Source: Candidatus Woesearchaeota archaeon
GTDB lineage: Archaea > Nanobdellota > Nanobdellia > Woesearchaeales > GW2011-AR9
Length of the DNA stretch: 64,000 nucleotides
Direction: 5' to 3'
NCBI GenBank assembly: GCA_945861715.1
Contig: CAMAVK010000001.1
Span: forward strand, 1-64,000
Shown here: piece by piece, positions 1 to 64,000 of the stretch
Layout: each line of letters opens with the position of its first letter
How positions within the stretch are numbered: position 1 is the stretch's first letter
Notes under the pieces: model-generated
Databases searched by the model: none
The model's input: the letters and a program-made list of their open reading frames with translations, nothing else
What the model was told of the DNA's origin: nothing
Made by a program: the position numbers and the translations under genes

Positions 1-30
1 AAAAATAAAAAAATAAAAACTAAAAAATAA

Positions 31-141
31 TTAACGCTTTTTCACTGCTTTCTTAGCTGGAGATTTCTTCACTGCCTTCTTTGCAGGAGCTTTCTTAACA
101 ACCTTCTTAACAACCTTCTTAACCACTTTCTTTGCTGCCAT
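31..141 (-). CDS. Lys/Ala/Val-rich basic mini-protein (histone H1 tail-like)
   Basis: This 36-residue protein begins MAAKKVVKKVVKK and continues with KKAPAKK and KKSPAKK-type units, so almost every residue is Lys, Ala, Val or Pro. Such composition is typical of histone H1 tails and of the basic tails of bacterial H1-like proteins, so a nucleic-acid binding or compaction role is inferred. No folded domain is visible. The start is supported by a strong GAGGTG ribosome-binding site about 6 bases upstream of the ATG, which is unusual here because many genes look leaderless. It is too short for ordinary gene callers but the repeat pattern and the Shine-Dalgarno site make it convincing. Confidence 0.72.
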   Translation of the reverse strand: MAAKKVVKKVVKKVVKKAPAKKAVKKSPAKKAVKKR

Positions 142-225
142 AATACCACCTCACCAATTATTTCTAAAAAGAATGTTATCTTAAGGATTATTAAACATAT
201 GTATTTGAGTTAATACAAACGACCA

Positions 226-240
226 TTTCTCGTCGAGAAA
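226..240. promoter_or_regulatory. Inverted repeat upstream of the basic mini-protein
   Basis: TTTCTCG-T-CGAGAAA is a perfect inverted repeat with 7-base arms and a one-base centre. It lies about 85 bases upstream of the mini-protein ATG, just beyond an AT-rich stretch (190-205) that could hold its TATA box. It could be a regulator site. The rest of the 142-428 gap holds AT-rich promoter sequence and no convincing gene. Confidence 0.3.
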
Positions 241-390
241 ACTAAAATAAATCAAAAGATAAATAAGCACCCACAACCAAAAAACATACTGTTAGAAAAA
301 TATTAAAGACGAGAAAAAATTAAAACGGAAACAATCTAAAAGCCACAAAACAACATACTTAACAACGAAAATAACATTGAAAAAGGATAA

Positions 391-400
391 AAATATAAAA
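391..400 (+). promoter_or_regulatory. TATA box of the ThiI-like gene
   Basis: AAATATAAAA lies about 30 bases before the ATG at 429, the spacing expected for a leaderless archaeal transcript. No Shine-Dalgarno motif precedes the ATG. Confidence 0.5.
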
Positions 401-428
401 CAGCGCAACAACAAATGTAAAATATCAC

Positions 429-1046
429 ATGGAAAAAGGAATTGCGTTACTATCAGGAGGAATTGACAGTCCCGTTTCAATACATAAAGTATCGGACCGC
501 ATGGAAATCATCGCTGTTCATTTCCACCAACAAGCAATTACCGACGGAACAGAAATTGAAAAAGTAAAACAACTTGCAATCATTCTCAAATTAAAAAAAG
601 TATTACTTGTACCATTCACACCAACATTTACTGCCCTAGCTTCCAAATGCAATCACAAAGATTATTACATTTTAGGAAAAATTGCCATGCTTACCTGCGC
701 CCAACTCATCGCAAAGGATGAAAACGCCAAATTTTTAATCACTGGAGAAAACTTAGGTCAAGTTTCAAGTCAAACATTATCAAACTTAACCACTATAACA
801 AGTTTCATCGACACACCAATTCTAAGACCCGTACTTGCGTACGACAAACAAGAAACCATTAATATTGCAAAACTAATAGGAACGTATGAAACATCTAAAG
901 GTCCTGAATTATGTTGCTTATTAGGACCAAAAGACCCATCCACAAAATCGACCAAAGCAAACTTAGAAAAGGAACTCAGTAAAATTAATCTTCTCAATTT
1001 ATGTCAAGATGCTATTAAAAACATGGAAATTGTGAATCTAAACTAA
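429..1046 (+). CDS. ThiI-like PP-loop sulfurtransferase (AANH domain only)
   Basis: The protein of 205 residues carries the PP-loop motif SGGIDSP at residues 9-15, which binds and adenylates with ATP. A ThiI-type signature GENLGQVSSQTLSNL follows near residue 120, and ELCCLLGPKDP near residue 160 supplies the Cys expected at the position of the conserved ThiI AANH-domain cysteine. In the ThiI family this domain activates U8 of tRNA for 4-thiouridine formation. Here both the N-terminal ferredoxin-like/THUMP region and the rhodanese domain are absent, so RNA binding or sulfur transfer may need a partner protein. It could also be a related archaeal PP-loop enzyme. The family assignment is firm; the substrate is inferred. 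Confidence 0.8.
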   Translation: MEKGIALLSGGIDSPVSIHKVSDRMEIIAVHFHQQAITDGTEIEKVKQLAIILKLKKVLLVPFTPTFTALASKCNHKDYYILGKIAMLTCAQLIAKDENAKFLITGENLGQVSSQTLSNLTTITSFIDTPILRPVLAYDKQETINIAKLIGTYETSKGPELCCLLGPKDPSTKSTKANLEKELSKINLLNLCQDAIKNMEIVNLN

Positions 1047-1108
1047 ACTCAATCAAACATCAGCAAAAAAAACATTAAAACGGGGAAAAAACTACTCATT
1101 CTAAAATC

Positions 1109-1987
1109 CTACCGTTTCATCATATCTGCCAAGAATCCAAATAATATTATTTGAACCCCCGTAAGAAGTAAAACTGCTGACAAAATAACACGAGGAATAC
1201 CACCCACCCCTCCCGTTATCAAAATAGAATACAAAACCCAAAGTCCCATACCAAACCCAAGCACTAAAAACATCAACCCAATACGTCCAAAAAAAACAAG
1301 CGGATCATAATCACGATAAATTCTAAAAATATTAATCCAAGCCTTTATAGCATACTCAAACGGATTCTTAAACAAACGTGACTCACGAGTATGCCTACTA
1401 TTAATTGGAATCTCTCCAATTTTAAAACCCATTTTTGCCGCTTTAATAATTTGCTCTTGAGTATAAGTAAACGTGTTAATATATTCAATATCTCGAGCAA
1501 CCGCCACAGTAAACGCACGATACCCAGTGGTAGAATCAGTTATAGTTGTTTTCGTCATCTTACTAATCACAGATGCGAACGCCTTATTCCCCAATTTTTT
1601 AAGGAAAGGCATATGCTCCATCTTACCTGTAAATCGACAACCAAGCACAAGATCGTACCCTTTTTCAATCATAGAAATAAATTCAGCAATATGTTTAGGA
1701 TCATATTGACCATCCGCATCTGTATGAATTATAACATCCGGTTTTAGTTTAAGACACTCTCGCATCTCAACCTTAAAGGTCTCAGCAAGCCCTCGATTAC
1801 GCGCATGCCCAACAACAATTGCTCCCGCTTTTTTCGCAACCTCAGCCGTTTTATCCGTTGAACCATCATTAGCAACCAAAAAAACAAATTCATGGGGCAA
1901 CTTAGTCGTAACCTCCTTCAACTCTTTGAGTACTGGAGGAAGAGTTTTCTCTTCATTATATGCTGGAATAGTGATAACAACCTTCAT
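1109..1987 (-). CDS. GT2 glycosyltransferase, polyprenyl-phosphate sugar synthase-like, membrane anchored
   Basis: The N-terminal GT-A domain begins MKVVITIPAYNEE, has the donor-binding segment VANDGSTDKT and the metal-binding HTDADGQYDP near residue 95. After about residue 215 come two transmembrane helices. This is the layout of dolichol/polyprenyl-phosphate mannose or glucose synthases, which load a sugar onto a lipid carrier at the inner membrane face. The start was placed at this ATG because AAGGAG lies 6 bases upstream and because the family starts here; a GTG/ATG six codons upstream is less likely. The divergent neighbour is a GT-C enzyme that would use such lipid-linked sugars, so the two probably act together in glycan assembly. 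The sugar is unknown. Confidence 0.85.
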   Translation of the reverse strand: MKVVITIPAYNEEKTLPPVLKELKEVTTKLPHEFVFLVANDGSTDKTAEVAKKAGAIVVGHARNRGLAETFKVEMRECLKLKPDVIIHTDADGQYDPKHIAEFISMIEKGYDLVLGCRFTGKMEHMPFLKKLGNKAFASVISKMTKTTITDSTTGYRAFTVAVARDIEYINTFTYTQEQIIKAAKMGFKIGEIPINSRHTRESRLFKNPFEYAIKAWINIFRIYRDYDPLVFFGRIGLMFLVLGFGMGLWVLYSILITGGVGGIPRVILSAVLLLTGVQIILFGFLADMMKR

Positions 1988-2003
1988 AATACTCCTTAAC
2001 AGC

Positions 2004-2021
2004 AAACTATTTAAATAGTTT
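2004..2021. promoter_or_regulatory. Palindromic bidirectional TATA element
   Basis: AAACTATTTAAATAGTTT is a perfect 18-base palindrome. Its centre is 25.5 bases from the first base of both divergent start codons (1987 minus, 2038 plus), the TATA-to-start spacing of leaderless archaeal genes. One element may therefore drive both glycosyltransferase genes. Confidence 0.6.
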
Positions 2022-2037
2022 ACCCAATTAAAATCAT

Positions 2038-3954
2038 ATGTTTGCGTCGATTATTCTATTTGTATATCTTACCTTAAGTATGGGGTATTGCTTAACATTC
2101 TTTCTAAATTGGAGTTCAACAAGTATTGAAAAAATCATCATTCGCCTAGGAGTTGGTTTATCTGGTATTATTACTCTGGGAGTTCTGCTAAACCTCCTCC
2201 ATATAAGTATCGATTGGAAAATATTTGTAGCTATTACAACAATAGCAAATATCATTATTACCATCATACACAGAAAAAAAATTACAACAACTCTCGCAGG
2301 ACTAAAAAACTTCAAACCTACTATAACAAAAGAAAATCTATACTCGATAGGAGCTATCCTTCTTTTCGCAATAGCTCTTTTTATGTACGCTGGTGGTGCT
2401 TTCTCCTACCCATATCTAGAAAACGAGGACCCATGGACGCACGCAGGTGGTGTAAGCTACATTGCACACGAAAAAACATTAGACGAACCAACAAATTATA
2501 ACTTCAAATTTTTAGACCCCTATCCGCCAGGATTTGAAATGTGGCTTGGATTATTACATCAAGTAGAACCATCAATATCAACAGTACTCAAATTTTTCAA
2601 CGCACTATTCATCAGTCTAGGTATTTTTTTCTCTTATTTCATGTTTAAAAAGCTGGGAATCCCCCGACATGGCGCGCTCATCGCATCATTTGCGCTGCTT
2701 GCCATACCCTCATTTTTCACGCATTTCATCTGGGCGCACACCCTCTCAATTATCCTCTTTTTCATCGCAATATATTGCCTAGAAAGTATCCATGAAGATA
2801 AAAAATGGACAATCCCTGCCGCGTTCACCATTGCAGGCATCTTCATGACCCATCCTGACGAAGGACTCAAAATCGCCGTTCTTATTGGTCTATATATAAT
2901 AGTAAAATCAATATATTACAAAACTCCATTATACAAAGAAACATCAGCATTAATGGGAGGGTTTATCCTTTCATTATTATGGTGGGCAACTCACGCAGCT
3001 GCCGTCCTAGGAAAACATACTACCCAAATTCTCGCTTCAGGTAAATATGCAACTATTCAAAATGCGCAAGGTACATTACTGGGACTTATTCAAAAATATT
3101 TTCCACCAAACCAAGGAACAGCAACCAGAGCTTACACCCTTAAAGATTTCGCTATAGCCGAACCATTTGGCATGATTAACGTGCACGTCGGCTGGGGAAT
3201 CGCAATTACCGGGCTACTTGTATGCGCTCTCATTTACATACTCTGGAAACATCGCCAAATAACGAACAAAGAAAATTATTGGATTGGCGTAGCCATTGTA
3301 TGGTTCATCTTCACCTTCCTTGGAACAAATAGCATGACCTTCAACCTTCCAATTGGATTGTACGCATTTAGATTCTGGTTGCTCCTCGCAATTCCAGTAG
3401 CCATGTTAACGTGGCTCGGAGTAGAACTCCTAATCGATATGGGGAAAAAAGTAAAACTGCCTCACATCACATCGATAATCATCATTGCAATAATTGTTGC
3501 CATATTTTTCACTTCATTTACCGCCAAATACAACCAAAACCACAACGCACAATTTCCACCGGGTGTCAGTTGGTCGAATATGCAAGAAGTTCAACTTTAT
3601 GTCTGGTTAAAAACAGCTCTACCCGCCGGAACAAAAGTATATTCAATTAACAACAAAGGAGCAGAAATAATTGGGATGGACAAGTTCTCATGTGAATGGT
3701 GTCCAGCAGTACAAGAATTCAGAAAAACCACAACGATGACTAACCCAAATAAATTTCATGCATTTTTGAAGACACAAGGCTACGAATATACTGTATTTGA
3801 AGTTGGCACCGTAAATGTATGGATTAAACAAAATCAAACGCAAGAACAAGCCATAAAGAGTGCTGACACCTTCATTAACGACCTTGCTAACTCTGGGAAA
3901 TTCGAGCCAGTACAACAAATCCAAGGTGGCGGCATCGTATTTAAAGTAAAATAA
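2038..3954 (+). CDS. Polytopic GT-C family glycosyltransferase
   Basis: The protein has 638 residues with about eleven hydrophobic helices followed by a soluble C-terminal domain of roughly 130 residues. In the first large loop, ENEDPWTH (residues 128-135) supplies the acidic cluster typical of GT-C enzymes such as PMT/GT39 and STT3 relatives, and LDPYPPGFEMW follows. The WWDYG motif of STT3/AglB was not seen, so a PMT/GT39-like sugar transferase using lipid-phosphate sugars is more likely than an oligosaccharyltransferase. It is divergently paired with a GT2 lipid-sugar synthase, from which the donor may come. Donor and acceptor cannot be read from sequence. Confidence 0.72.
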   Translation: MFASIILFVYLTLSMGYCLTFFLNWSSTSIEKIIIRLGVGLSGIITLGVLLNLLHISIDWKIFVAITTIANIIITIIHRKKITTTLAGLKNFKPTITKENLYSIGAILLFAIALFMYAGGAFSYPYLENEDPWTHAGGVSYIAHEKTLDEPTNYNFKFLDPYPPGFEMWLGLLHQVEPSISTVLKFFNALFISLGIFFSYFMFKKLGIPRHGALIASFALLAIPSFFTHFIWAHTLSIILFFIAIYCLESIHEDKKWTIPAAFTIAGIFMTHPDEGLKIAVLIGLYIIVKSIYYKTPLYKETSALMGGFILSLLWWATHAAAVLGKHTTQILASGKYATIQNAQGTLLGLIQKYFPPNQGTATRAYTLKDFAIAEPFGMINVHVGWGIAITGLLVCALIYILWKHRQITNKENYWIGVAIVWFIFTFLGTNSMTFNLPIGLYAFRFWLLLAIPVAMLTWLGVELLIDMGKKVKLPHITSIIIIAIIVAIFFTSFTAKYNQNHNAQFPPGVSWSNMQEVQLYVWLKTALPAGTKVYSINNKGAEIIGMDKFSCEWCPAVQEFRKTTTMTNPNKFHAFLKTQGYEYTVFEVGTVNVWIKQNQTQEQAIKSADTFINDLANSGKFEPVQQIQGGGIVFKVK

Positions 3955-3986
3955 CCATAAACTATCAAAGTAAAACAGCTATAAAC

Positions 3987-3996
3987 ATTTATAATG
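3987..3996 (+). promoter_or_regulatory. TATA box of the multi-HTH gene
   Basis: CATTTATAATG contains a good TATA box whose centre (about 3991.5) predicts a leaderless start near 4015-4018. No ATG, GTG or TTG exists there in the coding frame. Confidence 0.45.
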
Positions 3997-4014
3997 TAGT
4001 ACTCAAAAATAGTA

Positions 4015-5715
4015 ATTATATCCTTTCCAGTATCAAAAAACACCTACAGAGCCATAATCAAAGCACAAGAAGCAGTATTAGAATCAATAATTCATAATGA
4101 ATTCCCCTTCTCACCCGAAAAACAAAGACAAACCCTTTCTGAAAACACATATTATACTACACAACAAGAAAAAGGCATAGACCTGCTCTTCGACCCCTTA
4201 CTTGAACAAGGAATTCTCGCAATCACTGAAAATGGCAACTACTATCGAATATGTAACCAAGAAACCGTGCAAAAAACAGCAACCACATTAACTACCACGG
4301 AGCTCGAAACAACGCTCCTACTCACACTTAAGTACGAAGAAAAACACCAAGGAATCGTAAAGTTATCAAAAATAAGCGGAATTAACTTACTATATTTGGG
4401 TGCAACAATAGAAAGACTAGGCCTCAACATAAAAGATTTCTACGAACACAGGGGACCAAAAGCCGGTAAAAAAGAAAAAGGCATGCTCATAAAAGAGAGA
4501 GCAAAAAAAATTGAACCACAAATAAAAAAATTAATAGGAGAAGGTGATCTAAGCAAATCAGACTTAGCCAAAAAACTAAACATAACCATTACCACACTTA
4601 CCCGATACTTAGAAGTATTAAAAATACCTCGATTAAAAAAAACCACAAAGAAGCGAGATAACCTATCAAACGAGCTAGAAACAATACTATCGAATGCAAC
4701 AGTATTAGATGACATATCCCCATTCCTCATCGCAACGATACCTCAGACAATAAGAAATACTAGAAATGGAAAATTAATCTATGATACCTTTATCGGAATC
4801 CCCGCTACAGACCTAGTCATCAAGTATAACCTATCAAGACAGCGTGTCCATCAAATATTCCAACAGTATGAAATCCCCTACACAAAAATAAATTCCTTCT
4901 TCGAAGCAGCAAAAGAGCAAAAAACAAACCACAGCATATCCGAACGAGTACAACCAAGAACTGAGTTAGTAAATATGTTACATGCACGTAAAGAGCAACT
5001 ATGGCAAGACTTAGAAAAAAAGGAAGGGAAATGGCCAATCCAGAAAGCAAGAGAATATTTTAGCAGATACAAATATGTGGATATATCACAACAAGAAAAG
5101 GACCTACCACATCTTATTACTCTATTTCAAATTTATCAAGAAACAGCTGAACAAAACGGATTCATTTGCCTCCAAGATCTTGCAACAAAATCGGGGTACC
5201 TCTATGCAAGTAAAGCAGGGAAAATATTAGAAGCAGTACATCTTGCTCCCTTCGGAGAATATAGGAATTCAACGACAACTGAACTACAAAGAAGACTCGA
5301 AATATGTATCAACGCGACCGCCCAAGGTTTTGGGATTGGCGAAATAAGTTATTATTTAAATAGAAAATATATGACAATTATGCAACACTTTTCAAGGAAT
5401 AACATACCAAACCCTCACACCAAATATCAAATCAACCTTGGAATCACTGGTCAGAGAGGACCACGAAAAATGCCACTAATAGAGGTAGCAAAAGTATATG
5501 AATCACTCGACTCAGGATTTACTTCAGATGAACTCCCCATATTACTCCCACAACCAGGAGGATTCATAAAAACTCAAAATTACTTCGAAACAAACCTTCC
5601 AACACTAATCAAAGAGAGAGACCGTATCGAAGCCGAAATCACAACCATACTCAAATCCATCTTCCAAGATGACACTATCACCAAGGCCTACTGGAAATAT
5701 AATCAATCACTATGA
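4015..5715 (+). CDS. Multi-HTH DNA-binding protein with no canonical start codon
   Basis: The frame is open from 4000, directly after an ATG-TAG pair at 3994-3999, to 5715. The first usable start in frame is GTG 4267, yet the 89 codons before it read as ordinary protein (for example IVIISFPVSKNTYRAIIKA). The TATA box points to initiation at ATT 4015 or ATA 4018. Counted from 4267, helix-turn-helix-like segments lie near residues 94-120 (LSKSDLAKKLNITITTLTRY), 178-205 (DLVIKYNLSRQRVHQIF) and 355-380 (GIGEISYYLNRKYMTIMQHF). The overall look is that of a transcription regulator or sigma-like recognition protein, of unknown targets. A conservative annotation would begin at 4267 and give 482 residues. 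Confidence 0.6.
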   Translation: MISFPVSKNTYRAIIKAQEAVLESIIHNEFPFSPEKQRQTLSENTYYTTQQEKGIDLLFDPLLEQGILAITENGNYYRICNQETVQKTATTLTTTELETTLLLTLKYEEKHQGIVKLSKISGINLLYLGATIERLGLNIKDFYEHRGPKAGKKEKGMLIKERAKKIEPQIKKLIGEGDLSKSDLAKKLNITITTLTRYLEVLKIPRLKKTTKKRDNLSNELETILSNATVLDDISPFLIATIPQTIRNTRNGKLIYDTFIGIPATDLVIKYNLSRQRVHQIFQQYEIPYTKINSFFEAAKEQKTNHSISERVQPRTELVNMLHARKEQLWQDLEKKEGKWPIQKAREYFSRYKYVDISQQEKDLPHLITLFQIYQETAEQNGFICLQDLATKSGYLYASKAGKILEAVHLAPFGEYRNSTTTELQRRLEICINATAQGFGIGEISYYLNRKYMTIMQHFSRNNIPNPHTKYQINLGITGQRGPRKMPLIEVAKVYESLDSGFTSDELPILLPQPGGFIKTQNYFETNLPTLIKERDRIEAEITTILKSIFQDDTITKAYWKYNQSL

Positions 5716-5757
5716 ACATAAAAAAAATAATTCTAATTAACAAGAGTCTCTACCCAA

Positions 5758-6495
5758 TCACTTCAACTTATGATAATATCCCGTTTTATATCTCCAAATC
5801 GTCCGCAATACATCTCGAGCATAACTAAACGCATGTAGGTGTGACTCCTCATCATCATAAATAATCGGAACCTTAACTTCAGTAATTACGAGTTTATGAA
5901 CAATTGCCATCACAATCATATTCCCATCAAAATGAAAACGATCATCAAGCTTAGTAAAATCAATGGTTTCAAGAGCCTTGCGTGAATACGCAATGTAACC
6001 AGTATGAAACTCATGAAAATGAGTACCAAACGCCAAATTTTCAATAAGAGTAAGACCTTTGTTCCCTAAATATTTATACTTCGGCATTGCTGTATTAAAC
6101 AACGTAACCCCTATCATACGAGACCCAAGAACCATATCTGCAGCTCCTGATAAAATAGGCTCAGACAACGATGGAATAAGTGCTGGATCAGTTTGACCAT
6201 CACTATGTAGAACAATAAACACTTGAGCGTCAGACCCTAACGCCGCAGAAAAACCTGTTTTTTGCGCAGCCCCATATCCCTTATTAACGGGATGAACAAG
6301 CACAGTAACTTTCTTGTATTTCTCCTTAATTGCAAGAGCTTTCGCTTCCGTATCATCTTTTGAACCATCTTGAACAATATAAAAATGATCTATTAAATCC
6401 AATATCTCGGATGGCATTTGAGAAAAAACTCCCTCAATCTTCTTCGCTGCGTTATACGCAGGCATAATTATAGCAATTTTCTTCCCCGAAATCAT
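5758..6495 (-). CDS. GT2 glycosyltransferase (DPM1-like, soluble)
   Basis: The 245-residue protein is a compact GT-A glycosyltransferase: IAIIMPAYNAAKKI at the start, IVQDGSKDDT for the nucleotide, VLHSDGQTDP for the metal and HTGYIAYSRKAL in the acceptor region. It lacks the C-terminal membrane helices of its paralogue at 1109-1987. Proteins of this length act like dolichol-phosphate mannose synthase or transfer sugars in surface glycan assembly. It sits next to the multi-HTH gene on the other strand, and its partners are likely the other glycan genes of the first 25 kb. The sugar donor is not predictable. Confidence 0.8.
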   Translation of the reverse strand: MISGKKIAIIMPAYNAAKKIEGVFSQMPSEILDLIDHFYIVQDGSKDDTEAKALAIKEKYKKVTVLVHPVNKGYGAAQKTGFSAALGSDAQVFIVLHSDGQTDPALIPSLSEPILSGAADMVLGSRMIGVTLFNTAMPKYKYLGNKGLTLIENLAFGTHFHEFHTGYIAYSRKALETIDFTKLDDRFHFDGNMIVMAIVHKLVITEVKVPIIYDDEESHLHAFSYARDVLRTIWRYKTGYYHKLK

Positions 6496-6606
6496 ACGAC
6501 AAAAACCAGCCTAATCCTTTATTAATATTTGTATCACAAAACAAAGATGATACACACTTTTAACACGTTCAAAGTATCTCTCCCTCAAAAAATCTCAAAG
6601 ATTTTT

Positions 6607-7617
6607 TCATGACATCCCATACACAGTAGTCATTGGATTATGCGTAGCCCACAAAAACCAAAACGTTCGAGAAAAAGTTACCACCTCACCCGTCTCTCGC
6701 TTTACCACTCGAATAAATCCTGTTTCATCACGTTCAATCCGAATATCAACACCAGCAACAGAGTCAGATATGACTCCCACCTTCTCAAGTTCATAAGTGG
6801 GATATGCTCGTTCAACATCCCCAATACGAACTCCCACAACGACTTGCTTCAACCCTAAGCGTGAATCAACATGTGCAACGGGAAGCAACAAAGCAGAGTT
6901 AGAATAAAAAGAAGCATACGGGTCACTCCCATACGGCAAATTATAACCTGTTTCTCGACTTAAAACCAAACTATCAGGTTTCGTTGCAACAAAATCACGA
7001 TAAAAACCAACACTTGAAGTGACCGGCTTTAATATTAACCCAGCTCGAGGCCCAGAAATAGCTGTCCCATTAAAAGATACAAATAAAGAACTCAACACAT
7101 CGCTATCATTATCATTACTACCATTACCATCATACCCAGCAATAGTATCTTGGAACAACATACTTGAATCATAAACCTTCCCACTCGTATTAAACAACAA
7201 GACCTTCTTCTTACCCGCAACCACTACTTCGGAATTAAACGCCGCAGCAGATCCACAAATCGGACAGTAAGTCACTACAAAAGGAACACCAGATAAATTA
7301 TCATTAATAACTTCATGCCACAAAAGAATAGACAAAGGATAAATCTTTTGTTGTTCACCAACCCGAACCGCTAAAACCAACTCATCATCAGCCATAAATT
7401 GTGACGCATCACGTACCGTTACAAACCTAGGATAAATTAAAGCAACCAAAGAAGAATCATGGGGTAGGGCATCGACAATCGAACGATTTACTTCAACAGG
7501 CACCAGCTCATGAGATTCAACAACAACCAAAGGTGAACAACTAGAAACGATAAAGAGTAACAACAACAAAAACCATACCAAAGCCCCAGTCCTTAAATTG
7601 AAATTCATTCGTCCCAT
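6607..7617 (-). CDS. DUF3179 family lipoprotein
   Basis: An N-terminal hydrophobic segment ending in SSCS (Cys near residue 27) is a lipobox-like signal, so the protein is probably exported and lipid anchored. The body carries the DUF3179 hallmark YPLSILLWHEVINDN followed by PFVVTYCPICGSA, with its CxxC pair near residues 118-121. The function of DUF3179 is not established; the Cys pair suggests metal binding or redox chemistry. The start is ATG 7617, seven codon-adjacent bases after an AAGGTG motif; GTG 7620 is the alternative. The gene follows the thioredoxin-like gene by only nine bases, so the two form an operon and probably act together outside the membrane. Confidence 0.82.
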   Translation of the reverse strand: MGRMNFNLRTGALVWFLLLLLFIVSSCSPLVVVESHELVPVEVNRSIVDALPHDSSLVALIYPRFVTVRDASQFMADDELVLAVRVGEQQKIYPLSILLWHEVINDNLSGVPFVVTYCPICGSAAAFNSEVVVAGKKKVLLFNTSGKVYDSSMLFQDTIAGYDGNGSNDNDSDVLSSLFVSFNGTAISGPRAGLILKPVTSSVGFYRDFVATKPDSLVLSRETGYNLPYGSDPYASFYSNSALLLPVAHVDSRLGLKQVVVGVRIGDVERAYPTYELEKVGVISDSVAGVDIRIERDETGFIRVVKRETGEVVTFSRTFWFLWATHNPMTTVYGMS

Positions 7618-7626
7618 CACAACACC

Positions 7627-8562
7627 TTATTGGCAAATAACACAATACACCGTAAATCCTTTCACTCCGTGTAAAGTTATTGTAAACTCCTGAACTTCAT
7701 CTGATTTAAACAAATTATACACATCTGGTCCATGTGGAACAAGTATGGTTTTACCTCCTCGTGAAGTAACATCAACACCCTGCTCATATGATTCCATTAC
7801 CCCAGAATCAACTTCAACCTCAAGCACCACTTCAGAATCCAATACAACATACACTTCCTTCGCAATAACACAAACAGAAAAACTTCCTTTATCGCCTACC
7901 AGAACCATATGATCCGACTTCTCATGCCACTCACCTTCTGGATAAAGTGTGTGAGGATGATATGTAGTTGGCAATCGAAACTCATCAGCACCTTGAGCCA
8001 ACCGAACACGTGACGAACCATATACTCCACCACCCGTATCAAGACCAGTAAACAGCTCCGGACTCGTCTCCGGATCACTGAATCGAAACACTTCAGATGG
8101 AATAACAGATTGAATTTTATGACCCATCTCTAAAAGCTCTTTCAAGATCATAGTTTCAATTGCATTATATCCCATTTCACCCTCATGACTTAGTAGGAGA
8201 GTACCTTGAGAATTAATTAAAAATACTGATGGTAAACGTGACACTTCAAACGAATTACTTGTTGCAAGAGTATTGTCAAGTAGAACAGGATATTTAATAT
8301 CATGCCTTTGCAGTGCTGCTTTAACATGTGTAACATTTTTTTCGAATAAAAAATTCGGAGAATGAACTCCAATAACATACACCCCATATTTAGAATAACG
8401 ATCCCATATCCGATTCAAGGCAGGAAAACTCCGAATAGAATGAATTGATGGATATACAAAGAAATTGACAAGCACAATTTTACCGCGCAGTTGTTGTAAT
8501 GATAACGGGGAGGAATTTAGCCACTCCTTCGGACTTTTATGCATAAATTCAAGAACCACCAT
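7627..8562 (-). CDS. DipZ/TlpA-like thioredoxin-fold protein lacking both catalytic cysteines
   Basis: Residues 1-160 look like the extracytoplasmic thioredoxin domain of DipZ/TlpA proteins: GKIVLVNFFVYPSIHSIRSFP, GVYVIGVHSPNF, then LPSVFLINSQG with the cis-Pro region. In DipZ relatives the active site reads about CINC; here it is SIHS, with Ser39 and Ser42 replacing both cysteines. The C-terminal half (about 190-311, beginning near LFTGLDTGGGVYGSS) resembles the carbohydrate-binding-like domain that follows thioredoxin in DipZ. No clear signal peptide is present. It heads an operon with a DUF3179 lipoprotein. A non-redox, binding or chaperone-like role is inferred. The ATG lies about 25 bases from a TATA box at 8583-8592. 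Confidence 0.75.
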   Translation of the reverse strand: MVVLEFMHKSPKEWLNSSPLSLQQLRGKIVLVNFFVYPSIHSIRSFPALNRIWDRYSKYGVYVIGVHSPNFLFEKNVTHVKAALQRHDIKYPVLLDNTLATSNSFEVSRLPSVFLINSQGTLLLSHEGEMGYNAIETMILKELLEMGHKIQSVIPSEVFRFSDPETSPELFTGLDTGGGVYGSSRVRLAQGADEFRLPTTYHPHTLYPEGEWHEKSDHMVLVGDKGSFSVCVIAKEVYVVLDSEVVLEVEVDSGVMESYEQGVDVTSRGGKTILVPHGPDVYNLFKSDEVQEFTITLHGVKGFTVYCVICQ

Positions 8563-8582
8563 AAACAGGTAATACGAAAAAT

Positions 8583-8592
8583 TCTATATAAA
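8583..8592 (-). promoter_or_regulatory. TATA box of the thioredoxin-like/DUF3179 operon
   Basis: TTTATATAGA on the minus strand is centred about 25 bases upstream of the ATG at 8562, which fits a leaderless transcript. Confidence 0.5.
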
Positions 8593-8661
8593 GATTATGT
8601 GCTTAGAGTCATAAGATCAAAGAGTGAGAACACCACAAGGATAAATGAGAACAACATCCCA

Positions 8662-10083
8662 CTAAATCTTCTTTAACTCAAACCCTTCCTTGGTATCCCC
8701 GACAATATACCCTAATTCCTTTATCTGATCTCGTAACTCGTCAGACTTCTTCCACTCCTTACCCAACCGAGCCTTCAAACGCTCTTGAGCTAATGTAAGA
8801 ACCGCAGCAGGAATCTTATCTTCAGCAAGATCAGCTAAGCCAAATCCTAACACGCAATCATACCGAAGAAGAACACTATATTTCTCACTCGCATTCAATT
8901 TCTCATCCCGAAGTACATCCCACACCAACGCCAGAGCACGAGGAGTATTCATATCATCAAAAACAGCTGCTGCAAACAAATCAACATAACTCTGCCCACC
9001 AACACCAATCTTCGCTAAAGCAACAGCTCCCTCTTTTTTCAACTCAAGTACTTTCTCAACAAGTCGCTTGCGAGCAGTTCGAGCCCCATCAAGCGCTTCC
9101 CATGAAAACATCAATGGATTACGATAATGCGTCCCTAAGCAAAAGAACCGATAATCAAGTGGCTCAATCCCTCGCCCCTTCAACACATCAAGAGTCAAAA
9201 AATTCTCTCCTGACTTCGCCATCTTCTCCCCAGCACCAATTACTAAAAACTCATTATGCAACCAAAACGCTGCCCAGGTTTTAACTCCAAGCGCCGCTTC
9301 AGATTGTGCAATCTCATTAGTATGATGAATGGGAATATGATCAATACCACCGCAATGAATATCAAATTGAGATCCAAGATATTTTGTCGCCATCGCAGAA
9401 CACTCAATATGCCACCCAGGATACCCCACTCCCCAAGGCGATTCCCACTTCATCTCCTGGTCATCAAACTTCGATTTCGTAAACCACAGAACAAAATCAT
9501 GAGAACTCTTCTTATGAACATCCTTCTCAACTCGTGCTTTTGTCTTTCCCTTCTCCTCAGCCTTCAAATCAAGTTTAGCCAGCTTGCCATAATCCTTGAG
9601 TTTAGAAGTATCAAAATATACATTACCACCAGCAAAATAAGTAAATTTTTTCTTCTCAAGAGTTTGAATCATTGATACCTGCTCAGCAATATGATCCGTT
9701 GCCTTACACCAAATAAAAGGGGCAGTCATATTCATGACAAGATAATCATGTTTAAACGCAGCAGTGTAAAAATCAGCTACTTCCCACACCGTCTTCCCTT
9801 CTCTGCGAGCACCTTTAAGCATTTTATCTTCGCCGGAATCATCATCTTCCCCAGTCAAGTGTCCAACATCAGTGATATTCATTACATGTTTAACATCATA
9901 ACCAGAAAAAATCAGTGTCCGCTTCAAAATATCTTCAAATAAAAATGACCGCAAATTCCCAATATGCATGAAATTATACACGGTCGGCCCACAAGTATAC
10001 AACGTAACCGTCTTTCCAGTAGCATCCAGTGGAACAAACTTTTCCTTCTTCCGATGGAGTGTATTATAAAGTGTAAGTGCCAT
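8662..10083 (-). CDS. cysS: Cysteinyl-tRNA synthetase
   Basis: This class Ia synthetase charges tRNA-Cys with cysteine. The 473-residue length is normal. Cys31 in LYTCGPTVY begins the zinc/cysteine site, HIGN is at residues 40-43, HIECSAMA at 225-232 and HCGGIDHIPIHHTNE around 243-257 complete the metal ligands. The KMSKS loop is present as KMAKS (287-291), an accepted variant. The C-terminal alpha-helical DALR-like region is short and ends with a small basic domain. The gene stands alone between unrelated genes, with its own upstream AT-rich promoter region. Confidence 0.96.
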   Translation of the reverse strand: MALTLYNTLHRKKEKFVPLDATGKTVTLYTCGPTVYNFMHIGNLRSFLFEDILKRTLIFSGYDVKHVMNITDVGHLTGEDDDSGEDKMLKGARREGKTVWEVADFYTAAFKHDYLVMNMTAPFIWCKATDHIAEQVSMIQTLEKKKFTYFAGGNVYFDTSKLKDYGKLAKLDLKAEEKGKTKARVEKDVHKKSSHDFVLWFTKSKFDDQEMKWESPWGVGYPGWHIECSAMATKYLGSQFDIHCGGIDHIPIHHTNEIAQSEAALGVKTWAAFWLHNEFLVIGAGEKMAKSGENFLTLDVLKGRGIEPLDYRFFCLGTHYRNPLMFSWEALDGARTARKRLVEKVLELKKEGAVALAKIGVGGQSYVDLFAAAVFDDMNTPRALALVWDVLRDEKLNASEKYSVLLRYDCVLGFGLADLAEDKIPAAVLTLAQERLKARLGKEWKKSDELRDQIKELGYIVGDTKEGFELKKI

Positions 10084-10255
10084 ATTTCTCCCTTAAATAA
10101 TCTAATGGTATTAGTATAGGAGTACAGAACGCATTTCTTTATTAATTCTATCCCAGATAATTCAACACTCAGAAGAACAGATAACACCCATTTCTATTTT
10201 ATTTTTTCTTCCTGATAACCCATAATTATTTAAAACACCCAAAATAAAACAGAGC

Positions 10256-11284
10256 ATGCAAAAAACCGCATTCGTTACCGGCGCAGCCGGACAATTAGGC
10301 TCCGCATTAATAGAAAAGCTCCTAAGCGAAGGCTATCAAATCACAGCCTTCATTCTCCCTCACCACGATGACACCCTACTCAAATCATACGAAGGAAAAG
10401 GAGTAGAAAAAATAATCAAAGCAGATATCACAAATCCAGTTTCCCTACTCAATCAAATACCACAAGGAGCCATCGTCTTCCACTGTTATTCATTAAGCCC
10501 CGGAGCAAATCAAACCGAAGAAATATATCAACAAAGTAATGTGCAAGGAACCAAAAACGTCCTAGAAGCAGCAAAAAAAGCCAACGCATCCAAATTCATC
10601 TATACCAGTTCCTGCTCAGTCATCGGTCCAAAAGCAACACCAACCCATTCAATCTCAGAAACCGACGTAGCCGATCCAAACGAGCCGTATGGAAGATCCA
10701 AACACGACGCAGAAACAGAAATAAACAAATGGCATCAAGAAACAAAAATTCCGACAGCCATCTGTCGAATATTTCCTCTCTACGGACCAAGAGCACACAT
10801 CAACTCAACACCTGTTCGCCTCATGAAACTAATCCAAAAGAAACGCTTCTATATGATTGGTGACGGAAACAACACCTATGAATTCTGTTTCTCACGAAAC
10901 GCAGCAGATGGTGTAGCCCTAGCAGCGCAAAAAATAACCAACGGCATCCAAACCTACAACACATCCGAGCCAATCAGGCGTTCCTACAACGAAGTCATCT
11001 TCGAAATAGCCAAACACGTCAACCCACAAGTCAAAATCGTACGAATCCCCCCAACACTAGCAAAAATAATTGGCCATGGGGGAGAATTCGCGTTCAAAGT
11101 ATTTAGAAAACGAACAATAACAAGATTAAGAACTGTTGAAGGACTTCTTGGCGGCTGGACATCAAATTGCACAAAAGAAGTTACTGAGCTGGGCTACACT
11201 CAAAAATACACACTCGAACAAGGCGTCGAAGAACTAGTGTCTTGGGCAAAAAATAAAGGACTTCTCGATACAATTGAAAAGTAA
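10256..11284 (+). CDS. NAD-dependent epimerase/dehydratase (extended SDR)
   Basis: The N-terminal Rossmann motif TGAAGQLG (residues 8-15) binds NAD(P), and the catalytic pair is Tyr145 and Lys149 in PYGRSKHDAE, with the preceding Ser in YTSSCSV near 118-121. The 342-residue length is that of the extended SDRs that act on nucleotide sugars or related steroid/flavonoid-like substrates. The neighbours include a DUF354 protein, a toroid-fold glycan enzyme and several glycosyltransferases, so a role in making an activated sugar is the best guess. A TATA box at about 10226-10235 fits leaderless initiation at ATG 10256. Confidence 0.83.
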   Translation: MQKTAFVTGAAGQLGSALIEKLLSEGYQITAFILPHHDDTLLKSYEGKGVEKIIKADITNPVSLLNQIPQGAIVFHCYSLSPGANQTEEIYQQSNVQGTKNVLEAAKKANASKFIYTSSCSVIGPKATPTHSISETDVADPNEPYGRSKHDAETEINKWHQETKIPTAICRIFPLYGPRAHINSTPVRLMKLIQKKRFYMIGDGNNTYEFCFSRNAADGVALAAQKITNGIQTYNTSEPIRRSYNEVIFEIAKHVNPQVKIVRIPPTLAKIIGHGGEFAFKVFRKRTITRLRTVEGLLGGWTSNCTKEVTELGYTQKYTLEQGVEELVSWAKNKGLLDTIEK

Positions 11285-11331
11285 CGCCACAATCTTATGA
11301 ATCTGGATATAAAGCAAATTAAAGAGTCTCA

Positions 11332-13056
11332 TCAATAATACTTCTTCCGCTCCCGATGATATCGCATCATCACCCGACCACGCTTAATACTCCTCAAACT
11401 CTTACACAACAATACCGTTGCAAAATAAGGATACTTCATCAAAGAATCAAAACGCCTTTTACCAAAATAAGAGGAAGAGACATCTACTGGTAACCTTACT
11501 CCGCTCCCAAGCAAACCAAACGCAAATCGAAAGGACATGGGTTTATCTAAGAACTTTTTCTCACTCTCAAAAATGTTCATTTTCCCATCTAGCCCAACAG
11601 CGTCACCTTTTGCAAACAGTGGAATCGAACATTCAAACGCATCTAACGATTTGCATGCCGCATGAAACAACACCACCGAGTTTGACCTCTTGGGTGTAAC
11701 AGCAACCATCACCTCAACTTTGGAACTAAGCATAACACGATAACTCACAAGATTATACGCACCAGTATGAATAAACTCAACCACATCGCCACCCAACCGT
11801 GCACGCATACGACCACTCGAACAAGAAACACCAGTATGCATCAAACCATAATCAACACCCTTAACCAATCCAAATGATGGCCCACCACTCGTTGAAAACA
11901 CCATTGGCGAGGTATGCAGAACAAATGGCAGCTCTGCATGATTACCAGGTGTCCCACCGAGCACACACAAAAACGCCTTATCGCGAATTAATAAAAAATT
12001 TCCCGTTGAATAATACCGAGAATAAGGAGCCAAATAATCAAACTCTACCTTACCCTTACGAACAGCACTCAAATCAATTGAAGCAGCAAGCAACAAATAA
12101 TACGCAGCAAACGACAAATAATCACTTCGATTATTATACGGATAATACCCAACTTTCAAATCCACATTCTTCCCAACACCAGCAGTTCCAGCAAAACATA
12201 CAATCTCATTCTTCAAAAGCGTTGGCAAAACAAACTTCTCGACTCGTAAAGATACATCAACATAATACAAATTACCAGTCAACGCAGCAGCACCACGTAA
12301 CGCATAAATGTACGATGCATACCCAAATACCTGTCTCTGCCCGCGACCAATATAATTGAAATCACCATCTAAATCAATAAACGGCAATAAATAATCAACA
12401 CCTCGTAAAAATCGTTCCTTAACAGCAGCACTCGGCGCAATCAAATAATACTGATACAACAAAGCCAAAACATACGCATGATATTGAAACGAATGATGAT
12501 GTGAATCATCAGAAAATAATCCATCCTTATCCTGTCGAAACGACACCAACCCAAACTCAAAACGTGCCCTCACATCATCTGTAGCGCAACCAAACAACCG
12601 ATAAGCAACCTTAGAATTAAGTGCCCGCATCATCGCATAATTAGTTTGATAGGAACAAATATTTTGTCGCCCATGCAAATATAACTCAAGCCTCTTTCTA
12701 TCACTATCGCTCAACTCATCTCGTAACAAAGAATAAATCTGCAGCAACGCATAATTTTTGAATTCAAACCGATACACTCCAGAAAAACTCTCATATCGAT
12801 TAGCCCAATCCAACTCCACTCGAAGAGCTTGAACCGCCCGATTTTTCCACGCCGCATCCGAAGAAGACAAATACCTCTTCGCACACGCAAGCGCATAAAA
12901 CGCATTCCCATAACTATTTGGAATCGTCTTCCCGGAATCCGGATCAAGTAGCCCCCCATCCTTACCCTGAAACGTACTCAAATAATCAAGAATACTTTCT
13001 GCACAATCATACAAAGAACTTCCTTCATCAACACGCAATGGACCATTTTTAGGCAT
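11332..13056 (-). CDS. Putative (alpha/alpha)-toroid carbohydrate-active protein
   Basis: The first 330 residues are a series of helical hairpins with aromatic and His-rich positions (DSHHHSFQYHAYVLALLY, GRGQRQVFGYASYIYAL), resembling the (alpha/alpha) toroid domain of heparinase II/III-type or alginate lyase-like polysaccharide enzymes. The remaining 240 residues are beta-rich, as in the sandwich domain of such lyases. No signal peptide is evident. It is divergent from the DUF354 gene and shares its promoter region, so both probably serve the same glycan. The fold call is an inference from pattern; no family name could be fixed, and substrate and activity are unknown. Confidence 0.55.
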   Translation of the reverse strand: MPKNGPLRVDEGSSLYDCAESILDYLSTFQGKDGGLLDPDSGKTIPNSYGNAFYALACAKRYLSSSDAAWKNRAVQALRVELDWANRYESFSGVYRFEFKNYALLQIYSLLRDELSDSDRKRLELYLHGRQNICSYQTNYAMMRALNSKVAYRLFGCATDDVRARFEFGLVSFRQDKDGLFSDDSHHHSFQYHAYVLALLYQYYLIAPSAAVKERFLRGVDYLLPFIDLDGDFNYIGRGQRQVFGYASYIYALRGAAALTGNLYYVDVSLRVEKFVLPTLLKNEIVCFAGTAGVGKNVDLKVGYYPYNNRSDYLSFAAYYLLLAASIDLSAVRKGKVEFDYLAPYSRYYSTGNFLLIRDKAFLCVLGGTPGNHAELPFVLHTSPMVFSTSGGPSFGLVKGVDYGLMHTGVSCSSGRMRARLGGDVVEFIHTGAYNLVSYRVMLSSKVEVMVAVTPKRSNSVVLFHAACKSLDAFECSIPLFAKGDAVGLDGKMNIFESEKKFLDKPMSFRFAFGLLGSGVRLPVDVSSSYFGKRRFDSLMKYPYFATVLLCKSLRSIKRGRVMMRYHRERKKYY

Positions 13057-13076
13057 ATAGAACTCAAGCGCAGTAC

Positions 13077-13088
13077 CTTTTTAAAGTA
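13077..13088. promoter_or_regulatory. Shared near-palindromic TATA element
   Basis: CCTTTTTAAAGT surrounds a TTTAAA core centred at 13082.5. The core is 26.5 bases from the minus-strand ATG (13056) and 25.5 from GTG 13108 on the plus strand, so one element probably serves both divergent genes and sets both starts. Confidence 0.55.
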
Positions 13089-13107
13089 TTTGCTAGATAG
13101 TACTGTT

Positions 13108-14190
13108 GTGACAAACACAAATCAAACTCAAACAACGTCTATCAAAAAAATGAAAATCATAATCGACATCCTTCACCCCGCACACGTTCATTTCTTCAAA
13201 AATTTCATTTTGGACATGCAACAAGACGGACACGAAATCCTAGTTACAACGAGATCAAAAGACATCACAACAAATCTTTTGGATCAATACAAAATACCCT
13301 ACACCAAAATATCAGACTCAAAAATCGGATTAGTAGGGATGGCAACTGAACTCATCAGCCGTACACGAAAATTCATCAAAATAGCAAAAGAATTCAAACC
13401 AGACGTCCTTATGGGTGAGCACGGAACAACAATTGCTATTGCAGGCAAACTCCTAAAAGTCCCATCCCTGGTATATTGGGACACCGAAGTAGCTAAACTC
13501 GTAAACACCATAACCTATCCACTAGCAACCACTGTATATACCCCAACCTCCTACACCGGAAAAGTACACGGACATCACGTAACCTACAAAGGATATCAAA
13601 AATTAGCCTATCTGCATCCAAACCAATTCACCCCAAATAAAGACATACTCAAAAAATACAATATAACCCAAGAAAAAGACCAAAAGAATGGTTTCGTCCT
13701 CATTCGCTTCGTTGCCTTCAAATACAATCACGACAAAGATTGTATAGGAATAAAAAATAAAATCGACTTCGTACAAGAAATTGCAAAACACCAAAAAGTA
13801 TACATCTCATCAGAGTCCCCACTCCCAGAAGAACTCAAACCATACGAACTAAAAATCGACGTCACTGACATCTTTGATATCATGTCACAAGCATCCCTCT
13901 ACATTGGAGAAAGTCCCACCATGGCAACTGAAGCCGCACTCCTGGGTGTACCATCAGTATACATCTCAAACTCACCACGAGGATACATCACCGAACTCCA
14001 CGAAAAATATAAACTCGTCATCTGGGCACAAACAGAACGTGACGGACTAAAAGAATCTATCAACATCCTAACAAATAAAGAATCAAAAACAACCTGGCAG
14101 AAAAGAAAAGAGACCATGCTAAAAGACATGATTGACGTAACGGAGTGGATGAAAGAAACCGTTAAAAACAAAGACTGGAAAAAGAAGTAA
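13108..14190 (+). CDS. DUF354 family protein (GT-B-like fold)
   Basis: From residue 15 the sequence reads MKIIIDILHPAHVHFFKN, the signature start of DUF354, a family with a UDP-GlcNAc 2-epimerase/GT-B-like two-domain fold found in archaeal and bacterial surface polysaccharide clusters. SPTMATEAALLGVPSVYIS near residue 265 is the conserved nucleotide-sugar binding motif of that fold. GTG 13108 is chosen as start since it sits 25 bases after the shared TATA core; ATG 13150, at the start of the conserved domain, is the alternative. The enzyme activity of DUF354 is not established; a glycosyltransferase or epimerase role in surface glycan synthesis is inferred. Confidence 0.83.
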   Translation: MTNTNQTQTTSIKKMKIIIDILHPAHVHFFKNFILDMQQDGHEILVTTRSKDITTNLLDQYKIPYTKISDSKIGLVGMATELISRTRKFIKIAKEFKPDVLMGEHGTTIAIAGKLLKVPSLVYWDTEVAKLVNTITYPLATTVYTPTSYTGKVHGHHVTYKGYQKLAYLHPNQFTPNKDILKKYNITQEKDQKNGFVLIRFVAFKYNHDKDCIGIKNKIDFVQEIAKHQKVYISSESPLPEELKPYELKIDVTDIFDIMSQASLYIGESPTMATEAALLGVPSVYISNSPRGYITELHEKYKLVIWAQTERDGLKESINILTNKESKTTWQKRKETMLKDMIDVTEWMKETVKNKDWKKK

Positions 14191-14232
14191 GAAATTCACT
14201 TCTTTTAAAAAACAATAAAATCAAGGATAAAT

Positions 14233-14856
14233 ATGACGAAACTCATACTATTTGATGTAGGAAACGTGTTGATATGTTGCAACCAACAAATTACTATCAA
14301 AAAATTGAACGAGTATAACGTGGATGAAAACAAAGCAAATCAATTCTTTCAACTTAAAGAATACAAACAATTCTCAGCAGGCGAATTATCAGAGCAAAAA
14401 TACTGCAATGCAATTCGTACGAAACTGCAATGTTCCTTATCAAACAAAATACTAAGAGAATGTCATGACGCACATTTAGTAGAAGTGAACCAAGAAACAA
14501 TAAACGCCCTCAAGATATTATCTAATAAACATCAAATCGGTCTCGCAACCAATACAAACAAATGGCAAACTGAACGAGAACAAACCATCCTCAACTCCAC
14601 AGGCTTATACGAAATAATAAAATATGATTTTCGCTCGCACATAATGAACGCATTAAAACCAAACAAAACGTTTTACCAAAAAATACTAAAAGAAACCAAA
14701 ATGGAACCGAGCGAAATCCTTCTCATTGATGACTCAAAAGAAAATATATCTGGAGCAATTGAAAATGGCATAATGGGATATCTATTCACAAACGCAAATC
14801 AGATGATAAAAGATTTATCCGATAAAAAAACCGCACGGAGGACTACTTTGAAGTAA
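14233..14856 (+). CDS. HAD superfamily hydrolase (subfamily IA, YihX-like)
   Basis: The protein starts MTKLILFDVGNVLI, with Asp8 as nucleophile and the DxGNV form of motif I seen in YihX-like phosphatases. ATNTNK (motif II), LKPNK (motif III Lys) and LLIDDSKENI (motif IV acidic pair) follow in order, so the catalytic set appears complete. Proteins of this type dephosphorylate small phosphorylated metabolites such as sugar phosphates. It lies 42 bases after the DUF354 gene on the same strand and may be cotranscribed with it, which fits a sugar-phosphate substrate. The exact substrate is unknown. Confidence 0.85.
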   Translation: MTKLILFDVGNVLICCNQQITIKKLNEYNVDENKANQFFQLKEYKQFSAGELSEQKYCNAIRTKLQCSLSNKILRECHDAHLVEVNQETINALKILSNKHQIGLATNTNKWQTEREQTILNSTGLYEIIKYDFRSHIMNALKPNKTFYQKILKETKMEPSEILLIDDSKENISGAIENGIMGYLFTNANQMIKDLSDKKTARRTTLK

Positions 14857-14870
14857 CAATGCACCACAAC

Positions 14871-14880
14871 ATTTATAAAC
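14871..14880 (+). promoter_or_regulatory. TATA box of the Nudix-DUF218 operon
   Basis: ATTTATAAAC lies about 45 bases before ATG 14919. The transcript would have a short leader, in agreement with the GAGGT motif at 14908-14912 just before the ATG. Confidence 0.5.
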
Positions 14881-14918
14881 AAAATAAAGAATTTAACCTC
14901 AACGTATGAGGTATTATA

Positions 14919-15847
14919 ATGGCAAAACAAGACGCAATTTGGTTCACACATATTCAAAACACCCCTTTATCTAAAAAAACTTATCAGTAAAATTACAAAA
15001 TGAACATATTGGATTACCATCTTATGTAACCCAAAGTGATGTTGACAAAACTTGGGCCGCAGTAATTGAATCAAATCCAAAAGCTTTCAATGCCCCACGC
15101 TGGTTTTTGAAAGGAATTGAAGATAATACTTTAATTATTAATCAAGGAACATACGCAGATTTTGCTGCAACCTTAAAATACAAGGAAAGAGTAGTTACAG
15201 AAAAAGGCGACTTATCAAAATCAGAAAGACTTGAAGCACGAGCTACAACGTTTTCAATTCTAGGTGTAGGTGTAGTATTCAAAACTCAAGAAGGAGCACT
15301 TATTTTACAAAATAGAGCAAATGTGATGCAGGGTGCTGGTACATACTCCGTTCCATCCGGTGGATATATGCAATCAAAAGACGCATCAGGTGCTTTTCAA
15401 CCACTGACTCCAGTTAGTCCATTTAGAGCTGCATATGACCAACTTCGAGATGAACAAAATTTAACCAGTCCAAATGGATTACACTATGTAGGGATCTCAG
15501 GGGATAGAGCATTTGCTGAAAACCCAACTCTTATTTTTACTGGAACATCCAATATAACAATGGGTCAGGTATATGAAAAATTCCTAGGGGCAAAAGATAA
15601 ATTCGAAACAAATTTTCTACGCTTTATTGCAGGCGATGCGGAAGGATTACTAAAAAATCTTGCAGGTGAGTATACTGACTTACGAACAAACCAACGCTTT
15701 AATGATGCACAAGTTATGGGAACTGGACTAGGAGCACTTATGTTATATGGACAAATTGTACATGGACAAGAATGGTTCCAAGAAGCATGCAAACAAGTTC
15801 GTTCTAACAACATTGTCGAAGTCTCAATCGATAATCGAGTACAATAA
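14919..15847 (+). CDS. Nudix-like protein, interrupted by a -1 frameshift at a run of seven A
   Basis: ATG 14919, with GAGGT upstream, opens a frame that stops at 14988-14990 after 23 residues. The next frame is open from 14975 to 15847 and has no ATG before it, only TTG 15107. Joining both at the A7 run (14973-14979) by re-reading one A gives a continuous protein of about 309 residues. The central part (FSILGVGVVFKTQEGALILQ, then YSVPSGGYM, and FRAAYDQLRDEQNL) looks like a Nudix fold and box, though the usual REL-EE reads QLRDE and there is an insertion in the box, so activity is uncertain. It could be a mutation, an assembly error or true slippage. The operon continues with a DUF218 protein. 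Confidence 0.65.
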
Positions 15848-15861
15848 AGGTTAAGAGAAAA

Positions 15862-16503
15862 ATGGCAAAAGACATTATTATTGTACACAGTGGATTTCTA
15901 CGACAAAACACACTTGCATTAGACCCAGATACTGAAGCTCGAGTAAAAGAAGGAATGCGATTGTTTGGAAACGGAGTTGCACCATACCTCTTCATGAACG
16001 GAGGTCCAGGCGGACTAAAAGATGACTCCGACAAATTCGCTGGATTTTTGCCACGAACCAGTCTAATAGTACACGCCGATGTAATGGCACAATATGCAAT
16101 TGACCACGGTATCCCAGAAGATAAAATTGTAAAACAAAGATTTTCATCTGACACTGTTGGAGAAACCTTATTTGGATTAGGAAAGATTCTAGAAACACAC
16201 AAGTTTAATAATGCTGTTTCAGTTAGTGTAAATTACCACGGAATGCGAATTCAAGCCTTAGCCGCAAGAATCTGGGGCAATGGATATACTTGTGAATTTG
16301 TAGGAACAGAGACTCCGGGAAAACCTGAAGAATTAGAAGCTGAAAAACGAAACGAATGGAATCGCCTAGACACATTTCTAACAAGCTTCAAAGACATCCC
16401 AACTGGAGACGCAAAAGCATTTGAAACTGCACTTTACGAACGACACGGACTATACAAAACCGACAAAGTACCACTAGAAAAACGAGTACACTTTGAATAC
16501 TAG
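15862..16503 (+). CDS. DUF218/YdcF-like protein
   Basis: The 213-residue protein has the start DIIIVHSGFLRQNTLALDPDTEARVKEG and later DHGIPEDKIVKQRFSSDTVGE, the characteristic order of DUF218 (YdcF/SanA-type) proteins, which have a Rossmann-like fold and may bind nucleotide-like ligands. Here it has no membrane segment, so it is the soluble YdcF-like form. The biochemical role of the family is poorly defined. It follows the Nudix-like gene by 14 bases and precedes a 116-residue unknown by 24 bases, so the three form one operon, and a nucleotide-related function for the set is an inference. Confidence 0.72.
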   Translation: MAKDIIIVHSGFLRQNTLALDPDTEARVKEGMRLFGNGVAPYLFMNGGPGGLKDDSDKFAGFLPRTSLIVHADVMAQYAIDHGIPEDKIVKQRFSSDTVGETLFGLGKILETHKFNNAVSVSVNYHGMRIQALAARIWGNGYTCEFVGTETPGKPEELEAEKRNEWNRLDTFLTSFKDIPTGDAKAFETALYERHGLYKTDKVPLEKRVHFEY

Positions 16504-16527
16504 AAAAATAAATGGAGATAAAGAAAA

Positions 16528-16878
16528 ATGACATTTTTAACAATGTATGGTGATAAAGAAAAATTTAATAATTTTCGATTAGAAGGATACGACAAACTAT
16601 TAGTGGGAATGGGAGATCACAACCGATTAGCTACAGAAGGTTCACGAGCTCAAGCAGTGTTTATATTTGAACACCCAGAAGGAAATAGACGTATTTATGC
16701 TGTCATGAAATTTGATGCAGGTGAGAAAACAGCACGTGGTCTGCATGAAAGTGTAACAAATGAAGAAGGGATTAAAAAATTTGTTGAGATGTATCAAGTT
16801 ACATTCCCTTGTCCTGAAGCAGGAAATTTGGATGAAGTCTTAAAGCCCGAACATTGGGCCAAAGAATGGTGGGCGTAA
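16528..16878 (+). CDS. Uncharacterised 116-residue protein
   Basis: I do not recognise a family. The protein is soluble, with a likely alpha/beta fold: an amphipathic start (MTFLTMYGDKEKFNNFRLEG), a central beta-hairpin region (AQAVFIFEHPEGNRRIYAVMKF), and a C-terminal segment rich in Trp and Pro (EHWAKEWWA). A GGAGA ribosome-binding site lies 8 bases before the ATG. It is the last gene of the Nudix-DUF218 operon and is followed at once by a poly-T terminator, so it probably works with those two proteins. Confidence 0.7.
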   Translation: MTFLTMYGDKEKFNNFRLEGYDKLLVGMGDHNRLATEGSRAQAVFIFEHPEGNRRIYAVMKFDAGEKTARGLHESVTNEEGIKKFVEMYQVTFPCPEAGNLDEVLKPEHWAKEWWA

Positions 16879-16900
16879 ACAAACATAAATTACGTTCTAA

Positions 16901-16916
16901 TTTTTTTTAATTTTTT
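16901..16916 (+). terminator. Poly-T terminator of the Nudix-DUF218 operon
   Basis: TTTTTTTTAATTTTTT occurs 22 bases after the stop codon of the last gene. Archaeal termination uses such U-rich tracts without a hairpin. Similar T8-AA-T4 tracts follow endA and uvrB. Confidence 0.6.
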
Positions 16917-17022
16917 CAAATAACAACAACAATTTTTAAGAAAAACTAACCACAATGTATAATGGTAAACTCCAAACCAATCATCATTCTCTCCATAACC
17001 TTTGATCTCACTTACCCAAGAA

Positions 17023-17937
17023 TCATTTAGAAAATACGGGCTCCACAATATTTGGTATTCCATCGCCAACAATATAGGATTCACGAGGAAACGTATGCCA
17101 TTCTGTCCATCTACGATTAGATTCTGGATAACCTCCTCGTTCAATAGGAAATTCTATAGAAATAGCCGAATCATCTGACCCCAAAAGATAAATACCATTA
17201 TTTGGTTTCCCTTCAACATGAGCTCCCGAAACTCTCTTAAACTCAGTCCCTTGTTTCTGATAAAGTCCTGCATGAGGAAATAAAAAACCATTTTTTCTGG
17301 TTACTCGTTTCATCTCATTAATTGCATTTCTATTTTCCTCTCCGGAAAGATATTCCTCCACATAGTGAAAAATAACCAGATCAAAACTATTATCAGGAAA
17401 TGGAAGGCGAGTACAATCTGATTGAACTAAATTCAATCTCTCACGTACCTCTTTTTTTATTCCAATATGATCCGTTTCAATACCCTCATAATTAGCATTT
17501 GTACAAATCCCGCCACCCTGAAAAGTAGAAGCAATAAAATCCCCGAGACCCGAACCTTCACGAATTTTACCTCCTAACCAATAAGGGTGAAGTCCATCTC
17601 GCACAGCAGATAAAGCTTTTTCGGATTTATCCAGATTAATAATACGAGAATTCAAATCTCTACCTAGAATAGTATGAACCTTATGCTCAAGAAAAGGAAT
17701 ATCAGCACACCCACCACAACCTATATTCAATATATTCAAAGAACCATTTACATCATACAACTCTTGAATAAGAGGAGTAGTAACGATTCCATATGTGGCA
17801 GAATAGTAAGAACCCCAAATTATAGAACTCATGATACTTCTATCAGCACCAAACATTCGTCCAATAATTCCCGTAGAAGGAACAGTCGTGCCAAAATATG
17901 CTAATTCCGTTGCCAAACCAGGTTGCATTCCAAACAT
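17023..17937 (-). CDS. SAM-dependent methyltransferase
   Basis: The 304-residue protein has the SAM-binding motif I as LNILNIGCGGCADIPFLE near residue 68, a post-motif acidic position in NLDKSE, LVQSDCTRLPFPDNSFDLVIFHYVEEYL (motifs II/III) and ITRKNG-like motif with FLFPHAG. This is the class I Methyltransf_11 type, common in small-molecule, lipid or polysaccharide methylation. The N-terminal 60 residues are Gly/Ser-rich and not typical. The gene stands alone, with a TATA box (about 17959-17968) some 25 bases upstream of its ATG. The substrate is not known. Confidence 0.83.
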   Translation of the reverse strand: MFGMQPGLATELAYFGTTVPSTGIIGRMFGADRSIMSSIIWGSYYSATYGIVTTPLIQELYDVNGSLNILNIGCGGCADIPFLEHKVHTILGRDLNSRIINLDKSEKALSAVRDGLHPYWLGGKIREGSGLGDFIASTFQGGGICTNANYEGIETDHIGIKKEVRERLNLVQSDCTRLPFPDNSFDLVIFHYVEEYLSGEENRNAINEMKRVTRKNGFLFPHAGLYQKQGTEFKRVSGAHVEGKPNNGIYLLGSDDSAISIEFPIERGGYPESNRRWTEWHTFPRESYIVGDGIPNIVEPVFSK

Positions 17938-18047
17938 ATATTATTCAAAATGATGATTATTTATAAATCTTTGGCAGTGTAACTTCTAATAAGGAGTAAT
18001 TACGGCTAGACTAGATTAATAAACTACCATAATACAATTATTATAGT

Positions 18048-19154
18048 ATGTACTCAAACCGTCCCATTATCATTCTCTCCCTTTCCTTCGGCCTCATATT
18101 CCTCGGTTTCAACGGCATCCAACAATACGTAACCACCTATTTCTCCTCATTAAACAACCCGCATCTCGGTTTCATCTCCCTCCTCCTCATCTACCTCTTC
18201 TTCATGATCTCATCCCCTTTCTCACTCTCAATAAGAAATAAAATCGGAACCAAAACATCCTTAATAGGAGCCGCCACATTATACGCAACCTACATCCTCT
18301 CACTCCTCTACCCATCCCAATTCTTAATCCTCTTATCAAGTACACTTCTAGGAATAGCAGCAGGGCTCTTATGGACATCGCAAGGCACCTACCTCTTAGA
18401 CGCAAGCAATAAAGTTGATTACGGAAAAAACGCAGGCATCTTCACAACCATCTGGGCCGCAGGCGCAGGACTTGGAATACTTCTCTTTGGCTACATAACA
18501 GCAACCACATCCTTTACAACAACCATCATTATCTACGCAACAATCACGATAGCAGGAACACTCCTACTCACACTACTACCAAAAACTCACACCCAAACCA
18601 GCACCCAAATAAAAGAAAAAATCAAACGACCAACACCACAAATAATCAAAATAGGCCTCATCAACATCCTCTTCATGATCATCTTTGGCCTAGTAATCGG
18701 CTCCCTCCCCATTGCCTTAGCAAACCATTTTACAATCAAAGTAATTGGAATCCTTGGAAGCTTCTCATTCATCTCAGCCGTACTATTCTCCTATTACAGT
18801 GGAAAAATATCAGATAAAATAGGAAGAAAAAAACTCCTATTAATCTCGTTAATCACATCCCTTCTCGGACTTCTCCTCATGCTAACCAACACCCCAACTC
18901 TCCTAATTTTAGGAATAATCCTCATCTCCCTCACCTACGCAATTGTAAAAACCATCATGCAAGCCATCCCCGGAGATTTCGGAAACAAAGAACAAAACGT
19001 ATCTTGGTTCAACGCATTCCAAAGTCTAGGGGTCGTCATCGCATTAATAATCGGCATCCTCTTCCAACCAACAATGCAATACATCTTAACAATCGCACTT
19101 ATCATCATCGGAACAGCAATCGCCTACCCAGAAATCAAACGCACAATAAATTAA
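18048..19154 (+). CDS. MFS transporter (UNC93-like)
   Basis: The protein has 368 residues and about eleven or twelve hydrophobic helices. The start resembles the UNC93-like branch of the major facilitator superfamily (IFLGFNGIQQYVTTYF, then GLLWTSQGTYLLDAS with NAGIFTTIWAAGAGLGILLFGYI). The loop between helices 8 and 9 carries YYSGKISDKIGRKKLLLIS, a good MFS loop motif (GxxxDxxGRKxxL). The length is slightly short for an MFS protein of twelve helices. A TATA box near 18016-18025 fits a leaderless start. The transported compound cannot be inferred; its isolation from neighbours gives no hint. Confidence 0.82.
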   Translation: MYSNRPIIILSLSFGLIFLGFNGIQQYVTTYFSSLNNPHLGFISLLLIYLFFMISSPFSLSIRNKIGTKTSLIGAATLYATYILSLLYPSQFLILLSSTLLGIAAGLLWTSQGTYLLDASNKVDYGKNAGIFTTIWAAGAGLGILLFGYITATTSFTTTIIIYATITIAGTLLLTLLPKTHTQTSTQIKEKIKRPTPQIIKIGLINILFMIIFGLVIGSLPIALANHFTIKVIGILGSFSFISAVLFSYYSGKISDKIGRKKLLLISLITSLLGLLLMLTNTPTLLILGIILISLTYAIVKTIMQAIPGDFGNKEQNVSWFNAFQSLGVVIALIIGILFQPTMQYILTIALIIIGTAIAYPEIKRTIN

Positions 19155-19209
19155 GACAACAAATCAAAAAAGATAACAGAAAAACAAACTATCAAAAACA
19201 AATAAAACC

Positions 19210-19995
19210 CTACTCTTCCCTCAAACACACAAACGCTTTCTTAATTCCAATCTTCTTCAAATAGGCAACCTCACCCATTTTTCGAGCAGCAGTAGCATAC
19301 GTATACGCCACGTATTGTCGAAGAGGTACTTTAACAAGACCTTCGCATTTCTTCTGCGATGTTCGCATCCCATAGCCAGTAGATTGAAATGGAGCAAGAA
19401 CACTTGGAGCATACAAATCCCACTCACGAAGTTTCTCTTCAAGTAGCGTCAAATTTTTTGTCATCAAACCTAACTCACAATGCGAATACCGTTTCTTCAA
19501 TCCCAAATAACACGCAATAAGTGCGCGATTATTATTTGCAAGCGCAAGATCTGTCATCTGATAATGTAAAAACATTTTCGTGGGATGTACTTTCTTCAAT
19601 TCCAAATAATCAAGGTGAACCAAAATGGGCAACACCTTCACCATATCCTGTTTCAATACAGCTCGTACGTCCCATACATGTCGAGCACCTAACTTTATCA
19701 ACTCAAGCACGCCAAGAGATCGTAACTTTAACATCCCCATTTTCACTGGACCAAATTTTGTCATATCACGAACATACCGACTTACATCCGGAACAATTGC
19801 ATATACTTCAGACATAAAATGACTATCAATTGCTGCAATGGCCTCTGCATCATTAAACACAAGAAACGAACCACGTGAAGCAACATACTCCTTCTTTATG
19901 AGTGCTTTTTTCGTACCTTCGCGAGCTCCATCAACAAAAAGTCCAACTGTGAAAGTCTCTCCAGTATTTTTCTGCGAATCCCTTGTAGATTTCAT
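19210..19995 (-). CDS. Uncharacterised protein of an oxidoreductase operon
   Basis: I do not recognise a family. The protein of 261 residues is soluble; its first part (FTVGLFVDGAREGTKKALIKKEY, SFLVFNDAEAIAAIDS) suggests an alpha/beta start with a nucleotide-like binding turn, and the middle is helical and rich in Lys, Leu and His. Its ATG overlaps the stop of the SDR-Gfo/Idh fusion gene by four bases (ATGA), so it is translationally coupled to it and is the third gene of an operon with two fused oxidoreductases. A role in the same sugar pathway is inferred only from this coupling. Confidence 0.72.
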   Translation of the reverse strand: MKSTRDSQKNTGETFTVGLFVDGAREGTKKALIKKEYVASRGSFLVFNDAEAIAAIDSHFMSEVYAIVPDVSRYVRDMTKFGPVKMGMLKLRSLGVLELIKLGARHVWDVRAVLKQDMVKVLPILVHLDYLELKKVHPTKMFLHYQMTDLALANNNRALIACYLGLKKRYSHCELGLMTKNLTLLEEKLREWDLYAPSVLAPFQSTGYGMRTSQKKCEGLVKVPLRQYVAYTYATAARKMGEVAYLKKIGIKKAFVCLREE

Positions 19996-21992
19996 ACTTT
20001 CACCTCTTTCTTCAAAGCGTGAGATTTATAGACCGCATCTAATAATTTTTGAACATTAAATCCATCCTGAAGAGTAACTAAATCTCCACCCTTTGCTCGA
20101 ACCGCATTAACAAAAGCCACATCTTCTTGGTAATAACCATCCCCACCTAATTCGAACTCACACGACTCAAACTCCTCCCGACAAATGACCGTGCGCCCTG
20201 CACTATAACCACCAGAGCCAGTCTTCAAATCAACAATAACCTGATCATCTTCAACTCGCATTGAACCATTTTTACCTATAACAGTAAGCCCAATAGTCAA
20301 TTTAGAAAATCCTTTCTCACTCCACGAAACACGCAACTTTCCCTTAACCCCATTTTTATAAGAGCAAGATATCGCTGCTTTATCTTCTACTTCAGAATAC
20401 GGAAATTCAAGAGTAGAACCAACTTTAGCAGGCAACCCAAACAATCGATACATCAAATAGAGCAAATGCGTTCCATGTAAACTAACACAGCCACCACCCG
20501 CCGTTTTCTTATCATAACGCCATCCTTTCTTACGTGACAACACTTGAGTAACATATGCCGTTCCTTCAAACGATTCAACTGTACCAAGAACACCTTTCTC
20601 AAGAAGCCGCACAACAAGGCCAACTCGAGAAGTATATCCCTGCATAAATCCCACAGCCGCAATCAACTTTTTTTCAGACGCAAGAGCTACAATCTCAGAC
20701 GCATGTTCAAGCGAATCAGCTAATGGTTTCTCAACTAAAAACGGTATCCCTCGTTTCACCACTTCACGAATCGTAGGCAACGTAAACGCCGGTGGAATAG
20801 AAATAATCACCGCATCCGGCTTCACCTCATCTAAAAAGAGAGCAAGATTACTGTAAAACGGTGCATGAATATGCAACGACCGAATTTGCGATCGAACTTT
20901 TGTATTAACATCAAATACTCCACACAACTGTGTAGAATCCATATGATTAACAAGTGATGCATGAAGTAGCCCCATCTTCCCAAGACCAATAATCCCCACT
21001 TGAATCTTAGAGCTATCTCGTCTACCCCATACTGATTGTGTCATCCCATCAAAAAAAGAGCGTGACGTAAAACCAAAGTCTTCCTGCGCTGATGTTAGCG
21101 AAATTGATGTCTCTTGCATCAAACCAAGTAGATTATCCGTCGTAACCGGTATCTTGGAAGTAACAAGAGACATACCTTTAATTCCACTATAAACCAACCG
21201 GTACGGAACATGAACAACTTTCTTTGACGTACCAAGAACACGTTGAATAGTAGAAATAAGCGAATTAAAAGTCAATCGTGTCCCACCTGCCAAATCATAT
21301 GTCTTTCCATATGTCGCAGAATTGAGCGCAATAGAACGCAACGCCACAACAACATCATCTACATGAACAGGTTGCATTTTATAGTTACCTGACCCAACAA
21401 TAGGAATAATCGGCAACTTCTCAACAAGTTTCAACACATTTGAAAACAATCCTTTAGAGCCAGGCCCATACACCAGCGTGGGCTTAACAATTGTATACTT
21501 TAAACCCTTAGCCGCAGGAATACCTTCAACTTCCAAGTCAGCAAGACGTTTCGTCTCCCCATATGCTCCTCGCCTGGCACGTTTAGTAGATTGAGAGCTA
21601 ACAACAACCAAATGTTTAACTTTATTCACTAGACATGCAGATATGATATTCTTTGTTCCACCCACATTAATAGCATAACTCGCTGCCGTCTCTGAAGGTT
21701 TCTCAGAAGTCTTAGCTGCCAGATGATATACAACATCAACTCCCTTTGTAGCGGCGATGCAAGATGACAAATCGGTGACATCACCAATGACATACGATAC
21801 ATTCAACCCACTCACATTTCCTTTTTTCGATTTATTTTGCCGAACCATCGCACGAATAGAAAAGCGAGCATCTTGTAACAATTCTAAAACCAAAGCCTGA
21901 CCAATAAAACCATTTGCGCCGGTAATAAGCACGTGAATAGAAGGTTTCGATGTATTAGACTTTTGGATAGATAACGTTGCCATATAATTCAC
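19992..21992 (-). CDS. Fusion of an SDR epimerase and a Gfo/Idh/MocA oxidoreductase
   Basis: Residues 15-330 form an extended SDR: VLITGANGFIGQAL for NAD, VVSSQSTKRARRGAYGETKRLAD with the Tyr-x-x-x-Lys pair, and PTLVYGPGSKG. Residues 331-666 form a Gfo/Idh/MocA dehydrogenase: VGIIGLGKMGLLHASL, AVIISIPPAFT, then FLVEKPLADS with the catalytic-region EKP. Both halves act on nucleotide sugars or sugar lactones in known families, so the fusion probably channels an oxidised sugar intermediate. It overlaps the upstream bi-domain gene by four bases and the downstream unknown by four bases, making a tight operon. The substrate is unknown. Confidence 0.85.
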   Translation of the reverse strand: MNYMATLSIQKSNTSKPSIHVLITGANGFIGQALVLELLQDARFSIRAMVRQNKSKKGNVSGLNVSYVIGDVTDLSSCIAATKGVDVVYHLAAKTSEKPSETAASYAINVGGTKNIISACLVNKVKHLVVVSSQSTKRARRGAYGETKRLADLEVEGIPAAKGLKYTIVKPTLVYGPGSKGLFSNVLKLVEKLPIIPIVGSGNYKMQPVHVDDVVVALRSIALNSATYGKTYDLAGGTRLTFNSLISTIQRVLGTSKKVVHVPYRLVYSGIKGMSLVTSKIPVTTDNLLGLMQETSISLTSAQEDFGFTSRSFFDGMTQSVWGRRDSSKIQVGIIGLGKMGLLHASLVNHMDSTQLCGVFDVNTKVRSQIRSLHIHAPFYSNLALFLDEVKPDAVIISIPPAFTLPTIREVVKRGIPFLVEKPLADSLEHASEIVALASEKKLIAAVGFMQGYTSRVGLVVRLLEKGVLGTVESFEGTAYVTQVLSRKKGWRYDKKTAGGGCVSLHGTHLLYLMYRLFGLPAKVGSTLEFPYSEVEDKAAISCSYKNGVKGKLRVSWSEKGFSKLTIGLTVIGKNGSMRVEDDQVIVDLKTGSGGYSAGRTVICREEFESCEFELGGDGYYQEDVAFVNAVRAKGGDLVTLQDGFNVQKLLDAVYKSHALKKEVKV

Positions 21993-24316
21993 TTCCTCTT
22001 TGCAGCTGTTACAAGCTCCGAAGAATCAACCTTTGGTTTATTCAATACAGGCTTTAATGAATCTCGTTTAGTAACACGCTTCACAGCTACATTATTACCC
22101 ACCAAATCAACGGACCCGCCACGAATTTGCTCAAGAGTCAAAAAACAAAGTTCCATAACCCTCAACGCGCGATCTATTGAAATCAACTTATTTTTCTCTC
22201 CTCGCAGTGCCTTCAAAAATTCATCATAATGTTCACTAAACCCTTTCTGTAATTTCCCACCCTTAGATTTACCATCTATCTCAAAACGAGTAAAATCAGT
22301 GATAACAGCAACATGTCCTAAACCAATAAGTTCAATACGCTCCTTATCCATTTCTTTTGAACCATCTTCACTATAATTTATGGTAGCAACAGACCCGCGA
22401 GAAAAACGAACAAGAACGCCAAGATTATTCTCCGCATTTATACCACCAGTACCCTGTTGAGCACAAGCAACACCTAAAATTTTAATTTCAGACACAGTAT
22501 CCCTAGTGATATAACTCAAAAAATCATAAATATGACAAAACTCACCAATAATACGTCCACCACCAATCTCAGGATCATACAACCAACCCTTTTGCAAATT
22601 CACTGTTGATTGCATTCGGTAATGAATATTTAATGAAACATCAACCTGATTACTCAAATTACCACTCAACTCACCACCTAAACGACCATTTAATTCAGGA
22701 CTCAAAGCAGCATTCATCTCAGAACGTACTCCACCATAAAACAACTCCTCCACATGTGAAGTAATCGGTGAAAATGATCGATTAAAACCGACGGTGAAAA
22801 CAACAGGATTAGCCACAAGTGCCGCTTTAATATCTTGACATTGCGCGCGAGTAAGAGCAAGCGGTTTCTCGCAAAACACATGTTTACCTGCTTTAATTGC
22901 CCCCACAACATAATCACGATGTGTCGAGTGTGGTGTAGCAATAACGACAACATCAATCTCAGCATCTGCCAAAATATCTTCAAACGATGACGCAACTTGA
23001 GGAATTCCATAATGCCTTGCAACCTTCGCAGCGGTATGACCCTGCTTCGTCAAAATCGTCTTCACAAAAAATTCTTTACGCTTCATCAATTCAGGGATAT
23101 GAACATCTTGTGCAAAATTACCCCCACCAATAATTGCCACCCCATAAGTATCCTTGGGTTTAATTTTAGGAACAATAACAACGGAACCCATCTCCGTTTT
23201 AGGTGCATCCGAATATTTCAATACCACACTAAGTGGCGCCATCCCATCCTTCACTTGCAATTGTGAATATGCGCTCTCAGCCAAAGAAAATTCCGACTCA
23301 AGATCAACAAGACCATCAAGAACAACTTTTTTCTCCGCAAGTAAGCGCAAAAACTCTTCCATATTCCGCTCAATAGTCCACCGAGCATATTCCAACGGTA
23401 AATCTACACCTTTCTCTTCATAAGATTTCTCATGACGACCAGGCCCATACGACCGAGAAATTAATACATCAACTTCTTTCTCATAAAACGGTGCGCGATC
23501 AATTTCTAAACCAACATGACCTACAATAACCACTTTCCCTTTCTTACGACACATCTGCAAAGCACTAGATAAAATTCCACTTTCTTCAGACTTCGCAGTC
23601 ACAATAACCGCGTCCACACCGCGACCCTTAGTAAAAGAAAGAACCTGAGATTCAACATTACCCTTTGTCGCATCAATTGCAAGATGAACAGAACTACGTT
23701 TTAAGTTTGCAGCTTTCGTATCAATCCCAATAACTTGGCAACCCGCTGCAAGTGCAACACGAGCAGTAATATTCCCGATCAAACCCATTCCATAAATCAC
23801 AACAATTTGACCAAAACTTACCTCAGCACGATGCAAAGCATGAATAGAAATCGCACCAAGTGTACTAAATGACGCATCCCGCATAGAAACACCTACAGGA
23901 ATTTTCGAAATCATCATCTGCGGAACGGCAGCATAATGAGCATGACTCGCATGACCTAACCCTGCACACGCAACTTTATCTCCAACACGAACAGATTGAA
24001 CCTGATCTCCTACTCTTACCACAACACCAGAACTAGAATAACCCAAAGGATGCCATGAAGAAAGCATGGATTTAGCAAAACTATACGTCTTCAAGATACC
24101 TTCTGTTTTCGCTTTCTTAACTGCAAGCGCAATCAAATCCTTTCGCTTAAAGGCCTTTTGTAATAATCCAACGTTTGTTGGTGCAAGTGACTTCGTCTCC
24201 GTTCCCACACTAATAGCAGAAAAAGTTGTCTGAACTAAAACCTCATGAGAAGAAATTTGCGGAAGTGGCACTGATTTAAGCACAGCTTTACCTTTGACAT
24301 TAAACACTTGCATCAT
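21989..24316 (-). CDS. Bi-domain oxidoreductase: zinc-type alcohol dehydrogenase fused to Gfo/Idh/MocA
   Basis: Residues 1-370 are a medium-chain dehydrogenase: LPQISSHEVLVQTTFSAISVGTE, GYSSSGVVVRVG, and the cofactor motif VVIYGMGLIGNITARVALAAG. Residues 390-740 are a Gfo/Idh/MocA dehydrogenase with AIIGGGNFAQDVH, VVVIATPHSTH and FCEKPLALT. This two-domain layout is known from polysaccharide clusters. The length of 775 residues matches two full domains. A TATA box near 24340-24349 lies about 27 bases from ATG 24316, so the operon of three genes starts here. Catalytic zinc ligands of the first half are not obvious, so its activity may differ from that of classic alcohol dehydrogenases. Confidence 0.87.
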   Translation of the reverse strand: MMQVFNVKGKAVLKSVPLPQISSHEVLVQTTFSAISVGTETKSLAPTNVGLLQKAFKRKDLIALAVKKAKTEGILKTYSFAKSMLSSWHPLGYSSSGVVVRVGDQVQSVRVGDKVACAGLGHASHAHYAAVPQMMISKIPVGVSMRDASFSTLGAISIHALHRAEVSFGQIVVIYGMGLIGNITARVALAAGCQVIGIDTKAANLKRSSVHLAIDATKGNVESQVLSFTKGRGVDAVIVTAKSEESGILSSALQMCRKKGKVVIVGHVGLEIDRAPFYEKEVDVLISRSYGPGRHEKSYEEKGVDLPLEYARWTIERNMEEFLRLLAEKKVVLDGLVDLESEFSLAESAYSQLQVKDGMAPLSVVLKYSDAPKTEMGSVVIVPKIKPKDTYGVAIIGGGNFAQDVHIPELMKRKEFFVKTILTKQGHTAAKVARHYGIPQVASSFEDILADAEIDVVVIATPHSTHRDYVVGAIKAGKHVFCEKPLALTRAQCQDIKAALVANPVVFTVGFNRSFSPITSHVEELFYGGVRSEMNAALSPELNGRLGGELSGNLSNQVDVSLNIHYRMQSTVNLQKGWLYDPEIGGGRIIGEFCHIYDFLSYITRDTVSEIKILGVACAQQGTGGINAENNLGVLVRFSRGSVATINYSEDGSKEMDKERIELIGLGHVAVITDFTRFEIDGKSKGGKLQKGFSEHYDEFLKALRGEKNKLISIDRALRVMELCFLTLEQIRGGSVDLVGNNVAVKRVTKRDSLKPVLNKPKVDSSELVTAAKRK

Positions 24317-24474
24317 CTAAAATAAGCAACCAACCCCGTTTAAAAGATTTATGCAAAAGCAAACACACCATCCCTCGATAAAATTCATGATAAAACACAA
24401 CCAAAACAAAAAAAAGCAGAAAATGATCCCTCATAAATCATAAAAAAGAAAGAAAAAAGAAAAAATATTCAAAT

Positions 24475-25293
24475 TTAACACTTCGAAAATGCTTTCAACT
24501 CATCAAATGTCAAGAACCCTACACGTCTATCAACTTCAGTGCCATTCACTTCAAGTGTCCACGTAGGTGTACTCCCAATATCTTTCAATTCACATAATTC
24601 AGTTTGTGGGTTCGGTCCATTAGGATGACACTCAACATATTGAACAAATGAAAAAGATTCTCCAAACAAGTTTTTCTGATTAATACAATGACTACAGATA
24701 TAAGAACCATACATCACTGCACCTTTTTGAGTTAAGCATTGCGCAAAATCATTCGTTTCAAGTCGCACTTCCTTACCCTTAAAATAGGCACTAAACAACG
24801 CAAACACAACCAGCATAATCACAGCATACACAACAACCTTCTTAACTGATTTCACCCACTCGAGTGCAAACTCAGATTTGCGATAATTCAGAACAGATAA
24901 CACCAGCAACAAAACCAATATTACATGAATTACCGTGCAAAACGGACAAATAACACCCAACACAAATTCAGCCCAAACCAAATAAGGAATTCCAAGAACA
25001 CCAACAATAGCCCACAACAAAAACGCTCCTTCCATATGTGCCTTTCCAACACGTAACAACATAACAAGCGCAAGAATAAACCAAATCAACCCAACAAGTG
25101 CAACAGGAACATAAAAAATACTGGAATAAATACTTGTATTAACCGTGCTACAAGAGATGGTGGAAGTAAAATCACACACTGACGTCTTCTCAGAAAAATG
25201 ACTATAAGTTAAATAGATAGAAATCAACATTCCAATAAAAACAAGACCAAGACTAACCTTTCGAATATGACTTTGATTCATAGTATACCCCAT
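24475..25293 (-). CDS. VKOR-family disulfide oxidoreductase fused to a thioredoxin-like domain
   Basis: Residues 1-150 are a four- to five-helix vitamin K epoxide reductase domain with the loop cysteines Cys40 and Cys48 (CDFTSTISCSTVNTS) and the membrane CPFC centre at 116-119. After a further helix the C-terminal part carries a thioredoxin-like CSHC at 200-203 with SYICSHCINQKNLFGE and the SSTPTW-like cis-Pro region. In archaea and bacteria, such fusions oxidise cysteines of exported proteins and pass electrons to quinone, thus acting as a DsbA/DsbB system. ATG 25293 is used; TTG 25299 and ATG 25281 are alternatives. The nearby glutaredoxin belongs to the opposite, cytosolic thiol system. 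Confidence 0.9.
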   Translation of the reverse strand: MGYTMNQSHIRKVSLGLVFIGMLISIYLTYSHFSEKTSVCDFTSTISCSTVNTSIYSSIFYVPVALVGLIWFILALVMLLRVGKAHMEGAFLLWAIVGVLGIPYLVWAEFVLGVICPFCTVIHVILVLLLVLSVLNYRKSEFALEWVKSVKKVVVYAVIMLVVFALFSAYFKGKEVRLETNDFAQCLTQKGAVMYGSYICSHCINQKNLFGESFSFVQYVECHPNGPNPQTELCELKDIGSTPTWTLEVNGTEVDRRVGFLTFDELKAFSKC

Positions 25294-25521
25294 TACCAAA
25301 AATATGATGTCCAGAAATACATCTTAAAAAACAAACGTATCACGTATCACATAGGCAATATGACAAGAATTAGAAACTCAAGTATTTAAGAACATTTTGC
25401 AACAATAAACCAATTAAACCAAAAAAAGCATTATAAACCAAATTCTAACCAGCTCCATAGTAGACATTTCCTTCCAACAACCTTGTCAATTGCAAGCAAT
25501 AGAGAATTTTGTCATGAAAAT

Positions 25522-25537
25522 ATATTGTATACAATAT
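25522..25537. promoter_or_regulatory. Perfect 16-base palindrome in the VKOR/glutaredoxin divergent region
   Basis: ATATTGTATACAATAT is a perfect palindrome about 90 bases upstream of the glutaredoxin ATG. The 326-base gap between the two divergent genes otherwise holds AT-rich sequence, a TATA box for VKOR near 25324-25332 and one for glutaredoxin near 25592-25601, and no convincing small gene. The palindrome may be a dimeric regulator site. Confidence 0.4.
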
Positions 25538-25625
25538 TCTCAATAGTATCTACTCATCACAATAAATCTATTAAAACACACCATATACCAAAACCTTTAT
25601 CAAGAACACTATCCTAACGTAAGAA

Positions 25626-25973
25626 ATGACAGTAAAGGTATACACAATTCCAACATGCCCATGGTGCGTCAAAGCTAAAGAATTTCTCATAAAAAACAAA
25701 GTTCAGTTTGAAGAGGTCGATGTAACCGAAGACCTCAAATCCCAACGTGATATTATTGAGCGCTCAGGCCAAATGGGAGTACCCGTTATTGAAATTGATG
25801 GAAAACTGTTTGTAGGTTTCGAACCAGCCATACTTGAAAAAGCACTTCTGAGCACCGCAAGGGTATCAAAAGTAGTAGTACACAAAACCACAAAAAAAGT
25901 AACTAAAAAGCCAAAACCAAAAAAAGAAAGTTTAGTCAAAGTTCAAAACCCAAAACTTCTACGTCGATGGTAA
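25626..25973 (+). CDS. Glutaredoxin with basic C-terminal extension
   Basis: The first 80 residues are a glutaredoxin/NrdH-like fold: VKVYTIPTCPWCVKAKEFL with the active CPWC at residues 11-14, GQMGVPVIEIDGKLFVGF with the cis-Pro and the glutathione/thiol-binding Gly-Phe region. The last 30 residues form an unusual tail rich in Lys and Pro (KTTKKVTKKPKPKKES), which could bind nucleic acid or a partner. The protein reduces disulfides in the cytosol; in archaea the reductant may be thioredoxin-reductase-linked rather than glutathione. It is divergent from VKOR across a 326-base region. Confidence 0.9.
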   Translation: MTVKVYTIPTCPWCVKAKEFLIKNKVQFEEVDVTEDLKSQRDIIERSGQMGVPVIEIDGKLFVGFEPAILEKALLSTARVSKVVVHKTTKKVTKKPKPKKESLVKVQNPKLLRRW

Positions 25974-26113
25974 TAACGGCGGTCTAAACCACGGTAAAAA
26001 TATTTATGTCTATTTTTTATTCTCAATAATCAAAATAACACAGTGCATACATCTAATCAGCAACCAATAATCAAAACGATGAGTATAAATAATCATAAAA
26101 AATTACAAAAAAA

Positions 26114-27022
26114 ATGAATTCCATTTCACAATATAAGAACATCATCATTCGCTCAATACTCTTTCTCACTATTGTTTATGTCATAGTCCCATATATTTAC
26201 AATCAAATAAGCCATAACCAAAAACCAACAAACTCATATGAACTCGCAAGTTTCGTAACATACACACTCATCCTGGTCATATTTTTCGGAATAAAATATC
26301 GAGAAAATCTAAAGAAAAACCAAATTATAACAATAACCAAAGAATCAATCCTATTTTCTCTCCTAGCAATCGTACTCTTCACAGCAGCATATCAAGCAAG
26401 TTACACACAAAGCACATTCTCAGCCACATTATTTGCTCTCTCAACAATCTTATATTTAACTGCCGCATGGTCAACTTCAGTTGCATTTTTTAGCTTACAA
26501 TTTTACAAAGAAAAATACATCAGTCTATTTTTTTTCACCATTCTAGTATACTTTTTTTTTATAATAACCGAAATACTACGTCAACTGTGGCATACATTAT
26601 CTATTACAACTGCAACTGTAAGTACGCACTTCCTCGCCCTTTTCTACCAAAATGTATCCTTTACGCAAACTACAGGCGACCCAACCCTCACAGTAAACGC
26701 ATTCCAAGTGATAATAGGACCAGCGTGCTCAGGAATTGAAAGTCTTAGTTTATTCATCGGACTCTTTCTTATGTTAATAGTCTACGAAGGAGAAAATATA
26801 AACAAAAAGAAAGCAACACTCATTTTCTTCCTCGGTCTAATCGGAACCTACATGTTAAACATCATCAGAGTAAGTCTTATAATGGTTGTTGGTCAAACAC
26901 ACCCAAAATTCGCGGTCGGCCTATTTCATTCACAAGTAGGATGGATTCTCTTTAGTACCTTTATTATTATTCTTCTGTTCTCTTGCTACAAATGGATGAA
27001 AATTAAAAAAACAAAAAAATAA
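26114..27022 (+). CDS. Archaeosortase/exosortase family protein
   Basis: The protein has 302 residues and about eight membrane helices. The family's catalytic set is present: Cys205 in GPACSGIES, Arg252 in LNIIRVSLIM and His272 in GLFHSQVGW, in the expected order near the C-terminus. Archaeosortases cut a C-terminal tripartite signal (short motif, helix, basic end) of exported proteins and attach them to a lipid. The substrates are normally recognised by a PGF- or PEF-like motif; none of the anchored proteins in this window ends with such a motif, so they are probably elsewhere. A TATA box at 26083-26090 lies about 28 bases before the ATG. Confidence 0.85.
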   Translation: MNSISQYKNIIIRSILFLTIVYVIVPYIYNQISHNQKPTNSYELASFVTYTLILVIFFGIKYRENLKKNQIITITKESILFSLLAIVLFTAAYQASYTQSTFSATLFALSTILYLTAAWSTSVAFFSLQFYKEKYISLFFFTILVYFFFIITEILRQLWHTLSITTATVSTHFLALFYQNVSFTQTTGDPTLTVNAFQVIIGPACSGIESLSLFIGLFLMLIVYEGENINKKKATLIFFLGLIGTYMLNIIRVSLIMVVGQTHPKFAVGLFHSQVGWILFSTFIIILLFSCYKWMKIKKTKK

Positions 27023-27219
27023 CCAGAAAGAGAATCAAAAACAAACCAAAGACAAAAATACGCCAATCAAACTCTAGAGAACTTTGCCTAAAAAATATTA
27101 ATTGTGCAAAGGTCTCCCTAATAAAAATTACATATTCAATTAAAAATCACCCATTCAAACCAAAATAAAAATCAATCTAATAAGCAATATTTAAAAAACA
27201 CCCTTCATATCCCCTCATT

Positions 27220-27873
27220 ATGACTCCAAAACAAGAGTCTTCTAAGGCAGCTGAGCCTGAAACCTTAGGAGAACCAGAAGAATTAGAACTCCTTCCACGT
27301 TTAACCCAAGTGGAAGAAAAAGACACTGACAAAAAAGGAAAGAAGAAAAAACCTGTTTTAGGTATCCTTGCTGGCGAACGTGTCATCACTGAAATTTCTG
27401 ATGATGCACGCGAACTCTACAATCAATCCAGATTTGGAAACCTCTCTGAATCAGGAAAAGTAGAACTTTCCTTACTCGAAGCCCTCTATCTTCTTGAACG
27501 TGGCAGATTACTTATCAAAAATGACAGTGGACGTGAAGTCATCTTTGAACAGTTCATAAAAAAAGCCCGAAAAGTAGAACCAAACTTCTGGATTCGCTAC
27601 TGCGTATTCCGAGACATCCGAAACCGTGGCTACATAATCAAAACTGCCCTCAAATTCGGAGCTGACTTCAGAGTATATGACCGTGGTGTAAAACCTGGTG
27701 AAGATCACGCGAGATGGATAGTATATCCCGTACATGAAGGTGAAACCCTCACATGGCATGAATGGGCAGCAAAAAACAGAGTTGCGCACTCGACCAAAAA
27801 GCGTCTTCTCATCGCTGTCGTGGACGACGAAGGCGACGTAAGTTACTGGGAAGCGAGATGGGTTCGACCATAA
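27220..27873 (+). CDS. endA: tRNA-splicing endonuclease
   Basis: EndA cuts pre-tRNA at bulge-helix-bulge sites. The C-terminal catalytic domain reads IRYCVFRDIRNRGYIIKTALKFG, a hallmark of the family, and supplies the three catalytic residues: Tyr153 (FRVYDRG), His163 (GEDHARW) and Lys193 or 194 (HSTKKRLLIAV). The 217-residue length fits the alpha4 homotetrameric type rather than the longer double-domain enzymes. The first 45 residues are charged and low-complexity (Glu/Lys), probably disordered. This gene is relevant to the two-intron tRNA-Trp at 62596. It is followed by a poly-T terminator. Confidence 0.95.
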   Translation: MTPKQESSKAAEPETLGEPEELELLPRLTQVEEKDTDKKGKKKKPVLGILAGERVITEISDDARELYNQSRFGNLSESGKVELSLLEALYLLERGRLLIKNDSGREVIFEQFIKKARKVEPNFWIRYCVFRDIRNRGYIIKTALKFGADFRVYDRGVKPGEDHARWIVYPVHEGETLTWHEWAAKNRVAHSTKKRLLIAVVDDEGDVSYWEARWVRP

Positions 27874-27892
27874 ACGTATCTCACTTTGATTA

Positions 27893-27906
27893 TTTTTTTT
27901 AATTTT
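27893..27906 (+). terminator. Poly-T terminator after endA
   Basis: TTTTTTTTAATTTT begins 20 bases after the endA stop codon and resembles the tract at 16901 and at 30447. Confidence 0.55.
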
Positions 27907-27997
27907 CATTGAATTTATAATTATAATTCTAAAACATTTGAAACATGTCTACCACCCAACACGAAATAATATAAACAACCACCCCAAATAGTATTAC

Positions 27998-28399
27998 ATG
28001 GACATCGAACAAATAGTTTCCTACCTCAAATCAAATTCTAACACCCCATTTCTTCTCATCCAACCAGTACAAACCGAACTACCAACTGCAGCTAAAGACT
28101 TCCCTCCTTTCATTCTTGCTGGCCATAATACCGGGTTTACAACCACAGACGCAGTTCAAGGTCATAGTTGGCACCTCGACACAGAGACAACCCCATTACT
28201 AAAAGTCAGATTCCACTATCAGGACAATATCTATTTACCTCACTTTGAAATCGAAAGACAATCTTCCCACCTCATCCTCCAAAAATTCCCCCCCGAACTC
28301 TGCATTGGAGCAGCCAACATTAGAGGATACAGCAGCAATCAATTTGGAAGATACCACAAACTTGCAGCTCCTGTAATCAATCAATTTCTACATTTATAA
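27998..28399 (+). CDS. Uncharacterised 133-residue protein
   Basis: I do not recognise a family. The protein is soluble and probably alpha/beta: MDIEQIVSYLKSN, a beta stretch PFLLIQPVQ, HSWHLDTETTPLLKVRFHY and a C-terminal GAANIRGYSSNQFGRYHKLAAPVI. A TATA box (about 27967-27976) at the proper distance before ATG suggests a single leaderless gene. It lies between endA and uvrB. There is no contextual clue to its role. Confidence 0.65.
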   Translation: MDIEQIVSYLKSNSNTPFLLIQPVQTELPTAAKDFPPFILAGHNTGFTTTDAVQGHSWHLDTETTPLLKVRFHYQDNIYLPHFEIERQSSHLILQKFPPELCIGAANIRGYSSNQFGRYHKLAAPVINQFLHL

Positions 28400-28502
28400 C
28401 TAATCGAATCGCCTATACAGAATTCTCACCCAAAACGATTATAAAACACCATAAATATTACTTATAAAAGAGCAATAGGCATAGCTCTGAAGATAAGAAA
28501 CC

Positions 28503-30428
28503 ATGACAGCTTCCCCCTTCCATCTCCATGCACCCTTCGCCCCAGCCGGTGGCCAGCCTGACGCTATTAAAAAGCTCATCGAAGGATACAAAAAATTTCC
28601 AACTCAAACTCTTCTCGGAATTACCGGTTCCGGAAAAACCTACGTCATGGCCAACGTCATTGAAACAATAGGAAAACCAACTTTAGTCTTGGCTCACAAC
28701 AAAACACTCGCAGCCCAACTTTACCAAGAACTAAAAGAATTCTTTCCAAACAACCGTGTAGAATATTTCATCTCATACTACGACTATTACCAACCAGAAA
28801 GTTATATCCCAACGAGCGACACCTACATCGAAAAAGAAGCAACCATCAACGAACAAATTGAAAAAATGCGCCTCTCAACAACTGCCGCCCTACTTTCAAG
28901 AAAAGATGTCATCGTCGTTGCCTCAATATCCTGTATCTACGGTCTTGGAAACCCTGCGGACTTCAAAGAAATCGCCCTCCCCCTCAAAGTCAAAACAAAA
29001 ACAACCAGACAAACTATCATCACTCAACTGGTTCAAATGCAATACGAACGAAAGGACATTATCGAATCAGGAAATTTTCGCGTAAGGGGAGACACAATTG
29101 ATATCTACCCTCCTTATGACACAAAATTAATCAGAATCGAACTCTTTGGTGATGACATAGATGCAATTGCCGAACTAGACCCTATTACCCAAGAACGTCT
29201 TCAAGAGATAAAAGAAACAACCATCTTCGCGGCCAAACAATTCGTCGTTCCCCAAGAAAAACAAGAACGTGCCATGCAAGCCATCCGAGACGAACTGGAC
29301 GCAACTCTTCCAGAGCTCCCGCCACTCGAAGCACAACGACTTGAAAAACGGGTAAAATATGATCTAGAAATGATGGATGAAATGGGCTACTGCTCAGGAA
29401 TCGAAAATTATTCGAGACACTTTGACGGTCGAGCTCCAGGTACCGCGCCTTACACCCTCCTCGACTACTTCGGAGATGAATTTCTATTCATTATCGATGA
29501 AAGCCATCAAACAATCCCCCAATCGCACGGCATGTACAACGGTGACTTTTCAAGAAAAAAGAACCTCGTCGACTTTGGCTTTCGCCTACCATGCGCATTC
29601 GACAACCGTCCACTTAAATTCGAAGAATTTGAGCGTCACTTCAAACACGTCGTCTTCGTCTCCGCAACTCCCTCAGACTACGAACTAAAAACGAGCGGCC
29701 AAGTTGTGGATCTCATCATTCGTCCAACAGGACTTCTCGATCCAATTGTAGAAGTGCGACCAATAACCGGACAAGTAAAAAACTTAATCAAAGAAATAAA
29801 GGAAACAACAAAACGAGGTTTCCGCATTCTTGTTACCACCCTCACCAAAAAAATGGCTGAAGATTTAACCAACTTCTTTGCTAAAGAATCAATAAAAGTA
29901 CGATATCTCCACTCCGAAGTACAAAGCTTAGATCGTATTGAAATCATTCGACAGCTCAGAGCAGGAGAATTCGACGTCCTCGTAGGAATAAACCTCCTGC
30001 GAGAAGGACTCGACCTCCCCGAAGTAGAACTCGTAGCCATACTTGACGCTGATAAAGAAGGATTTTTACGTAACACCAGATCTCTCATCCAAACAATCGG
30101 CAGAGCAGCACGAAACGCCAACGGCCGAGTTATTCTCTATGCAGATAGAATGACCGACTCAATAAACGAAGCGATTAAAATCACCAAAGACCGCCGAGCA
30201 GCCCAAGAAAAATTCAATAAAATTCATAACATCACACCAAAAACAATCCTCAAAAGTGTCAAAGAAAAAACCCGTGACGTCAAAGGAACAAAACACATGA
30301 GCCAAATCGACATCGAAAAACAAATCATCGAGTTTGACGCTGAAATGCACAAAGCAGCAGAGCAATTAGACTTTGAAAAAGCAATCGCATTACGAGACCG
30401 AATAGAAGACTTAAAACGAAGTAATTAG
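28503..30428 (+). CDS. uvrB: Excinuclease ABC subunit B
   Basis: UvrB is the damage-verification helicase of nucleotide excision repair. The Walker A is GITGSGKTYV (residues 39-48), the damage-binding beta-hairpin reads ISYYDYYQPESYIP near 90-104, motif II is IIDESHQT near 333, the GINLLREGLDLPEVELV block and TIGRAARN of helicase motif VI are present, and the UVR domain closes the protein (IIEFDAEMHKAAEQLDFEKA). The 641-residue length is close to the usual 660-670. This bacterial-type repair gene is widespread in a subset of archaea. uvrA and uvrC are not in the window. A TATA box at 28461-28470 precedes it. Confidence 0.97.
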   Translation: MTASPFHLHAPFAPAGGQPDAIKKLIEGYKKFPTQTLLGITGSGKTYVMANVIETIGKPTLVLAHNKTLAAQLYQELKEFFPNNRVEYFISYYDYYQPESYIPTSDTYIEKEATINEQIEKMRLSTTAALLSRKDVIVVASISCIYGLGNPADFKEIALPLKVKTKTTRQTIITQLVQMQYERKDIIESGNFRVRGDTIDIYPPYDTKLIRIELFGDDIDAIAELDPITQERLQEIKETTIFAAKQFVVPQEKQERAMQAIRDELDATLPELPPLEAQRLEKRVKYDLEMMDEMGYCSGIENYSRHFDGRAPGTAPYTLLDYFGDEFLFIIDESHQTIPQSHGMYNGDFSRKKNLVDFGFRLPCAFDNRPLKFEEFERHFKHVVFVSATPSDYELKTSGQVVDLIIRPTGLLDPIVEVRPITGQVKNLIKEIKETTKRGFRILVTTLTKKMAEDLTNFFAKESIKVRYLHSEVQSLDRIEIIRQLRAGEFDVLVGINLLREGLDLPEVELVAILDADKEGFLRNTRSLIQTIGRAARNANGRVILYADRMTDSINEAIKITKDRRAAQEKFNKIHNITPKTILKSVKEKTRDVKGTKHMSQIDIEKQIIEFDAEMHKAAEQLDFEKAIALRDRIEDLKRSN

Positions 30429-30446
30429 GTTCAATTATGTTTATGG

Positions 30447-30459
30447 TTTTTTTAATTTT
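30447..30459 (+). terminator. Poly-T terminator after uvrB
   Basis: TTTTTTTAATTTT lies 19 bases after the uvrB stop codon; its form matches the other T-tract terminators of this window. Confidence 0.55.
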
Positions 30460-30470
30460 GTTGAATCGCC

Positions 30471-31001
30471 CTAATCTAATATGCTAGAAGAAATCTTTTG
30501 ATATATCATCAAATCTTCGCAATCATAGACTTTTTGAAAACGCGGGAATTGTCTAGTCATAGTCTGCTGATACATTGGATGTCCCTCACGTTCATTTCTT
30601 TGTTCTGTAGGATTTAGGTGTAAAACCAGATGTCCTCTAATATTTACTGCTGTATCAATTGCTTCATATGTTTGTGGATTTTCAGAACCATCATATGGAA
30701 GAGGATATGTCCAAATAAACTCCCTAATTAATACTGCATCTAAATGAGAAACCTCAGCAGGAAGTGGTGGAATTGATGAGTTCAATAACCTTACATTTGA
30801 AAATGTTCGCAATTCCCGCATATGAACATGTCTTTCAAATGGATTGAGACGATCAACACCAATTACTATTCCTTCATCGGAAACAATCCCAGATAATCCT
30901 CTAAGAATATCATCTCTCTCACCATGATAAAGTTCAGCAACTCTATTCCCGTCCCTAACATATTCTTTTACTTTATTCCAAAAGTGCTCACTTAGTACCA
31001 T
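30471..31001 (-). CDS. Putative Rossmann-fold methyltransferase-like protein
   Basis: The 176-residue protein has a Rossmann-like order: VAELYHGERDDILRGLSGIV, then GIVIGVDRLNPFERH where an acidic residue ends strand 2, FSNVRLLNSSIPPL, LDAVLIREFIWTY and GHLVLHLNPTEQRNE. This resembles a small class I methyltransferase, but the Gly-rich motif I is not clear, so SAM binding is uncertain. It is a single gene convergent with uvrB. The assignment is tentative; it could be an inactive or distant relative. Confidence 0.6.
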   Translation of the reverse strand: MVLSEHFWNKVKEYVRDGNRVAELYHGERDDILRGLSGIVSDEGIVIGVDRLNPFERHVHMRELRTFSNVRLLNSSIPPLPAEVSHLDAVLIREFIWTYPLPYDGSENPQTYEAIDTAVNIRGHLVLHLNPTEQRNEREGHPMYQQTMTRQFPRFQKVYDCEDLMIYQKISSSILD

Positions 31002-31130
31002 ATTCCTAATGTAAATATTCTCATTTATAAAATCTTTGGAAATTTACTACGAGACAGTTAAAACGTGTCTCTGCCAAAAAAGATATCATAATTCAAATGA
31101 GTTATAAACCTAAAGATTCTATCTTAATTA

Positions 31131-31589
31131 ATGAAAATTCGAAATGCAACAATAACAGATATTGACCAAATCAATACATTATGGCTTGAATCTGCAAAGT
31201 ATCATCAAAAGTTCGATAAAGAAATGTATTCAAATATTTCTAAAAAAGATATCCAAGAACACTCGGAGTCCATAATAAAATCCATAAAAGACCCAACACG
31301 AAGTATTATTGTAATAACACAAGAAAGTAATGTAATAGGGTATATTTTAGGAATCATCATAAAGCGAAAAAAAGAAAAAACAGGAATATTAGCTGATATG
31401 ATGATCACTAAAAAATTTCAAAGAAAAGGTCTTGGAAGCATACTAATCAAAAACATCTTAAACTTTTTTAAAAAGAAAAATTGTACGAAATCTACATTAA
31501 ATGTATTTGAAAACAACATAATTGCCATAAATGCCTATACAAAATTTGGTTTTAAAAAACACATTTGCACAATGCAAAAAAAACTTTAA
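31131..31589 (+). CDS. GNAT family N-acetyltransferase
   Basis: A complete GNAT fold of 152 residues: MKIRNATITDIDQINTLWLES at the start, a beta-bulge strand region IIVITQESNVIGYILGII, and the acetyl-CoA pyrophosphate loop QRKGLGS at residues 97-103, followed by NAYTKFGFKK near the C-terminus. This length and order are those of the RimI-like branch, which acetylates protein N-termini or small amines. The substrate is not predictable. A TATA box near 31100-31109 lies about 25 bases upstream of ATG. The gene is convergent with the copper operon. Confidence 0.88.
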   Translation: MKIRNATITDIDQINTLWLESAKYHQKFDKEMYSNISKKDIQEHSESIIKSIKDPTRSIIVITQESNVIGYILGIIIKRKKEKTGILADMMITKKFQRKGLGSILIKNILNFFKKKNCTKSTLNVFENNIIAINAYTKFGFKKHICTMQKKL

Positions 31590-31605
31590 AAAGAAAAAAA
31601 GAATT

Positions 31606-31815
31606 CTATTTCTTCATCACAGTAACTTTGTACTTTCCGAGTCCTTCAACTTCTTTTTTAACTGTATCAGATGAAAACTCACCTTCAACAGACATCTTTT
31701 CCGCTTTCATATCAACATTGCAAGAAGTAACACCCGCAATATCCGATACAACATCTTCAATAAGCACTTTGCAACTCGTACAATGCATCCCTTTAATGCC
31801 AAATTCTTGTTTCAT
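31606..31815 (-). CDS. Heavy-metal-associated domain protein (CopZ-like copper chaperone)
   Basis: The 69-residue protein is a single HMA domain with the metal site GMHCTSC at residues 9-15 and the ferredoxin-like beta-alpha-beta-beta-alpha-beta order (KVLIEDVVSDIAGVTSCNVD, MSVEGEFSSDTVKKEVEGLG). Such proteins carry Cu(I) to P-type ATPases. It is the last gene of the copper operon and probably delivers copper to CopA or to the TauE-fusion protein. It is convergent with the GNAT gene. Confidence 0.9.
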   Translation of the reverse strand: MKQEFGIKGMHCTSCKVLIEDVVSDIAGVTSCNVDMKAEKMSVEGEFSSDTVKKEVEGLGKYKVTVMKK

Positions 31816-31860
31816 AATATCCCCCTCATCAAACTATGCTAATTCGAAAATTAAAAAAAT

Positions 31861-33249
31861 CTACTCAACCACATGGAATACTCCCGGCCCAGCCATTCCC
31901 ATCCCACACGTAAACCCTAAATCACCAACTTTAGTAGGAGTAAACGTAATCACCGTATCCTCCGTGCGAGACAATGTTTCTGTAATCTTCATCGCAGGTA
32001 ACACAAGCAATCGACCACAACCTTGAGCCTTACGTCCATCAATACGCCACTCAACTGGAACTCCCACTTTTACCGTAAACTCATCCGGACTATACGCAAG
32101 ACCAGTAACCTTCATCGATGCAACCTGTACTCCATTCACCACCGGAACCATCTCAACAGGAGTACCAGATGGAACCCCATCTCCCCCATTTCGAACAACA
32201 CTCGTTTGAACTAAAGTATACCCTGCTGAAATATTTAGAACGGCAAAAAATAACACGATAACTGCTGCAATCGTCATAAAATGTCGTTTAAAAGAACCGG
32301 ATCGAACACCACTAAGTAACCCGATTCCTAAAAATGCAGGTGTCGTACCAAGTGCAAACACAAACATAGTGAGCGCCCCAACCGTTGGATCAGCAGTCCC
32401 AAGTACATACAACTGAAGAGCTTGCGTGAACCCACACGGTAAAAAGAACGTCACAGTTCCAAACAAAAAACTATACCACTTATACCCAGACTCAACCTTG
32501 CTAGTTTTATCATACGCCTTATGAGCTAAAAATTTCGGCATACCAACATTAAAACGATCAAGCCATGGAAAAATATGAAGCATCTGAAGTCCAAGCACAA
32601 TCATAAACAAACTGACCGCAAACACAAGCAATCCAGCAACTATCGATGAAAGCGAAATAAGTGAGCCAACATATCCAACAAGTCCACCAAGAACAGCATA
32701 CGAAATTAAACGACCACTAACAAAAAAGAGATTAGGACTAAATCGTTGCCACTTACTTAAATTCGGATGCATCTCATTATATTTTGTTGACACCGCAAGA
32801 AGTAACCCGCCCGACACAGCAAGGCATGTTGATGTCGCAGCAATCAAACCCAACACAAAAATAAACCCATAACTCATATTATTGGTAATACCAAATTGAG
32901 ACAACAAATCTAGCTTTGAAAGAACGAAATAAACTGCAAGTAACACAATAGTAATTACCCCAATCTCAATATACTTAGACTTCTTTGAAACATGAGCACC
33001 GTCCACAGAACATGCCCCACCACGAGAAACCTCCCCTTCAGACTTTAAATGAAGAGTATATCCCTTCGAAGAAACCGCCTCAGCAAGCGATTCAAATGCC
33101 ACAAAGTCCTCACATTCAACCTCAGCAGACGTATACGCGCGTGACACATGAACGGAACAGACCCCTGAAACTTTACGTAGAGCCCGCTCTATGATCACTT
33201 CACAGCTTGCACAATGCATCCCTGAAATGGAACAAGTATATTTCTTCAT
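31861..33249 (-). CDS. HMA - TauE/SafE-like membrane - cupredoxin-like fusion protein
   Basis: Three parts are visible. Residues 1-65 form an HMA domain with GMHCASC. Residues 75-330 hold about six or seven membrane helices of the sulfite exporter TauE/SafE / cytochrome-biogenesis DsbD-like type (SGGLLLAVSTKY, FLPCGFTQALQLYVLG). Residues 365-462 resemble a cupredoxin strand pattern ending in FTCGMGMAGPGVFHVVE, with Cys and Met as likely metal ligands. A copper transport or trafficking role is inferred from the HMA and cupredoxin ends and from the operon. Transport direction is unknown. The upstream gap contains three 16-base tandem repeats next to a TATA box. Confidence 0.82.
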   Translation of the reverse strand: MKKYTCSISGMHCASCEVIIERALRKVSGVCSVHVSRAYTSAEVECEDFVAFESLAEAVSSKGYTLHLKSEGEVSRGGACSVDGAHVSKKSKYIEIGVITIVLLAVYFVLSKLDLLSQFGITNNMSYGFIFVLGLIAATSTCLAVSGGLLLAVSTKYNEMHPNLSKWQRFSPNLFFVSGRLISYAVLGGLVGYVGSLISLSSIVAGLLVFAVSLFMIVLGLQMLHIFPWLDRFNVGMPKFLAHKAYDKTSKVESGYKWYSFLFGTVTFFLPCGFTQALQLYVLGTADPTVGALTMFVFALGTTPAFLGIGLLSGVRSGSFKRHFMTIAAVIVLFFAVLNISAGYTLVQTSVVRNGGDGVPSGTPVEMVPVVNGVQVASMKVTGLAYSPDEFTVKVGVPVEWRIDGRKAQGCGRLLVLPAMKITETLSRTEDTVITFTPTKVGDLGFTCGMGMAGPGVFHVVE

Positions 33250-33300
33250 TATTTCACCATATAATATTAATCATTAATCCTATCAACGCAGCAACGTAAC

Positions 33301-33348
33301 AACCGACCAACTCAACAACCGATCAACTCAACAACCGATCAACTCAAA
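33301..33348. repeat. Three 16-base tandem repeats in the promoter gap of the TauE-fusion gene
   Basis: The unit AACCGATCAACTCAAC occurs three times in a row (33301, 33317, 33333); the first copy has C for T at position 7 and the third ends in A. The array sits between the TATA-like CTTTAAAAGG (minus strand, about 33355-33364) and the ATG at 33249, so it would lie at or just after the transcription start. It is a candidate regulator-binding array or leader element. Confidence 0.6.
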
Positions 33349-33404
33349 TACTCCTTTTAAAGCAAAGTAAACCATAATTCACAAAAACAAACAAAAAAAG
33401 AAAA

Positions 33405-33629
33405 CTACTTCTTTCCTTTGTGATGTGACTCGTGCTTGCCAGAGTGATCACTATGATCATGACCCCCACAACATCCACCACCCATCATCCCGTTTCTTCG
33501 CATCAAATACCACACAAGCACACCAACACCAATTAACAAAATTAATCCCATCACCATAAAGACCCCCATTGTTCCCCAACCATACGACCCATTTCCAAAA
33601 CCCATTCCACACCCAGTAAAATCAACCAT
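33405..33629 (-). CDS. Small membrane protein with Cys/His-rich tail
   Basis: The 74-residue protein has a Gly/Tyr-rich start (FTGCGMGFGNGSYGW), one hydrophobic helix (about residues 22-42) and a C-terminal tail with CCGGHDHSDHSGKHESHH, a high density of Cys and His that surely can bind metal. It lies 17 bases downstream of copA on the same strand. A role as metal-binding buffer or accessory of the copper ATPase is inferred. No named family could be assigned. Confidence 0.78.
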   Translation of the reverse strand: MVDFTGCGMGFGNGSYGWGTMGVFMVMGLILLIGVGVLVWYLMRRNGMMGGGCCGGHDHSDHSGKHESHHKGKK

Positions 33630-33646
33630 AGTTCATCCCCCCTTTC

Positions 33647-35908
33647 TTATAATTTCTTCATCCGCAACAAAAGCGCATTCGAAATAACACTCACCGAACT
33701 AAGTGCCATCGCGCCACCTGCAATAATCGGACTAAGTAACCATCCTGTAAACGGATACAATAACCCAGCAGCAACCGGAATACCAAGCACATTGTAAAAC
33801 AATGCCCAAAACATATTCTGTTTAATCTTCGCCATCGTCAATTTAGACAAACGAATAGCACGCGGTACATCCATAATACTATTGCGCATCAATACAATAC
33901 TTCCACTTTCTATAGCTACATCAGTGCCTGACCCCATTGCAATGCCAATATCAGCTACAGCAAGTGCCGGCGCATCATTTACTCCGTCCCCTACCATTGC
34001 AACTTTACCTTTGCGCTGTAACTCTCGAACATGCTTCGCCTTATCTTCTGGAAGAACGGATGCAAAATAATGAGTAATGCCAACTCGCTTCGCAATTGCG
34101 TGAGCAGTACGCTCATTGTCCCCCGTAATCATATACGGAATAATACCCATCTTCTTCAATGCAACAACCGCCTTAGCCGAATCCTCTTTAATCTCATCAG
34201 CTACAGCAATAATGCCAAGTAACTTCTTACCTGACGCAACATACATCACCGTCTTTCCATCCGTTTCAAGCTCACTAACTCGATTCTCAAGAGATCCAAA
34301 CACAACACTAGACATTTGCATCATCGCTTTATTACCAATAATATAGGATACCCCAGCAACACTTCCAACAACTCCTTTACCCGGAGTCGCTTTAAATGTA
34401 CCAACAGTAACCAACTGAATCTTCAACTCTTCAGCCCGCGCAACAATAGCATCCGCCAAAGGATGTTCTGATTTCTTCTCAATACTCGCAGCAGCCTTTA
34501 ACATGCGATCCGCATCAACCCCAGCAGAACATACAATCTCCGTAACTCGAGGCTTACCAACAGTAAGAGTACCCGTCTTATCAAACACAACAAATTTTAT
34601 TTTATGAGCCGTCTCAAGTGCATCTCCACCTTTAATTAAAATTCCATATTTCGCACCCATTCCCGTTCCAACCATAATAGCTGTAGGTGTTGCAAGGCCA
34701 AGCGCACACGGACACGCAATAACCAAAACAGATACCGCAGCAACTAAAGCAAACGCAAGACCAGCACCAGCAAAAACATACCACACTAAAAACGTCACAA
34801 TAGCAATCAACACAACAACTGGAACAAAATAACCTGAAACCATATCAGCAAATCGTTGAATAGGTGCTTTACGTGTTTGCGCATCTTCTATTAATTTAAT
34901 AATACGTGAAAGCGTCGTATCAGCACCAACCTTCGTAGCCTTAAATGAAAAATTCCCATGCTTATTTATTGTTGATCCAATAACCGCGTCGCCCTTCTTC
35001 TTCTCAACAGCAATACTCTCACCAGTTACCATACTCTCATCAATTGAGGAATAGCCAGATACAATTACCCCATCAACAGGAATTTTCTCACCAGGTTTCA
35101 CCACAACAATATCCCCAACAACAACAGAATCAATACTAACCTTCTCCTCTTTCCCATTACGAACAACCGTGGCAAATTTCGCTCCAATTTTCATCAACTT
35201 TGAAATAGCTTGTGACGTCTTACCTTTCGCCATCGCTTCTAGATATTTCCCAAGTAATACTAATGTTATCAACACGGCTGATACTTCAAAATACTGTTCA
35301 GATCCAAACCCAAAAGCAACTCCGAAAATGAGCACAAACGCCGAATAGAAATACGCAGCACTTGTTCCAAGCGCAATTAACGTATCCATATTTGCGGACT
35401 TATTTTTAAGCGCAGCCCACGCACCAGTATAAAATCCTCGACCAATATAAAACTGAACAGGAGTAGAAAGTGCAAACAATATCCATAACCGATATGGAAC
35501 ATCCATAAACACCATCCCAAGAAGAAACGCAGGAACTGCAAAGACCGCACTCAAAATAACAGTAAATTTCAACTCTCGTAATTCCCTACGTTTCATCATC
35601 TCAGCAGAATTACTCTTCCCATGATCTGACCCACCAGTAGATTGATCAACAGCACCATACCCTTTTGATTTAACTGCAGAAATAAGAGCATCAACAGACA
35701 CCAAAGACGAATTATATGAAACATCAGCTTTTTCCGTAACAGAATTTACAACTGCAGATATAACTCCTGGTACTTTAGTAAGCGCACGAGTAATAATAGT
35801 AGAACAACTCGCACAATGCATCCCACTAATAAGGAGGGTAGCATGATTATCTTTACTCTTTGGGCTACTAACCTGAATCCTATTAGTCTGAGTAATTTGA
35901 TTTTTCAT
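33647..35908 (-). CDS. copA: Copper-transporting P1B-type ATPase
   Basis: The 753-residue protein exports Cu(I) using ATP. It has an N-terminal HMA domain (GMHCASC, Cys32 and Cys35), eight membrane helices, the CPC motif in [15 protein letters not shown], the actuator TGES ([11 protein letters not shown]), the phosphorylation site DKTGTLT and the [10 protein letters not shown] hinge. [11 protein letters not shown] is the HP-locus. CPC with the HP-locus indicates the Cu(I) class. ATG 35908, with GGGG 11 bases upstream, is preferred; ATG 35923 is an alternative, and more upstream starts would overlap the regulator gene. The operon runs from the ArsR gene to the CopZ-like gene. Confidence 0.95.
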
Positions 35909-35966
35909 AACTTTAATCCCCATTATATTATGTGCAAAGTATAATTCTCGAATCGAACTAAATACA

Positions 35967-36287
35967 TCAATGACACATCTTTCCATCTGGATGAACAACA
36001 TGTGAGCAATACATACTCATATGCGCATCAATTAATTCCATAAGTGGAGTTATCGTCTTCATATTAAGAGTATAAAATCGAAACTTTCCTTGGACTTCAA
36101 CCATAACCATACCACATTTCTCAAGCCGCTTCAAATTATGAGAGACCATCGTTTGTTCAAACCCAAGAGCCAAACAAATCTCATTCACATTCTTAGGTCC
36201 CGCTCGAAGCAAAATAATAATCTGTAGTCTATTAGGATTCGAAAGTGAACCAAAGAACAACTCATATGTAGCCATATCATGTTTCAT
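35967..36287 (-). CDS. ArsR family transcriptional regulator
   Basis: The 106-residue protein is a winged-helix regulator: [45 protein letters not shown] is the canonical helix-turn-helix, and GKFRFYTLN is the wing. The C-terminal region holds Cys and His ([15 protein letters not shown]) that could bind Cu or another metal. ATG 36287 is chosen because a TATA box is centred 25 bases upstream; the longer form starting six codons earlier is less likely. It is the first gene of the copper operon and probably represses it through the palindrome overlapping its own promoter. Confidence 0.9.
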
Positions 36288-36300
36288 ATATGTCAAAAAC

Positions 36301-36317
36301 ATCATATGATATATAAA
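36301..36317 (-). promoter_or_regulatory. TATA box with overlapping palindrome, copper operon
   Basis: ATATATAAA (minus TTTATATAT, 36309-36317) is centred about 26 bases before ATG 36287. The perfect palindrome ATCATATGAT (36301-36310) overlaps its downstream edge, and further TCATATG-like sites occur at 36262 and 36284. This is the expected place for ArsR repression. Confidence 0.5.
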
Positions 36318-36403
36318 TCTTATGAAAGAAATATGAGAAATAACACAAAATCAGAAATCCTAACAAACAAAAAAATCAAAAAACACTAAATAAACAAAAA
36401 AAA

Positions 36404-36721
36404 CTATTTCGCACATGCACACAGTGCATATCCTCGAGCACGAGCATCCGCAGTTGTCTCAAACGCAATCTTATTCATTGATTTGATATTTTTTGCATAC
36501 GCACAAGTATCTGTATGCGCCTTCGTTGACGTCATAGAGCCAACGTACCGAGTCCGTGCAATAACTGGAACACGAACAGTTTTAACCGCCTGCAACATAG
36601 CAACTTCCTTCTTCAACATTGCAACCTCGGAATAAAGTTGTCGAACATGAACAAAAAGGCCGTAAATATCTTTCTTCGCTAAATGGAATGATTGTGTAAT
36701 ATTTTCTTCGATTTGGGTCAT
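36404..36721 (-). CDS. Coiled-coil protein with an Ada-type metal-binding motif
   Basis: The 105-residue form starts at ATG 36721, which has GGAGG eight bases upstream. The first half is a helical, heptad-like segment (LYSEVAMLKKEVAMLQAV). The second half, from YVGSMTSTKAHTDTCAYAK to GYALCACAK, has the His-Cys...Cys-x-Cys spacing of the Ada metal-binding/Ada_Zn domain found at the end of many secreted nucleases and small proteins. So a small zinc-bound knob on a coiled coil is expected. The partner and function are unknown. It is a single gene downstream of the copper operon's promoter side. Confidence 0.7.
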   Translation of the reverse strand: MTQIEENITQSFHLAKKDIYGLFVHVRQLYSEVAMLKKEVAMLQAVKTVRVPVIARTRYVGSMTSTKAHTDTCAYAKNIKSMNKIAFETTADARARGYALCACAK

Positions 36722-36806
36722 AGTAAATTCCTCCAATATAGAGCTAAAAGTCAGAATTCTTTTTAAACCTTTCCGAAAAAATATCACTTAATAGTAACAA
36801 CAAATA

Positions 36807-37226
36807 TTATCTCTTCCGAACCAAACCGCCATACCTCGCAGCTGAAAAAGACAACACATCAACAAACCGAAACGTATCCCGACTCTGATGAACCTCATAC
36901 AAGACTTCCCCTACATCAACTCGACAATGTGGATGTCCCCCCGCTGACGCAGCAGGAACGCTTTGAGGAACAACATCAAAAACCCCAACTCGCGCTGAAC
37001 TCACCGACCACACCTTATTAGCCGACGCACTCTCACAATACTCAAATCCCAACACCCCACAAGTAGGTGCAACAGCAACTCTATGTCGAGAAGTAATCAA
37101 ACTCAACTCCTCAACCCCACAATATGCTACAAGCAAATCAGAATGAAGATCTGTAAAATAAAACTGTGAAAACGCAAGCGGAACCAGCAAATCATCAAGA
37201 CTCACTTTATCAGGAAGATGGACCAT
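36807..37226 (-). CDS. Uncharacterised 139-residue protein
   Basis: I do not recognise a family. The sequence is rich in beta-like Val/Ser stretches (SLITSRHRVAVAPTCGVLGFEYCESASA, VGVFDVVPQSVPAASAGGHPHCRVDVGEVLYEVHQS) and carries four or five Cys/His residues. The start at 37226 is used because a TTTAAA TATA core near 37252 lies about 25 bases upstream; the longer form starts at 37244. No signal peptide or membrane segment is present. It has no informative neighbours. Confidence 0.6.
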   Translation of the reverse strand: MVHLPDKVSLDDLLVPLAFSQFYFTDLHSDLLVAYCGVEELSLITSRHRVAVAPTCGVLGFEYCESASANKVWSVSSARVGVFDVVPQSVPAASAGGHPHCRVDVGEVLYEVHQSRDTFRFVDVLSFSAARYGGLVRKR

Positions 37227-37287
37227 ATCTAACGCACCAATCATTCTCTATTTAAAGAAATCTAAACTCAACAAAACAAAATATAAA

Positions 37288-38250
37288 TCACCGATTTGTA
37301 TAAACTCCCAATGTCTTCTCCATATCAATCCCCTTACACACAACGGGAAACCCATTACTTTGATATTGGTTAAGGATATTATGAAGTGATATATCAGGGT
37401 AACCTCCCTCAAAAGCCCATGTTTGATTAACTTCTGCTTCAAGTAGTACGCAAACACGATTAATTCCAGAACTACGCAATTGATCTACTGAAGGCAAATA
37501 ATTGTGTATCCAATTATCATGCACATCATAAGTCAAATTATCATCGCTTCCATCGGCTCGATGGCAATCCAGAAACGTTGCCATTCTTCTGGGCTGCAAT
37601 GGAATTGATCTACCATTATTATACGTGGCAGCCCAATATTTAAGTGCCTGCTGAAAACGAGGATTAATAGAATCTTGAATAACAAATGAACAATCAACTC
37701 CTCTTTGTTGAAGTGCCACAGCAACTCCAGGTAAATGTGCATGCCCAACATCAACAATAAAATATGTTTCGTCTAGGATCTTTGAATTAGTAAAATATTC
37801 AGATAATATCTTGGGTGGGCAAAAATCCAACCTTTGTTTTTTATCCAAAAAAATAGAACTCAAATTATTTTCTCCTTGAAATATTGTTTCTCGTTGAGGT
37901 ATTGTTCCTAATTGTGTTTGAAAATGTTCTGCAAACCCATCCATAAATGCGAGATCCATCAAAGAAATTCGTGCAGGCACAGTAGAATTTATGTTGAATA
38001 CAGTTGGGGGCAATCGTTCTGCTAAAGGCCCACGTGTTTTGTAAATATTGGTGTGGTCACCTTCTTGTAAAAACGGTGCAGCAATAGTAAGGGGTACAAG
38101 AGCTGAACGTTTAGCTTCACGAAAAGCAAATTTCCCCTTAGCCGAAGGGAGAATTTGATAGTTGTTAACATAATCTTCTCCATTCCTCTCGCGTTCTTCT
38201 AACCACACTCTACAAGCTTCTAAATCAATTTTGAAAGGATATTGAGTCAT
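37288..38250 (-). CDS. Uncharacterised 320-residue protein
   Basis: I do not recognise a family. The protein is soluble, with a mixed alpha/beta pattern. The middle (DETYFIVDVGHAHLPGVAVALQQRGVDCSFVIQD) reads like a Rossmann-type beta-alpha-beta unit with a His-rich turn that could bind a metal or substrate. The N-terminal region has many charged helices. It stands alone, upstream of the YgiQ-like gene on the other strand. Confidence 0.65.
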   Translation of the reverse strand: MTQYPFKIDLEACRVWLEERERNGEDYVNNYQILPSAKGKFAFREAKRSALVPLTIAAPFLQEGDHTNIYKTRGPLAERLPPTVFNINSTVPARISLMDLAFMDGFAEHFQTQLGTIPQRETIFQGENNLSSIFLDKKQRLDFCPPKILSEYFTNSKILDETYFIVDVGHAHLPGVAVALQQRGVDCSFVIQDSINPRFQQALKYWAATYNNGRSIPLQPRRMATFLDCHRADGSDDNLTYDVHDNWIHNYLPSVDQLRSSGINRVCVLLEAEVNQTWAFEGGYPDISLHNILNQYQSNGFPVVCKGIDMEKTLGVYTNR

Positions 38251-38432
38251 TTTATGTACCGGATAACCCTGTAAATACGATGTGTTTTATAAAAGTTTCC
38301 ACTGGTTATTACTATGAAGGAGTAATATTACCTGGGAATTTGCAGTCACCATCTTACCGTTAGGAATCAAATCAAAAAGAAAATCTAAAATTCTCCCAAA
38401 ACCTAAAAAAGAAACACCCAAATAACACCTCA

Positions 38433-40199
38433 ATGACACCTTCCTTCCTCCCAACCAACATAGAAGAAGGAAAAAAGTACTACAAAAATTTTACTGAGTT
38501 TGATATCATTTTCGTAACCGGCGACCCATACTATGATCACCCACTAAGTGGTGTTGCAATCCTCTCAAGACTTCTAGACAGCAAAGGCTACAAAGTGGCA
38601 ATCATCGGTCAACCAGAAAGCAAAGAAGACTACCTTGTAGCAGGCCAACCAAAATACCTATTCTGCATCACCAGTGGCCTCCTCGACTCCATGCTCGCAA
38701 ACTACACCCCAATGCTCAGAAAGCGAGAAAACGTCCTCGTCCCCGAACGTGCCTTAATCACCTATACCCAATCCATCAAGCAACTCTTTCCAACTAGCAT
38801 CACACTCCTTGGTGGCGTCGAAGCAACAATTCGCAGATTCACCCACTTTGACTACAAAGAAAACAAACTCCGACGCGGAATCTTGCACGACTCCAAAGCT
38901 GATCTCCTCTTGCACGCAAACGCTGAACGATCTCTCCTAGACATACTGACAAGAATCAAAGAAATCAACAAACAAACAAAAACTGACCAAACACCAAAAT
39001 TCAACGAAATCAAAGACCAACTAAAATTAGAAGAAATCGAAGGAGTTACCTACAAAATAAAAAGAGACAAAATCCCAAAAACAACACGTCACCTCCCGAG
39101 TTTTGAAGACTGTGAAAAAGACAAAGCACAATTCAGCCTCCTAACCAGAACTCACTACCTTCTCCCCGACGATGAATTCATTGAACAAACCGGTCTCGGA
39201 TTCCTCCACCACACAAGACCTGCTCACACCTTAACAGAAAAAGAAATGGATTTCATCTATGAACTCCCCTTCACAAGACTCCTCTACCCAAATTGCAAAA
39301 ATTATCAATTCAACCAAAGCATGGTAGAACGCCTTGAAGCATCTGTGATCATTGGCCGAGGCTGTTGGGGATCCTGCAACTTCTGCATCATCCCATTAGT
39401 CCAGGGAAAAGAAGTTGCCATCAGATCAAAAGAAAGCATCGTAAAAGAAATTGAAAGCATCTATAAACGTGGTATCCAAAAAATTAACGACCTCACTCTA
39501 CCAACATTAAACATGTACGGTTCCTACTGCGACCTCTACAAACATCCTCGCACAATCAACAGCCCAGTCATAGAAGAGCAAATCACCGTCTACGACAAAA
39601 AGGAATATTGCAACCAAGAATGCGCCGGCTGTCCAAACCGAAAGCTCTCCGACAACCTTTACCCACTTCTCGAAGAAATCGAACTCCTAAATCAGAAATA
39701 TAAAGGAACCACTCTCGAACTAAGATCCGCAATCAGACATGACATCATTCTCGACCAAAAAAAACTCTTCCGAAAAATAATGCAATTCACCACACGTCTC
39801 AAAATTGCACCTGAGCACATCTCAGACACCGTATTAAAATCAATGAACAAAGCAACCAAACAACACTTCATTGATTTCCTTGCTGAATTCAGAAAAGTAA
39901 ACATTGAGCAACAAACTCACAAACGTCTCGTACCCTACTTCGTTGCCGCACACCCAGGCTCCTCCATGAAAGAAACAGAAGAATTAATCAAATTCTGTGA
40001 CGACAACAAACTCTTCGTCAACCTAACCCAAGTATTCACCCCAACTCCTGGCACCGCATCAACCGCCACCTATTACGCAGAGATGGAGACACGAACAAAA
40101 AAACCAGTGTATGTCCCAAGAACATGGCGAGAGAAAAAAGACCAAAAAAGTAAACTCTTAAACAACGAGCACGAAGACTTCTCCGACGAAAGCGGATAA
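38433..40199 (+). CDS. YgiQ family (UPF0313) radical SAM protein
   Basis: The radical SAM cluster motif CxxxCxxC is seen as GRGCWGSCNFCIIPLVQGKE near residue 308, with N-terminal cobalamin-like domain (FVTGDPYYDHPLSGVAILSRLL) and the family's conserved stretch FATRLKIAPEHISDTVLKSMNK. The 588-residue length matches the family. UPF0313 proteins are of unclear function, probably RNA or cofactor modification by radical chemistry. Extra Cys residues in the C-terminal half (CNQECAGCPNRK) may bind a second cluster. No co-operon partner is present; the next plus-strand gene is an unknown. Confidence 0.88.
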   Translation: MTPSFLPTNIEEGKKYYKNFTEFDIIFVTGDPYYDHPLSGVAILSRLLDSKGYKVAIIGQPESKEDYLVAGQPKYLFCITSGLLDSMLANYTPMLRKRENVLVPERALITYTQSIKQLFPTSITLLGGVEATIRRFTHFDYKENKLRRGILHDSKADLLLHANAERSLLDILTRIKEINKQTKTDQTPKFNEIKDQLKLEEIEGVTYKIKRDKIPKTTRHLPSFEDCEKDKAQFSLLTRTHYLLPDDEFIEQTGLGFLHHTRPAHTLTEKEMDFIYELPFTRLLYPNCKNYQFNQSMVERLEASVIIGRGCWGSCNFCIIPLVQGKEVAIRSKESIVKEIESIYKRGIQKINDLTLPTLNMYGSYCDLYKHPRTINSPVIEEQITVYDKKEYCNQECAGCPNRKLSDNLYPLLEEIELLNQKYKGTTLELRSAIRHDIILDQKKLFRKIMQFTTRLKIAPEHISDTVLKSMNKATKQHFIDFLAEFRKVNIEQQTHKRLVPYFVAAHPGSSMKETEELIKFCDDNKLFVNLTQVFTPTPGTASTATYYAEMETRTKKPVYVPRTWREKKDQKSKLLNNEHEDFSDESG

Positions 40200-40247
40200 A
40201 AAAACAGAACAAACAGGCTTATAAAAACCATTAGGTAATAGTAACAA

Positions 40248-40739
40248 ATGACTCTTGTAACCCCCTCACAATATTTCCAATTATTCGTCAAAAACACCAA
40301 TTATTTTGGTCAATTCCGTAACGATGCATCAGACCCACAAGGCCCGCAATATTCATATACATCAAGAATTGGAGAATTGTATGAAGAGACAAGAACAATT
40401 GATAATTGTATAGCGGGATATCTTGAAAACATAAGAGAAACAGCTCCATTATGGAGAGGGTCTCGTCATATTATTATTCCAGGATTCTTTAAAGACAATC
40501 AATTAAACAGCCATCAAACAGACATCTTTAATGAAAGAGTACTTACACAAGCAAAGATTTCAGGCTGGCGTACATACCACCCAGAAACAAAAGACGCAAT
40601 ACCACATATCAAAGCATTCCTCCTCTATGAAATAGGACTTGACCCGTCATCAGATACATCCTCATTCACGCAAAAAGAAATAGAAGGAATCCAAAATTTA
40701 TTCGTTTGGAACAAATGGAACGTTTACAATAAAAGATAA
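40248..40739 (+). CDS. Uncharacterised 163-residue protein
   Basis: I do not recognise a family. The protein is soluble and mainly helical, for instance YTSRIGELYEETRTIDNCIAGYLENIRE and the terminal KAFLLYEIGLD, with a Trp-rich end (LFVWNKWNVYNKR). A TATA box CTTATAAAAA (40218-40227) lies 25 bases before ATG, supporting a genuine leaderless gene. It is not in an operon. Confidence 0.68.
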   Translation: MTLVTPSQYFQLFVKNTNYFGQFRNDASDPQGPQYSYTSRIGELYEETRTIDNCIAGYLENIRETAPLWRGSRHIIIPGFFKDNQLNSHQTDIFNERVLTQAKISGWRTYHPETKDAIPHIKAFLLYEIGLDPSSDTSSFTQKEIEGIQNLFVWNKWNVYNKR

Positions 40740-40760
40740 AACACCATAAAAAAATAAACC

Positions 40761-41090
40761 CTACTTCAACTTACAAGTACCGCTCTCACCATCAGGCAAA
40801 TCCTGCTCACCCGAAACAGTCAAAATATTACCTTCCTTAAGAAAAGTAACAGTCTTTAAATTATTAACAACAATATCATTGCCAAGTAAATATAATGAAA
40901 TATTACGTAACTCTCGTAATCTTACTTTCTCAAGTCCTTTAATTTCCAAAACTTCAAACGGAACTTTGCCCTTTAAATGCGGATTATTATCCATAAACAA
41001 ACCAATGAACGCACTCCACGGGCTATCTTTAGTCTTGCCCGGTTTACGAGAAATAATAACACTCTTAGCTTTGTGAATTTTCATATACAT
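40761..41090 (-). CDS. Uncharacterised 109-residue protein coupled to a small membrane protein
   Basis: I do not recognise a family. The protein is soluble, basic at the start (MKIHKAKSVIISRKPGKTKD), then hydrophobic beta-strand-like segments (VTFLKEGNILTVSGEQ). Its ATG 41090 overlaps the stop codon of the upstream gene by one base (TGATG), so translation is coupled. GTG 41093 is an alternative start. It forms an operon with the four-helix membrane protein and probably acts with it. Confidence 0.66.
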   Translation of the reverse strand: MYMKIHKAKSVIISRKPGKTKDSPWSAFIGLFMDNNPHLKGKVPFEVLEIKGLEKVRLRELRNISLYLLGNDIVVNNLKTVTFLKEGNILTVSGEQDLPDGESGTCKLK

Positions 41091-41431
41091 CACTTAACAA
41101 ATAACTGATTCTTAAATGTTATGTAACCCTTTTTGTGAAGAATATACCCTATATAGCAGCCAAGAGAAAACAATAGCACATTAAAAATTCTGCTACTCCA
41201 CATAGAACCAAGGAGCATCCCTACAATAAACCCAGCTATAATCATGGTAAACGGAAAAATTTGTTCCTTATAGCGTTTCAAAAACCATACACGACCAGCT
41301 ACTAAACCTGACAAAAACATAACAAAAACACCAACAAGAATATTTTTAGAAAGCAACGCAATAAACAATCCTATGAGTAGAATAAACGTAGCACCATACT
41401 GAACCCATTGTTTTTCCCATTCAACAGCCAT
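41090..41431 (-). CDS. Small membrane protein, four helices
   Basis: Of 113 residues, four segments are hydrophobic (about 14-30, 33-47, 60-80, 84-98), so this is a small integral membrane protein of unknown family. It lies 29 bases downstream of the M50-like gene on the same strand and is translationally coupled to the 109-residue protein, so the three genes look like one operon. Confidence 0.72.
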   Translation of the reverse strand: MAVEWEKQWVQYGATFILLIGLFIALLSKNILVGVFVMFLSGLVAGRVWFLKRYKEQIFPFTMIIAGFIVGMLLGSMWSSRIFNVLLFSLGCYIGYILHKKGYITFKNQLFVK

Positions 41432-41460
41432 ACATTATCCCCTGAATCATAAACACGTCA

Positions 41461-42198
41461 TCACCTATTAGATTGCGTAAGAGCTCCAAATACACCAAGA
41501 ACAGCCCCTACAACCCCCACAAAAATAAGTCCCGCTTTGGATTGAGTTGCAACCAGCAGTGACACCACAATAACAACAAAAATAGACCCAACATACTGTG
41601 CTCTATCACCAAAGAAAACAGAAAGACCATCAAGTTGAACGAGAGGAAGCAAAGCAAAGAACGCCATTGAAATATTAAGCCACATTCCTTTTTCAAATAA
41701 ATATGAACCTGGAAACAAATACAACAACACACCAAACAAAAATGTAAGTATCAAATTACCCATAACACCAGCAAGCGCAATCTGGGCATTTTGACCATAT
41801 GAAAAACCATATCGAAACTCACCCAGACGCGATCGACTCATAAAAATAACCGACACACAACCAATCAAAACAACAGGTAACTTACCCATTGTAATAAACG
41901 CGGTAAGTAACATAATAACAAGCCCAACCCACCACACCTTATACTCTGCTAAATAGCCATAAGACAACGCCTTATGTTTTTGTAGCCCAAACCGAAACAA
42001 AAAACTAAGAAATGCAACCAGAGTCAACAAAAAGAAGTGAACAAGCCCGATAGAAACACTAAAAATTGTTCCACCCCAATCACGAAACGAAAAAATAAAA
42101 CCAGAGACAAGCGCGCAAACACACAACCACACAATCTCCTCGCGACTAAACGTAAGAAATTGTGTAACACGTTCACGCATCTCCTTCTTTGAAACCAT
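41461..42198 (-). CDS. M50-like (site-2 protease fold) protein lacking the HExxH site
   Basis: The 245-residue protein has the helix pattern of archaeal M50 proteases, including the segment LSYGYLAEYKVWWVGL, which matches the position just after HExxHK in active relatives, and NISMAFFALLPLVQLDGLSVFF, the usual second metal region with LDG at about 189-191. The HELAHK position reads FGLQKHK (residues 70-76), so the first His and the Glu are gone. It is therefore probably catalytically dead. The start at 42198 is set by a TATA box (TATATATA, 42221-42229) 25 bases upstream; a longer ORF to 42240 is unlikely. It precedes a small membrane protein in the operon. Confidence 0.75.
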   Translation of the reverse strand: MVSKKEMRERVTQFLTFSREEIVWLCVCALVSGFIFSFRDWGGTIFSVSIGLVHFFLLTLVAFLSFLFRFGLQKHKALSYGYLAEYKVWWVGLVIMLLTAFITMGKLPVVLIGCVSVIFMSRSRLGEFRYGFSYGQNAQIALAGVMGNLILTFLFGVLLYLFPGSYLFEKGMWLNISMAFFALLPLVQLDGLSVFFGDRAQYVGSIFVVIVVSLLVATQSKAGLIFVGVVGAVLGVFGALTQSNR

Positions 42199-42401
42199 AG
42201 TATCGAAATAGAGAAAGGAGTATATATATCTTTTTTCCACAGCGACTCTGTAGAAATGCTATTTAATGGACATCAACCAAAATAATCAGTCAAAATGGTT
42301 CATAAAGTCAAAAAAAGAGTGAATAAAAAAAAGAATCCCACAAAAATATAAAAAAATAAAAAATTTGAAGGAAGAAAAAAACTAATAATAGCTAAAAGCT
42401 A

Positions 42402-43652
42402 TTAATAGTAAGTCTTCTCTTCGTCGTCGTCTTTCTTGAGTCGGCTAAATCCGATAACAAGTCCGATGATAACCAAAAGCACAATTAAAACAATAAGAGC
42501 AATCTCAAGACCATTCTTAAGATCCATACCGTTATTTTGTGTACCAGTTACTGTAGCTTTTAAAGCAACAGTTTCTAGCATATCAGCTCCGCTTTTAACG
42601 GAAACTGAAACAATGTGGTCACCAAGAGCTGCGTTAGCGTTTGGAGTAACTTCAACATATACAACTTTACTTTGTCCAGGTGAAAGAACAACAAGGTTCT
42701 CAGACACAGCAACAGTTGCAAAATCGCCAGTTACAGCTTCAACAGCATAAGCACGGCTTGTTCGACCATCGTTAGTTAAAGCAACACCGTACACTGCCTT
42801 AGCTCCAATAGCAACAGTTTGACTCTCTGGACCAACAGCAAGAACTAACTTACCGGTGGTTTCAACAGCAAATTGCTCATTAGCAACAACATTCAAAGTA
42901 GTAGTCTTAATTACAGTTTGATCAAAGCCATCATAATCAACAGTTACCTTAACTTGATACTCACCAGCTGCTGCAGTAGCAGGAATTGGTAAGAACATCT
43001 CAGGAACGTCTTCATACTCAACATTGTTATCATCTGTAGCAACAAGATCTACAAATTCAGTTGCACTAATTCCTAATTGTGGAACGGATACAGTAACTTT
43101 AACGTCTTTCTCGTCTTTGTCTCCCCAGTTAGCAAGAAGCACAGAAACAAGAATGGATCGTCCAGCTTTAATACTGTTTCCAGGTGATAAAGTAACATCT
43201 TGAACTTCAACACTGTGTCGCTTAGGTTCAACTGATAGTACAATATTCTTCTCCTCAGCTGCACCATTTTGGTCAAGCATTCGAAGTCGAAGTGCATATT
43301 CAGCTTTTTCAAGGCGAGCAGGTAAAGCTACTTGCATATTAACATACTTAGTGTTACCAGCTTGAACATCAATTAAGTCTACAGAGTCATAAAGACCCTC
43401 TCGATCATTTCCTTCATATCCGGAAATCTTTGCATCAACCTCAACATCGCGTGCACCGTTGTCAGCAACAAGTCCTACACGAATGTCAAGAGTTTGACCT
43501 TCTTCTACAGCAAGAACTTCGCCGTTATCCACATAATCCCCGTTGATTCGTAATGATCCCCAGGAAAGCTCATTAGCGTTATCGTTAACCGCGCTAACAA
43601 GTGACATAGCAAGCACGCCCATAATGAACAATGCCAAAATACTTGATTTCAT
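42402..43652 (-). CDS. Secreted, C-terminally anchored protein with Ig-like/CARDB-like domains
   Basis: A signal peptide (SSILALFIMGVLAMSLVSA) is followed by about 350 residues of beta-rich repeats of the COG1361/COG1470 type, for example VSVLLANWGDKDEKDVKVTV and YVEVTPNANAALGDHIVSVSV. A final helix (about residues 384-405) and charged tail (FSRLKKDDDEEKTYY) anchor it. It has a GGAGGAAG leader and a TATA box (GTTTATATAAT, about 43715-43725). A similar domain ends the neighbouring TSP3 protein, so both probably form part of the cell envelope. It may be an S-layer-like or adhesion protein; its ligands are unknown. Confidence 0.85.
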   Translation of the reverse strand: MKSSILALFIMGVLAMSLVSAVNDNANELSWGSLRINGDYVDNGEVLAVEEGQTLDIRVGLVADNGARDVEVDAKISGYEGNDREGLYDSVDLIDVQAGNTKYVNMQVALPARLEKAEYALRLRMLDQNGAAEEKNIVLSVEPKRHSVEVQDVTLSPGNSIKAGRSILVSVLLANWGDKDEKDVKVTVSVPQLGISATEFVDLVATDDNNVEYEDVPEMFLPIPATAAAGEYQVKVTVDYDGFDQTVIKTTTLNVVANEQFAVETTGKLVLAVGPESQTVAIGAKAVYGVALTNDGRTSRAYAVEAVTGDFATVAVSENLVVLSPGQSKVVYVEVTPNANAALGDHIVSVSVKSGADMLETVALKATVTGTQNNGMDLKNGLEIALIVLIVLLVIIGLVIGFSRLKKDDDEEKTYY

Positions 43653-43802
43653 TTTTTTCTTCCTCCAAATTAGTTAATTATTGGATTTTCTTTTAGATTC
43701 AATTGAGAGGTATTATATAAACCTTTCGCGGCATTTAGCATTTGAAAGTGACTACAATATACCCCTATTGTTGAATAGTGATTTTTGAATGACTAGATTG
43801 AA

Positions 43803-43824
43803 ATATATTGCCAGGGCAATATAT
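43803..43824. repeat. Perfect inverted repeat, 10-base arms
   Basis: ATATATTGCC-AG-GGCAATATAT lies in the 395-base gap between the TSP3 gene and the Ig-like gene. With the next two inverted repeats it makes an unusually structured gap. It may be a regulator site for the 42402-43652 gene, whose TATA box lies about 80 bases further on. Confidence 0.6.
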
Positions 43825-43825
43825 C

Positions 43826-43865
43826 AGAAAGCAAGAACAATTGATACGATTATTTCTTGCTTTCT
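43826..43865. repeat. Perfect inverted repeat, 12-base arms with 16-base loop
   Basis: AGAAAGCAAGAA ... TTCTTGCTTTCT forms a 12-base-pair stem with a 16-base loop. It begins one base after the previous inverted repeat. The pair may form a stem-loop RNA or a binding region; transcription across it is unknown. Confidence 0.6.
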
Positions 43866-43947
43866 TTATATCTCTATTTCAATCATCGTCGTGAAAGTGA
43901 ACAATTTAAGTTTGACAAAACTCAAATCATTCAACTTTCGGTGAAAC

Positions 43948-43971
43948 TAAGTGTTCATTTCAGAACACTTA
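43948..43971. repeat. Perfect inverted repeat, 9-base arms with 6-base loop
   Basis: TAAGTGTTC-ATTTCA-GAACACTTA can fold as a hairpin with a 6-base loop. It is 25-50 bases from the TSP3 terminator and 77 bases after its stop codon (reading the minus strand). Confidence 0.55.
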
Positions 43972-43994
43972 ACAAGGCACTCGGAACTCGACAA

Positions 43995-44016
43995 AAGCCA
44001 AAAAAAAAGGAGGCTT
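43995..44016 (-). terminator. Poly-T terminator with short hairpin after the TSP3 gene
   Basis: On the minus strand the sequence reads AAGCCTCC, nine T and GGCTT, so a T9 tract sits within a short inverted repeat. It follows the TSP3 stop codon by about 32 bases, a normal archaeal terminator position. Confidence 0.5.
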
Positions 44017-44047
44017 CACAGCCCCAAACAAACAACAAGGTTGAAAT

Positions 44048-45931
44048 TTACTCAACACTAAATTGTCGGTACGCAACTTCATGATATCGATTTGTTTGGA
44101 ACATAAATTGAACCATGTAGTCCCCGGCAGGAGCGTCGTATGGAAGATCAACTGGAACATTCCAACTATAATCACCGCCTCGTCTCAAATCAAATTCACC
44201 AGATGCAACTCGAACTCCAAGGTCAGGGATCATAACAATAAGACGAGCATCGTTAAATCTCTCATTCCCATTATTATGAACTGCAATAGCCATAGATACA
44301 GCCTCACCAGCACCAGCTACTTCACTAATGTGAATAGTTTGGAACTGTACATTCTCATAAGCAATATTGTTATCATGATCATCACAAACATCACCAACAA
44401 AGTCCAAATCAGCATCTTCTTGACGTGGATTAAACACATACACGCAATTGTCCTCTGAATCAATCACACCATCATTATCAGCATCAACATCAACTGGTGG
44501 TGGATTAACTGCGTCACACACATTCCCAATACCATCATGATCTGCATCTTCTTGACCAGGATTAGCAACAAGTGGGCAGTTATCACGAGCATCAGGAATA
44601 CCATCATTGTCAGTATCTACAGGGGGCCGTGGATGACAAATAGGTAAATTTTCAAATCCAGGCCAGCTACAAAGTGGACCATCAGGGAAAGGAGGATCAA
44701 TTGGACCAATATCACCAGGACCAGGGAAATTGAAATCACACACATTTCCTCGACCATCATGATCTACATCTACTTGAGTAGGATTAGCAGCACGAGGGCA
44801 ATTATCACACGCATTACCAACCCCATCGGAATCAGTATCAACTTGATCTGCGTTCGCTACACGTACACAATTGTCATCAGCATCTACTACTCCATCCCCA
44901 TCTTCATCATCAACTGGAACATCAGGTTGACAAATAGCTAGATCCTCAAAACCAGGCCAACTACAAAGTGGACCATCAGGAAAAGGAGGATCAATTGGAC
45001 CAATATCACCAGGGAACCCAGGAGGTAACACGATCCGATCACACACATTACCAAGACCATCATGATCAAAATCAAGTTGATTGGAGTTATCAACACGAGG
45101 GCAATTATCACACGCATTTCCAACACCATCGGAATCAGTATCAACTTGATCTGCATTTGCAACACGAACGCAGTTATCACGAGCATCAGGGATACCATCA
45201 TCATCGGTATCAACTTCAGGATGACAAATTGCAAGATTTTCAAACCCAGGCCAACCACAAAGTGGACCATCAGGATAAGCAGGTTCAATAGGAGTAAAAT
45301 CGCCTAAACCAGGAATTCCGGGTTCGTTTCCTACAATAATAACACGATCACAAACATTTCCTCTACCATCGGAATCAGAATCTGCTTGATTAGCATTATC
45401 GGCACGAACACAATTATCACACGCATCCCCTACACCATCGCCATCAGTATCAAATTGAAGTCCATTAGGAACAGCAGGGCAATTGTCAGTTACATCATCA
45501 ACACCATCTCTATCAGCATCAGCTGGAGCTGGCGGAACAACCACACCACGAACAATCATACGAATAGGTGCAAAATCAACTGAACCTCCATTTTGAACGT
45601 GAACTTTAACAACAAATTCACCATCCAAACCATTGGTACCAATTGCTCGAACAACTTCTTGAACAGGACGTTGCGCATTTGATACAACCGCAAATCGGCC
45701 AACAGCATTGCGAACAAAATCACCATCAGCAGTATAAATATCAACATAAAAATCAAAATTTTCATGACTAGTCACAAGAACACTAAGTTCCGGACGATCC
45801 CCAGCATCAACAGTAATCGTATTACGTCCATTCTCCCATTGAACTCTATTAATTGCAATATCAGCAAGAGCCAGTGGAGCAATAACAAGCAATACCATTG
45901 CCAGTACACTAAACATTACTTTTGTATTCAT
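44048..45931 (-). CDS. Secreted protein with thrombospondin type-3 (calcium-binding) repeats
   Basis: After a signal peptide (TKVMFSVLAMVLLVIAPLALA) and a beta-rich N-terminal domain of about 110 residues, the protein consists of many TSP3-type units such as DTDGDGVGDACDNC, each with Asp ligands for calcium. Three long repeats insert the conserved segment PDGPLCSWPGFE. The last 100 residues form a CARDB/Ig-like domain related to the neighbour at 42402. No C-terminal anchor is seen, so it may attach through partners. ATG 45931, preceded by GAGG, is used (ATG 45955 is upstream in frame). A rigid calcium-dependent surface or adhesin role is inferred. No N-terminal lipobox is present. Confidence 0.85.
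   Translation of the reverse strand: MNTKVMFSVLAMVLLVIAPLALADIAINRVQWENGRNTITVDAGDRPELSVLVTSHENFDFYVDIYTADGDFVRNAVGRFAVVSNAQRPVQEVVRAIGTNGLDGEFVVKVHVQNGGSVDFAPIRMIVRGVVVPPAPADADRDGVDDVTDNCPAVPNGLQFDTDGDGVGDACDNCVRADNANQADSDSDGRGNVCDRVIIVGNEPGIPGLGDFTPIEPAYPDGPLCGWPGFENLAICHPEVDTDDDGIPDARDNCVRVANADQVDTDSDGVGNACDNCPRVDNSNQLDFDHDGLGNVCDRIVLPPGFPGDIGPIDPPFPDGPLCSWPGFEDLAICQPDVPVDDEDGDGVVDADDNCVRVANADQVDTDSDGVGNACDNCPRAANPTQVDVDHDGRGNVCDFNFPGPGDIGPIDPPFPDGPLCSWPGFENLPICHPRPPVDTDNDGIPDARDNCPLVANPGQEDADHDGIGNVCDAVNPPPVDVDADNDGVIDSEDNCVYVFNPRQEDADLDFVGDVCDDHDNNIAYENVQFQTIHISEVAGAGEAVSMAIAVHNNGNERFNDARLIVMIPDLGVRVASGEFDLRRGGDYSWNVPVDLPYDAPAGDYMVQFMFQTNRYHEVAYRQFSVE
44658..45440. repeat. 294-base tandem coding repeats in the TSP3 gene
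   Basis: The same segment, encoding the PDGPLC-WPGFE region, begins at 44658, 44952 and 45246, exactly 294 bases (98 residues) apart. The first two units are highly similar at the DNA level; the third diverges after about 60 bases. This points to recent duplication inside the gene. Confidence 0.75.
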
Positions 45932-46106
45932 GGTTATTCCTCTAATCGTAAACATCTAACACATCCAAAGCAACCAAGTTGCATAAACTCGACCAAGAAC
46001 ACCCAAACCCTCTTTGCACTCAATAAACGCGAAACCAAAGCCCGCGCATAAAATCATAAACTCACACACTCAAAACAAAAAAAATTAACCAACAGTAAAT
46101 CGACAA

Positions 46107-47702
46107 CTAAAAGCGATACGTTGCTCCAAGTAAACCGTATGGAGTGACACTACCTTCTTCAGTAAGTCCAGCTTGATTTACACCTGCTTGAATAAAGACA
46201 GGACCCAAATCAAGTTGAAGACCACCAAATCCATATCCAGTAACTTTTGTTTGATATTCAGGATTACCTTCTGTACCTCGTGGTGCAGTACCATCAACAG
46301 TAGTAACAGTTGATGGAGATGTATTTTTGGAACTCAAAATACCATTTACTCCACCCTCAAGTGAAAGAACAACTGATTCAGTCATATTTCCAAGAATTGG
46401 AACACGTAATGACGCTCGAGCTCCCAAAAATGGATGTTCAACTTTTCCTACTGTAGTTCGACTTGACCAACCATCGCCTGCATCCACAGTAACAGACTCA
46501 CTCTTGGATTCAGCACCAAATACACCATACGCTGCAACATTTAACCCAAGATGGCGTACAAAAAATGATCCATACCCACCAACTTCAGTACTATTTGCAA
46601 ATGGATTCCATTGACCAGTTACTCCGCCAACCAATCCTTGTTCATAACCAGCAAATACACCAAGTGCAAAAGAATCCAAGCCAGCAAGATTTTTCTTCAC
46701 ACGAGCATTATACTCGGATTCAACAGCATCACGACTAATTTGTAATTCTAAACATTTCTCAGATAAATCTTGTAATTGAAGAACACTAGTACTATACATA
46801 GTATCATATTTAGCATTAATTGCATCTTTATCTGCAGGAGCCGCAGCAAGTTCTTTAGTTCGTTGTTCAGAAAGAACACAAACAATGTTTGCCATTGCAT
46901 CGTTTTTAGTTTTATTATCACCACAAACAACCTTTTCTGCATCGCCAAACGCCTTTCGACGAGCTTCATCATCAGCAAGTGCATCAACAACAACTGGAAG
47001 AGTTCCAGTATAAACAGGAGACGAAGCAGGTGCGGGAGCACTCTCGACAGCAGCAGCAACAGGAGCATCTCTAGCAGCACTAAGAGTATTTTCTAAATCC
47101 CCAACTCGACCATTAAGACCATTAATTCTTTCATCTTGAGCAGCATCAACTGCTGTTTGATCAGCCTTATATTGATCAAAAGTAGTAGTCAACACGAACC
47201 GTTGATTATCCATACCCGCCAACTTAGCAGCAAGTACATCAAGTCGAGCTTGAGCATTAGGATCTTCAGATGTAAAAGAAGTCATACTAACCCGATAATC
47301 AATAACATCAATCAAAGTTAATGGTTTCTGAGCATCATTATCATAGAAATGAGGACTCTTAGTAGCAGGATTCAAATCTAAAAAATTCCACATGACGCCA
47401 GTATAATTCGGTCCTTTCTTCACCGTTCGCTTAGGAAATCGCACTTTCAACCGAGCATCAATTTGTGCATCCAAATCGCAACCTTCAAAAATATCACATA
47501 CTTGATTTCGGTACACAAGATTACCATTACGTGGAGCAGGTACAGCACTATGATTTGCAGCAGGCAAAGTAGGAGCATTACCTAATGCAGGAGCACTACC
47601 AACAACCGGACCATCGGCTGGCGCACCAGCATATCCCAAAACCGGTGCAGCAGCAACCGCGGTAAAAGCCACATTTCGTACAAAATTATTAATTGATGCC
47701 AT
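46107..47702 (-). CDS. Secreted coiled-coil protein with a beta-barrel-like C-terminus
   Basis: A likely signal region (MASINNFVRNVAFTAVAAAPVLGYA) is followed by an Ala/Pro-rich stretch, a helical coiled-coil region (about residues 150-345) and a C-terminal part (345-531) of alternating hydrophobic strands and Gly-rich turns, such as FALGVFAGYEQGLVGGVTG, YGSFFVRHLGLNVAAYGVF, YGFGGLQLDLGPVFIQAGV. The last residue is Phe (GATYRF), as in bacterial outer-membrane barrels. I do not recognise a family. Archaea with only one membrane have no obvious place for such a barrel, so the fold call is an inference. It has a TATA box with a hairpin and a GGAGGAAA leader, so it is probably well expressed. Confidence 0.72.
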   Translation of the reverse strand: MASINNFVRNVAFTAVAAAPVLGYAGAPADGPVVGSAPALGNAPTLPAANHSAVPAPRNGNLVYRNQVCDIFEGCDLDAQIDARLKVRFPKRTVKKGPNYTGVMWNFLDLNPATKSPHFYDNDAQKPLTLIDVIDYRVSMTSFTSEDPNAQARLDVLAAKLAGMDNQRFVLTTTFDQYKADQTAVDAAQDERINGLNGRVGDLENTLSAARDAPVAAAVESAPAPASSPVYTGTLPVVVDALADDEARRKAFGDAEKVVCGDNKTKNDAMANIVCVLSEQRTKELAAAPADKDAINAKYDTMYSTSVLQLQDLSEKCLELQISRDAVESEYNARVKKNLAGLDSFALGVFAGYEQGLVGGVTGQWNPFANSTEVGGYGSFFVRHLGLNVAAYGVFGAESKSESVTVDAGDGWSSRTTVGKVEHPFLGARASLRVPILGNMTESVVLSLEGGVNGILSSKNTSPSTVTTVDGTAPRGTEGNPEYQTKVTGYGFGGLQLDLGPVFIQAGVNQAGLTEEGSVTPYGLLGATYRF

Positions 47703-47727
47703 TGTTTAATTTCCTCCTATAGATCAA

Positions 47728-47741
47728 ACCCCATAAGGGGT
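47728..47741. promoter_or_regulatory. Hairpin in the leader of the 46107-47702 gene
   Basis: ACCCC-ATAA-GGGGT is a stable short inverted repeat 26 bases before the ATG at 47702, between the transcription start and the GGAGG at 47712-47716. It may affect translation. Confidence 0.4.
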
Positions 47742-47764
47742 ATTACGATGATAAATTGATTACT

Positions 47765-47795
47765 ACTGTTGAAAAACAACAGTCACTATATAAAC
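47765..47795 (-). promoter_or_regulatory. TATA box with adjacent perfect hairpin
   Basis: GTTTATATAGTG (47784-47795) is a good minus-strand TATA box. Immediately after it, ACTGTTG-AAAAA-CAACAGT (47765-47783) forms a perfect inverted repeat across the predicted transcription start. A regulator site is likely. Confidence 0.5.
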
Positions 47796-47813
47796 TTTGT
47801 GGGATAATACTAC

Positions 47814-49925
47814 TCAAAAAGAGTAAAACTTGTAATTGAACGGTGCAACAGTATCAATATTCCAATTTGAATTTGGTTTGGATCGAGACGCAACTAACTC
47901 AACAAACTTATGTAACAAAGTAGAATCCTGTGCACCATCTCTCCATTTCAAATCACCAACAAAAGCCCGGTATAGCACGCCACTTGATTCTCTAAAAGTA
48001 TTACCAAACGCTTGAAATGCTAACTCGCCTTTCGCTCCCATAGTGCAACGTGGATCCTGCGAACCACATGTCTGAGCAATCCATCGACCTAGAAGCGAAT
48101 CAACGGCCGCAATATTCTCTTCGCTAGGATGACCCTTCAATTTCTCTTTCATAAAATCATATCGAGCATGAGCACTCATTGCCACATCACGTTCAACTCG
48201 AATACTATCACGCTCACGAATAACACTATCACGTGCAGTATAACAATTCTGTAACAACGCATCTTCACCACTCAAACCTAACCCCAATGAAGCTGCACTC
48301 CCAGGAGTCAAAGGAACAACACGTGAAGCAATCAATGTTGCTTGAGACTGCAAATCAGCAACATGAGCAACACATTGTTCATAATCAATCTTGCTTATAA
48401 CTAAATCACGAGCAATTAAATCATAATCACCACGTACCACACCTAAATCAGTACGAATCAAATCACGCGCAGAGCCACACGTGCTTAAATCATCTCGTAA
48501 AGACGCAACTGTTCCATTCAATGTAATAATATTTCCATTCATAACATCTAATTTATTCTTATACTTATCACGTTCAGATCGAGTAGCAATAACAATACCC
48601 TGAGATGCACCTAACTGAGTATTATATCCATCAATGGCCTTTTGTCGTAAACCAAGAAGTGCATCCTTTGCAAAAATCACAGCTCGAAGTGATGCAACTT
48701 CTCCACGTAAATCTGTATTGCCACTACGTTTTAAGTCACATTGCTCAAGACTTTTTCGCACTGCAATCAAATCATCTTGACACTGAGCATTCTGAGCAAT
48801 AACATCGGATTCTCGATTTGGTTGATTTGCCGCTACAATACTCCGAGCAGTTTGTAAATCAGTATCACAAGTATGTTTAGCATTCAACAAAACTGAGTAC
48901 TCATTTCGTAGTCGAGTCAAATGGCTACTAAGTTGAGAAATCTCTACCTGAGAAACCCCATGTTCAATATACATTGCACGTAGCTGGGTATCACAATCAA
49001 TATAATTATCACGACAAACCAAAGACTCAGCATTAATAATAGAAAATTCAGAAGTAACCCCTGAAAGACTACTCTCACTCCGAGAAAGCAACGTATTGCA
49101 ATCCCTACTCTTCCCTTCAAACTCATCAACAGAAGTCCGCAAACCAGCAATAACCAAATCCTTAGCAGCATCCCGTTTCTTACAATCAACCAACGTTTCT
49201 GCGACATCAATACTAACAACAACAGGCTCCGTTGAAACCGGAGCATCAGTATGCCAATATTTAACTCCCAACACCGCAGACCCACCCGCAATAACCGCAC
49301 CAAGAAGAGCCCACGTTGCGCCATATTGCCATTGCCTCGATCTGTTAGCCACTTGAGAAGAACCTATAGTATTCAAACCAACAACCATCGTGTCGCTTCT
49401 ACTCTCGCAACGCATCACATCAAACACTGTCGCATCAAGTGAAGACAAGCGAACTTTTTGTCGATTATCACAACGCGTAGCAAATACTGAACTATCACGT
49501 TGGTAAAAAACACCACTATGTAAAAATATCGCATTCTCTAAAATTTCAGATGCATGATCCACTTTGCGTGACATAACTTTAAATTGATCAGAATTCGCAC
49601 GATAATCACGAATATGTTCGTAACTCTTAACCAACTCCAAAAAACTTTGACCCTCAATCTTACCATCAAATACAAAGCAATTTCTTTTATGATAAATCAC
49701 TTCTTCTACAGTTAAGGTATCTTGTGAAACATCCCCGCTATGAAGCACCATCAAGCGCCTCTCACCAGCCCACTCATACCACATCCCAGGCTCCAAATTA
49801 TTAAACCCATCAATTGGTATCCTCTTAAACCGAGTTTCACTAGCTAAATCTTCAAGAGACAAAAAAGTTTGCCCGGACGCAGTCGCCTCAAGCCGGCTCA
49901 TTAATGAAGTCATATCAGTTGTCAT
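47814..49925 (-). CDS. Large single-pass protein with coiled coil, unknown family
   Basis: The 703-residue protein has an N-terminal part (1-195) with two repeats of a beta-rich module (LEPGMWYEWAGERRLMVLH; AIFLHSGVFYQRDSSVFATR), one membrane helix at about 201-223, and a long, heptad-rich helical region (about 245-600) with regularly placed single Cys residues (DCKKRD, RDCNTLL, YIDCDTQL, TCDTDL, QCDLKR). The C-terminal 90 residues end with NYKFYSF. I do not recognise the family. It follows the 1016-residue protein by three bases, so both are cotranscribed, and the module repeats are shared. A cell-envelope, scaffold-like role is inferred. Confidence 0.75.
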   Translation of the reverse strand: MTTDMTSLMSRLEATASGQTFLSLEDLASETRFKRIPIDGFNNLEPGMWYEWAGERRLMVLHSGDVSQDTLTVEEVIYHKRNCFVFDGKIEGQSFLELVKSYEHIRDYRANSDQFKVMSRKVDHASEILENAIFLHSGVFYQRDSSVFATRCDNRQKVRLSSLDATVFDVMRCESRSDTMVVGLNTIGSSQVANRSRQWQYGATWALLGAVIAGGSAVLGVKYWHTDAPVSTEPVVVSIDVAETLVDCKKRDAAKDLVIAGLRTSVDEFEGKSRDCNTLLSRSESSLSGVTSEFSIINAESLVCRDNYIDCDTQLRAMYIEHGVSQVEISQLSSHLTRLRNEYSVLLNAKHTCDTDLQTARSIVAANQPNRESDVIAQNAQCQDDLIAVRKSLEQCDLKRSGNTDLRGEVASLRAVIFAKDALLGLRQKAIDGYNTQLGASQGIVIATRSERDKYKNKLDVMNGNIITLNGTVASLRDDLSTCGSARDLIRTDLGVVRGDYDLIARDLVISKIDYEQCVAHVADLQSQATLIASRVVPLTPGSAASLGLGLSGEDALLQNCYTARDSVIRERDSIRVERDVAMSAHARYDFMKEKLKGHPSEENIAAVDSLLGRWIAQTCGSQDPRCTMGAKGELAFQAFGNTFRESSGVLYRAFVGDLKWRDGAQDSTLLHKFVELVASRSKPNSNWNIDTVAPFNYKFYSF

Positions 49926-49928
49926 AGA

Positions 49929-52900
49929 TTACCTTTTAAGAATAAAATACGAATGTGTTTTCTGATTCACATCAGTTGCATAACCACTCTTATCTGCAAC
50001 ACACCAAGTCCCTTTTTCACGAGCAACAAATCCAGACTTTATCAATTGGTCGCCTCCAGCCGCAACAAATAGTTTCCCCAAAGCCTCAGAACAATTTGCC
50101 GTATTTGCAACCCAATATTTCATAGTACTAGCGTCACTTCCAGAACACTCAGCAACAGTTCCATCAACTACACATTGAGTTTTAACATACGAAACAATAT
50201 CCCCACGTACAGAGGTAGGAATTGAATCTTGAGCAACAACTTTAGCAATATCCAAATTACCAGCAGCAACATCAATAGAGTTCTGGGCAATTCTCAAATA
50301 TGCAATAACTTGTCTTGTCTTCGCCTCAACAGGAGCATATTTTGTAGAAACAAAAGTATCCCATTCTGGTTTAAACGCATCAAAATCAGCAACTAATTTT
50401 CGAGCTTCCTGGGCCTGAGTGGTATACGTGGCAGCACTTGCAGCAATTTTATCACTCGCATCCGCCCGAGCAGTCTGAGCAGCAACTACAGCCTTCTCTA
50501 AAGACACAACAGCGTCGCGAGAAGCAGCAAATTGTGAATTAAAATACAATGCTGTCCCACCAATACCTAATGCAAGCGCAGCAGCTCCAACACCACCAAG
50601 AACTGCCATACGCTTCACACGACCATTATGACCCGCAACATCAAGCGCAATCGCAAGTGCATCCTTATGTCGCTTTTCCATCTCTAAACGATAGTCTGCA
50701 ACTGCTTGCGGAATTTCACTACCCTCCAAACTCTTCTCTCCACTCCCATTATTACGATAAAACGGAGCTGGGTTCCAAGGTAAATCATCATCACTACCTT
50801 TTCGATAAAACGCCCCAACGGGAATCTCATTAATATTGGTAACTTCTTTAATTTGACATCTTCCAGCAAGTACTAGATCAAGCCCCGTAACATCATTAAC
50901 AAGTATCAAATTACGATCGCTAGTCTGAACATAATAATACACCAACTTATCAGCTGCAGCAATAGGTAATACAGGAACATTTCTTGAAGGCGGCACGACC
51001 CCCGGTCTATGAACAACATCAAATGCAGGAGCTTGACGTGCACGTGGAGATGGTACAGAAACTGGCCTTGTAGCTTGAGGTGGTGCGCTCACGGTATGAA
51101 CCACTTGAACTGGAGGTACAGGTGCGGGAGCCATAGGAATCTCAGGTAACACTGCCAGAGGTGGCAAACTCGCAACCTGGGAAACTGTAACAGTTCTTCC
51201 ATGGGGATCAACTTGACCCATCTCCCCAGTTATTACCTCGTCATCATGAACTATCAGAACTTCCATTGTCGTTGCACCCGGAGTTAACAAAACAGAAACA
51301 TGTTGAGCATCTGCAACCTGTGCAGACGGTATCAAAGGAAGAGGAGGAGGGACTACACGCGCTCCAGTTCCAGCTGTTGCTACCACAGGAGGTATTGCAC
51401 CAACCCCCCCCGCTGTCTTTTTAGTATCATTATTTTTATCATTTGCCATTGTTAAATCTCCAGGAGTATTCATAACCCCTCGCTTCTCATCTATATCCTC
51501 TAATGCACCAAGCGATGCCCGCCTCATATCAGCAGGTGTACGATCTCTATCCTCAAGACCAAAAAAACCATCCCGCACACGCACTCGAACAATGCCATTC
51601 TCATCCTCAGAAATACCTGTAAAGCCCGGTGTAGACGCAAGATTTCTCGCCAACGTAGTAGTTGGTAACACATCAGCAGCACTAAGTTCCATCGTCATTT
51701 TAACGAGATCAACTTTCTCAAAAATGGTATAAGATACAACCTCACCCTTCGGGGTCCGAGAAGAATGAGTCGTTTTTTGCAAAACGACCTCCGTTGAACC
51801 GGGCACGTGAACAAAGGCCCCTTCAGGAATCGCAGGATCTAAAATCCAAGATGCAACCTCTGACTCCCATTTCTCAGGTTCTAAACCAACATAATGAGTA
51901 CCATAACTAACCGGATTACCTTGCTGAAGATATGCAACAAGCGCAGGAAAATCAAATCCCTTAAGACCAGCAATGAGATGATAATTATGCGTAGACTCCA
52001 CCTCCCACTCATACTTTTTTTTCGTTGCCGCAACTTCAAAAAATGGAACAGGTTGTCCATGCCTAAGCAACGGAGTAAATATATCACCAATGTTGGCATC
52101 ACGAACACGAGCATGACGATAACTTCCTCCCCTCTCATTTAAAATATAACCTTGACGTTCTTGACTCGTAAGATGTCGAACATAATCATCACTAAACGAT
52201 TCAGAACTGTGAGTGATAACACCCGAAGGTGTTGAATCATGCTTCAAACGATGTTCCAAGGACCATTGAGCAGCTACCATATCAATCAACGCAAGCGCCG
52301 ATGCATCACTTAAAGAAAGTATACCATGGGACTCAAGGCAAAGCTGTCCATGTTCAACACTACCAACTTTATACAAAACAGAATTTCCTTCAATTTGTTG
52401 AGAAGGAACAAAGAAAGCACCTTCAACTAAATCTATAGGCGTACCTTTTCTCCAAGAAACTTGATCACCGCTAAGCACAGGAACTCGAAATAATTCAGCA
52501 GCGGACTCTAAAATAATTGCATGCGCATCAACTGGAAGTCTTTTTTTATGTCCAGCCACCTCTTGAATACTAACTGGTAAACCAAACAAGTGTAACGGAT
52601 CTTCCCTTTGTGTTTGTTGGCCATCTAAACTCTCACTTAAATCTAACACTTGGACCATCGAATCAGTTGAAAAAGAAAATTCATCCGATGCCGGTGGCAG
52701 TGGATCAGTAATCCCAAACCGCTCAACCAAAATAGTACCCACAAGATCAATGAGAGTAAGTCCAAACGGGCTATCATCAACACTCGCAAGATTACCATCA
52801 CGAATGGTAAGATGAGAGTTATTCATGTACTCTCGAACCACATGACCAAGATCTGATTCATCAACTCGTTGAGTGGGTAATATAAGCGCCTTATTCGCAA

Positions 52901-52979
52901 CATAATACTCTCTTAATCTATGAACTAATAATCCAAAAACTTGATTGTTCACTAAATGAGGATTTGTAGGATTTGCCAT
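49929..52979 (-). CDS. Very large protein with repeated module, Pro-rich linker and one membrane helix
   Basis: The 1016-residue protein carries at least four copies of a module marked by a turn such as LVEGAFFVP, GDIFTPLL, IPEGAFVHVP or IPVGAFYRKG, followed by a hydrophobic strand and a helix. A Pro/Val-rich linker (about 535-690) follows, then a membrane helix (about 790-813), an Ala-rich coiled coil and a C-terminal domain with four Cys that may form two disulfides. The family is unknown to me. The module is also present in the 703-residue neighbour, to which it is tightly coupled (3-base gap). The layout suggests an inner module-rich region and an outer coiled-coil region, or the reverse. 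Confidence 0.75.
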   Translation of the reverse strand: MANPTNPHLVNNQVFGLLVHRLREYYVANKALILPTQRVDESDLGHVVREYMNNSHLTIRDGNLASVDDSPFGLTLIDLVGTILVERFGITDPLPPASDEFSFSTDSMVQVLDLSESLDGQQTQREDPLHLFGLPVSIQEVAGHKKRLPVDAHAIILESAAELFRVPVLSGDQVSWRKGTPIDLVEGAFFVPSQQIEGNSVLYKVGSVEHGQLCLESHGILSLSDASALALIDMVAAQWSLEHRLKHDSTPSGVITHSSESFSDDYVRHLTSQERQGYILNERGGSYRHARVRDANIGDIFTPLLRHGQPVPFFEVAATKKKYEWEVESTHNYHLIAGLKGFDFPALVAYLQQGNPVSYGTHYVGLEPEKWESEVASWILDPAIPEGAFVHVPGSTEVVLQKTTHSSRTPKGEVVSYTIFEKVDLVKMTMELSAADVLPTTTLARNLASTPGFTGISEDENGIVRVRVRDGFFGLEDRDRTPADMRRASLGALEDIDEKRGVMNTPGDLTMANDKNNDTKKTAGGVGAIPPVVATAGTGARVVPPPLPLIPSAQVADAQHVSVLLTPGATTMEVLIVHDDEVITGEMGQVDPHGRTVTVSQVASLPPLAVLPEIPMAPAPVPPVQVVHTVSAPPQATRPVSVPSPRARQAPAFDVVHRPGVVPPSRNVPVLPIAAADKLVYYYVQTSDRNLILVNDVTGLDLVLAGRCQIKEVTNINEIPVGAFYRKGSDDDLPWNPAPFYRNNGSGEKSLEGSEIPQAVADYRLEMEKRHKDALAIALDVAGHNGRVKRMAVLGGVGAAALALGIGGTALYFNSQFAASRDAVVSLEKAVVAAQTARADASDKIAASAATYTTQAQEARKLVADFDAFKPEWDTFVSTKYAPVEAKTRQVIAYLRIAQNSIDVAAGNLDIAKVVAQDSIPTSVRGDIVSYVKTQCVVDGTVAECSGSDASTMKYWVANTANCSEALGKLFVAAGGDQLIKSGFVAREKGTWCVADKSGYATDVNQKTHSYFILKR

Positions 52980-53232
52980 AGTATAAAATAAACATCACTC
53001 ACCAAAAACAACGTAAAAATATACATCAACAACATGATTCAACGAAACGGCTATCTATGATCATACTAATATTATAATACCATATAACCGTAGATAACTA
53101 TACAAGAACCCCCCAAATTTATAAAGATTATGTAAGAATCGCTACTTTTAAGTAACTAGGTAACCAAAAAAATTCTATAAATGTAACTTCACTATATTAA
53201 AAAAAAGCCTAAAAACAAAACTAACAACAATA

Positions 53233-53721
53233 TCAAACAATAACTTCTCCCCTATGTTGTTTTGGATGATAATTGTGCAACACTCCTTCCTTATATTTCG
53301 CATACCCAATGACCTGCGAATCATATACTACAAACATCATCCTAGGTTCAACACCTAAATCAACATCCATATCTTCACCAATAAAATACTCCTTAACCCG
53401 CTCAGAACCTACATCAAACGTATTCTTCAACTCAACGCCACTCTCACGTGCTAAATTACCTAAAAACTGTGCTCCTTCTTTACTCAACCGAACTTCTTTC
53501 TCTTTCACTTCCCCAACATACAACCCAACCCGATCAATAATCAACTTACGTTCATCCACCTTTTTAAAATCAGTATTAACTAAAAACAACTTCTCTTTCT
53601 CATTTAAATAATAAAGAAGTGTGGTGGGAAAACAAATACCACACTGCTTCAATATGGTGTTATTTATCGTACGAACTTCTACAGCAGATAGCCACCGAAG
53701 AGATTTCATCGAAGATCCCAC
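53233..53721 (-). CDS. PUA-like domain protein (RsmF/NIP7-type C-terminus)
   Basis: The 162-residue protein ends with MMFVVYDSQVIGYAKYKEGVLHNYHPKQHRG, a pattern like the RNA-binding PUA domain at the end of RsmF/NOP2-type methyltransferases or NIP7-like proteins. The N-terminal part (LRWLSAVEVRTINNTILKQCGICFPTT) fits the small domain that precedes PUA in NIP7. The RNA target is unknown. The gene overlaps by one base the stop of the 140-residue neighbour (TAGTG), and starts at GTG 53721; ATG 53709 is the alternative. The combination with an envelope protein is odd and may be due to compaction. Confidence 0.6.
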   Translation of the reverse strand: MGSSMKSLRWLSAVEVRTINNTILKQCGICFPTTLLYYLNEKEKLFLVNTDFKKVDERKLIIDRVGLYVGEVKEKEVRLSKEGAQFLGNLARESGVELKNTFDVGSERVKEYFIGEDMDVDLGVEPRMMFVVYDSQVIGYAKYKEGVLHNYHPKQHRGEVIV

Positions 53722-54143
53722 TACTTCACCTTATACAAAGGAAACAACAACTCTCCTTGATAATACCCATAGGAAACATTGGTTGGAACATATAAAGTGA
53801 CCATGAGACTTTTATTGGTATACGCTGGAATCTCAAACGTATCCGGGCTAACATTAAACCACGATCCCATTGAAATATTTGATGCTACAATTGAGTGACC
53901 CTCAATAGGAAACGAAAAATTATTAGAAATATGAATTTCTCTTGTAAAAGAATTGCCCGGAGCCAAAACACCAAAATGAAGGAGATCAGTATCTAAGTTA
54001 AAACCTTGTTTAGCATCAACAAAAAAATCAAATTTAAGGTGTTGAGTCGTAACTGGGCTTGGCTTTTGAAAAACCCCAAAGATTAAACCTAATCCCAAAA
54101 CAATGGCAATACATAGCATAACTGCAAGAAACAATTTTTTCAT
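53721..54143 (-). CDS. N-anchored protein with Ig-like domain
   Basis: One hydrophobic helix (about residues 4-22) is followed by a beta-sandwich-like domain: FDLLHFGVLAPGNSFTREIHISNNFSFPIEG style strands, FNVSPDTFEIPAYTNKSLMVTLYVP and YGYYQGELLFPL. Three or more N-x-S/T sites are present, so it may be N-glycosylated. The LAPGNSFT-type segment is as in COG1361/CARDB proteins, and the gene is coupled to a PUA-like gene. It is a probable extracellular membrane-anchored protein of unknown function. Confidence 0.75.
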   Translation of the reverse strand: MKKLFLAVMLCIAIVLGLGLIFGVFQKPSPVTTQHLKFDFFVDAKQGFNLDTDLLHFGVLAPGNSFTREIHISNNFSFPIEGHSIVASNISMGSWFNVSPDTFEIPAYTNKSLMVTLYVPTNVSYGYYQGELLFPLYKVK

Positions 54144-54295
54144 AAGACGTTCAAGTAAACTCTCCTTAAAAAACCTTACGGTTTAAACAACTAGAAATAG
54201 TGAAAAAAAACATCATCGATCACCCAGAACAAAATACAAAAGAAATACAAAAGATAAACATTAAAGAATAAAATATATTAAAATAAAATAAAAAC

Positions 54296-55516
54296 CTAGA
54301 CTTCATCCGAATTGTCCTGTCTTCGCTTAAAAAAGATAAAGAAGAGCAACAATAGCAACATAACGCCCCCACCAACATAATAGTAAGTAGAGTTAGATGA
54401 CGACTCGGCACCATCTAAAGCAGTTACATCACTAACCGGAACAGCCTCCACAACTGCTACTTTTTGAGCAATTACCTTTATAGGAACGCTATACGATGTT
54501 TTCTTCCCTTCATAAGCCAAATCAACATTTAGTTTATAATCACCCAGTGCAACATTATTAGTATCAACATAAACTGTTGATGCCTCCTCAGTAAATAATC
54601 TAACGGAACCCGGTGTCGAACTTAATTTTTTAACCTCAACCCCATCAGGAGTAGTTATTGATCCGGTCATCACATAATTAATAGGGGACGACCAAAAACT
54701 AGCTACTGATATAGACGCAGACGTAATCTTGTTGACTTCAAACTCAGTTGGAGTCATCGATGTTACGTTAATCAACATATCCCCTACTGTAAAACTATAC
54801 GGTGGAACTTTCAACACTTGACCATCCCAACTAATTTCCGGACCAATATCATACGCACCAAATGGAACATCAACACCCGGCATCCACTCCCCGCGCAGAT
54901 CTGCTTTTTGTTGATATCCAAGACCATTCATCGAAGTAAGCGGAATATCAACTGAAAACGCTGGATTACTCTGAGATGTAACATGCAATTTTCCTGATAG
55001 AGATTCAATAACTTCCTTACCAAGATTCTCAACTGTTACTTTATAATACCCATTAACACCATGATTTGCTCGTTTAACCCACTCAAAATCTTTAAATTGT
55101 AAAAATTTATTATCAGACGGAGCAAATAAAATGATACGTCCTCCTATCTGTACTTGAGCACCCATCATCGCAGGTTGACCATACTCTTGTTTTGGTTCTT
55201 CCCCAATAATAACTTCAAGCTCATGTTGTCCAGGACTAAGCGATGCATCATGAGTGAATGTAACTTCAGCAAACCAGTTCCCACGTTCATCAGGATACAC
55301 TTTTTTCTCAGTAACAAATCGAGCAAGATCATTACCCACTTGAATATTAGCAGCACCACGATTATTCAAAATAGAAAATATGAACGTTTGTGGTGAACCC
55401 GGACTATACGTCGCCTCTACTTTTGCAGGAGTAATACCAAGAGCAAACACACAAGGAACAAGAAGAAGTACCAAAAGAATAGGAAATAGGAAAAGTGAGA
55501 TTCGAATACCAGCCAT
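54296..55516 (-). CDS. Secreted, C-terminally anchored Ig-like protein (COG1361-like)
   Basis: The protein of 406 residues has a signal peptide (ISLFLFPILLVLLLVPCVFALG), about 330 residues of beta-sandwich segments (YSPGSPQTFIFSILNNRGAANI, VENLGKEVIESLSGKLHVTS) and a C-terminal anchor (YYVGGGVMLLLLLFFIFFKRR) with a short charged tail. It is preceded by a GGAGG leader. The layout is like the protein at 42402-43652, with which it may share an envelope function. It may be in an operon with the downstream gene 53721-54143, though the 150-base gap suggests a separate promoter. Confidence 0.83.
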   Translation of the reverse strand: MAGIRISLFLFPILLVLLLVPCVFALGITPAKVEATYSPGSPQTFIFSILNNRGAANIQVGNDLARFVTEKKVYPDERGNWFAEVTFTHDASLSPGQHELEVIIGEEPKQEYGQPAMMGAQVQIGGRIILFAPSDNKFLQFKDFEWVKRANHGVNGYYKVTVENLGKEVIESLSGKLHVTSQSNPAFSVDIPLTSMNGLGYQQKADLRGEWMPGVDVPFGAYDIGPEISWDGQVLKVPPYSFTVGDMLINVTSMTPTEFEVNKITSASISVASFWSSPINYVMTGSITTPDGVEVKKLSSTPGSVRLFTEEASTVYVDTNNVALGDYKLNVDLAYEGKKTSYSVPIKVIAQKVAVVEAVPVSDVTALDGAESSSNSTYYYVGGGVMLLLLLFFIFFKRRQDNSDEV

Positions 55517-55579
55517 AAAGATCCTCCAAAACTAAAAATCACAATAAAAATCGAAAAGAAAAAAAGAAAAAATGTAAAC

Positions 55580-56308
55580 TTATTGTGCTGTTGCGTAATA
55601 AGTTATGGTGAATTGCTTTGCACCTTGATCTGCATCCTTAGGGATTTGTAAGATAAAGGTGGTGTTCAACTCATCGTTGCTATCATCATACTCCATACGC
55701 GAGCAAAGACTTACGTTTGTTGTATGCGTAATGTTTGCAAGGTTGGTATATGATGAATTTAATCCCTGAGTACAAGTACTTGACTCATCATTAACTGCTT
55801 TAATTTGAATCAAAGCGTTAGCAGCTTGTGAAGGGCAGTTAGCCGAACCACAAAGAATTGAAGTTGCGTTAAGTGTAGTTACACCAGCAGTACTTGAAGC
55901 AGTGATTTGACCTTTAACATTAATAACAGTTGTTCCGTTATTAGCAAATCGATGCGAGAATCTATTTCTGGATTGGTTATCAGTACCTGAAGTATTAACC
56001 CAACATGAAGTGGTTGTTGCTACTGATGATTCTAAATTTGCAGTATCAATCTTGGAAAAACCTGTGCTACATGCGGTTGGGTAGTACCCTGCATATAAAC
56101 TAATTGATGATACGTTCATAACCAAAGCTGCTGTACCTGAAACTGTAATGGATGCGGTACCTGTTCCTTCTGTTGCTGCACCAGTAAGCATTGCATATCT
56201 GCCGCCCATAGTGTTTAATTTTCCTACGCTAACAACTGTGCCTACTACAGTCACAACAAGTGCGATTGCAAGCAATGCAACAATTGTTTTGTTTGAAACA
56301 TCTGCCAT
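55580..56308 (-). CDS. DVSNK-type N-anchored secreted protein with many glycosylation sites
   Basis: The 242-residue protein begins MADVSNKTIVALLAIALVVTVVGTVV, a short polar start and a helix that anchors it or acts as a signal. The exported part is Ser/Thr/Asn-rich, with about nine N-x-S/T sites (NVSS, NTSG, NQSR, NGTT, NATS, NSSY, NITH, NVSL, NTTF) and six Cys. This is typical of a surface-exposed, glycosylated archaeal protein; a pilin-like identity is possible as the start resembles a class III signal only loosely. Its neighbour at 56380 begins with the same DVSNK element. No named family is known to me. Confidence 0.75.
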   Translation of the reverse strand: MADVSNKTIVALLAIALVVTVVGTVVSVGKLNTMGGRYAMLTGAATEGTGTASITVSGTAALVMNVSSISLYAGYYPTACSTGFSKIDTANLESSVATTTSCWVNTSGTDNQSRNRFSHRFANNGTTVINVKGQITASSTAGVTTLNATSILCGSANCPSQAANALIQIKAVNDESSTCTQGLNSSYTNLANITHTTNVSLCSRMEYDDSNDELNTTFILQIPKDADQGAKQFTITYYATAQ

Positions 56309-56379
56309 TGTATATTACCTCTTTTTTAATTGGGATATATTACCCCACTCACTTTTTTTTACTTTTTTCACTAGTTTAC

Positions 56380-56643
56380 TTATTGGGGTCTTGTAACCGC
56401 AAAACTTACCTGTCCTGCTTCACTATCAGTTTGATGCTCACGCAATGCTGGATTTTCCATAACGGTAAATTCAACCTGCCCTGTAGCTGCGGAAAATCGA
56501 CCTGGGTCAGCTTTATCAAGCGACCGCATATATACTCCTAAACTAACTACACTTACCAGTACCACGAGAACAAGAACTACTACTATAGCTTTGTTAGATA
56601 CATCCGATGTAGCGCTAGAAGCTGTCTTTTTTGACTTTGCCAT
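56380..56643 (-). CDS. Small DVSNK-type anchored protein
   Basis: The 87-residue protein has a Lys/Ser-rich start, then SDVSNKAIVVVLVLVVLVSVVSLG, the same DVSNK-plus-helix element as the next gene, and an exported 45-residue tail (GQVEFTVMENPALREHQ). It is the first gene of this pair and has a strong leader (GAGGAGGAG adjacent to the ATG) and TATA box (56695-56705). It may be cotranscribed with the 242-residue protein across the 71-base gap and may form a complex with it. Confidence 0.75.
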   Translation of the reverse strand: MAKSKKTASSATSDVSNKAIVVVLVLVVLVSVVSLGVYMRSLDKADPGRFSAATGQVEFTVMENPALREHQTDSEAGQVSFAVTRPQ

Positions 56644-56694
56644 CTTCTCCTCCTCTTTTAGTTAGGTTTTTACTAGTGCAGATATCGTCTGGGG

Positions 56695-56705
56695 ATTTAT
56701 ATACC
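56695..56705 (-). promoter_or_regulatory. TATA box for the DVSNK gene pair
   Basis: GGTATATAAAT on the minus strand precedes a leader of about 25-30 bases and a GAGGAGGAG ribosome-binding site at 56646-56654. The rest of the 317-base gap (56644-56960) contains AT-rich sequence and I see no gene in it. Confidence 0.55.
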
Positions 56706-56960
56706 TTTTGGTTTTAGAACTATGTTCTATATTACCATTTCAGCAATCAAAAGATACATCACCTAAAAATATAATTGCATTTAACAAGATACCTAAGTTA
56801 AGTTTAACGACGAATAAAAAAGAAAAATAGCATAACTCCTAAAATATATAGAGTAATGGTTAAATACACTCCAAGATAAAAAAATTATTCAAACGATGAA
56901 AAATGGATTATGATGTTGCAAGAAAGTCTGACAAAAAACATTCAATAAAGTAGAAAAAAC

Positions 56961-58748
56961 CTAACTCGCGCCCCATACTGGATTATCTTTACGCTTAATA
57001 TCCGCAATTTCTTTGAGAACTTCAACCTCTAACTTAGTTAAATGTTTTCGAAGATCCTTCAATTTCTTATAATCATCTTCAGGAATATCCGTATACAAAT
57101 AGTCACCTTCTTCAACTTGCCGACCAATTGTTACCTCATCCATTGCAAGCGCAAGTTGCCGCCCTTGATCCGCAACATTCACATTATCTTCGCCATCTTT
57201 CATACTCTTTACTTTCGTCAAATGCCGACCATCTTTATTCATAATAGGGTCCCCTGAACGCAACTTCCCAACTTCTATCTCAACTCCTGAGATAGCAGGA
57301 TTATTTTGCCTAAACGTAAGTCCCTTCATTAAAAAGAATTTACAGGGACGAACAATTTTAGTAAGTTCACGTAGTTCGATTTCCTTCTTTAATGATGAAA
57401 CATACACATCATACTCATCAATGGTTTTATAGATAACATCATGAACAAACAACTTCAACTTCTTTAATTGAGCAAGTTCCTCAATCTCCGTTGCCAATTT
57501 CAAATTAAACCCAAGAAGAACTCCCGTAAACTCATCCTTATCCCGAAGTGCCTCAAGAGTGGATAAATCGCGGCGAGTGATCTCCCCAATAGATGCATAC
57601 GCAACAGGAATACCCTTTTCCTTAAGTAACATACGCAACGCTTCAAGTCCGCCAATAGTATCTGCTTTAAGCATTGCTCCATGCTCACTTACATCATCCG
57701 TAATAATCTCACCAATTTCTTTTTGAACCTCGCTACAACATTCCGCAACAAGATCAGCCTGAGCACCACAACTGCGAAGCGGCATTCCCGCAACCGCTTT
57801 TTCAAGACCAGGAGCACAAATCTTAACACCAGTTGCCGCAAACACTTCTTTCACATTCTTAAACGCACTTTTTTTATCCCGCATATCATTCAAATCGCAC
57901 GGCTCAAGTAACGCACGAATCTTTGTTGTAATCGCACCATCAAGCCCACCAATAACAATAGTGTCCCCCGCCTTCAAATGTCCATTATATACAATCGTAT
58001 TAACAGTAACCCCAAGCCCCTTCTCTTCCTTTACTTCAAGAATCGTTCCCCGAGCATACCCTTCCTCCTCAATTTGCAATTTAGCCTCAAGATACTTTTG
58101 TGCAAGTCCTGTAAGCACCATCAACAACTCAGGTATCCCCTGTCCCGTATGAGCAGAAACAGGAACAATTGCCAATTGAGTAGTATAATCAGACACTCGA
58201 TCAAACCGCTCTGCTTGCAACCCCATCTCACCAAACTTTCCAACGAGTGCATACATCTTCTCTTCAAACTTCCCTTGCAACTCATAATCAAATGAAGAAA
58301 CATTATCTAACAAAAACCGTGAAGGATCATACTTCCAATGATGAATTAAATCAATTTTATTCGCAGCCACAACAAATGGAACTTTATTTGCACGCAAAAT
58401 TTCAATAGACTCAATCGTTTGCGGTTTAAACCCCTCATTAATATCAACAACTAAAATAGCAATATCAGCAAGCGACCCACCCCGCTTACGAAGGGATGTA
58501 AACGCCGCGTGTCCCGGGGTATCAATAGCTAAAAAACCAGGAACAGTCAGCTTATTTCCAAAAACATCAAGTAACTTACCACAAATTTTCTTAACCGTAT
58601 CAAGCGGAATAATGGAAACACCTATCGCCTGAGTAATACCACCCGCTTCACCTGCCATAACCGCAGACTTTCGAATTTTATCCAGTAGAGAAGTCTTACC
58701 GTGATCAACATGTCCTAGAGTTGCAATAAGTACCTTACGAGTTGCCAT
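56961..58748 (-). CDS. infB: Translation initiation factor aIF5B (IF-2-like)
   Basis: This GTPase promotes subunit joining and initiator-tRNA handling. The G1 motif GHVDHGKTSLL is at residues 12-22, the switch region AGGITQAIGVSIIP follows, with DTPGHAAF (G3) and NKID (G4). Domains II-IV are present (GLGVTVNTIVYNG, then FRQNNPAISGVEIEVGKLR). The length of 595 residues is normal for archaeal aIF5B, without the long bacterial N-terminal extension and without an intein. The gene is alone, with its own promoter region, and no ribosomal cluster lies adjacent. Confidence 0.97.
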   Translation of the reverse strand: MATRKVLIATLGHVDHGKTSLLDKIRKSAVMAGEAGGITQAIGVSIIPLDTVKKICGKLLDVFGNKLTVPGFLAIDTPGHAAFTSLRKRGGSLADIAILVVDINEGFKPQTIESIEILRANKVPFVVAANKIDLIHHWKYDPSRFLLDNVSSFDYELQGKFEEKMYALVGKFGEMGLQAERFDRVSDYTTQLAIVPVSAHTGQGIPELLMVLTGLAQKYLEAKLQIEEEGYARGTILEVKEEKGLGVTVNTIVYNGHLKAGDTIVIGGLDGAITTKIRALLEPCDLNDMRDKKSAFKNVKEVFAATGVKICAPGLEKAVAGMPLRSCGAQADLVAECCSEVQKEIGEIITDDVSEHGAMLKADTIGGLEALRMLLKEKGIPVAYASIGEITRRDLSTLEALRDKDEFTGVLLGFNLKLATEIEELAQLKKLKLFVHDVIYKTIDEYDVYVSSLKKEIELRELTKIVRPCKFFLMKGLTFRQNNPAISGVEIEVGKLRSGDPIMNKDGRHLTKVKSMKDGEDNVNVADQGRQLALAMDEVTIGRQVEEGDYLYTDIPEDDYKKLKDLRKHLTKLEVEVLKEIADIKRKDNPVWGAS

Positions 58749-58947
58749 AATTAACTACCAATTTGATGAAATTACCTATAATGAAATTATCGAAATAATC
58801 GTTATATACACCATTAACCAATCGCATTTTTTAAATGTATATGCCCAATAACCCAAAGCTACATTAAAAAAAATACCAACCCAGGAAAACAAAAAAATGT
58901 AACTATTAAGTGATAAATTTATAAACATTCCCTAAAATAAAGCCAAT

Positions 58948-59517
58948 ATGGCACATTACTTCATACCAAATCAAGATCAAAGTACAGATGAAAGCCCAAG
59001 AGTACCAAGGTCAAACCAAACAAGATCAGACACTAAATCCCTCGAATCAACATTAGGTGGTCTCTGCTTCGCACCAACTCCCGAAGCACCAACATATGAA
59101 TTACTTGCGAGCCAGACAAATATGTTAGGTACGCACAAATCAGCAATAGTACTATTAAACCAGGCCCAAGCACTACTTAATGAATCCGAACGAGATGCGA
59201 GAGTATATCAGTCGGAATCTCCTATTGAATTTTACTCATCACATTATTCACGAGCCCTAGCTTTAGTGTTAGATACAATACTTCCTTCAATAAAAATTGC
59301 AACCTTAGAAGACATAGGAGAATACGCAAGAACCCTCACCCCAAAAGAACAAAACCTATTACTGCCTTGCAGAATCTATGCAACATCAAACCACATAGAC
59401 ACAGAACAGGCAACATTCGACGTTGTCGAAGTATTCGATTCAAAAAGAATCAACGTACGAACAACCACACCAGATAATAAAGAATCATTCTACATTCTTC
59501 TGAAACGAACAAATTAA
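58948..59517 (+). CDS. Uncharacterised 189-residue protein
   Basis: I do not recognise a family. A polar, low-complexity start (NQDQSTDESPRVPRSNQTRSD) is followed by helices (KSAIVLLNQAQALLNESERDA, SRALALVLDTILPS) and a C-terminal region of beta strands (EQATFDVVEVFDSKRINVRTT). A good TATA box (58915-58926, AAATTTATAAAC) lies about 27 bases before ATG, so it is a real leaderless gene. It precedes trm1 by 55 bases and could be cotranscribed with it. Confidence 0.68.
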   Translation: MAHYFIPNQDQSTDESPRVPRSNQTRSDTKSLESTLGGLCFAPTPEAPTYELLASQTNMLGTHKSAIVLLNQAQALLNESERDARVYQSESPIEFYSSHYSRALALVLDTILPSIKIATLEDIGEYARTLTPKEQNLLLPCRIYATSNHIDTEQATFDVVEVFDSKRINVRTTTPDNKESFYILLKRTN

Positions 59518-59572
59518 AATAAACCAAATACCCCCACACTAATCACCACACACCAACTAATCCCATCACACC

Positions 59573-60688
59573 ATGACTCTGCATGAACATTCAATAACTC
59601 TTGACCTCACCATGCCTGAGGGTGACGTACACGCGGGCATGGAAATATTCTATAACCCTGTTATGATCTCAAATAGAAATATTTCAATTGCGCTGCTCCA
59701 AGCAAGAAATAAAACAGATCAAAGAATATGCGATCCACTCGCAGGTTCAGGAATCAGATCCGCAAGGTTCCTAAAAGAACTACCTCAAGAAATCATAAAG
59801 GAACTCATAATCAACGACGTAAAACCTGACTTTGAAAAAAACTTCAAAGACCTCTGTCAAAAAAACAACATCCAACTAAATCAGAGTCAAGTAATCATCC
59901 ACTCAACCGACGCAAATCAACTTATCTTAACTGAAAAAGGATTCGATTATATTGAAATTGACCCATTTGGTACACCTAACCCATTCTTAAGTGCAGCCAT
60001 CAACAAAATCACAAGAGGAGGAATTCTTGCAATAACCGCAACCGATACCGCAGCACTCACTGGAACATACCCCAAAGTAACCAAACGAAAATACTGGGCA
60101 AAAAGTCTCAAAAACTATTCGATGCATGAAACAGGGCTCAGAATCCTCATCAGGAAAATTCAGTTATTAGGGATACAATTTGACAAATGCCTCACCCCCA
60201 TTCTCAGTTATCACAAAGAACACTATTTCAGAATCTACTTCGAATCCAGTAAAGGCAAAGAGAAATGTGACGCAATCATTCAAGAACATCAATATTTTCT
60301 CTGGTGTAGAACATGCCTCACCCACACCACCTCCCAATCAAACACCAAAACCTGCTGTCAAAAAGAAATGGAATACGCAGGCCCACTGTACACAGGTTTA
60401 ATCCAAAATCAAACTCTACTCTCCACAATGGTAGAACAAAACAAATTCCCAGAAGAAAAAGATTTCTTGCAAAGAATCGAAGGTGAAGCAAAGCAAGACA
60501 TAGGTTTCTACGACGTACACGAACTCGCAAGAACACTCAAAATCGACCCACCTCGTCTTGACCTCATTTTAAAAGCAACTCAAGGTGTCCGAACACATTT
60601 CTCAGATACTGGAATAAAAACAAATATACCCCTCGAAGAAATCAAAAAAAAGATACTATCAATCAACACAAATAACCAACAAGAATAA
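59573..60688 (+). CDS. trm1: tRNA (guanine26-N2)-dimethyltransferase
   Basis: Trm1 dimethylates G26 of tRNAs with SAM. The family start EGDVHAGMEIFYNPVMISNRNIS is followed by the SAM motif ICDPLAGSGIRSARFLKELP, then DYIEIDPFGTPNPFL, the catalytic motif, and GGILAITATDTAALTGTYPK, all highly conserved. A C-terminal zinc-like cluster CRTCLTHTTS...CCQKE is present. The 371-residue length is normal. ATG 59573 is the first start. It is followed by the convergent EF-1B beta gene. Confidence 0.96.
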   Translation: MTLHEHSITLDLTMPEGDVHAGMEIFYNPVMISNRNISIALLQARNKTDQRICDPLAGSGIRSARFLKELPQEIIKELIINDVKPDFEKNFKDLCQKNNIQLNQSQVIIHSTDANQLILTEKGFDYIEIDPFGTPNPFLSAAINKITRGGILAITATDTAALTGTYPKVTKRKYWAKSLKNYSMHETGLRILIRKIQLLGIQFDKCLTPILSYHKEHYFRIYFESSKGKEKCDAIIQEHQYFLWCRTCLTHTTSQSNTKTCCQKEMEYAGPLYTGLIQNQTLLSTMVEQNKFPEEKDFLQRIEGEAKQDIGFYDVHELARTLKIDPPRLDLILKATQGVRTHFSDTGIKTNIPLEEIKKKILSINTNNQQE

Positions 60689-60711
60689 AGCCAAAATAAA
60701 ATACAACAAAT

Positions 60712-60990
60712 CTATCCGAGAGCTAAATCCATCTTTGCAACTTCTGCACTCTGCACATGAGCAATCTCAGCCATCTTATTTGCAATAGCCTCAAAATCAG
60801 TATCACCCACATCATACATTGCCATAATCATAACTGCCTTCAAACCAAATGCAATAGGTTCTAACTTAGATTGCATCGCTCCAATAGCCCCATGTTCCTT
60901 TGCAATAGCAAGTGCTTGCGCCTCAATACTTGCAAAATCTTCATCCGGGGACTCCGGCATAACCTTGAATGTAATAATTGCTTTCGCCAT
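60712..60990 (-). CDS. ef1b: Translation elongation factor EF-1B beta subunit
   Basis: This 92-residue protein is the archaeal guanine-nucleotide exchange factor for EF-1A, nearly of the normal length (about 89). It has ITFKVMPESPDEDFASIEAQAL, AFGLKAVMIMAMYDVGDTDFE and QSAEVAKMDLA, which are the conserved family parts. A GGAGA ribosome-binding site lies eight bases upstream of the ATG. The Zn-ribbon gene follows upstream on the same strand, as in many archaeal genomes, which supports a translation role for both. Confidence 0.95.
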   Translation of the reverse strand: MAKAIITFKVMPESPDEDFASIEAQALAIAKEHGAIGAMQSKLEPIAFGLKAVMIMAMYDVGDTDFEAIANKMAEIAHVQSAEVAKMDLALG

Positions 60991-61065
60991 ATAATTTTCT
61001 CCGATTTATAATCTCAAAGGATTAAAAACACCCACAAAAAATAACCACATAAAATTTGTAAAAAC

Positions 61066-61236
61066 CTAGTTAGGCCCTACAAACTTACAGTTAGCACAGG
61101 TGTATTTAATCGCATTCACTTTACAATTTTTGCATCGCACAATGGAATATTGAATACAGCTAGGGCATGAAAAAGTAACACTACCAGCATCATTTACAAC
61201 TTTGCGTTTGCATGAGATACATGTTTTTGGTTCCAT
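61066..61236 (-). CDS. Zn-ribbon RNA-binding protein (COG2888-type, translation associated)
   Basis: A small protein of 56 residues, too short for many gene callers, has four CxxC knuckles: CISC, CPSC, CKNC and CANC, in the family order CxSCK...VxFxCPxC...IxRCxxC...YxCxxCxFxGPN. This matches the archaeal COG2888 family, predicted Zn-ribbon RNA-binding proteins with a role in translation, and the usual partner EF-1B beta lies next to it. The start at ATG 61236 is taken from a TATA box (61259-61266) 26 bases upstream; ATG 61242 is the alternative. The pattern of cysteines makes the call robust. Confidence 0.9.
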   Translation of the reverse strand: MEPKTCISCKRKVVNDAGSVTFSCPSCIQYSIVRCKNCKVNAIKYTCANCKFVGPN

Positions 61237-61320
61237 ATCCATCAAAACAGAAGGTCTATTTATAAATCTTTTTTGCTCACAGACTCATAACCAAAAGCAA
61301 AAACAAAAACACAGAAAAAT

Positions 61321-62415
61321 CTATAACAAAGATTTCTCAATATTTATCACCTTCACAACACCTCCTTTAACATCAAACCGCACGGGTAAAAACTTCTCAA
61401 TCACCGCAATATTAGTGGAAGTATGAGAACTCACTGAACTTGACCGAAGAACAGACCCCGGCAGCAACGCAGCAAACATAACCAACTGATCCAATAAAAA
61501 CGTATCAACACACACTTCCTCTTTAATTAAACCAAGTAACCGCTGTGAAACACGTTTCCCTATCTCCTCCGAACTCACATTTTTCTCAAGTAAAATGTCA
61601 GCCCCTACCACCATCGGACATGCCGCCTGATCCCCAAAATAAGCAGCAAGAACCACTTCTCCACCAACAGAGCGAGCTCCAGCATACTCCACGTCAAACA
61701 ACACTGGTACCCCTAACACCTTCAACTGTTGTTCGCACGACCCCCGAATACGACCACCCACATCCCCCTCTTGCAAATCAGATGACATATTCACAAATCC
61801 ACGAACAACTCCTAAAGTTGCAACTGTACCCAATGAAAAAAAAGCAACATCAGCACGAATCAAATCAAGCAACTCAATAATTGTTTTACACTTTTGCCCA
61901 TGAATTTTGGGATTAACAGACAACTCAACAACACCCCCCCCTGCAGGAAAATATCCCCTCTTTAACACTTTACACTCAATTTTTGCAAACCGAGCAAGCT
62001 GAGGCAACAATACCTTATCTAAATACGTAACAGACGCCTGAAACTTCCCACACGTCCCACCTGTAATGACAAACGTAACTTTTCCAGGAGCAAAAAGAGC
62101 TGGCAACAAGACAGACTGCAAAAGCAAAGTAATAGACCCAGCCGTGCCAATATCAATTTCAAAGCGACCCTTCTTCATCTGCCCAGGATAAAAAATCAAA
62201 TGATCTGACCCTACTTCAACAAAATTAGTCTTCGCATCACTACATTGTCGAAGAAGCTCAATAGCTGCCATATGTTGCGCCTTAAGTCCTTTCGAAGGTC
62301 GATTCGCACGAATAGAAGTAATCTTCACAGGTTCATGTGTCAAAGTAGACAAAGCAAGTGCAACACGTACAAGTGCTCCACCACCCTCACCAGCTGACCC
62401 ATCAAGTATAATCAT
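61321..62415 (-). CDS. rtcA: RNA 3'-terminal phosphate cyclase
   Basis: RtcA converts RNA 3'-phosphates to 2',3'-cyclic phosphates with ATP. The family start MIILDGSAGEGGG (with the GSAGEGGG motif), ITSIRANRPSKGLKAQHMAAIELL, GFVNMSSDLQEGDVGGR, and the C-terminal HTSTNIAVIEKFLP are present. The length of 364 residues from ATG 62415 is normal. A GTG at 62424 is an alternative. The gene lies 180 bases from the tRNA-Trp gene on the other strand. The catalytic His is expected in the C-terminal HTSTN-type motif. Confidence 0.95.
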   Translation of the reverse strand: MIILDGSAGEGGGALVRVALALSTLTHEPVKITSIRANRPSKGLKAQHMAAIELLRQCSDAKTNFVEVGSDHLIFYPGQMKKGRFEIDIGTAGSITLLLQSVLLPALFAPGKVTFVITGGTCGKFQASVTYLDKVLLPQLARFAKIECKVLKRGYFPAGGGVVELSVNPKIHGQKCKTIIELLDLIRADVAFFSLGTVATLGVVRGFVNMSSDLQEGDVGGRIRGSCEQQLKVLGVPVLFDVEYAGARSVGGEVVLAAYFGDQAACPMVVGADILLEKNVSSEEIGKRVSQRLLGLIKEEVCVDTFLLDQLVMFAALLPGSVLRSSSVSSHTSTNIAVIEKFLPVRFDVKGGVVKVINIEKSLL

Positions 62416-62560
62416 AATATTCACATCCGATTTAAAGTATAATTGAACCTAATGCATAATTTAACTCAAAGTATTATCCATCCGGAAGTATCATTCAATT
62501 TAAAATCTCTTCAAATTCAAAGCATCCATTCAGACTAATATGAACAAAGCAATGAAAACC

Positions 62561-62570
62561 TTAATAAATA
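62561..62570 (+). promoter_or_regulatory. TATA box of the tRNA-Trp gene
   Basis: TTAATAAATA is centred about 30 bases before the tRNA start at 62596, the normal archaeal spacing. Confidence 0.5.
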
Positions 62571-62633
62571 ATTCTCTGCAAAAGCATCTATAAGTGGGGA
62601 TGTAGTATAACTAGGTAGAATAAGGGCCTCCAG

Positions 62634-62683
62634 AAATTGGAGAGATGAGCGAAATTCGCAATGAAAAAATCTTCCCTGAAGCA
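62634..62683 (+). other. tRNA-Trp intron 1, canonical site 37/38
   Basis: The 50-base insertion lies between position 37 (G633) and 38 (A684). It contains hairpins such as GCGAA-A-TTCGC (62649-62659). The boundary is set by the canonical loop and stem pairing. Confidence 0.7.
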
Positions 62684-62704
62684 AGCCTTTGATCTGGGTT
62701 CAAA

Positions 62705-62738
62705 AACCAAGTGAACATATTGTACATTTGATTGACTC
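62705..62738 (+). other. tRNA-Trp intron 2, within the T loop (59/60)
   Basis: The 34-base insertion lies inside the T loop. A bulge-helix-bulge-like fold can be drawn: T stem as outer helix, TCAA (62700-62703) paired with TTGA (62732-62735), three-base bulges AAA (62704-62706) and CTC (62736-62738), and an internal stem CAAGTG/CATTTG. Confidence 0.7.
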
Positions 62739-62824
62739 TCCCAGCATCCCCACTATTTCTCTATAAATTTCTTGAAAGCATCTCTAAAATCCACTCAAAG
62801 CCTATCAGAATCACAAAACACTAA

Positions 62825-63343
62825 TTAACGCAGCATTCCAATTAAAGAAAAACATTCACGCACTTTATTATAAAAATGTAAATTAGGGCCGATAACATCA
62901 CCAACCACACGTTCCAAATCTAACTTATTAGGAGAAGTATAGACATACGCATCAATAAAAACATTTTTAATAACATCATCAGAAATCGGTTGAACCTCAA
63001 TAGCCCAATCAAATGAAGGTGATACAAAATGAACATCCTCCCCCGGTAAAGCATATTGAAGTAAGCCAGTCTCGCGCACTGGATGCAATCTCCCCATATC
63101 TCCAACAGCAAAATGCATTTTGCCATTATAATCAAAAAAACTAAGTGGCCCCCGATGTAATAATTCAGGTCCACGCCCTTTTGTTAATTTTCGCAAATAC
63201 GGGTGATATAACACAGAATCAACTTCAACAAAAGCTCGAGGAGCAACATACCCACTATTACGTTCTTCACATGTTACATTACTCCCACTCATCTCACCAA
63301 CACAGCTCATGTTATGAGCTCCATTATCAGTTGATCCTACCAT
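62825..63343 (-). CDS. Uncharacterised 172-residue protein
   Basis: I do not recognise a family. The start MVGSTDNGAHNMSCVGEMSG has Cys and N-x-S/T sites, and the middle, rich in His, Pro and Gly (PRAFVEVDSVLYHPYLRKLTKGRGPELLHRG, FDYNGKMHFAVGDMGRLHPV), suggests a beta-rich fold. ATG 63343 is chosen because a TATA box (63365-63373) is centred 25 bases upstream; a TTG at 63406 would give a longer form. No signal peptide is evident. Confidence 0.65.
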   Translation of the reverse strand: MVGSTDNGAHNMSCVGEMSGSNVTCEERNSGYVAPRAFVEVDSVLYHPYLRKLTKGRGPELLHRGPLSFFDYNGKMHFAVGDMGRLHPVRETGLLQYALPGEDVHFVSPSFDWAIEVQPISDDVIKNVFIDAYVYTSPNKLDLERVVGDVIGPNLHFYNKVRECFSLIGMLR

Positions 63344-63387
63344 AATCTCTAAAAAAGGATTTAGGTTATATACTTTTCCAACAAACA

Positions 63388-63403
63388 ACCACTGTATAGT
63401 GGT
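63388..63403. promoter_or_regulatory. Inverted repeat upstream of the 172-residue protein
   Basis: ACCACT-GTAT-AGTGGT, perfect with 6-base arms, lies between the TATA box near 63369 and a second TATA-like site near 63419. It may be an operator. Confidence 0.35.
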
Positions 63404-63505
63404 CAAGTAGAAAACATTTATAAAGAATACCCTTTTCTAGTAACAAATAGTAATAAAAGAGTCACGCACAGAAAACTCCCATTCAAAAAATTAAAGGTTT
63501 ATACC

Positions 63506-64000
63506 ATGAATACACAAAAAATATTTGGACTTTGTATGTTAATGCTTTTAGCATTACTACCATTATCAACCGCTGCAGTGCAGCCAACATTTGAGCAAAA
63601 AGTAGACACTGCTCTTGATCACGCACAGGCTGTTATTGACATTCAAGCAACAATTAAAAGTCAATTTCCAGTTGCAGGCGGTCAAGGTCAAATAAATGAA
63701 AATTTACTAAACATGTACCGATTTGGTTTAAGTGTTTATGAAAACGACGTAAATTCAATTCCAGAAGTTATTCAAACACAAAACGGACAACTAGCACAAA
63801 AAGTTGCTAATCTTCAAACTGCAGCAATGAGTATTGAAAATACCAACCTCGCTCTCCAAGGAAGAACAACACAAGCGCAAGCAAAAATTCTAAGATTTGA
63901 AGACCCAGCAATCACACAAGCTCGCAAATATATTGATGGCCTTGTAACAGTAATGAAAATAAAATTAAGCTCTCAAGTAACATCAGCAGCCGCAGTGCAA
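63506..64000 (+). CDS. Secreted helical protein, cut by the window edge
   Basis: From ATG 63506 the frame is open to the edge (165 codons). A signal peptide (IFGLCMLMLLALLPLSTAA) is followed by an Ala/Gln-rich helical sequence, for instance KVDTALDHAQAVIDIQATIKS and AQKVANLQTAAMSIENTNLA, which suggests coiled-coil or bundle packing. A possible AAAGG site lies before the ATG. The remainder of the protein is unseen, so no family can be given. It may belong to the envelope proteins of this genome. Confidence 0.75.
   Translation, partial: MNTQKIFGLCMLMLLALLPLSTAAVQPTFEQKVDTALDHAQAVIDIQATIKSQFPVAGGQGQINENLLNMYRFGLSVYENDVNSIPEVIQTQNGQLAQKVANLQTAAMSIENTNLALQGRTTQAQAKILRFEDPAITQARKYIDGLVTVMKIKLSSQVTSAAAVQ

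Follow-up and report, generated by a model that had tools for sequence, protein, structure and literature searches.

Three consecutive genes of a Candidatus Woesearchaeota archaeon, encoding the proteins P0001, P0002 and P0003 (Table 1), form the inner, rapidly evolving portion of a conserved cell-surface locus of Woesearchaeota, as judged from its gene order, its divergence and the joint absence of its members. The genes lie in a 64,000-nucleotide stretch (the window) of a 568 kb contig, in a genome of 1.30 Mb that is 98% complete; archaeal IF5B- and Trm1-like genes, identified from their sequences, are found in the same window. Our best full explanation, to which we give a probability of roughly 0.45, is that the products would form a stalk and barrel complex that serves as a hypervariable contact or tether apparatus, with the barrel entering a membrane.

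Table 1. Locus features in the window, with the residues and evidence for each part.
Feature	Coordinates	Strand	Evidence
P0001, 531 aa, predicted secreted: two Cys in the N-terminal region, then a coiled-coil stalk and a predicted beta-barrel at the C-terminus	46107..47702	-	
P0001 residues 148-341, predicted helical/coiled-coil stalk	46680..47261	-	AF2 helices; heptad score 2/300 shuffles
P0001 residues 345-531, predicted transmembrane-type beta-barrel	46110..46670	-	AF2 strands and VIA
P0001 C-terminal Tyr-Arg-Phe (YRF), Aro-Xaa-Phe, beta-signal-like	46110..46118	-	Sequence; family pattern
P0002, 703 aa: N-domain (predicted cytosolic), single membrane helix, long Cys-containing coiled coil (predicted extracellular), C-terminal domain	47814..49925	-	
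P0002 membrane helix, residues 203-221	49263..49319	-	
P0002 coiled coil, residues 240-590	48156..49208	-	z 6.0, 0/300 shuffles
P0003, 1016 aa: large N-part (predicted cytosolic), single membrane helix, then a short helical stalk and a C-terminal domain containing Cys	49929..52979	-	
P0003 membrane helix, residues 793-811	50547..50603	-	
TSP3/Ig surface protein, conserved locus member	44048..45955	-	Pfam TSP_3 E 1.8e-36; same position in relatives
S-layer-like Ig protein, C-terminal membrane helix	42402..43652	-	NCBIfam PACE-CTERM 77 bits; 78/78 genomes

The sequence-only reading of the window had described three minus-strand genes in a row, the last two of them coupled, and the coordinates and lengths of the open reading frames agree with this, the separation of P0002 and P0003 being 3 bases. 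All three share one reading frame, the intervals between them being 3 and 111 bases, and there is no sign of read-through. P0001 has its own upstream region, where a TATA-like stretch can be read, and it begins with a hydrophobic N-terminus, in keeping with the secretion that had been proposed for it. P0002 and P0003 each contain one convincing membrane helix, as expected from the same reading, and since basic residues precede the helix in both proteins, the positive-inside rule predicts that their N-termini lie inside the cell. The coiled coil that had been ascribed to both is strong in P0002 (heptad score z 6.0, reached by none of 300 shuffles) and weak in P0003 (residues 812-925; matched by 7 of 300), and that of P0001 is modest (2 of 300); a cruder hydrophobic-moment test gave no heptad signal. 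A repeated beta-rich module, also ascribed to the two large proteins, was not recovered, as self-comparison of the trio proteins yielded no significant internal repeats and module profiles from relatives found no match in P0002 or P0003. Among the relatives, by-eye segment profiles of repeated cytosolic modules (from G039, G020 and G002) recovered their own training segments only, and a profile of the third copy missed the first and second copies; because the module profiles failed to find other copies, the claim of a repeated module was dropped.

None of the three proteins had a convincing family in Pfam, NCBIfam or PHROGs, and PDB sequences gave nothing convincing for P0001 and P0003, in agreement with the earlier statement that no family could be recognised. 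P0001 matched no Pfam family at E≤0.1, and hence no OMP family model. Searches of 77 relatives (the named ones mostly Candidatus Woesearchaeota MAGs) returned no match outside the genome itself for P0001, P0002 or P0003 at E≤0.001, whereas core genes are readily found in the same relatives, nine of which have an IF5B of 65-69% identity. For P0003, a search of 370 further genomes of the phylum also gave no match at E≤0.01, nor did one of genome_contigs, and each of the three was without a match in viral_contigs. Profiles gave a similar picture: P0001 showed no sequence or profile link to the barrel proteins of relatives (profile probability ≤1.5%), the profile of the relatives' C-terminal domain had no significant match to P0003 or P0002, and the score of P0003 against the relatives' stalk proteins, 19.5 versus a shuffle maximum of 16.4, is suggestive only.

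The locus was recognised through its neighbourhood. Near IF5B in the relative G011, a membrane coiled-coil gene overlaps the gene of a secreted protein that is coiled coil in part and beta-rich at its end. With this secreted protein as query, open reading frames of about 490-500 residues were found in G039, G042 and G002, together with a split one in G020 (E 3.5e-4 to 0.004). G039 has the window's order, namely an S-layer-like gene, a TSP3/Ig gene, a secreted barrel-type gene, a small and then a large membrane coiled-coil gene, and an amino-acid permease, the last named from its sequence. Co-occurrence was assessed by anchoring on the S-layer-like neighbour, which is present in 78 of 78 genomes, without use of the trio sequences; the DNA upstream of this gene was taken in 60 genomes, and a 33-copy profile led to 42 named loci. 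The order that recurs in the family runs from amino-acid permease through one or more membrane coiled-coil proteins, a secreted protein of 330-590 residues and a TSP3/Ig protein to the S-layer-like protein.

The gene before TSP3 was readable in 31 of the 47 family genomes, and in all 31 it encodes a comparable protein of 330-590 residues with a secreted-looking N-terminus (judged by eye), beside TSP3 in 30; two of these are split reading frames, and that of G002, where the contig ends, was placed by homology. The slot is absent from G001 and G012, which lack the unit, and G030 has a 163-residue reading frame only; the contig edge falls at the slot in eight genomes (G005, G008, G019, G025, G027, G035, G037 and G040), and the slot table leaves out G007, G018, G036, G046 and G033. 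One or more extra genes stand between the permease and the barrel gene in 17 of the 20 loci that carry permease and TSP3 on one contig, the stalk genes being missing from the other three and from G042. In two genomes (L124 and L125) the permease is followed by the S-layer-like gene, with no TSP3, barrel or stalk gene at all. The window's copy has no permease upstream and adjoins an inserted block of Ig genes beside IF5B. Other families of the order show a patchy pattern, with a comparable protein before the Ig gene in some loci only. The slot is thus maintained in the family as one unit at a single locus, which bears out the earlier suggestion that the genes belong together; neither scattered homologues nor strong matches to unrelated known families were found. 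The TSP3 protein (eight TSP_3 stretches in Pfam) and the Ig-like protein that had been placed after the trio are likewise there; the PACE-CTERM putative S-layer model of NCBIfam reaches 77 bits on the latter, under its cut-off of 110.

Several further features of the region were seen. In several family relatives (e.g. L011, L012, L013, L017 and L020), an RsmF-PUA-like protein of 154-158 residues lies directly beside IF5B or near it; the two are set apart in the window by Ig-like and signal-bearing genes spanning about 3 kb (53233-58748). The products of 55580-56308 and 56380-56643 agree over a short N-terminal stretch of DVSNK followed by a hydrophobic helix, which may be pilin-like, and the former has a relative in L015 at 9745-10443. 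A small protein with a lipobox-like N-terminus (e.g. LSGC, IGC, GGC) is encoded between the stalk and barrel genes of L099, L105, L116, L117 and L108. The N-terminal parts of some barrel proteins carry a Cys motif, C..x(F/Y)(D/K)G.G.C ... CPG...CY (L104 4621-6114, where it occurs twice, L102 6279-7778 and L109 4936-6417), which is at best a remnant in P0001. Outside the locus, the window's own genome encodes further TSP3 proteins (C2:114956-127160, C1:64292-64465 and C1:121170-121415), with 20 TSP3 domain matches in all.

The inner genes diverge fast. In five of five same-genus pairs the barrel proteins are 30-61% identical, compared with 65-95% for the S-layer-like (PACE) protein and 44-74% for TSP3, and the first stalk gene is 25-43% identical in the four pairs that have one. 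Since the slot diverges so fast within a genus, sequence search fails between genera. Such divergence would be expected where partners or viruses put a surface under pressure. The barrel proteins of relatives do form linked clusters by sequence (e.g. E 2.7e-44 and 1.1e-12), and a profile link joins clusters I and II (E 3e-4, from a comparison in which several decoys that matched, L035, L041, L043, L067 and L069, by chance belonged to the same family, so that they count as no failure of the control but leave a smaller decoy set). The slot might instead gather unrelated fast-evolving or new secreted genes, so that the window's trio would share nothing with the other members except position. The missing sequence and profile links of the trio are what this idea would predict; we nevertheless hold it to be quite improbable in view of the same order, size, stalk and barrel layout and C-terminal signature, and of slot relatives that link to each other and diverge very fast even within a genus.

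The barrel-like end that had been proposed for P0001 is backed by structural models, with moderate confidence for P0001 itself. An AF2 model of a relative (L106), built with eight aligned relatives, has helices at residues 64-258 followed by strands at 269-455, with a block pLDDT of 62-86 from residue 291 on and a lower value for the first strand. Outer-membrane barrels were its top matches in both Foldseek and VIA-align; it aligned with the OmpA transmembrane domain at Z 12.9 (rmsd 2.7, 131 of 137 residues), with OprF at Z 12.3 and with a designed transmembrane barrel at Z 12.7. The P0001 model, computed from 21 relatives in an alignment of doubtful quality, has strands at residues 345-527 with a block pLDDT of about 52-83 (mean pLDDT 57). 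Foldseek returned no match for it at E≤0.001, the best being NalP at 0.0022, and VIA aligned it with Legionella porin I (Z 12.3, rmsd 3.8, 173 aligned) and the designed barrel TMB10 (Z 11.6, rmsd 1.9, 115 aligned). In the models, then, the fold is that of a closed transmembrane beta-barrel, and the C-terminus of P0001 is predicted to be an eight-to-ten-stranded barrel of the bacterial outer-membrane type, a point that the sequence-only reading did not contain.

The C-termini of many of the family proteins also resemble those of outer-membrane proteins. A C-terminal Phe is found in 15 of the 31 family proteins versus 28 of 484 background reading frames (p 6e-10), and among these Phe-ending proteins an alternating pattern is seen in 14 of 15 versus 15 of 28 (p 1.4e-4); both p-values are overstated, because the statistic was computed after the ends had been noticed, the background comprises all reading frames of at least 200 residues in the analysed stretches, secreted or otherwise, and the genomes are related. 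On average, positions -1, -3, -5, -7 and -9 of the 15 are hydrophobic and positions -2, -4 and -6 are not. An Aro-x-Phe end occurs in 8 of 31 family proteins versus 4 of 484 in the background, and the end of P0001 fits a C-terminal beta-signal; the remaining 16 proteins do not end in Phe, 14 of them having no aromatic end at all. The consensus of the beta-signal is given as Aro-Xaa-Aro in PMC5519381, and PMC3582582 describes recognition of a C-terminal motif by BAM.

Of 371 genomes of the phylum, 12 gave a match at E≤0.001 to the Pfam model OMP_b-brl (PF13505), in one case above the cut-off, and in 14 controls the model matched three diderm bacteria only and no archaeal control. The matched protein ends in Phe in 7 of the 12 loci. 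Five matches (L149, L150, L153, L155 and L157) are 449-492 residues long, four of them with a Phe end, and there are also shorter ones (168-306 residues) and one of 650. An Ig-type surface protein follows the match directly in L149 and L153, and likewise in G350, which was found with a barrel profile. Since OMP_b-brl and barrel-profile matches occur there, the kind of barrel protein described here reaches other families of the class. L149, L153 and L148, all from other families, have a shorter form of the locus with two genes, in which an Ig-type surface protein carrying a C-terminal membrane helix comes directly after a barrel-type protein.

Omp85 (PF01103) was found in none of 60 genomes, the window's own included, with 7 of 14 controls positive, so insertion of the barrel would have no known route. 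This result, together with the S-layer-like and Ig neighbours, would suit a closed barrel that stays outside any bilayer and has a structural or binding task in the S-layer region. An aromatic end is missing from about half of the members, and the beta amphipathicity of the barrel in a hydrophobic-moment test is no higher than that of Ig-like controls, so that amphipathicity does not separate the two. We consider such a soluble or surface-lattice barrel unlikely, since transmembrane barrels are the best structural neighbours of both models (L106 and P0001), the Phe end comes with the alternating pattern, and a Pfam OMP model finds matches in the phylum.

The predicted fold of P0001 is shared with the small bacterial outer-membrane barrels (OmpA, OmpX, Ail, OmpW and OprF), as are the alternating hydrophobic C-terminal strand, often ending in Aro-x-Phe, and the Sec-type N-terminus (judged by eye). 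Unlike them, P0001 is archaeal, has a long coiled-coil stalk before the barrel, has no significant sequence match to any family, and comes from a genome in which no Omp85 was found. The OmpM/SlpA-type outer-membrane connectors of deep-branching bacteria combine a coiled-coil stalk and a barrel in one secreted protein, and P0001 is predicted to have the same two parts, the barrel being C-terminal; it differs in that no SLH domain was found by Pfam in P0001 or 21 relatives, in the lack of a known outer membrane, and in its grouping with membrane stalk proteins and with TSP3 and S-layer-like genes. By analogy with OmpM/SlpA or OmpA-type connectors, a second bilayer of the cell's own might hold the barrel, with the stalk binding P0002 and P0003 in the inner membrane. 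The stalk and C-terminal barrel have the layout of such connectors, and partner proteins with extracellular stalks are encoded in the same locus. We give this tether a small chance, in view of the missing Omp85 and SLH domains, and no image known to us shows an outer bilayer in this group. The tether would be favoured by a DPANN Altiarchaeales protein, mentioned in PMC12228718, that may be distantly related to a bacterial 16-strand porin.

In our preferred reading, that of a contact or tether apparatus, P0003 and P0002 would each cross the membrane once, keeping the N-terminus within the cell and exposing a coiled-coil stalk on the outer side, and P0001 would be secreted, its coiled-coil stalk ending in the outer-membrane-type barrel. 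The stalks would pair outside the cell membrane, and the TSP3/Ig and S-layer-like proteins would fix the complex in the surface layer. The barrel would enter a lipid bilayer that lies beyond the inner membrane of the archaeon; this may be a partner's membrane or an unseen outer membrane of the archaeon itself, or there may be no such bilayer. The whole would serve as a hypervariable contact or tether apparatus. The surface or attachment role that the sequence-only reading had suggested fits this anatomy, the neighbours and the extreme divergence; the host contact that it had added may be part of such a role. Its first judgement, that this is an unrecognised surface system, is right.

A bacterial partner for the barrel is thinkable. 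Vigneron et al. (PMC9723730) propose that some Woesearchaeota attack bacteria, which is no proof for this locus. A narrower idea, to which we attach very little probability, is that the barrel is destined for a Gram-negative partner, whose BAM complex inserts it into the partner's outer membrane as an archaeal stalked anchor; insertion by that BAM would then account for barrels with a beta-signal despite the lack of Omp85. DPANN coiled-coil proteins in type-IV-pilus loci are proposed to act in cell-cell interaction by Hamm et al. 2024 (PMC11291902). The locus resembles these in belonging to a DPANN archaeon and in its coiled-coil proteins, and differs from them in its barrel protein and its TSP3 and S-layer-like neighbours; no pilus ATPase or platform genes were found among the 10 window proteins scanned (41461-56308). 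A search of the open-licence PMC literature found no paper that deals with proteins of the beta-barrel or outer-membrane type in Woesearchaeota.

These results carry the warning that 'orphan' genes can belong to a unit that is conserved even though its sequences are no longer recognisably related. Transmembrane beta-barrels are considered characteristic of diderm bacteria and of the organelles that descend from them, and the strongest surprise would be the predicted outer-membrane-type barrel in archaea without Omp85. If the prediction is true, it would mean an unseen outer envelope in DPANN, or insertion independent of Omp85, or a device for acting on the membrane of a partner. For the question of how Woesearchaeota make contact with their partners, the locus supplies named, testable genes.

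Follow-up and report, generated by a model that had tools for sequence, protein, structure and literature searches.

The segment 62596-62752 on the plus strand of the window, i.e. of the entire 64,000-nt stretch of Woesearchaeota DNA analyzed here, is very probably a functional, single-copy tRNA-Trp(CCA) gene with its own promoter and with two bulge-helix-bulge (BHB) introns, one at the canonical position 37/38 and one in the T loop at position 59/60, which would be cut by a single tRNA-splicing endonuclease (EndA) and joined by RtcB. The presence of these two introns, already proposed in the original prediction, is backed by homologous genes with and without the T-loop insertion as well as by the BHB anatomy of the insertions.

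Structure of the tRNA-Trp gene

The gene and its upstream element comprise the following parts.

62561..62568, plus strand: promoter element TTAATAAA, TATA-like and some 33 nt ahead of tRNA-Trp, assigned by comparison with homologues
62596..62633, plus strand: tRNA-Trp exon 1, positions 1-37, with the acceptor 5' strand, the D arm, the anticodon CCA and G37 (BHB search, match of covariance model R2)
62634..62683, plus strand: intron 1, 50 nt, canonical 37/38 intron with a conserved box C/D-like core (BHB search; conserved in about 25 relatives)
62684..62704, plus strand: tRNA-Trp exon 2, positions 38-59, 21 nt, one variable-loop position being empty (BHB search)
62705..62738, plus strand: intron 2, 34 nt, T-loop intron at 59/60 (BHB search; BHB pairing)
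62739..62752, plus strand: tRNA-Trp exon 3, T60 to A73, with the T-stem 3' strand, the acceptor 3' strand and the discriminator A (BHB search)

The acceptor stem is formed by GGGGATG (62596-62602) and CATCCCC. The anticodon stem AGGGC/GCCTT encloses CTCCAG, the 50-nt insertion and A38, and the two strands of the T stem, CTGGG (62694-62698) and CCCAG (62740-62744), lie 41 nt apart. Excision of 62634-62683 and 62705-62738 leaves exons that sum to 73 nt and restores a standard tRNA with the T loop TTCAAAT and the anticodon CCA. Thus, all coordinates of the anatomy first described for this gene (a 7-bp acceptor stem, a 50-base insertion at 37/38, T-stem strands 41 bases apart, excision of 34 bases, a 73-base tRNA) hold. 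The D stem is weak at one place, where a G.A opposition occupies 10-25. Among the 30 homologous tRNA-Trp genes compared here, most have TTAATA or a close variant about 30-35 nt upstream.

A BHB-guided search was carried out without supplying coordinates. It returned exactly the same two introns, 62634-62683 and 62705-62738, with a score of 40.1, as compared to 26.9 for the next-best solution in the same stretch, 26.3 for the best of 160 random window segments and 24.1 for the best of 80 shuffles. ARAGORN reported no tRNA gene in the window with its intron options on or off, and the tRNA-Trp gene was missed by Rfam at the gathering threshold; both programs miss it because of its two introns. 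A covariance model (R2) was built from 18 spliced tRNAs of the same genome, 16 of them out of intron-containing genes. It matches the tRNA-Trp at 44.5 bits (E ~1e-8), the spliced tRNA-Trp itself being among the 18 training sequences. An intact second tRNA-Trp gene, which would speak against the proposed structure, did not turn up in the genome (1.3 Mb, 8 contigs) by DNA search or with R2, the genome being about 98% complete, so that a further tRNA-Trp gene could lie in a gap.

The 37/38 intron of the window gene has three of four central BHB pairs. In about 25 relatives this intron keeps a D'-C'-like core, TTGAGC...GCGATGA; in the window copy the D' box is degenerate (ATGA). A TGGAG within the intron is complementary to C32-A36, and in this pairing C34 is matched to the fifth base ahead of D'. 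The same TGGAG can pair with CTCCA, which would give a competing hairpin. The tRNA-Trp 37/38 intron of euryarchaea embeds a box C/D sRNA that guides 2'-O-methylation, as cited in PMC3218864. The Woesearchaeota intron resembles it in the D'/C'-like boxes and in the placement of TGGAG relative to C34, and differs in the ATGA at D' and in that a D-box guide for position 39 is not recognizable; the 5' C box and the D guide are poor, and the intron has no Rfam match. Judged from these motifs, the intron is likely a C/D guide that would direct methylation to C34, like its euryarchaeal counterpart. In one relative (L137) the 37/38 intron measures 86 nt and carries about 38 extra, hairpin-forming nucleotides that separate the D'- and C'-like boxes and may themselves be an intron inserted into the first one.

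Distribution of T-loop introns

A DNA search of 78 genomes from this family and order yielded 29 further readable tRNA-Trp genes, and hence a set of 30 including the window gene. With the T arms of L133 and L138 classed by eye on account of a T-stem G.U pair, 14 of the 30 genes carry a 59/60 intron, seven a 53/54 intron, and nine are uninterrupted with an ordinary 7-nt T loop. The 59/60 class, to which the window gene belongs, has 16-45 extra nucleotides between A59 and T60. These insertions are very different in sequence and length, are located at the same point and always show BHB spacing. Two species of one genus are particularly informative: exons and 37/38 intron of their tRNA-Trp genes (L125 and L131) are near-identical, and a clean 21-nt 59/60 insertion is present in L125 and absent from L131. 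This is the pattern expected of intron gain or loss, and it identifies the uninterrupted T loop as the functional form. Thus, where retention of the insertion in homologues had been named as an observation that would contradict an intron, a precise absence was found in some species instead.

In the 53/54 class (L124, L128, L132, L133, L136, L137 and L138), about 26-32 nt are inserted between G53 and T54 with a BHB of their own, TCTG pairing with CAGA. The 53/54 and 59/60 introns are apparently independent insertions within one tRNA. The genes L133 and L136 contain a D-loop insertion besides, i.e. three introns in one tRNA-Trp gene. An assembly artefact was considered for the T-loop insertion and rejected, since in independent genomes this point is occupied by insertions that differ in sequence; a self-splicing intron was rejected on length (34 nt).

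The T-loop intron is no curiosity of a single gene. In the window's own genome it occurs in at least nine tRNA genes, and it recurs across the family. With R2, further 59/60 introns were located in at least eight genes, namely those for tRNA-Thr(GGT), Lys(TTT), Ile(TAT), Glu(TTC), Ala(GGC), Cys(GCA), Arg(GCG) and Gln(CTG). In a hand count of 30 tRNA genes, a list that is probably incomplete, several isoacceptors being missing from it, introns were found in about 28; Thr(CGT) and His(GTG) are the ones without. Altogether about 37 introns were counted in the 30 genes (about 1.2 per gene), about 24 of them in anticodon loops, nine in T loops and four in D loops. Intron densities obtained with tRNAscan-SE 2.0 are 0.84 per tRNA gene for Thermoproteales and 0.21 for archaea overall (PMC8450103). 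In a relative assembled in two contigs (G015), five or more T-loop introns occur, together with several in D loops.

Several observations on individual genes of this genome are added here. D-loop insertions of about 18-31 nt are present in tRNA-Glu(CTC), Glu(TTC), Arg(TCT) and Arg(TCG) (L163, L167, L171 and L018), with similar ones in G015; they are probably BHB introns, too. The 3' end GAATG|T is common to four T-loop introns, those in the genes for Thr(GGT), Lys(TTT), Ile(TAT) and Gln(CTG) (L020, L023, L165 and L026). Copying of introns between tRNA genes has been described in Thermoproteales, and by analogy the common end may reflect such copying. On contig C3, a partial second 3' half of tRNA-Ser with an intron end (L013, about 34375-34391) lies beside tRNA-Ser(TGA) (34490-34594), just downstream. 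It has an insertion near the variable arm, and might be what is left of a duplication, one half of a split tRNA or the footprint of an integration event. The tRNA-Ile gene L165 has the anticodon UAT, which is uncommon and also occurs in N. equitans and Korarchaeum (PMC8450103).

BHB anatomy of the T-loop introns

Introns of the 59/60 class use the T stem as their outer helix, and T54-R57 together with four intron bases forms the central helix, flanked by two 3-nt bulges with a predicted cut after the second base. In intron 2 of the window gene, the central helix (62699-62702/62733-62736, TTCA versus TGAC) has three of four pairs, with a T54.C mismatch. The bulges are AA|A and TC|T and the spacing is exact. 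The inner helix (62706-62713/62725-62732) has seven of eight pairs and is also present in the minimum free energy (MFE) fold of the T arm, in which the central helix is open as a 6x6 internal loop. The missing pair and the open central helix in the MFE fold make this a slightly relaxed BHB.

The same anatomy was assessed in 22 T-loop introns, nine from the own genome and 13 from relatives. All 22 have at least three of four central pairs at exact BHB spacing, whereas shuffled introns reached a mean of 4.2 of 22 and a maximum of 11 in 5000 trials. The central pairs add up to 77 over the 22 introns (null 37 +/- 4.3), and intron shuffling gives P ~5e-5 for the nine introns of the own genome alone. 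Full pairing (4/4) is found in nine of the 13 introns from relatives and in two of the nine from the own genome; for three of these fully paired relatives' T-arm RNAs the MFE fold was computed, and it is the BHB. It had been assumed initially that a T-loop intron needs an enzyme tolerant of relaxed BHB motifs. The fully paired introns show that the position alone does not impose this; the window copy is one pair short.

Splicing of the tRNA-Trp precursor would then proceed as follows. The precursor would be transcribed from its own promoter, and in the T loop TTCA (54-57) would pair with TGAC of the intron end next to the T stem as the outer helix. Both 3-nt bulges would be cut after the second base (AA|A, TC|T), a single EndA, most likely a homotetramer, would cut both introns, and RtcB, a gene for which is present in the genome, would ligate the exons. 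As alpha4 EndA is described as limited to canonical BHB (PMC4033280, PMC6379350), precedent does not guarantee that the cutting would be efficient.

The splicing endonuclease and the introns it would cut

The following EndA gene is located in the window.

27220..27873, plus strand: EndA, tRNA-splicing endonuclease, 217 aa, with Y153/H163/K194 and without a Crenarchaea-specific loop (PF01974/PF02778 profiles, alignment)

The closest relatives of this protein, about 60-80% identical, are nearly all from Woesearchaeota or Nanoarchaeota MAGs. The genome has one PF01974 and one PF02778 match, an EndA beta subunit was not found in it with these two profiles, and nearly all of the 78 family and order genomes have exactly one PF01974 match. 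The earlier statement that the only EndA is of the alpha4 size is thus right by these counts. In an alignment with the M. jannaschii and A. pernix enzymes, the catalytic residues Y153, H163 and K194 are invariant in 81 of 81 Woesearchaeota sequences. Broad-specificity EndA, either (alpha beta)2 with CSL or epsilon2 with ASL, is marked by an 11-18-residue specificity loop with a conserved Lys at the CSL/ASL site. A loop of this type is absent from all 81 sequences, in which the distance from G73 to E87 spans 14-15 residues as compared to 24 in A. pernix. Judging from its sequence, the Woesearchaeota EndA is therefore probably an alpha4 enzyme without CSL or ASL. In the stretch that separates the catalytic Tyr from the His, residue 158 is Lys (Arg in two of the 81 sequences), is Asn in M. 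jannaschii and is missing in A. pernix, and K158-P159-G160 is nearly invariant in Woesearchaeota EndA. Speculatively, K158 is a candidate for a CSL-like role.

The alpha4 EndA of M. jannaschii (PDB 1a79) is likewise a single PF02778 and PF01974 chain of similar core size with Tyr-His-Lys, an acidic C-terminal segment and no specificity loop. In contrast to it, the Woesearchaeota protein has an N-terminal extension of about 45 residues, Lys-rich just before the core, and Lys or Arg instead of Asn at residue 158; the tRNA genes of Woesearchaeota are also far more intron-rich, with introns at non-canonical positions. The (alpha beta)2 enzyme of N. equitans (PDB 3iey) is the closest DPANN relative with a solved structure, and its alpha chain aligns over the core. 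In N. equitans, however, the enzyme includes a beta subunit (NEQ261), and the insertion between catalytic Tyr and His is longer; neither feature is seen with the Woesearchaeota EndA.

Crenarchaeota and Nanoarchaeota are known to have introns at 59/60 and 53/54 as well as more than one intron per tRNA (PMC4090602), and non-canonical BHB introns at these two positions occur in Thermoproteales, other Crenarchaeota and Nanoarchaeota (PMC4090602, PMC4033280). The window intron thus belongs to a known kind, sharing with those introns the positions, the BHB anatomy, the 37/38 intron in the same gene and the presence or absence between close relatives. What differs is the host, Woesearchaeota, in which the one EndA gene has no Crenarchaea-specific loop and a beta subunit was not detected. 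Abundant non-canonical introns have been tied to (alpha beta)2 or epsilon2 EndA with specificity loops (PMC4090602, PMC4033280, PMC6379350, PMC12397907), and the alpha4 and alpha2 enzymes of euryarchaea to canonical BHB only (PMC4033280, PMC6379350, PMC12397907); Korarchaeum is the stated alpha2 exception, and there the loop is present (same three sources). Many T-loop introns beside a loop-less single-gene EndA are unexpected and do not fit the rule given in these reviews. A literature search found no description of tRNA introns in Woesearchaeota or DPANN, most subscription papers being outside its reach.

Several other explanations have to be weighed. That the T-loop insertion is no intron, in which case the gene would be a tRNA-Trp pseudogene or one in decay, or the mature tRNA would keep the insertion, might be suggested by the central-helix mismatch and the weak D stem (G10.A25) of the window copy. 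We consider this highly improbable, given that this is the sole tRNA-Trp gene found, with intact exons, promoter element and T-stem complementarity. Retention is further contradicted by the 14 of 30 genes with differing insertions at one point with BHB spacing, and by the precise absence in a sister species (L125 versus L131). If a diverged beta subunit had escaped the sequence searches, EndA would be an (alpha beta)2 enzyme like that of Nanoarchaeum equitans, and a tolerance for non-canonical introns would have the customary explanation. The EndA core is equally close to N. equitans alpha (3iey_A, E 3e-35) and M. jannaschii alpha4 (1a79, E 2e-35), N. equitans is the nearest characterized relative, and G015 has a very weak second PF01974 match (E 0.014). 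Against such a subunit stand the PF01974 and PF02778 counts given above and the acidic segment near the EndA C terminus, which is M. jannaschii-like and resembles neither A. pernix alpha nor N. equitans alpha. Moreover, the window EndA matches the N. equitans beta chain at 7e-14, so that a comparable beta subunit should have been picked up. We thus consider an overlooked beta subunit unlikely.

The T-loop introns might also be essentially canonical BHB motifs relocated within the tRNA, in which case the loop-less EndA would need no broadened specificity. Half of the 22 T-loop introns with four of four central pairs and 5-bp outer helices, and the agreement of the MFE fold with the BHB in the fully paired examples examined, point in this direction. 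However, three of four central pairs are found in seven of the nine T-loop introns of the own genome, in nine of its 15 scored anticodon-loop introns and in the Trp 37/38 intron, and the 16-nt introns of L122 and L126 are so short that an inner helix hardly fits, or does not fit at all (bulge-helix-loop type). We regard relocation as a real possibility, somewhat short of probable. A further reading, that Woesearchaeota have a homotetrameric EndA which cuts relaxed BHB introns in anticodon, T and D loops without CSL or ASL, by means of another element, e.g. K158-P159-G160 or the Lys-rich N-terminal tail, is likewise a real possibility, somewhat short of probable.

Overall, tRNAs that are essential can escape the standard gene finders in these MAGs, as illustrated by ARAGORN reporting none in the window. 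If true, the homotetramer reading would break the rule that non-canonical tRNA introns go together with loop-bearing (alpha beta)2 or epsilon2 enzymes. Thirteen T- and D-loop introns together with a loop-less single EndA mean either that the enzyme is more tolerant than believed or that the introns spread while near-canonical.
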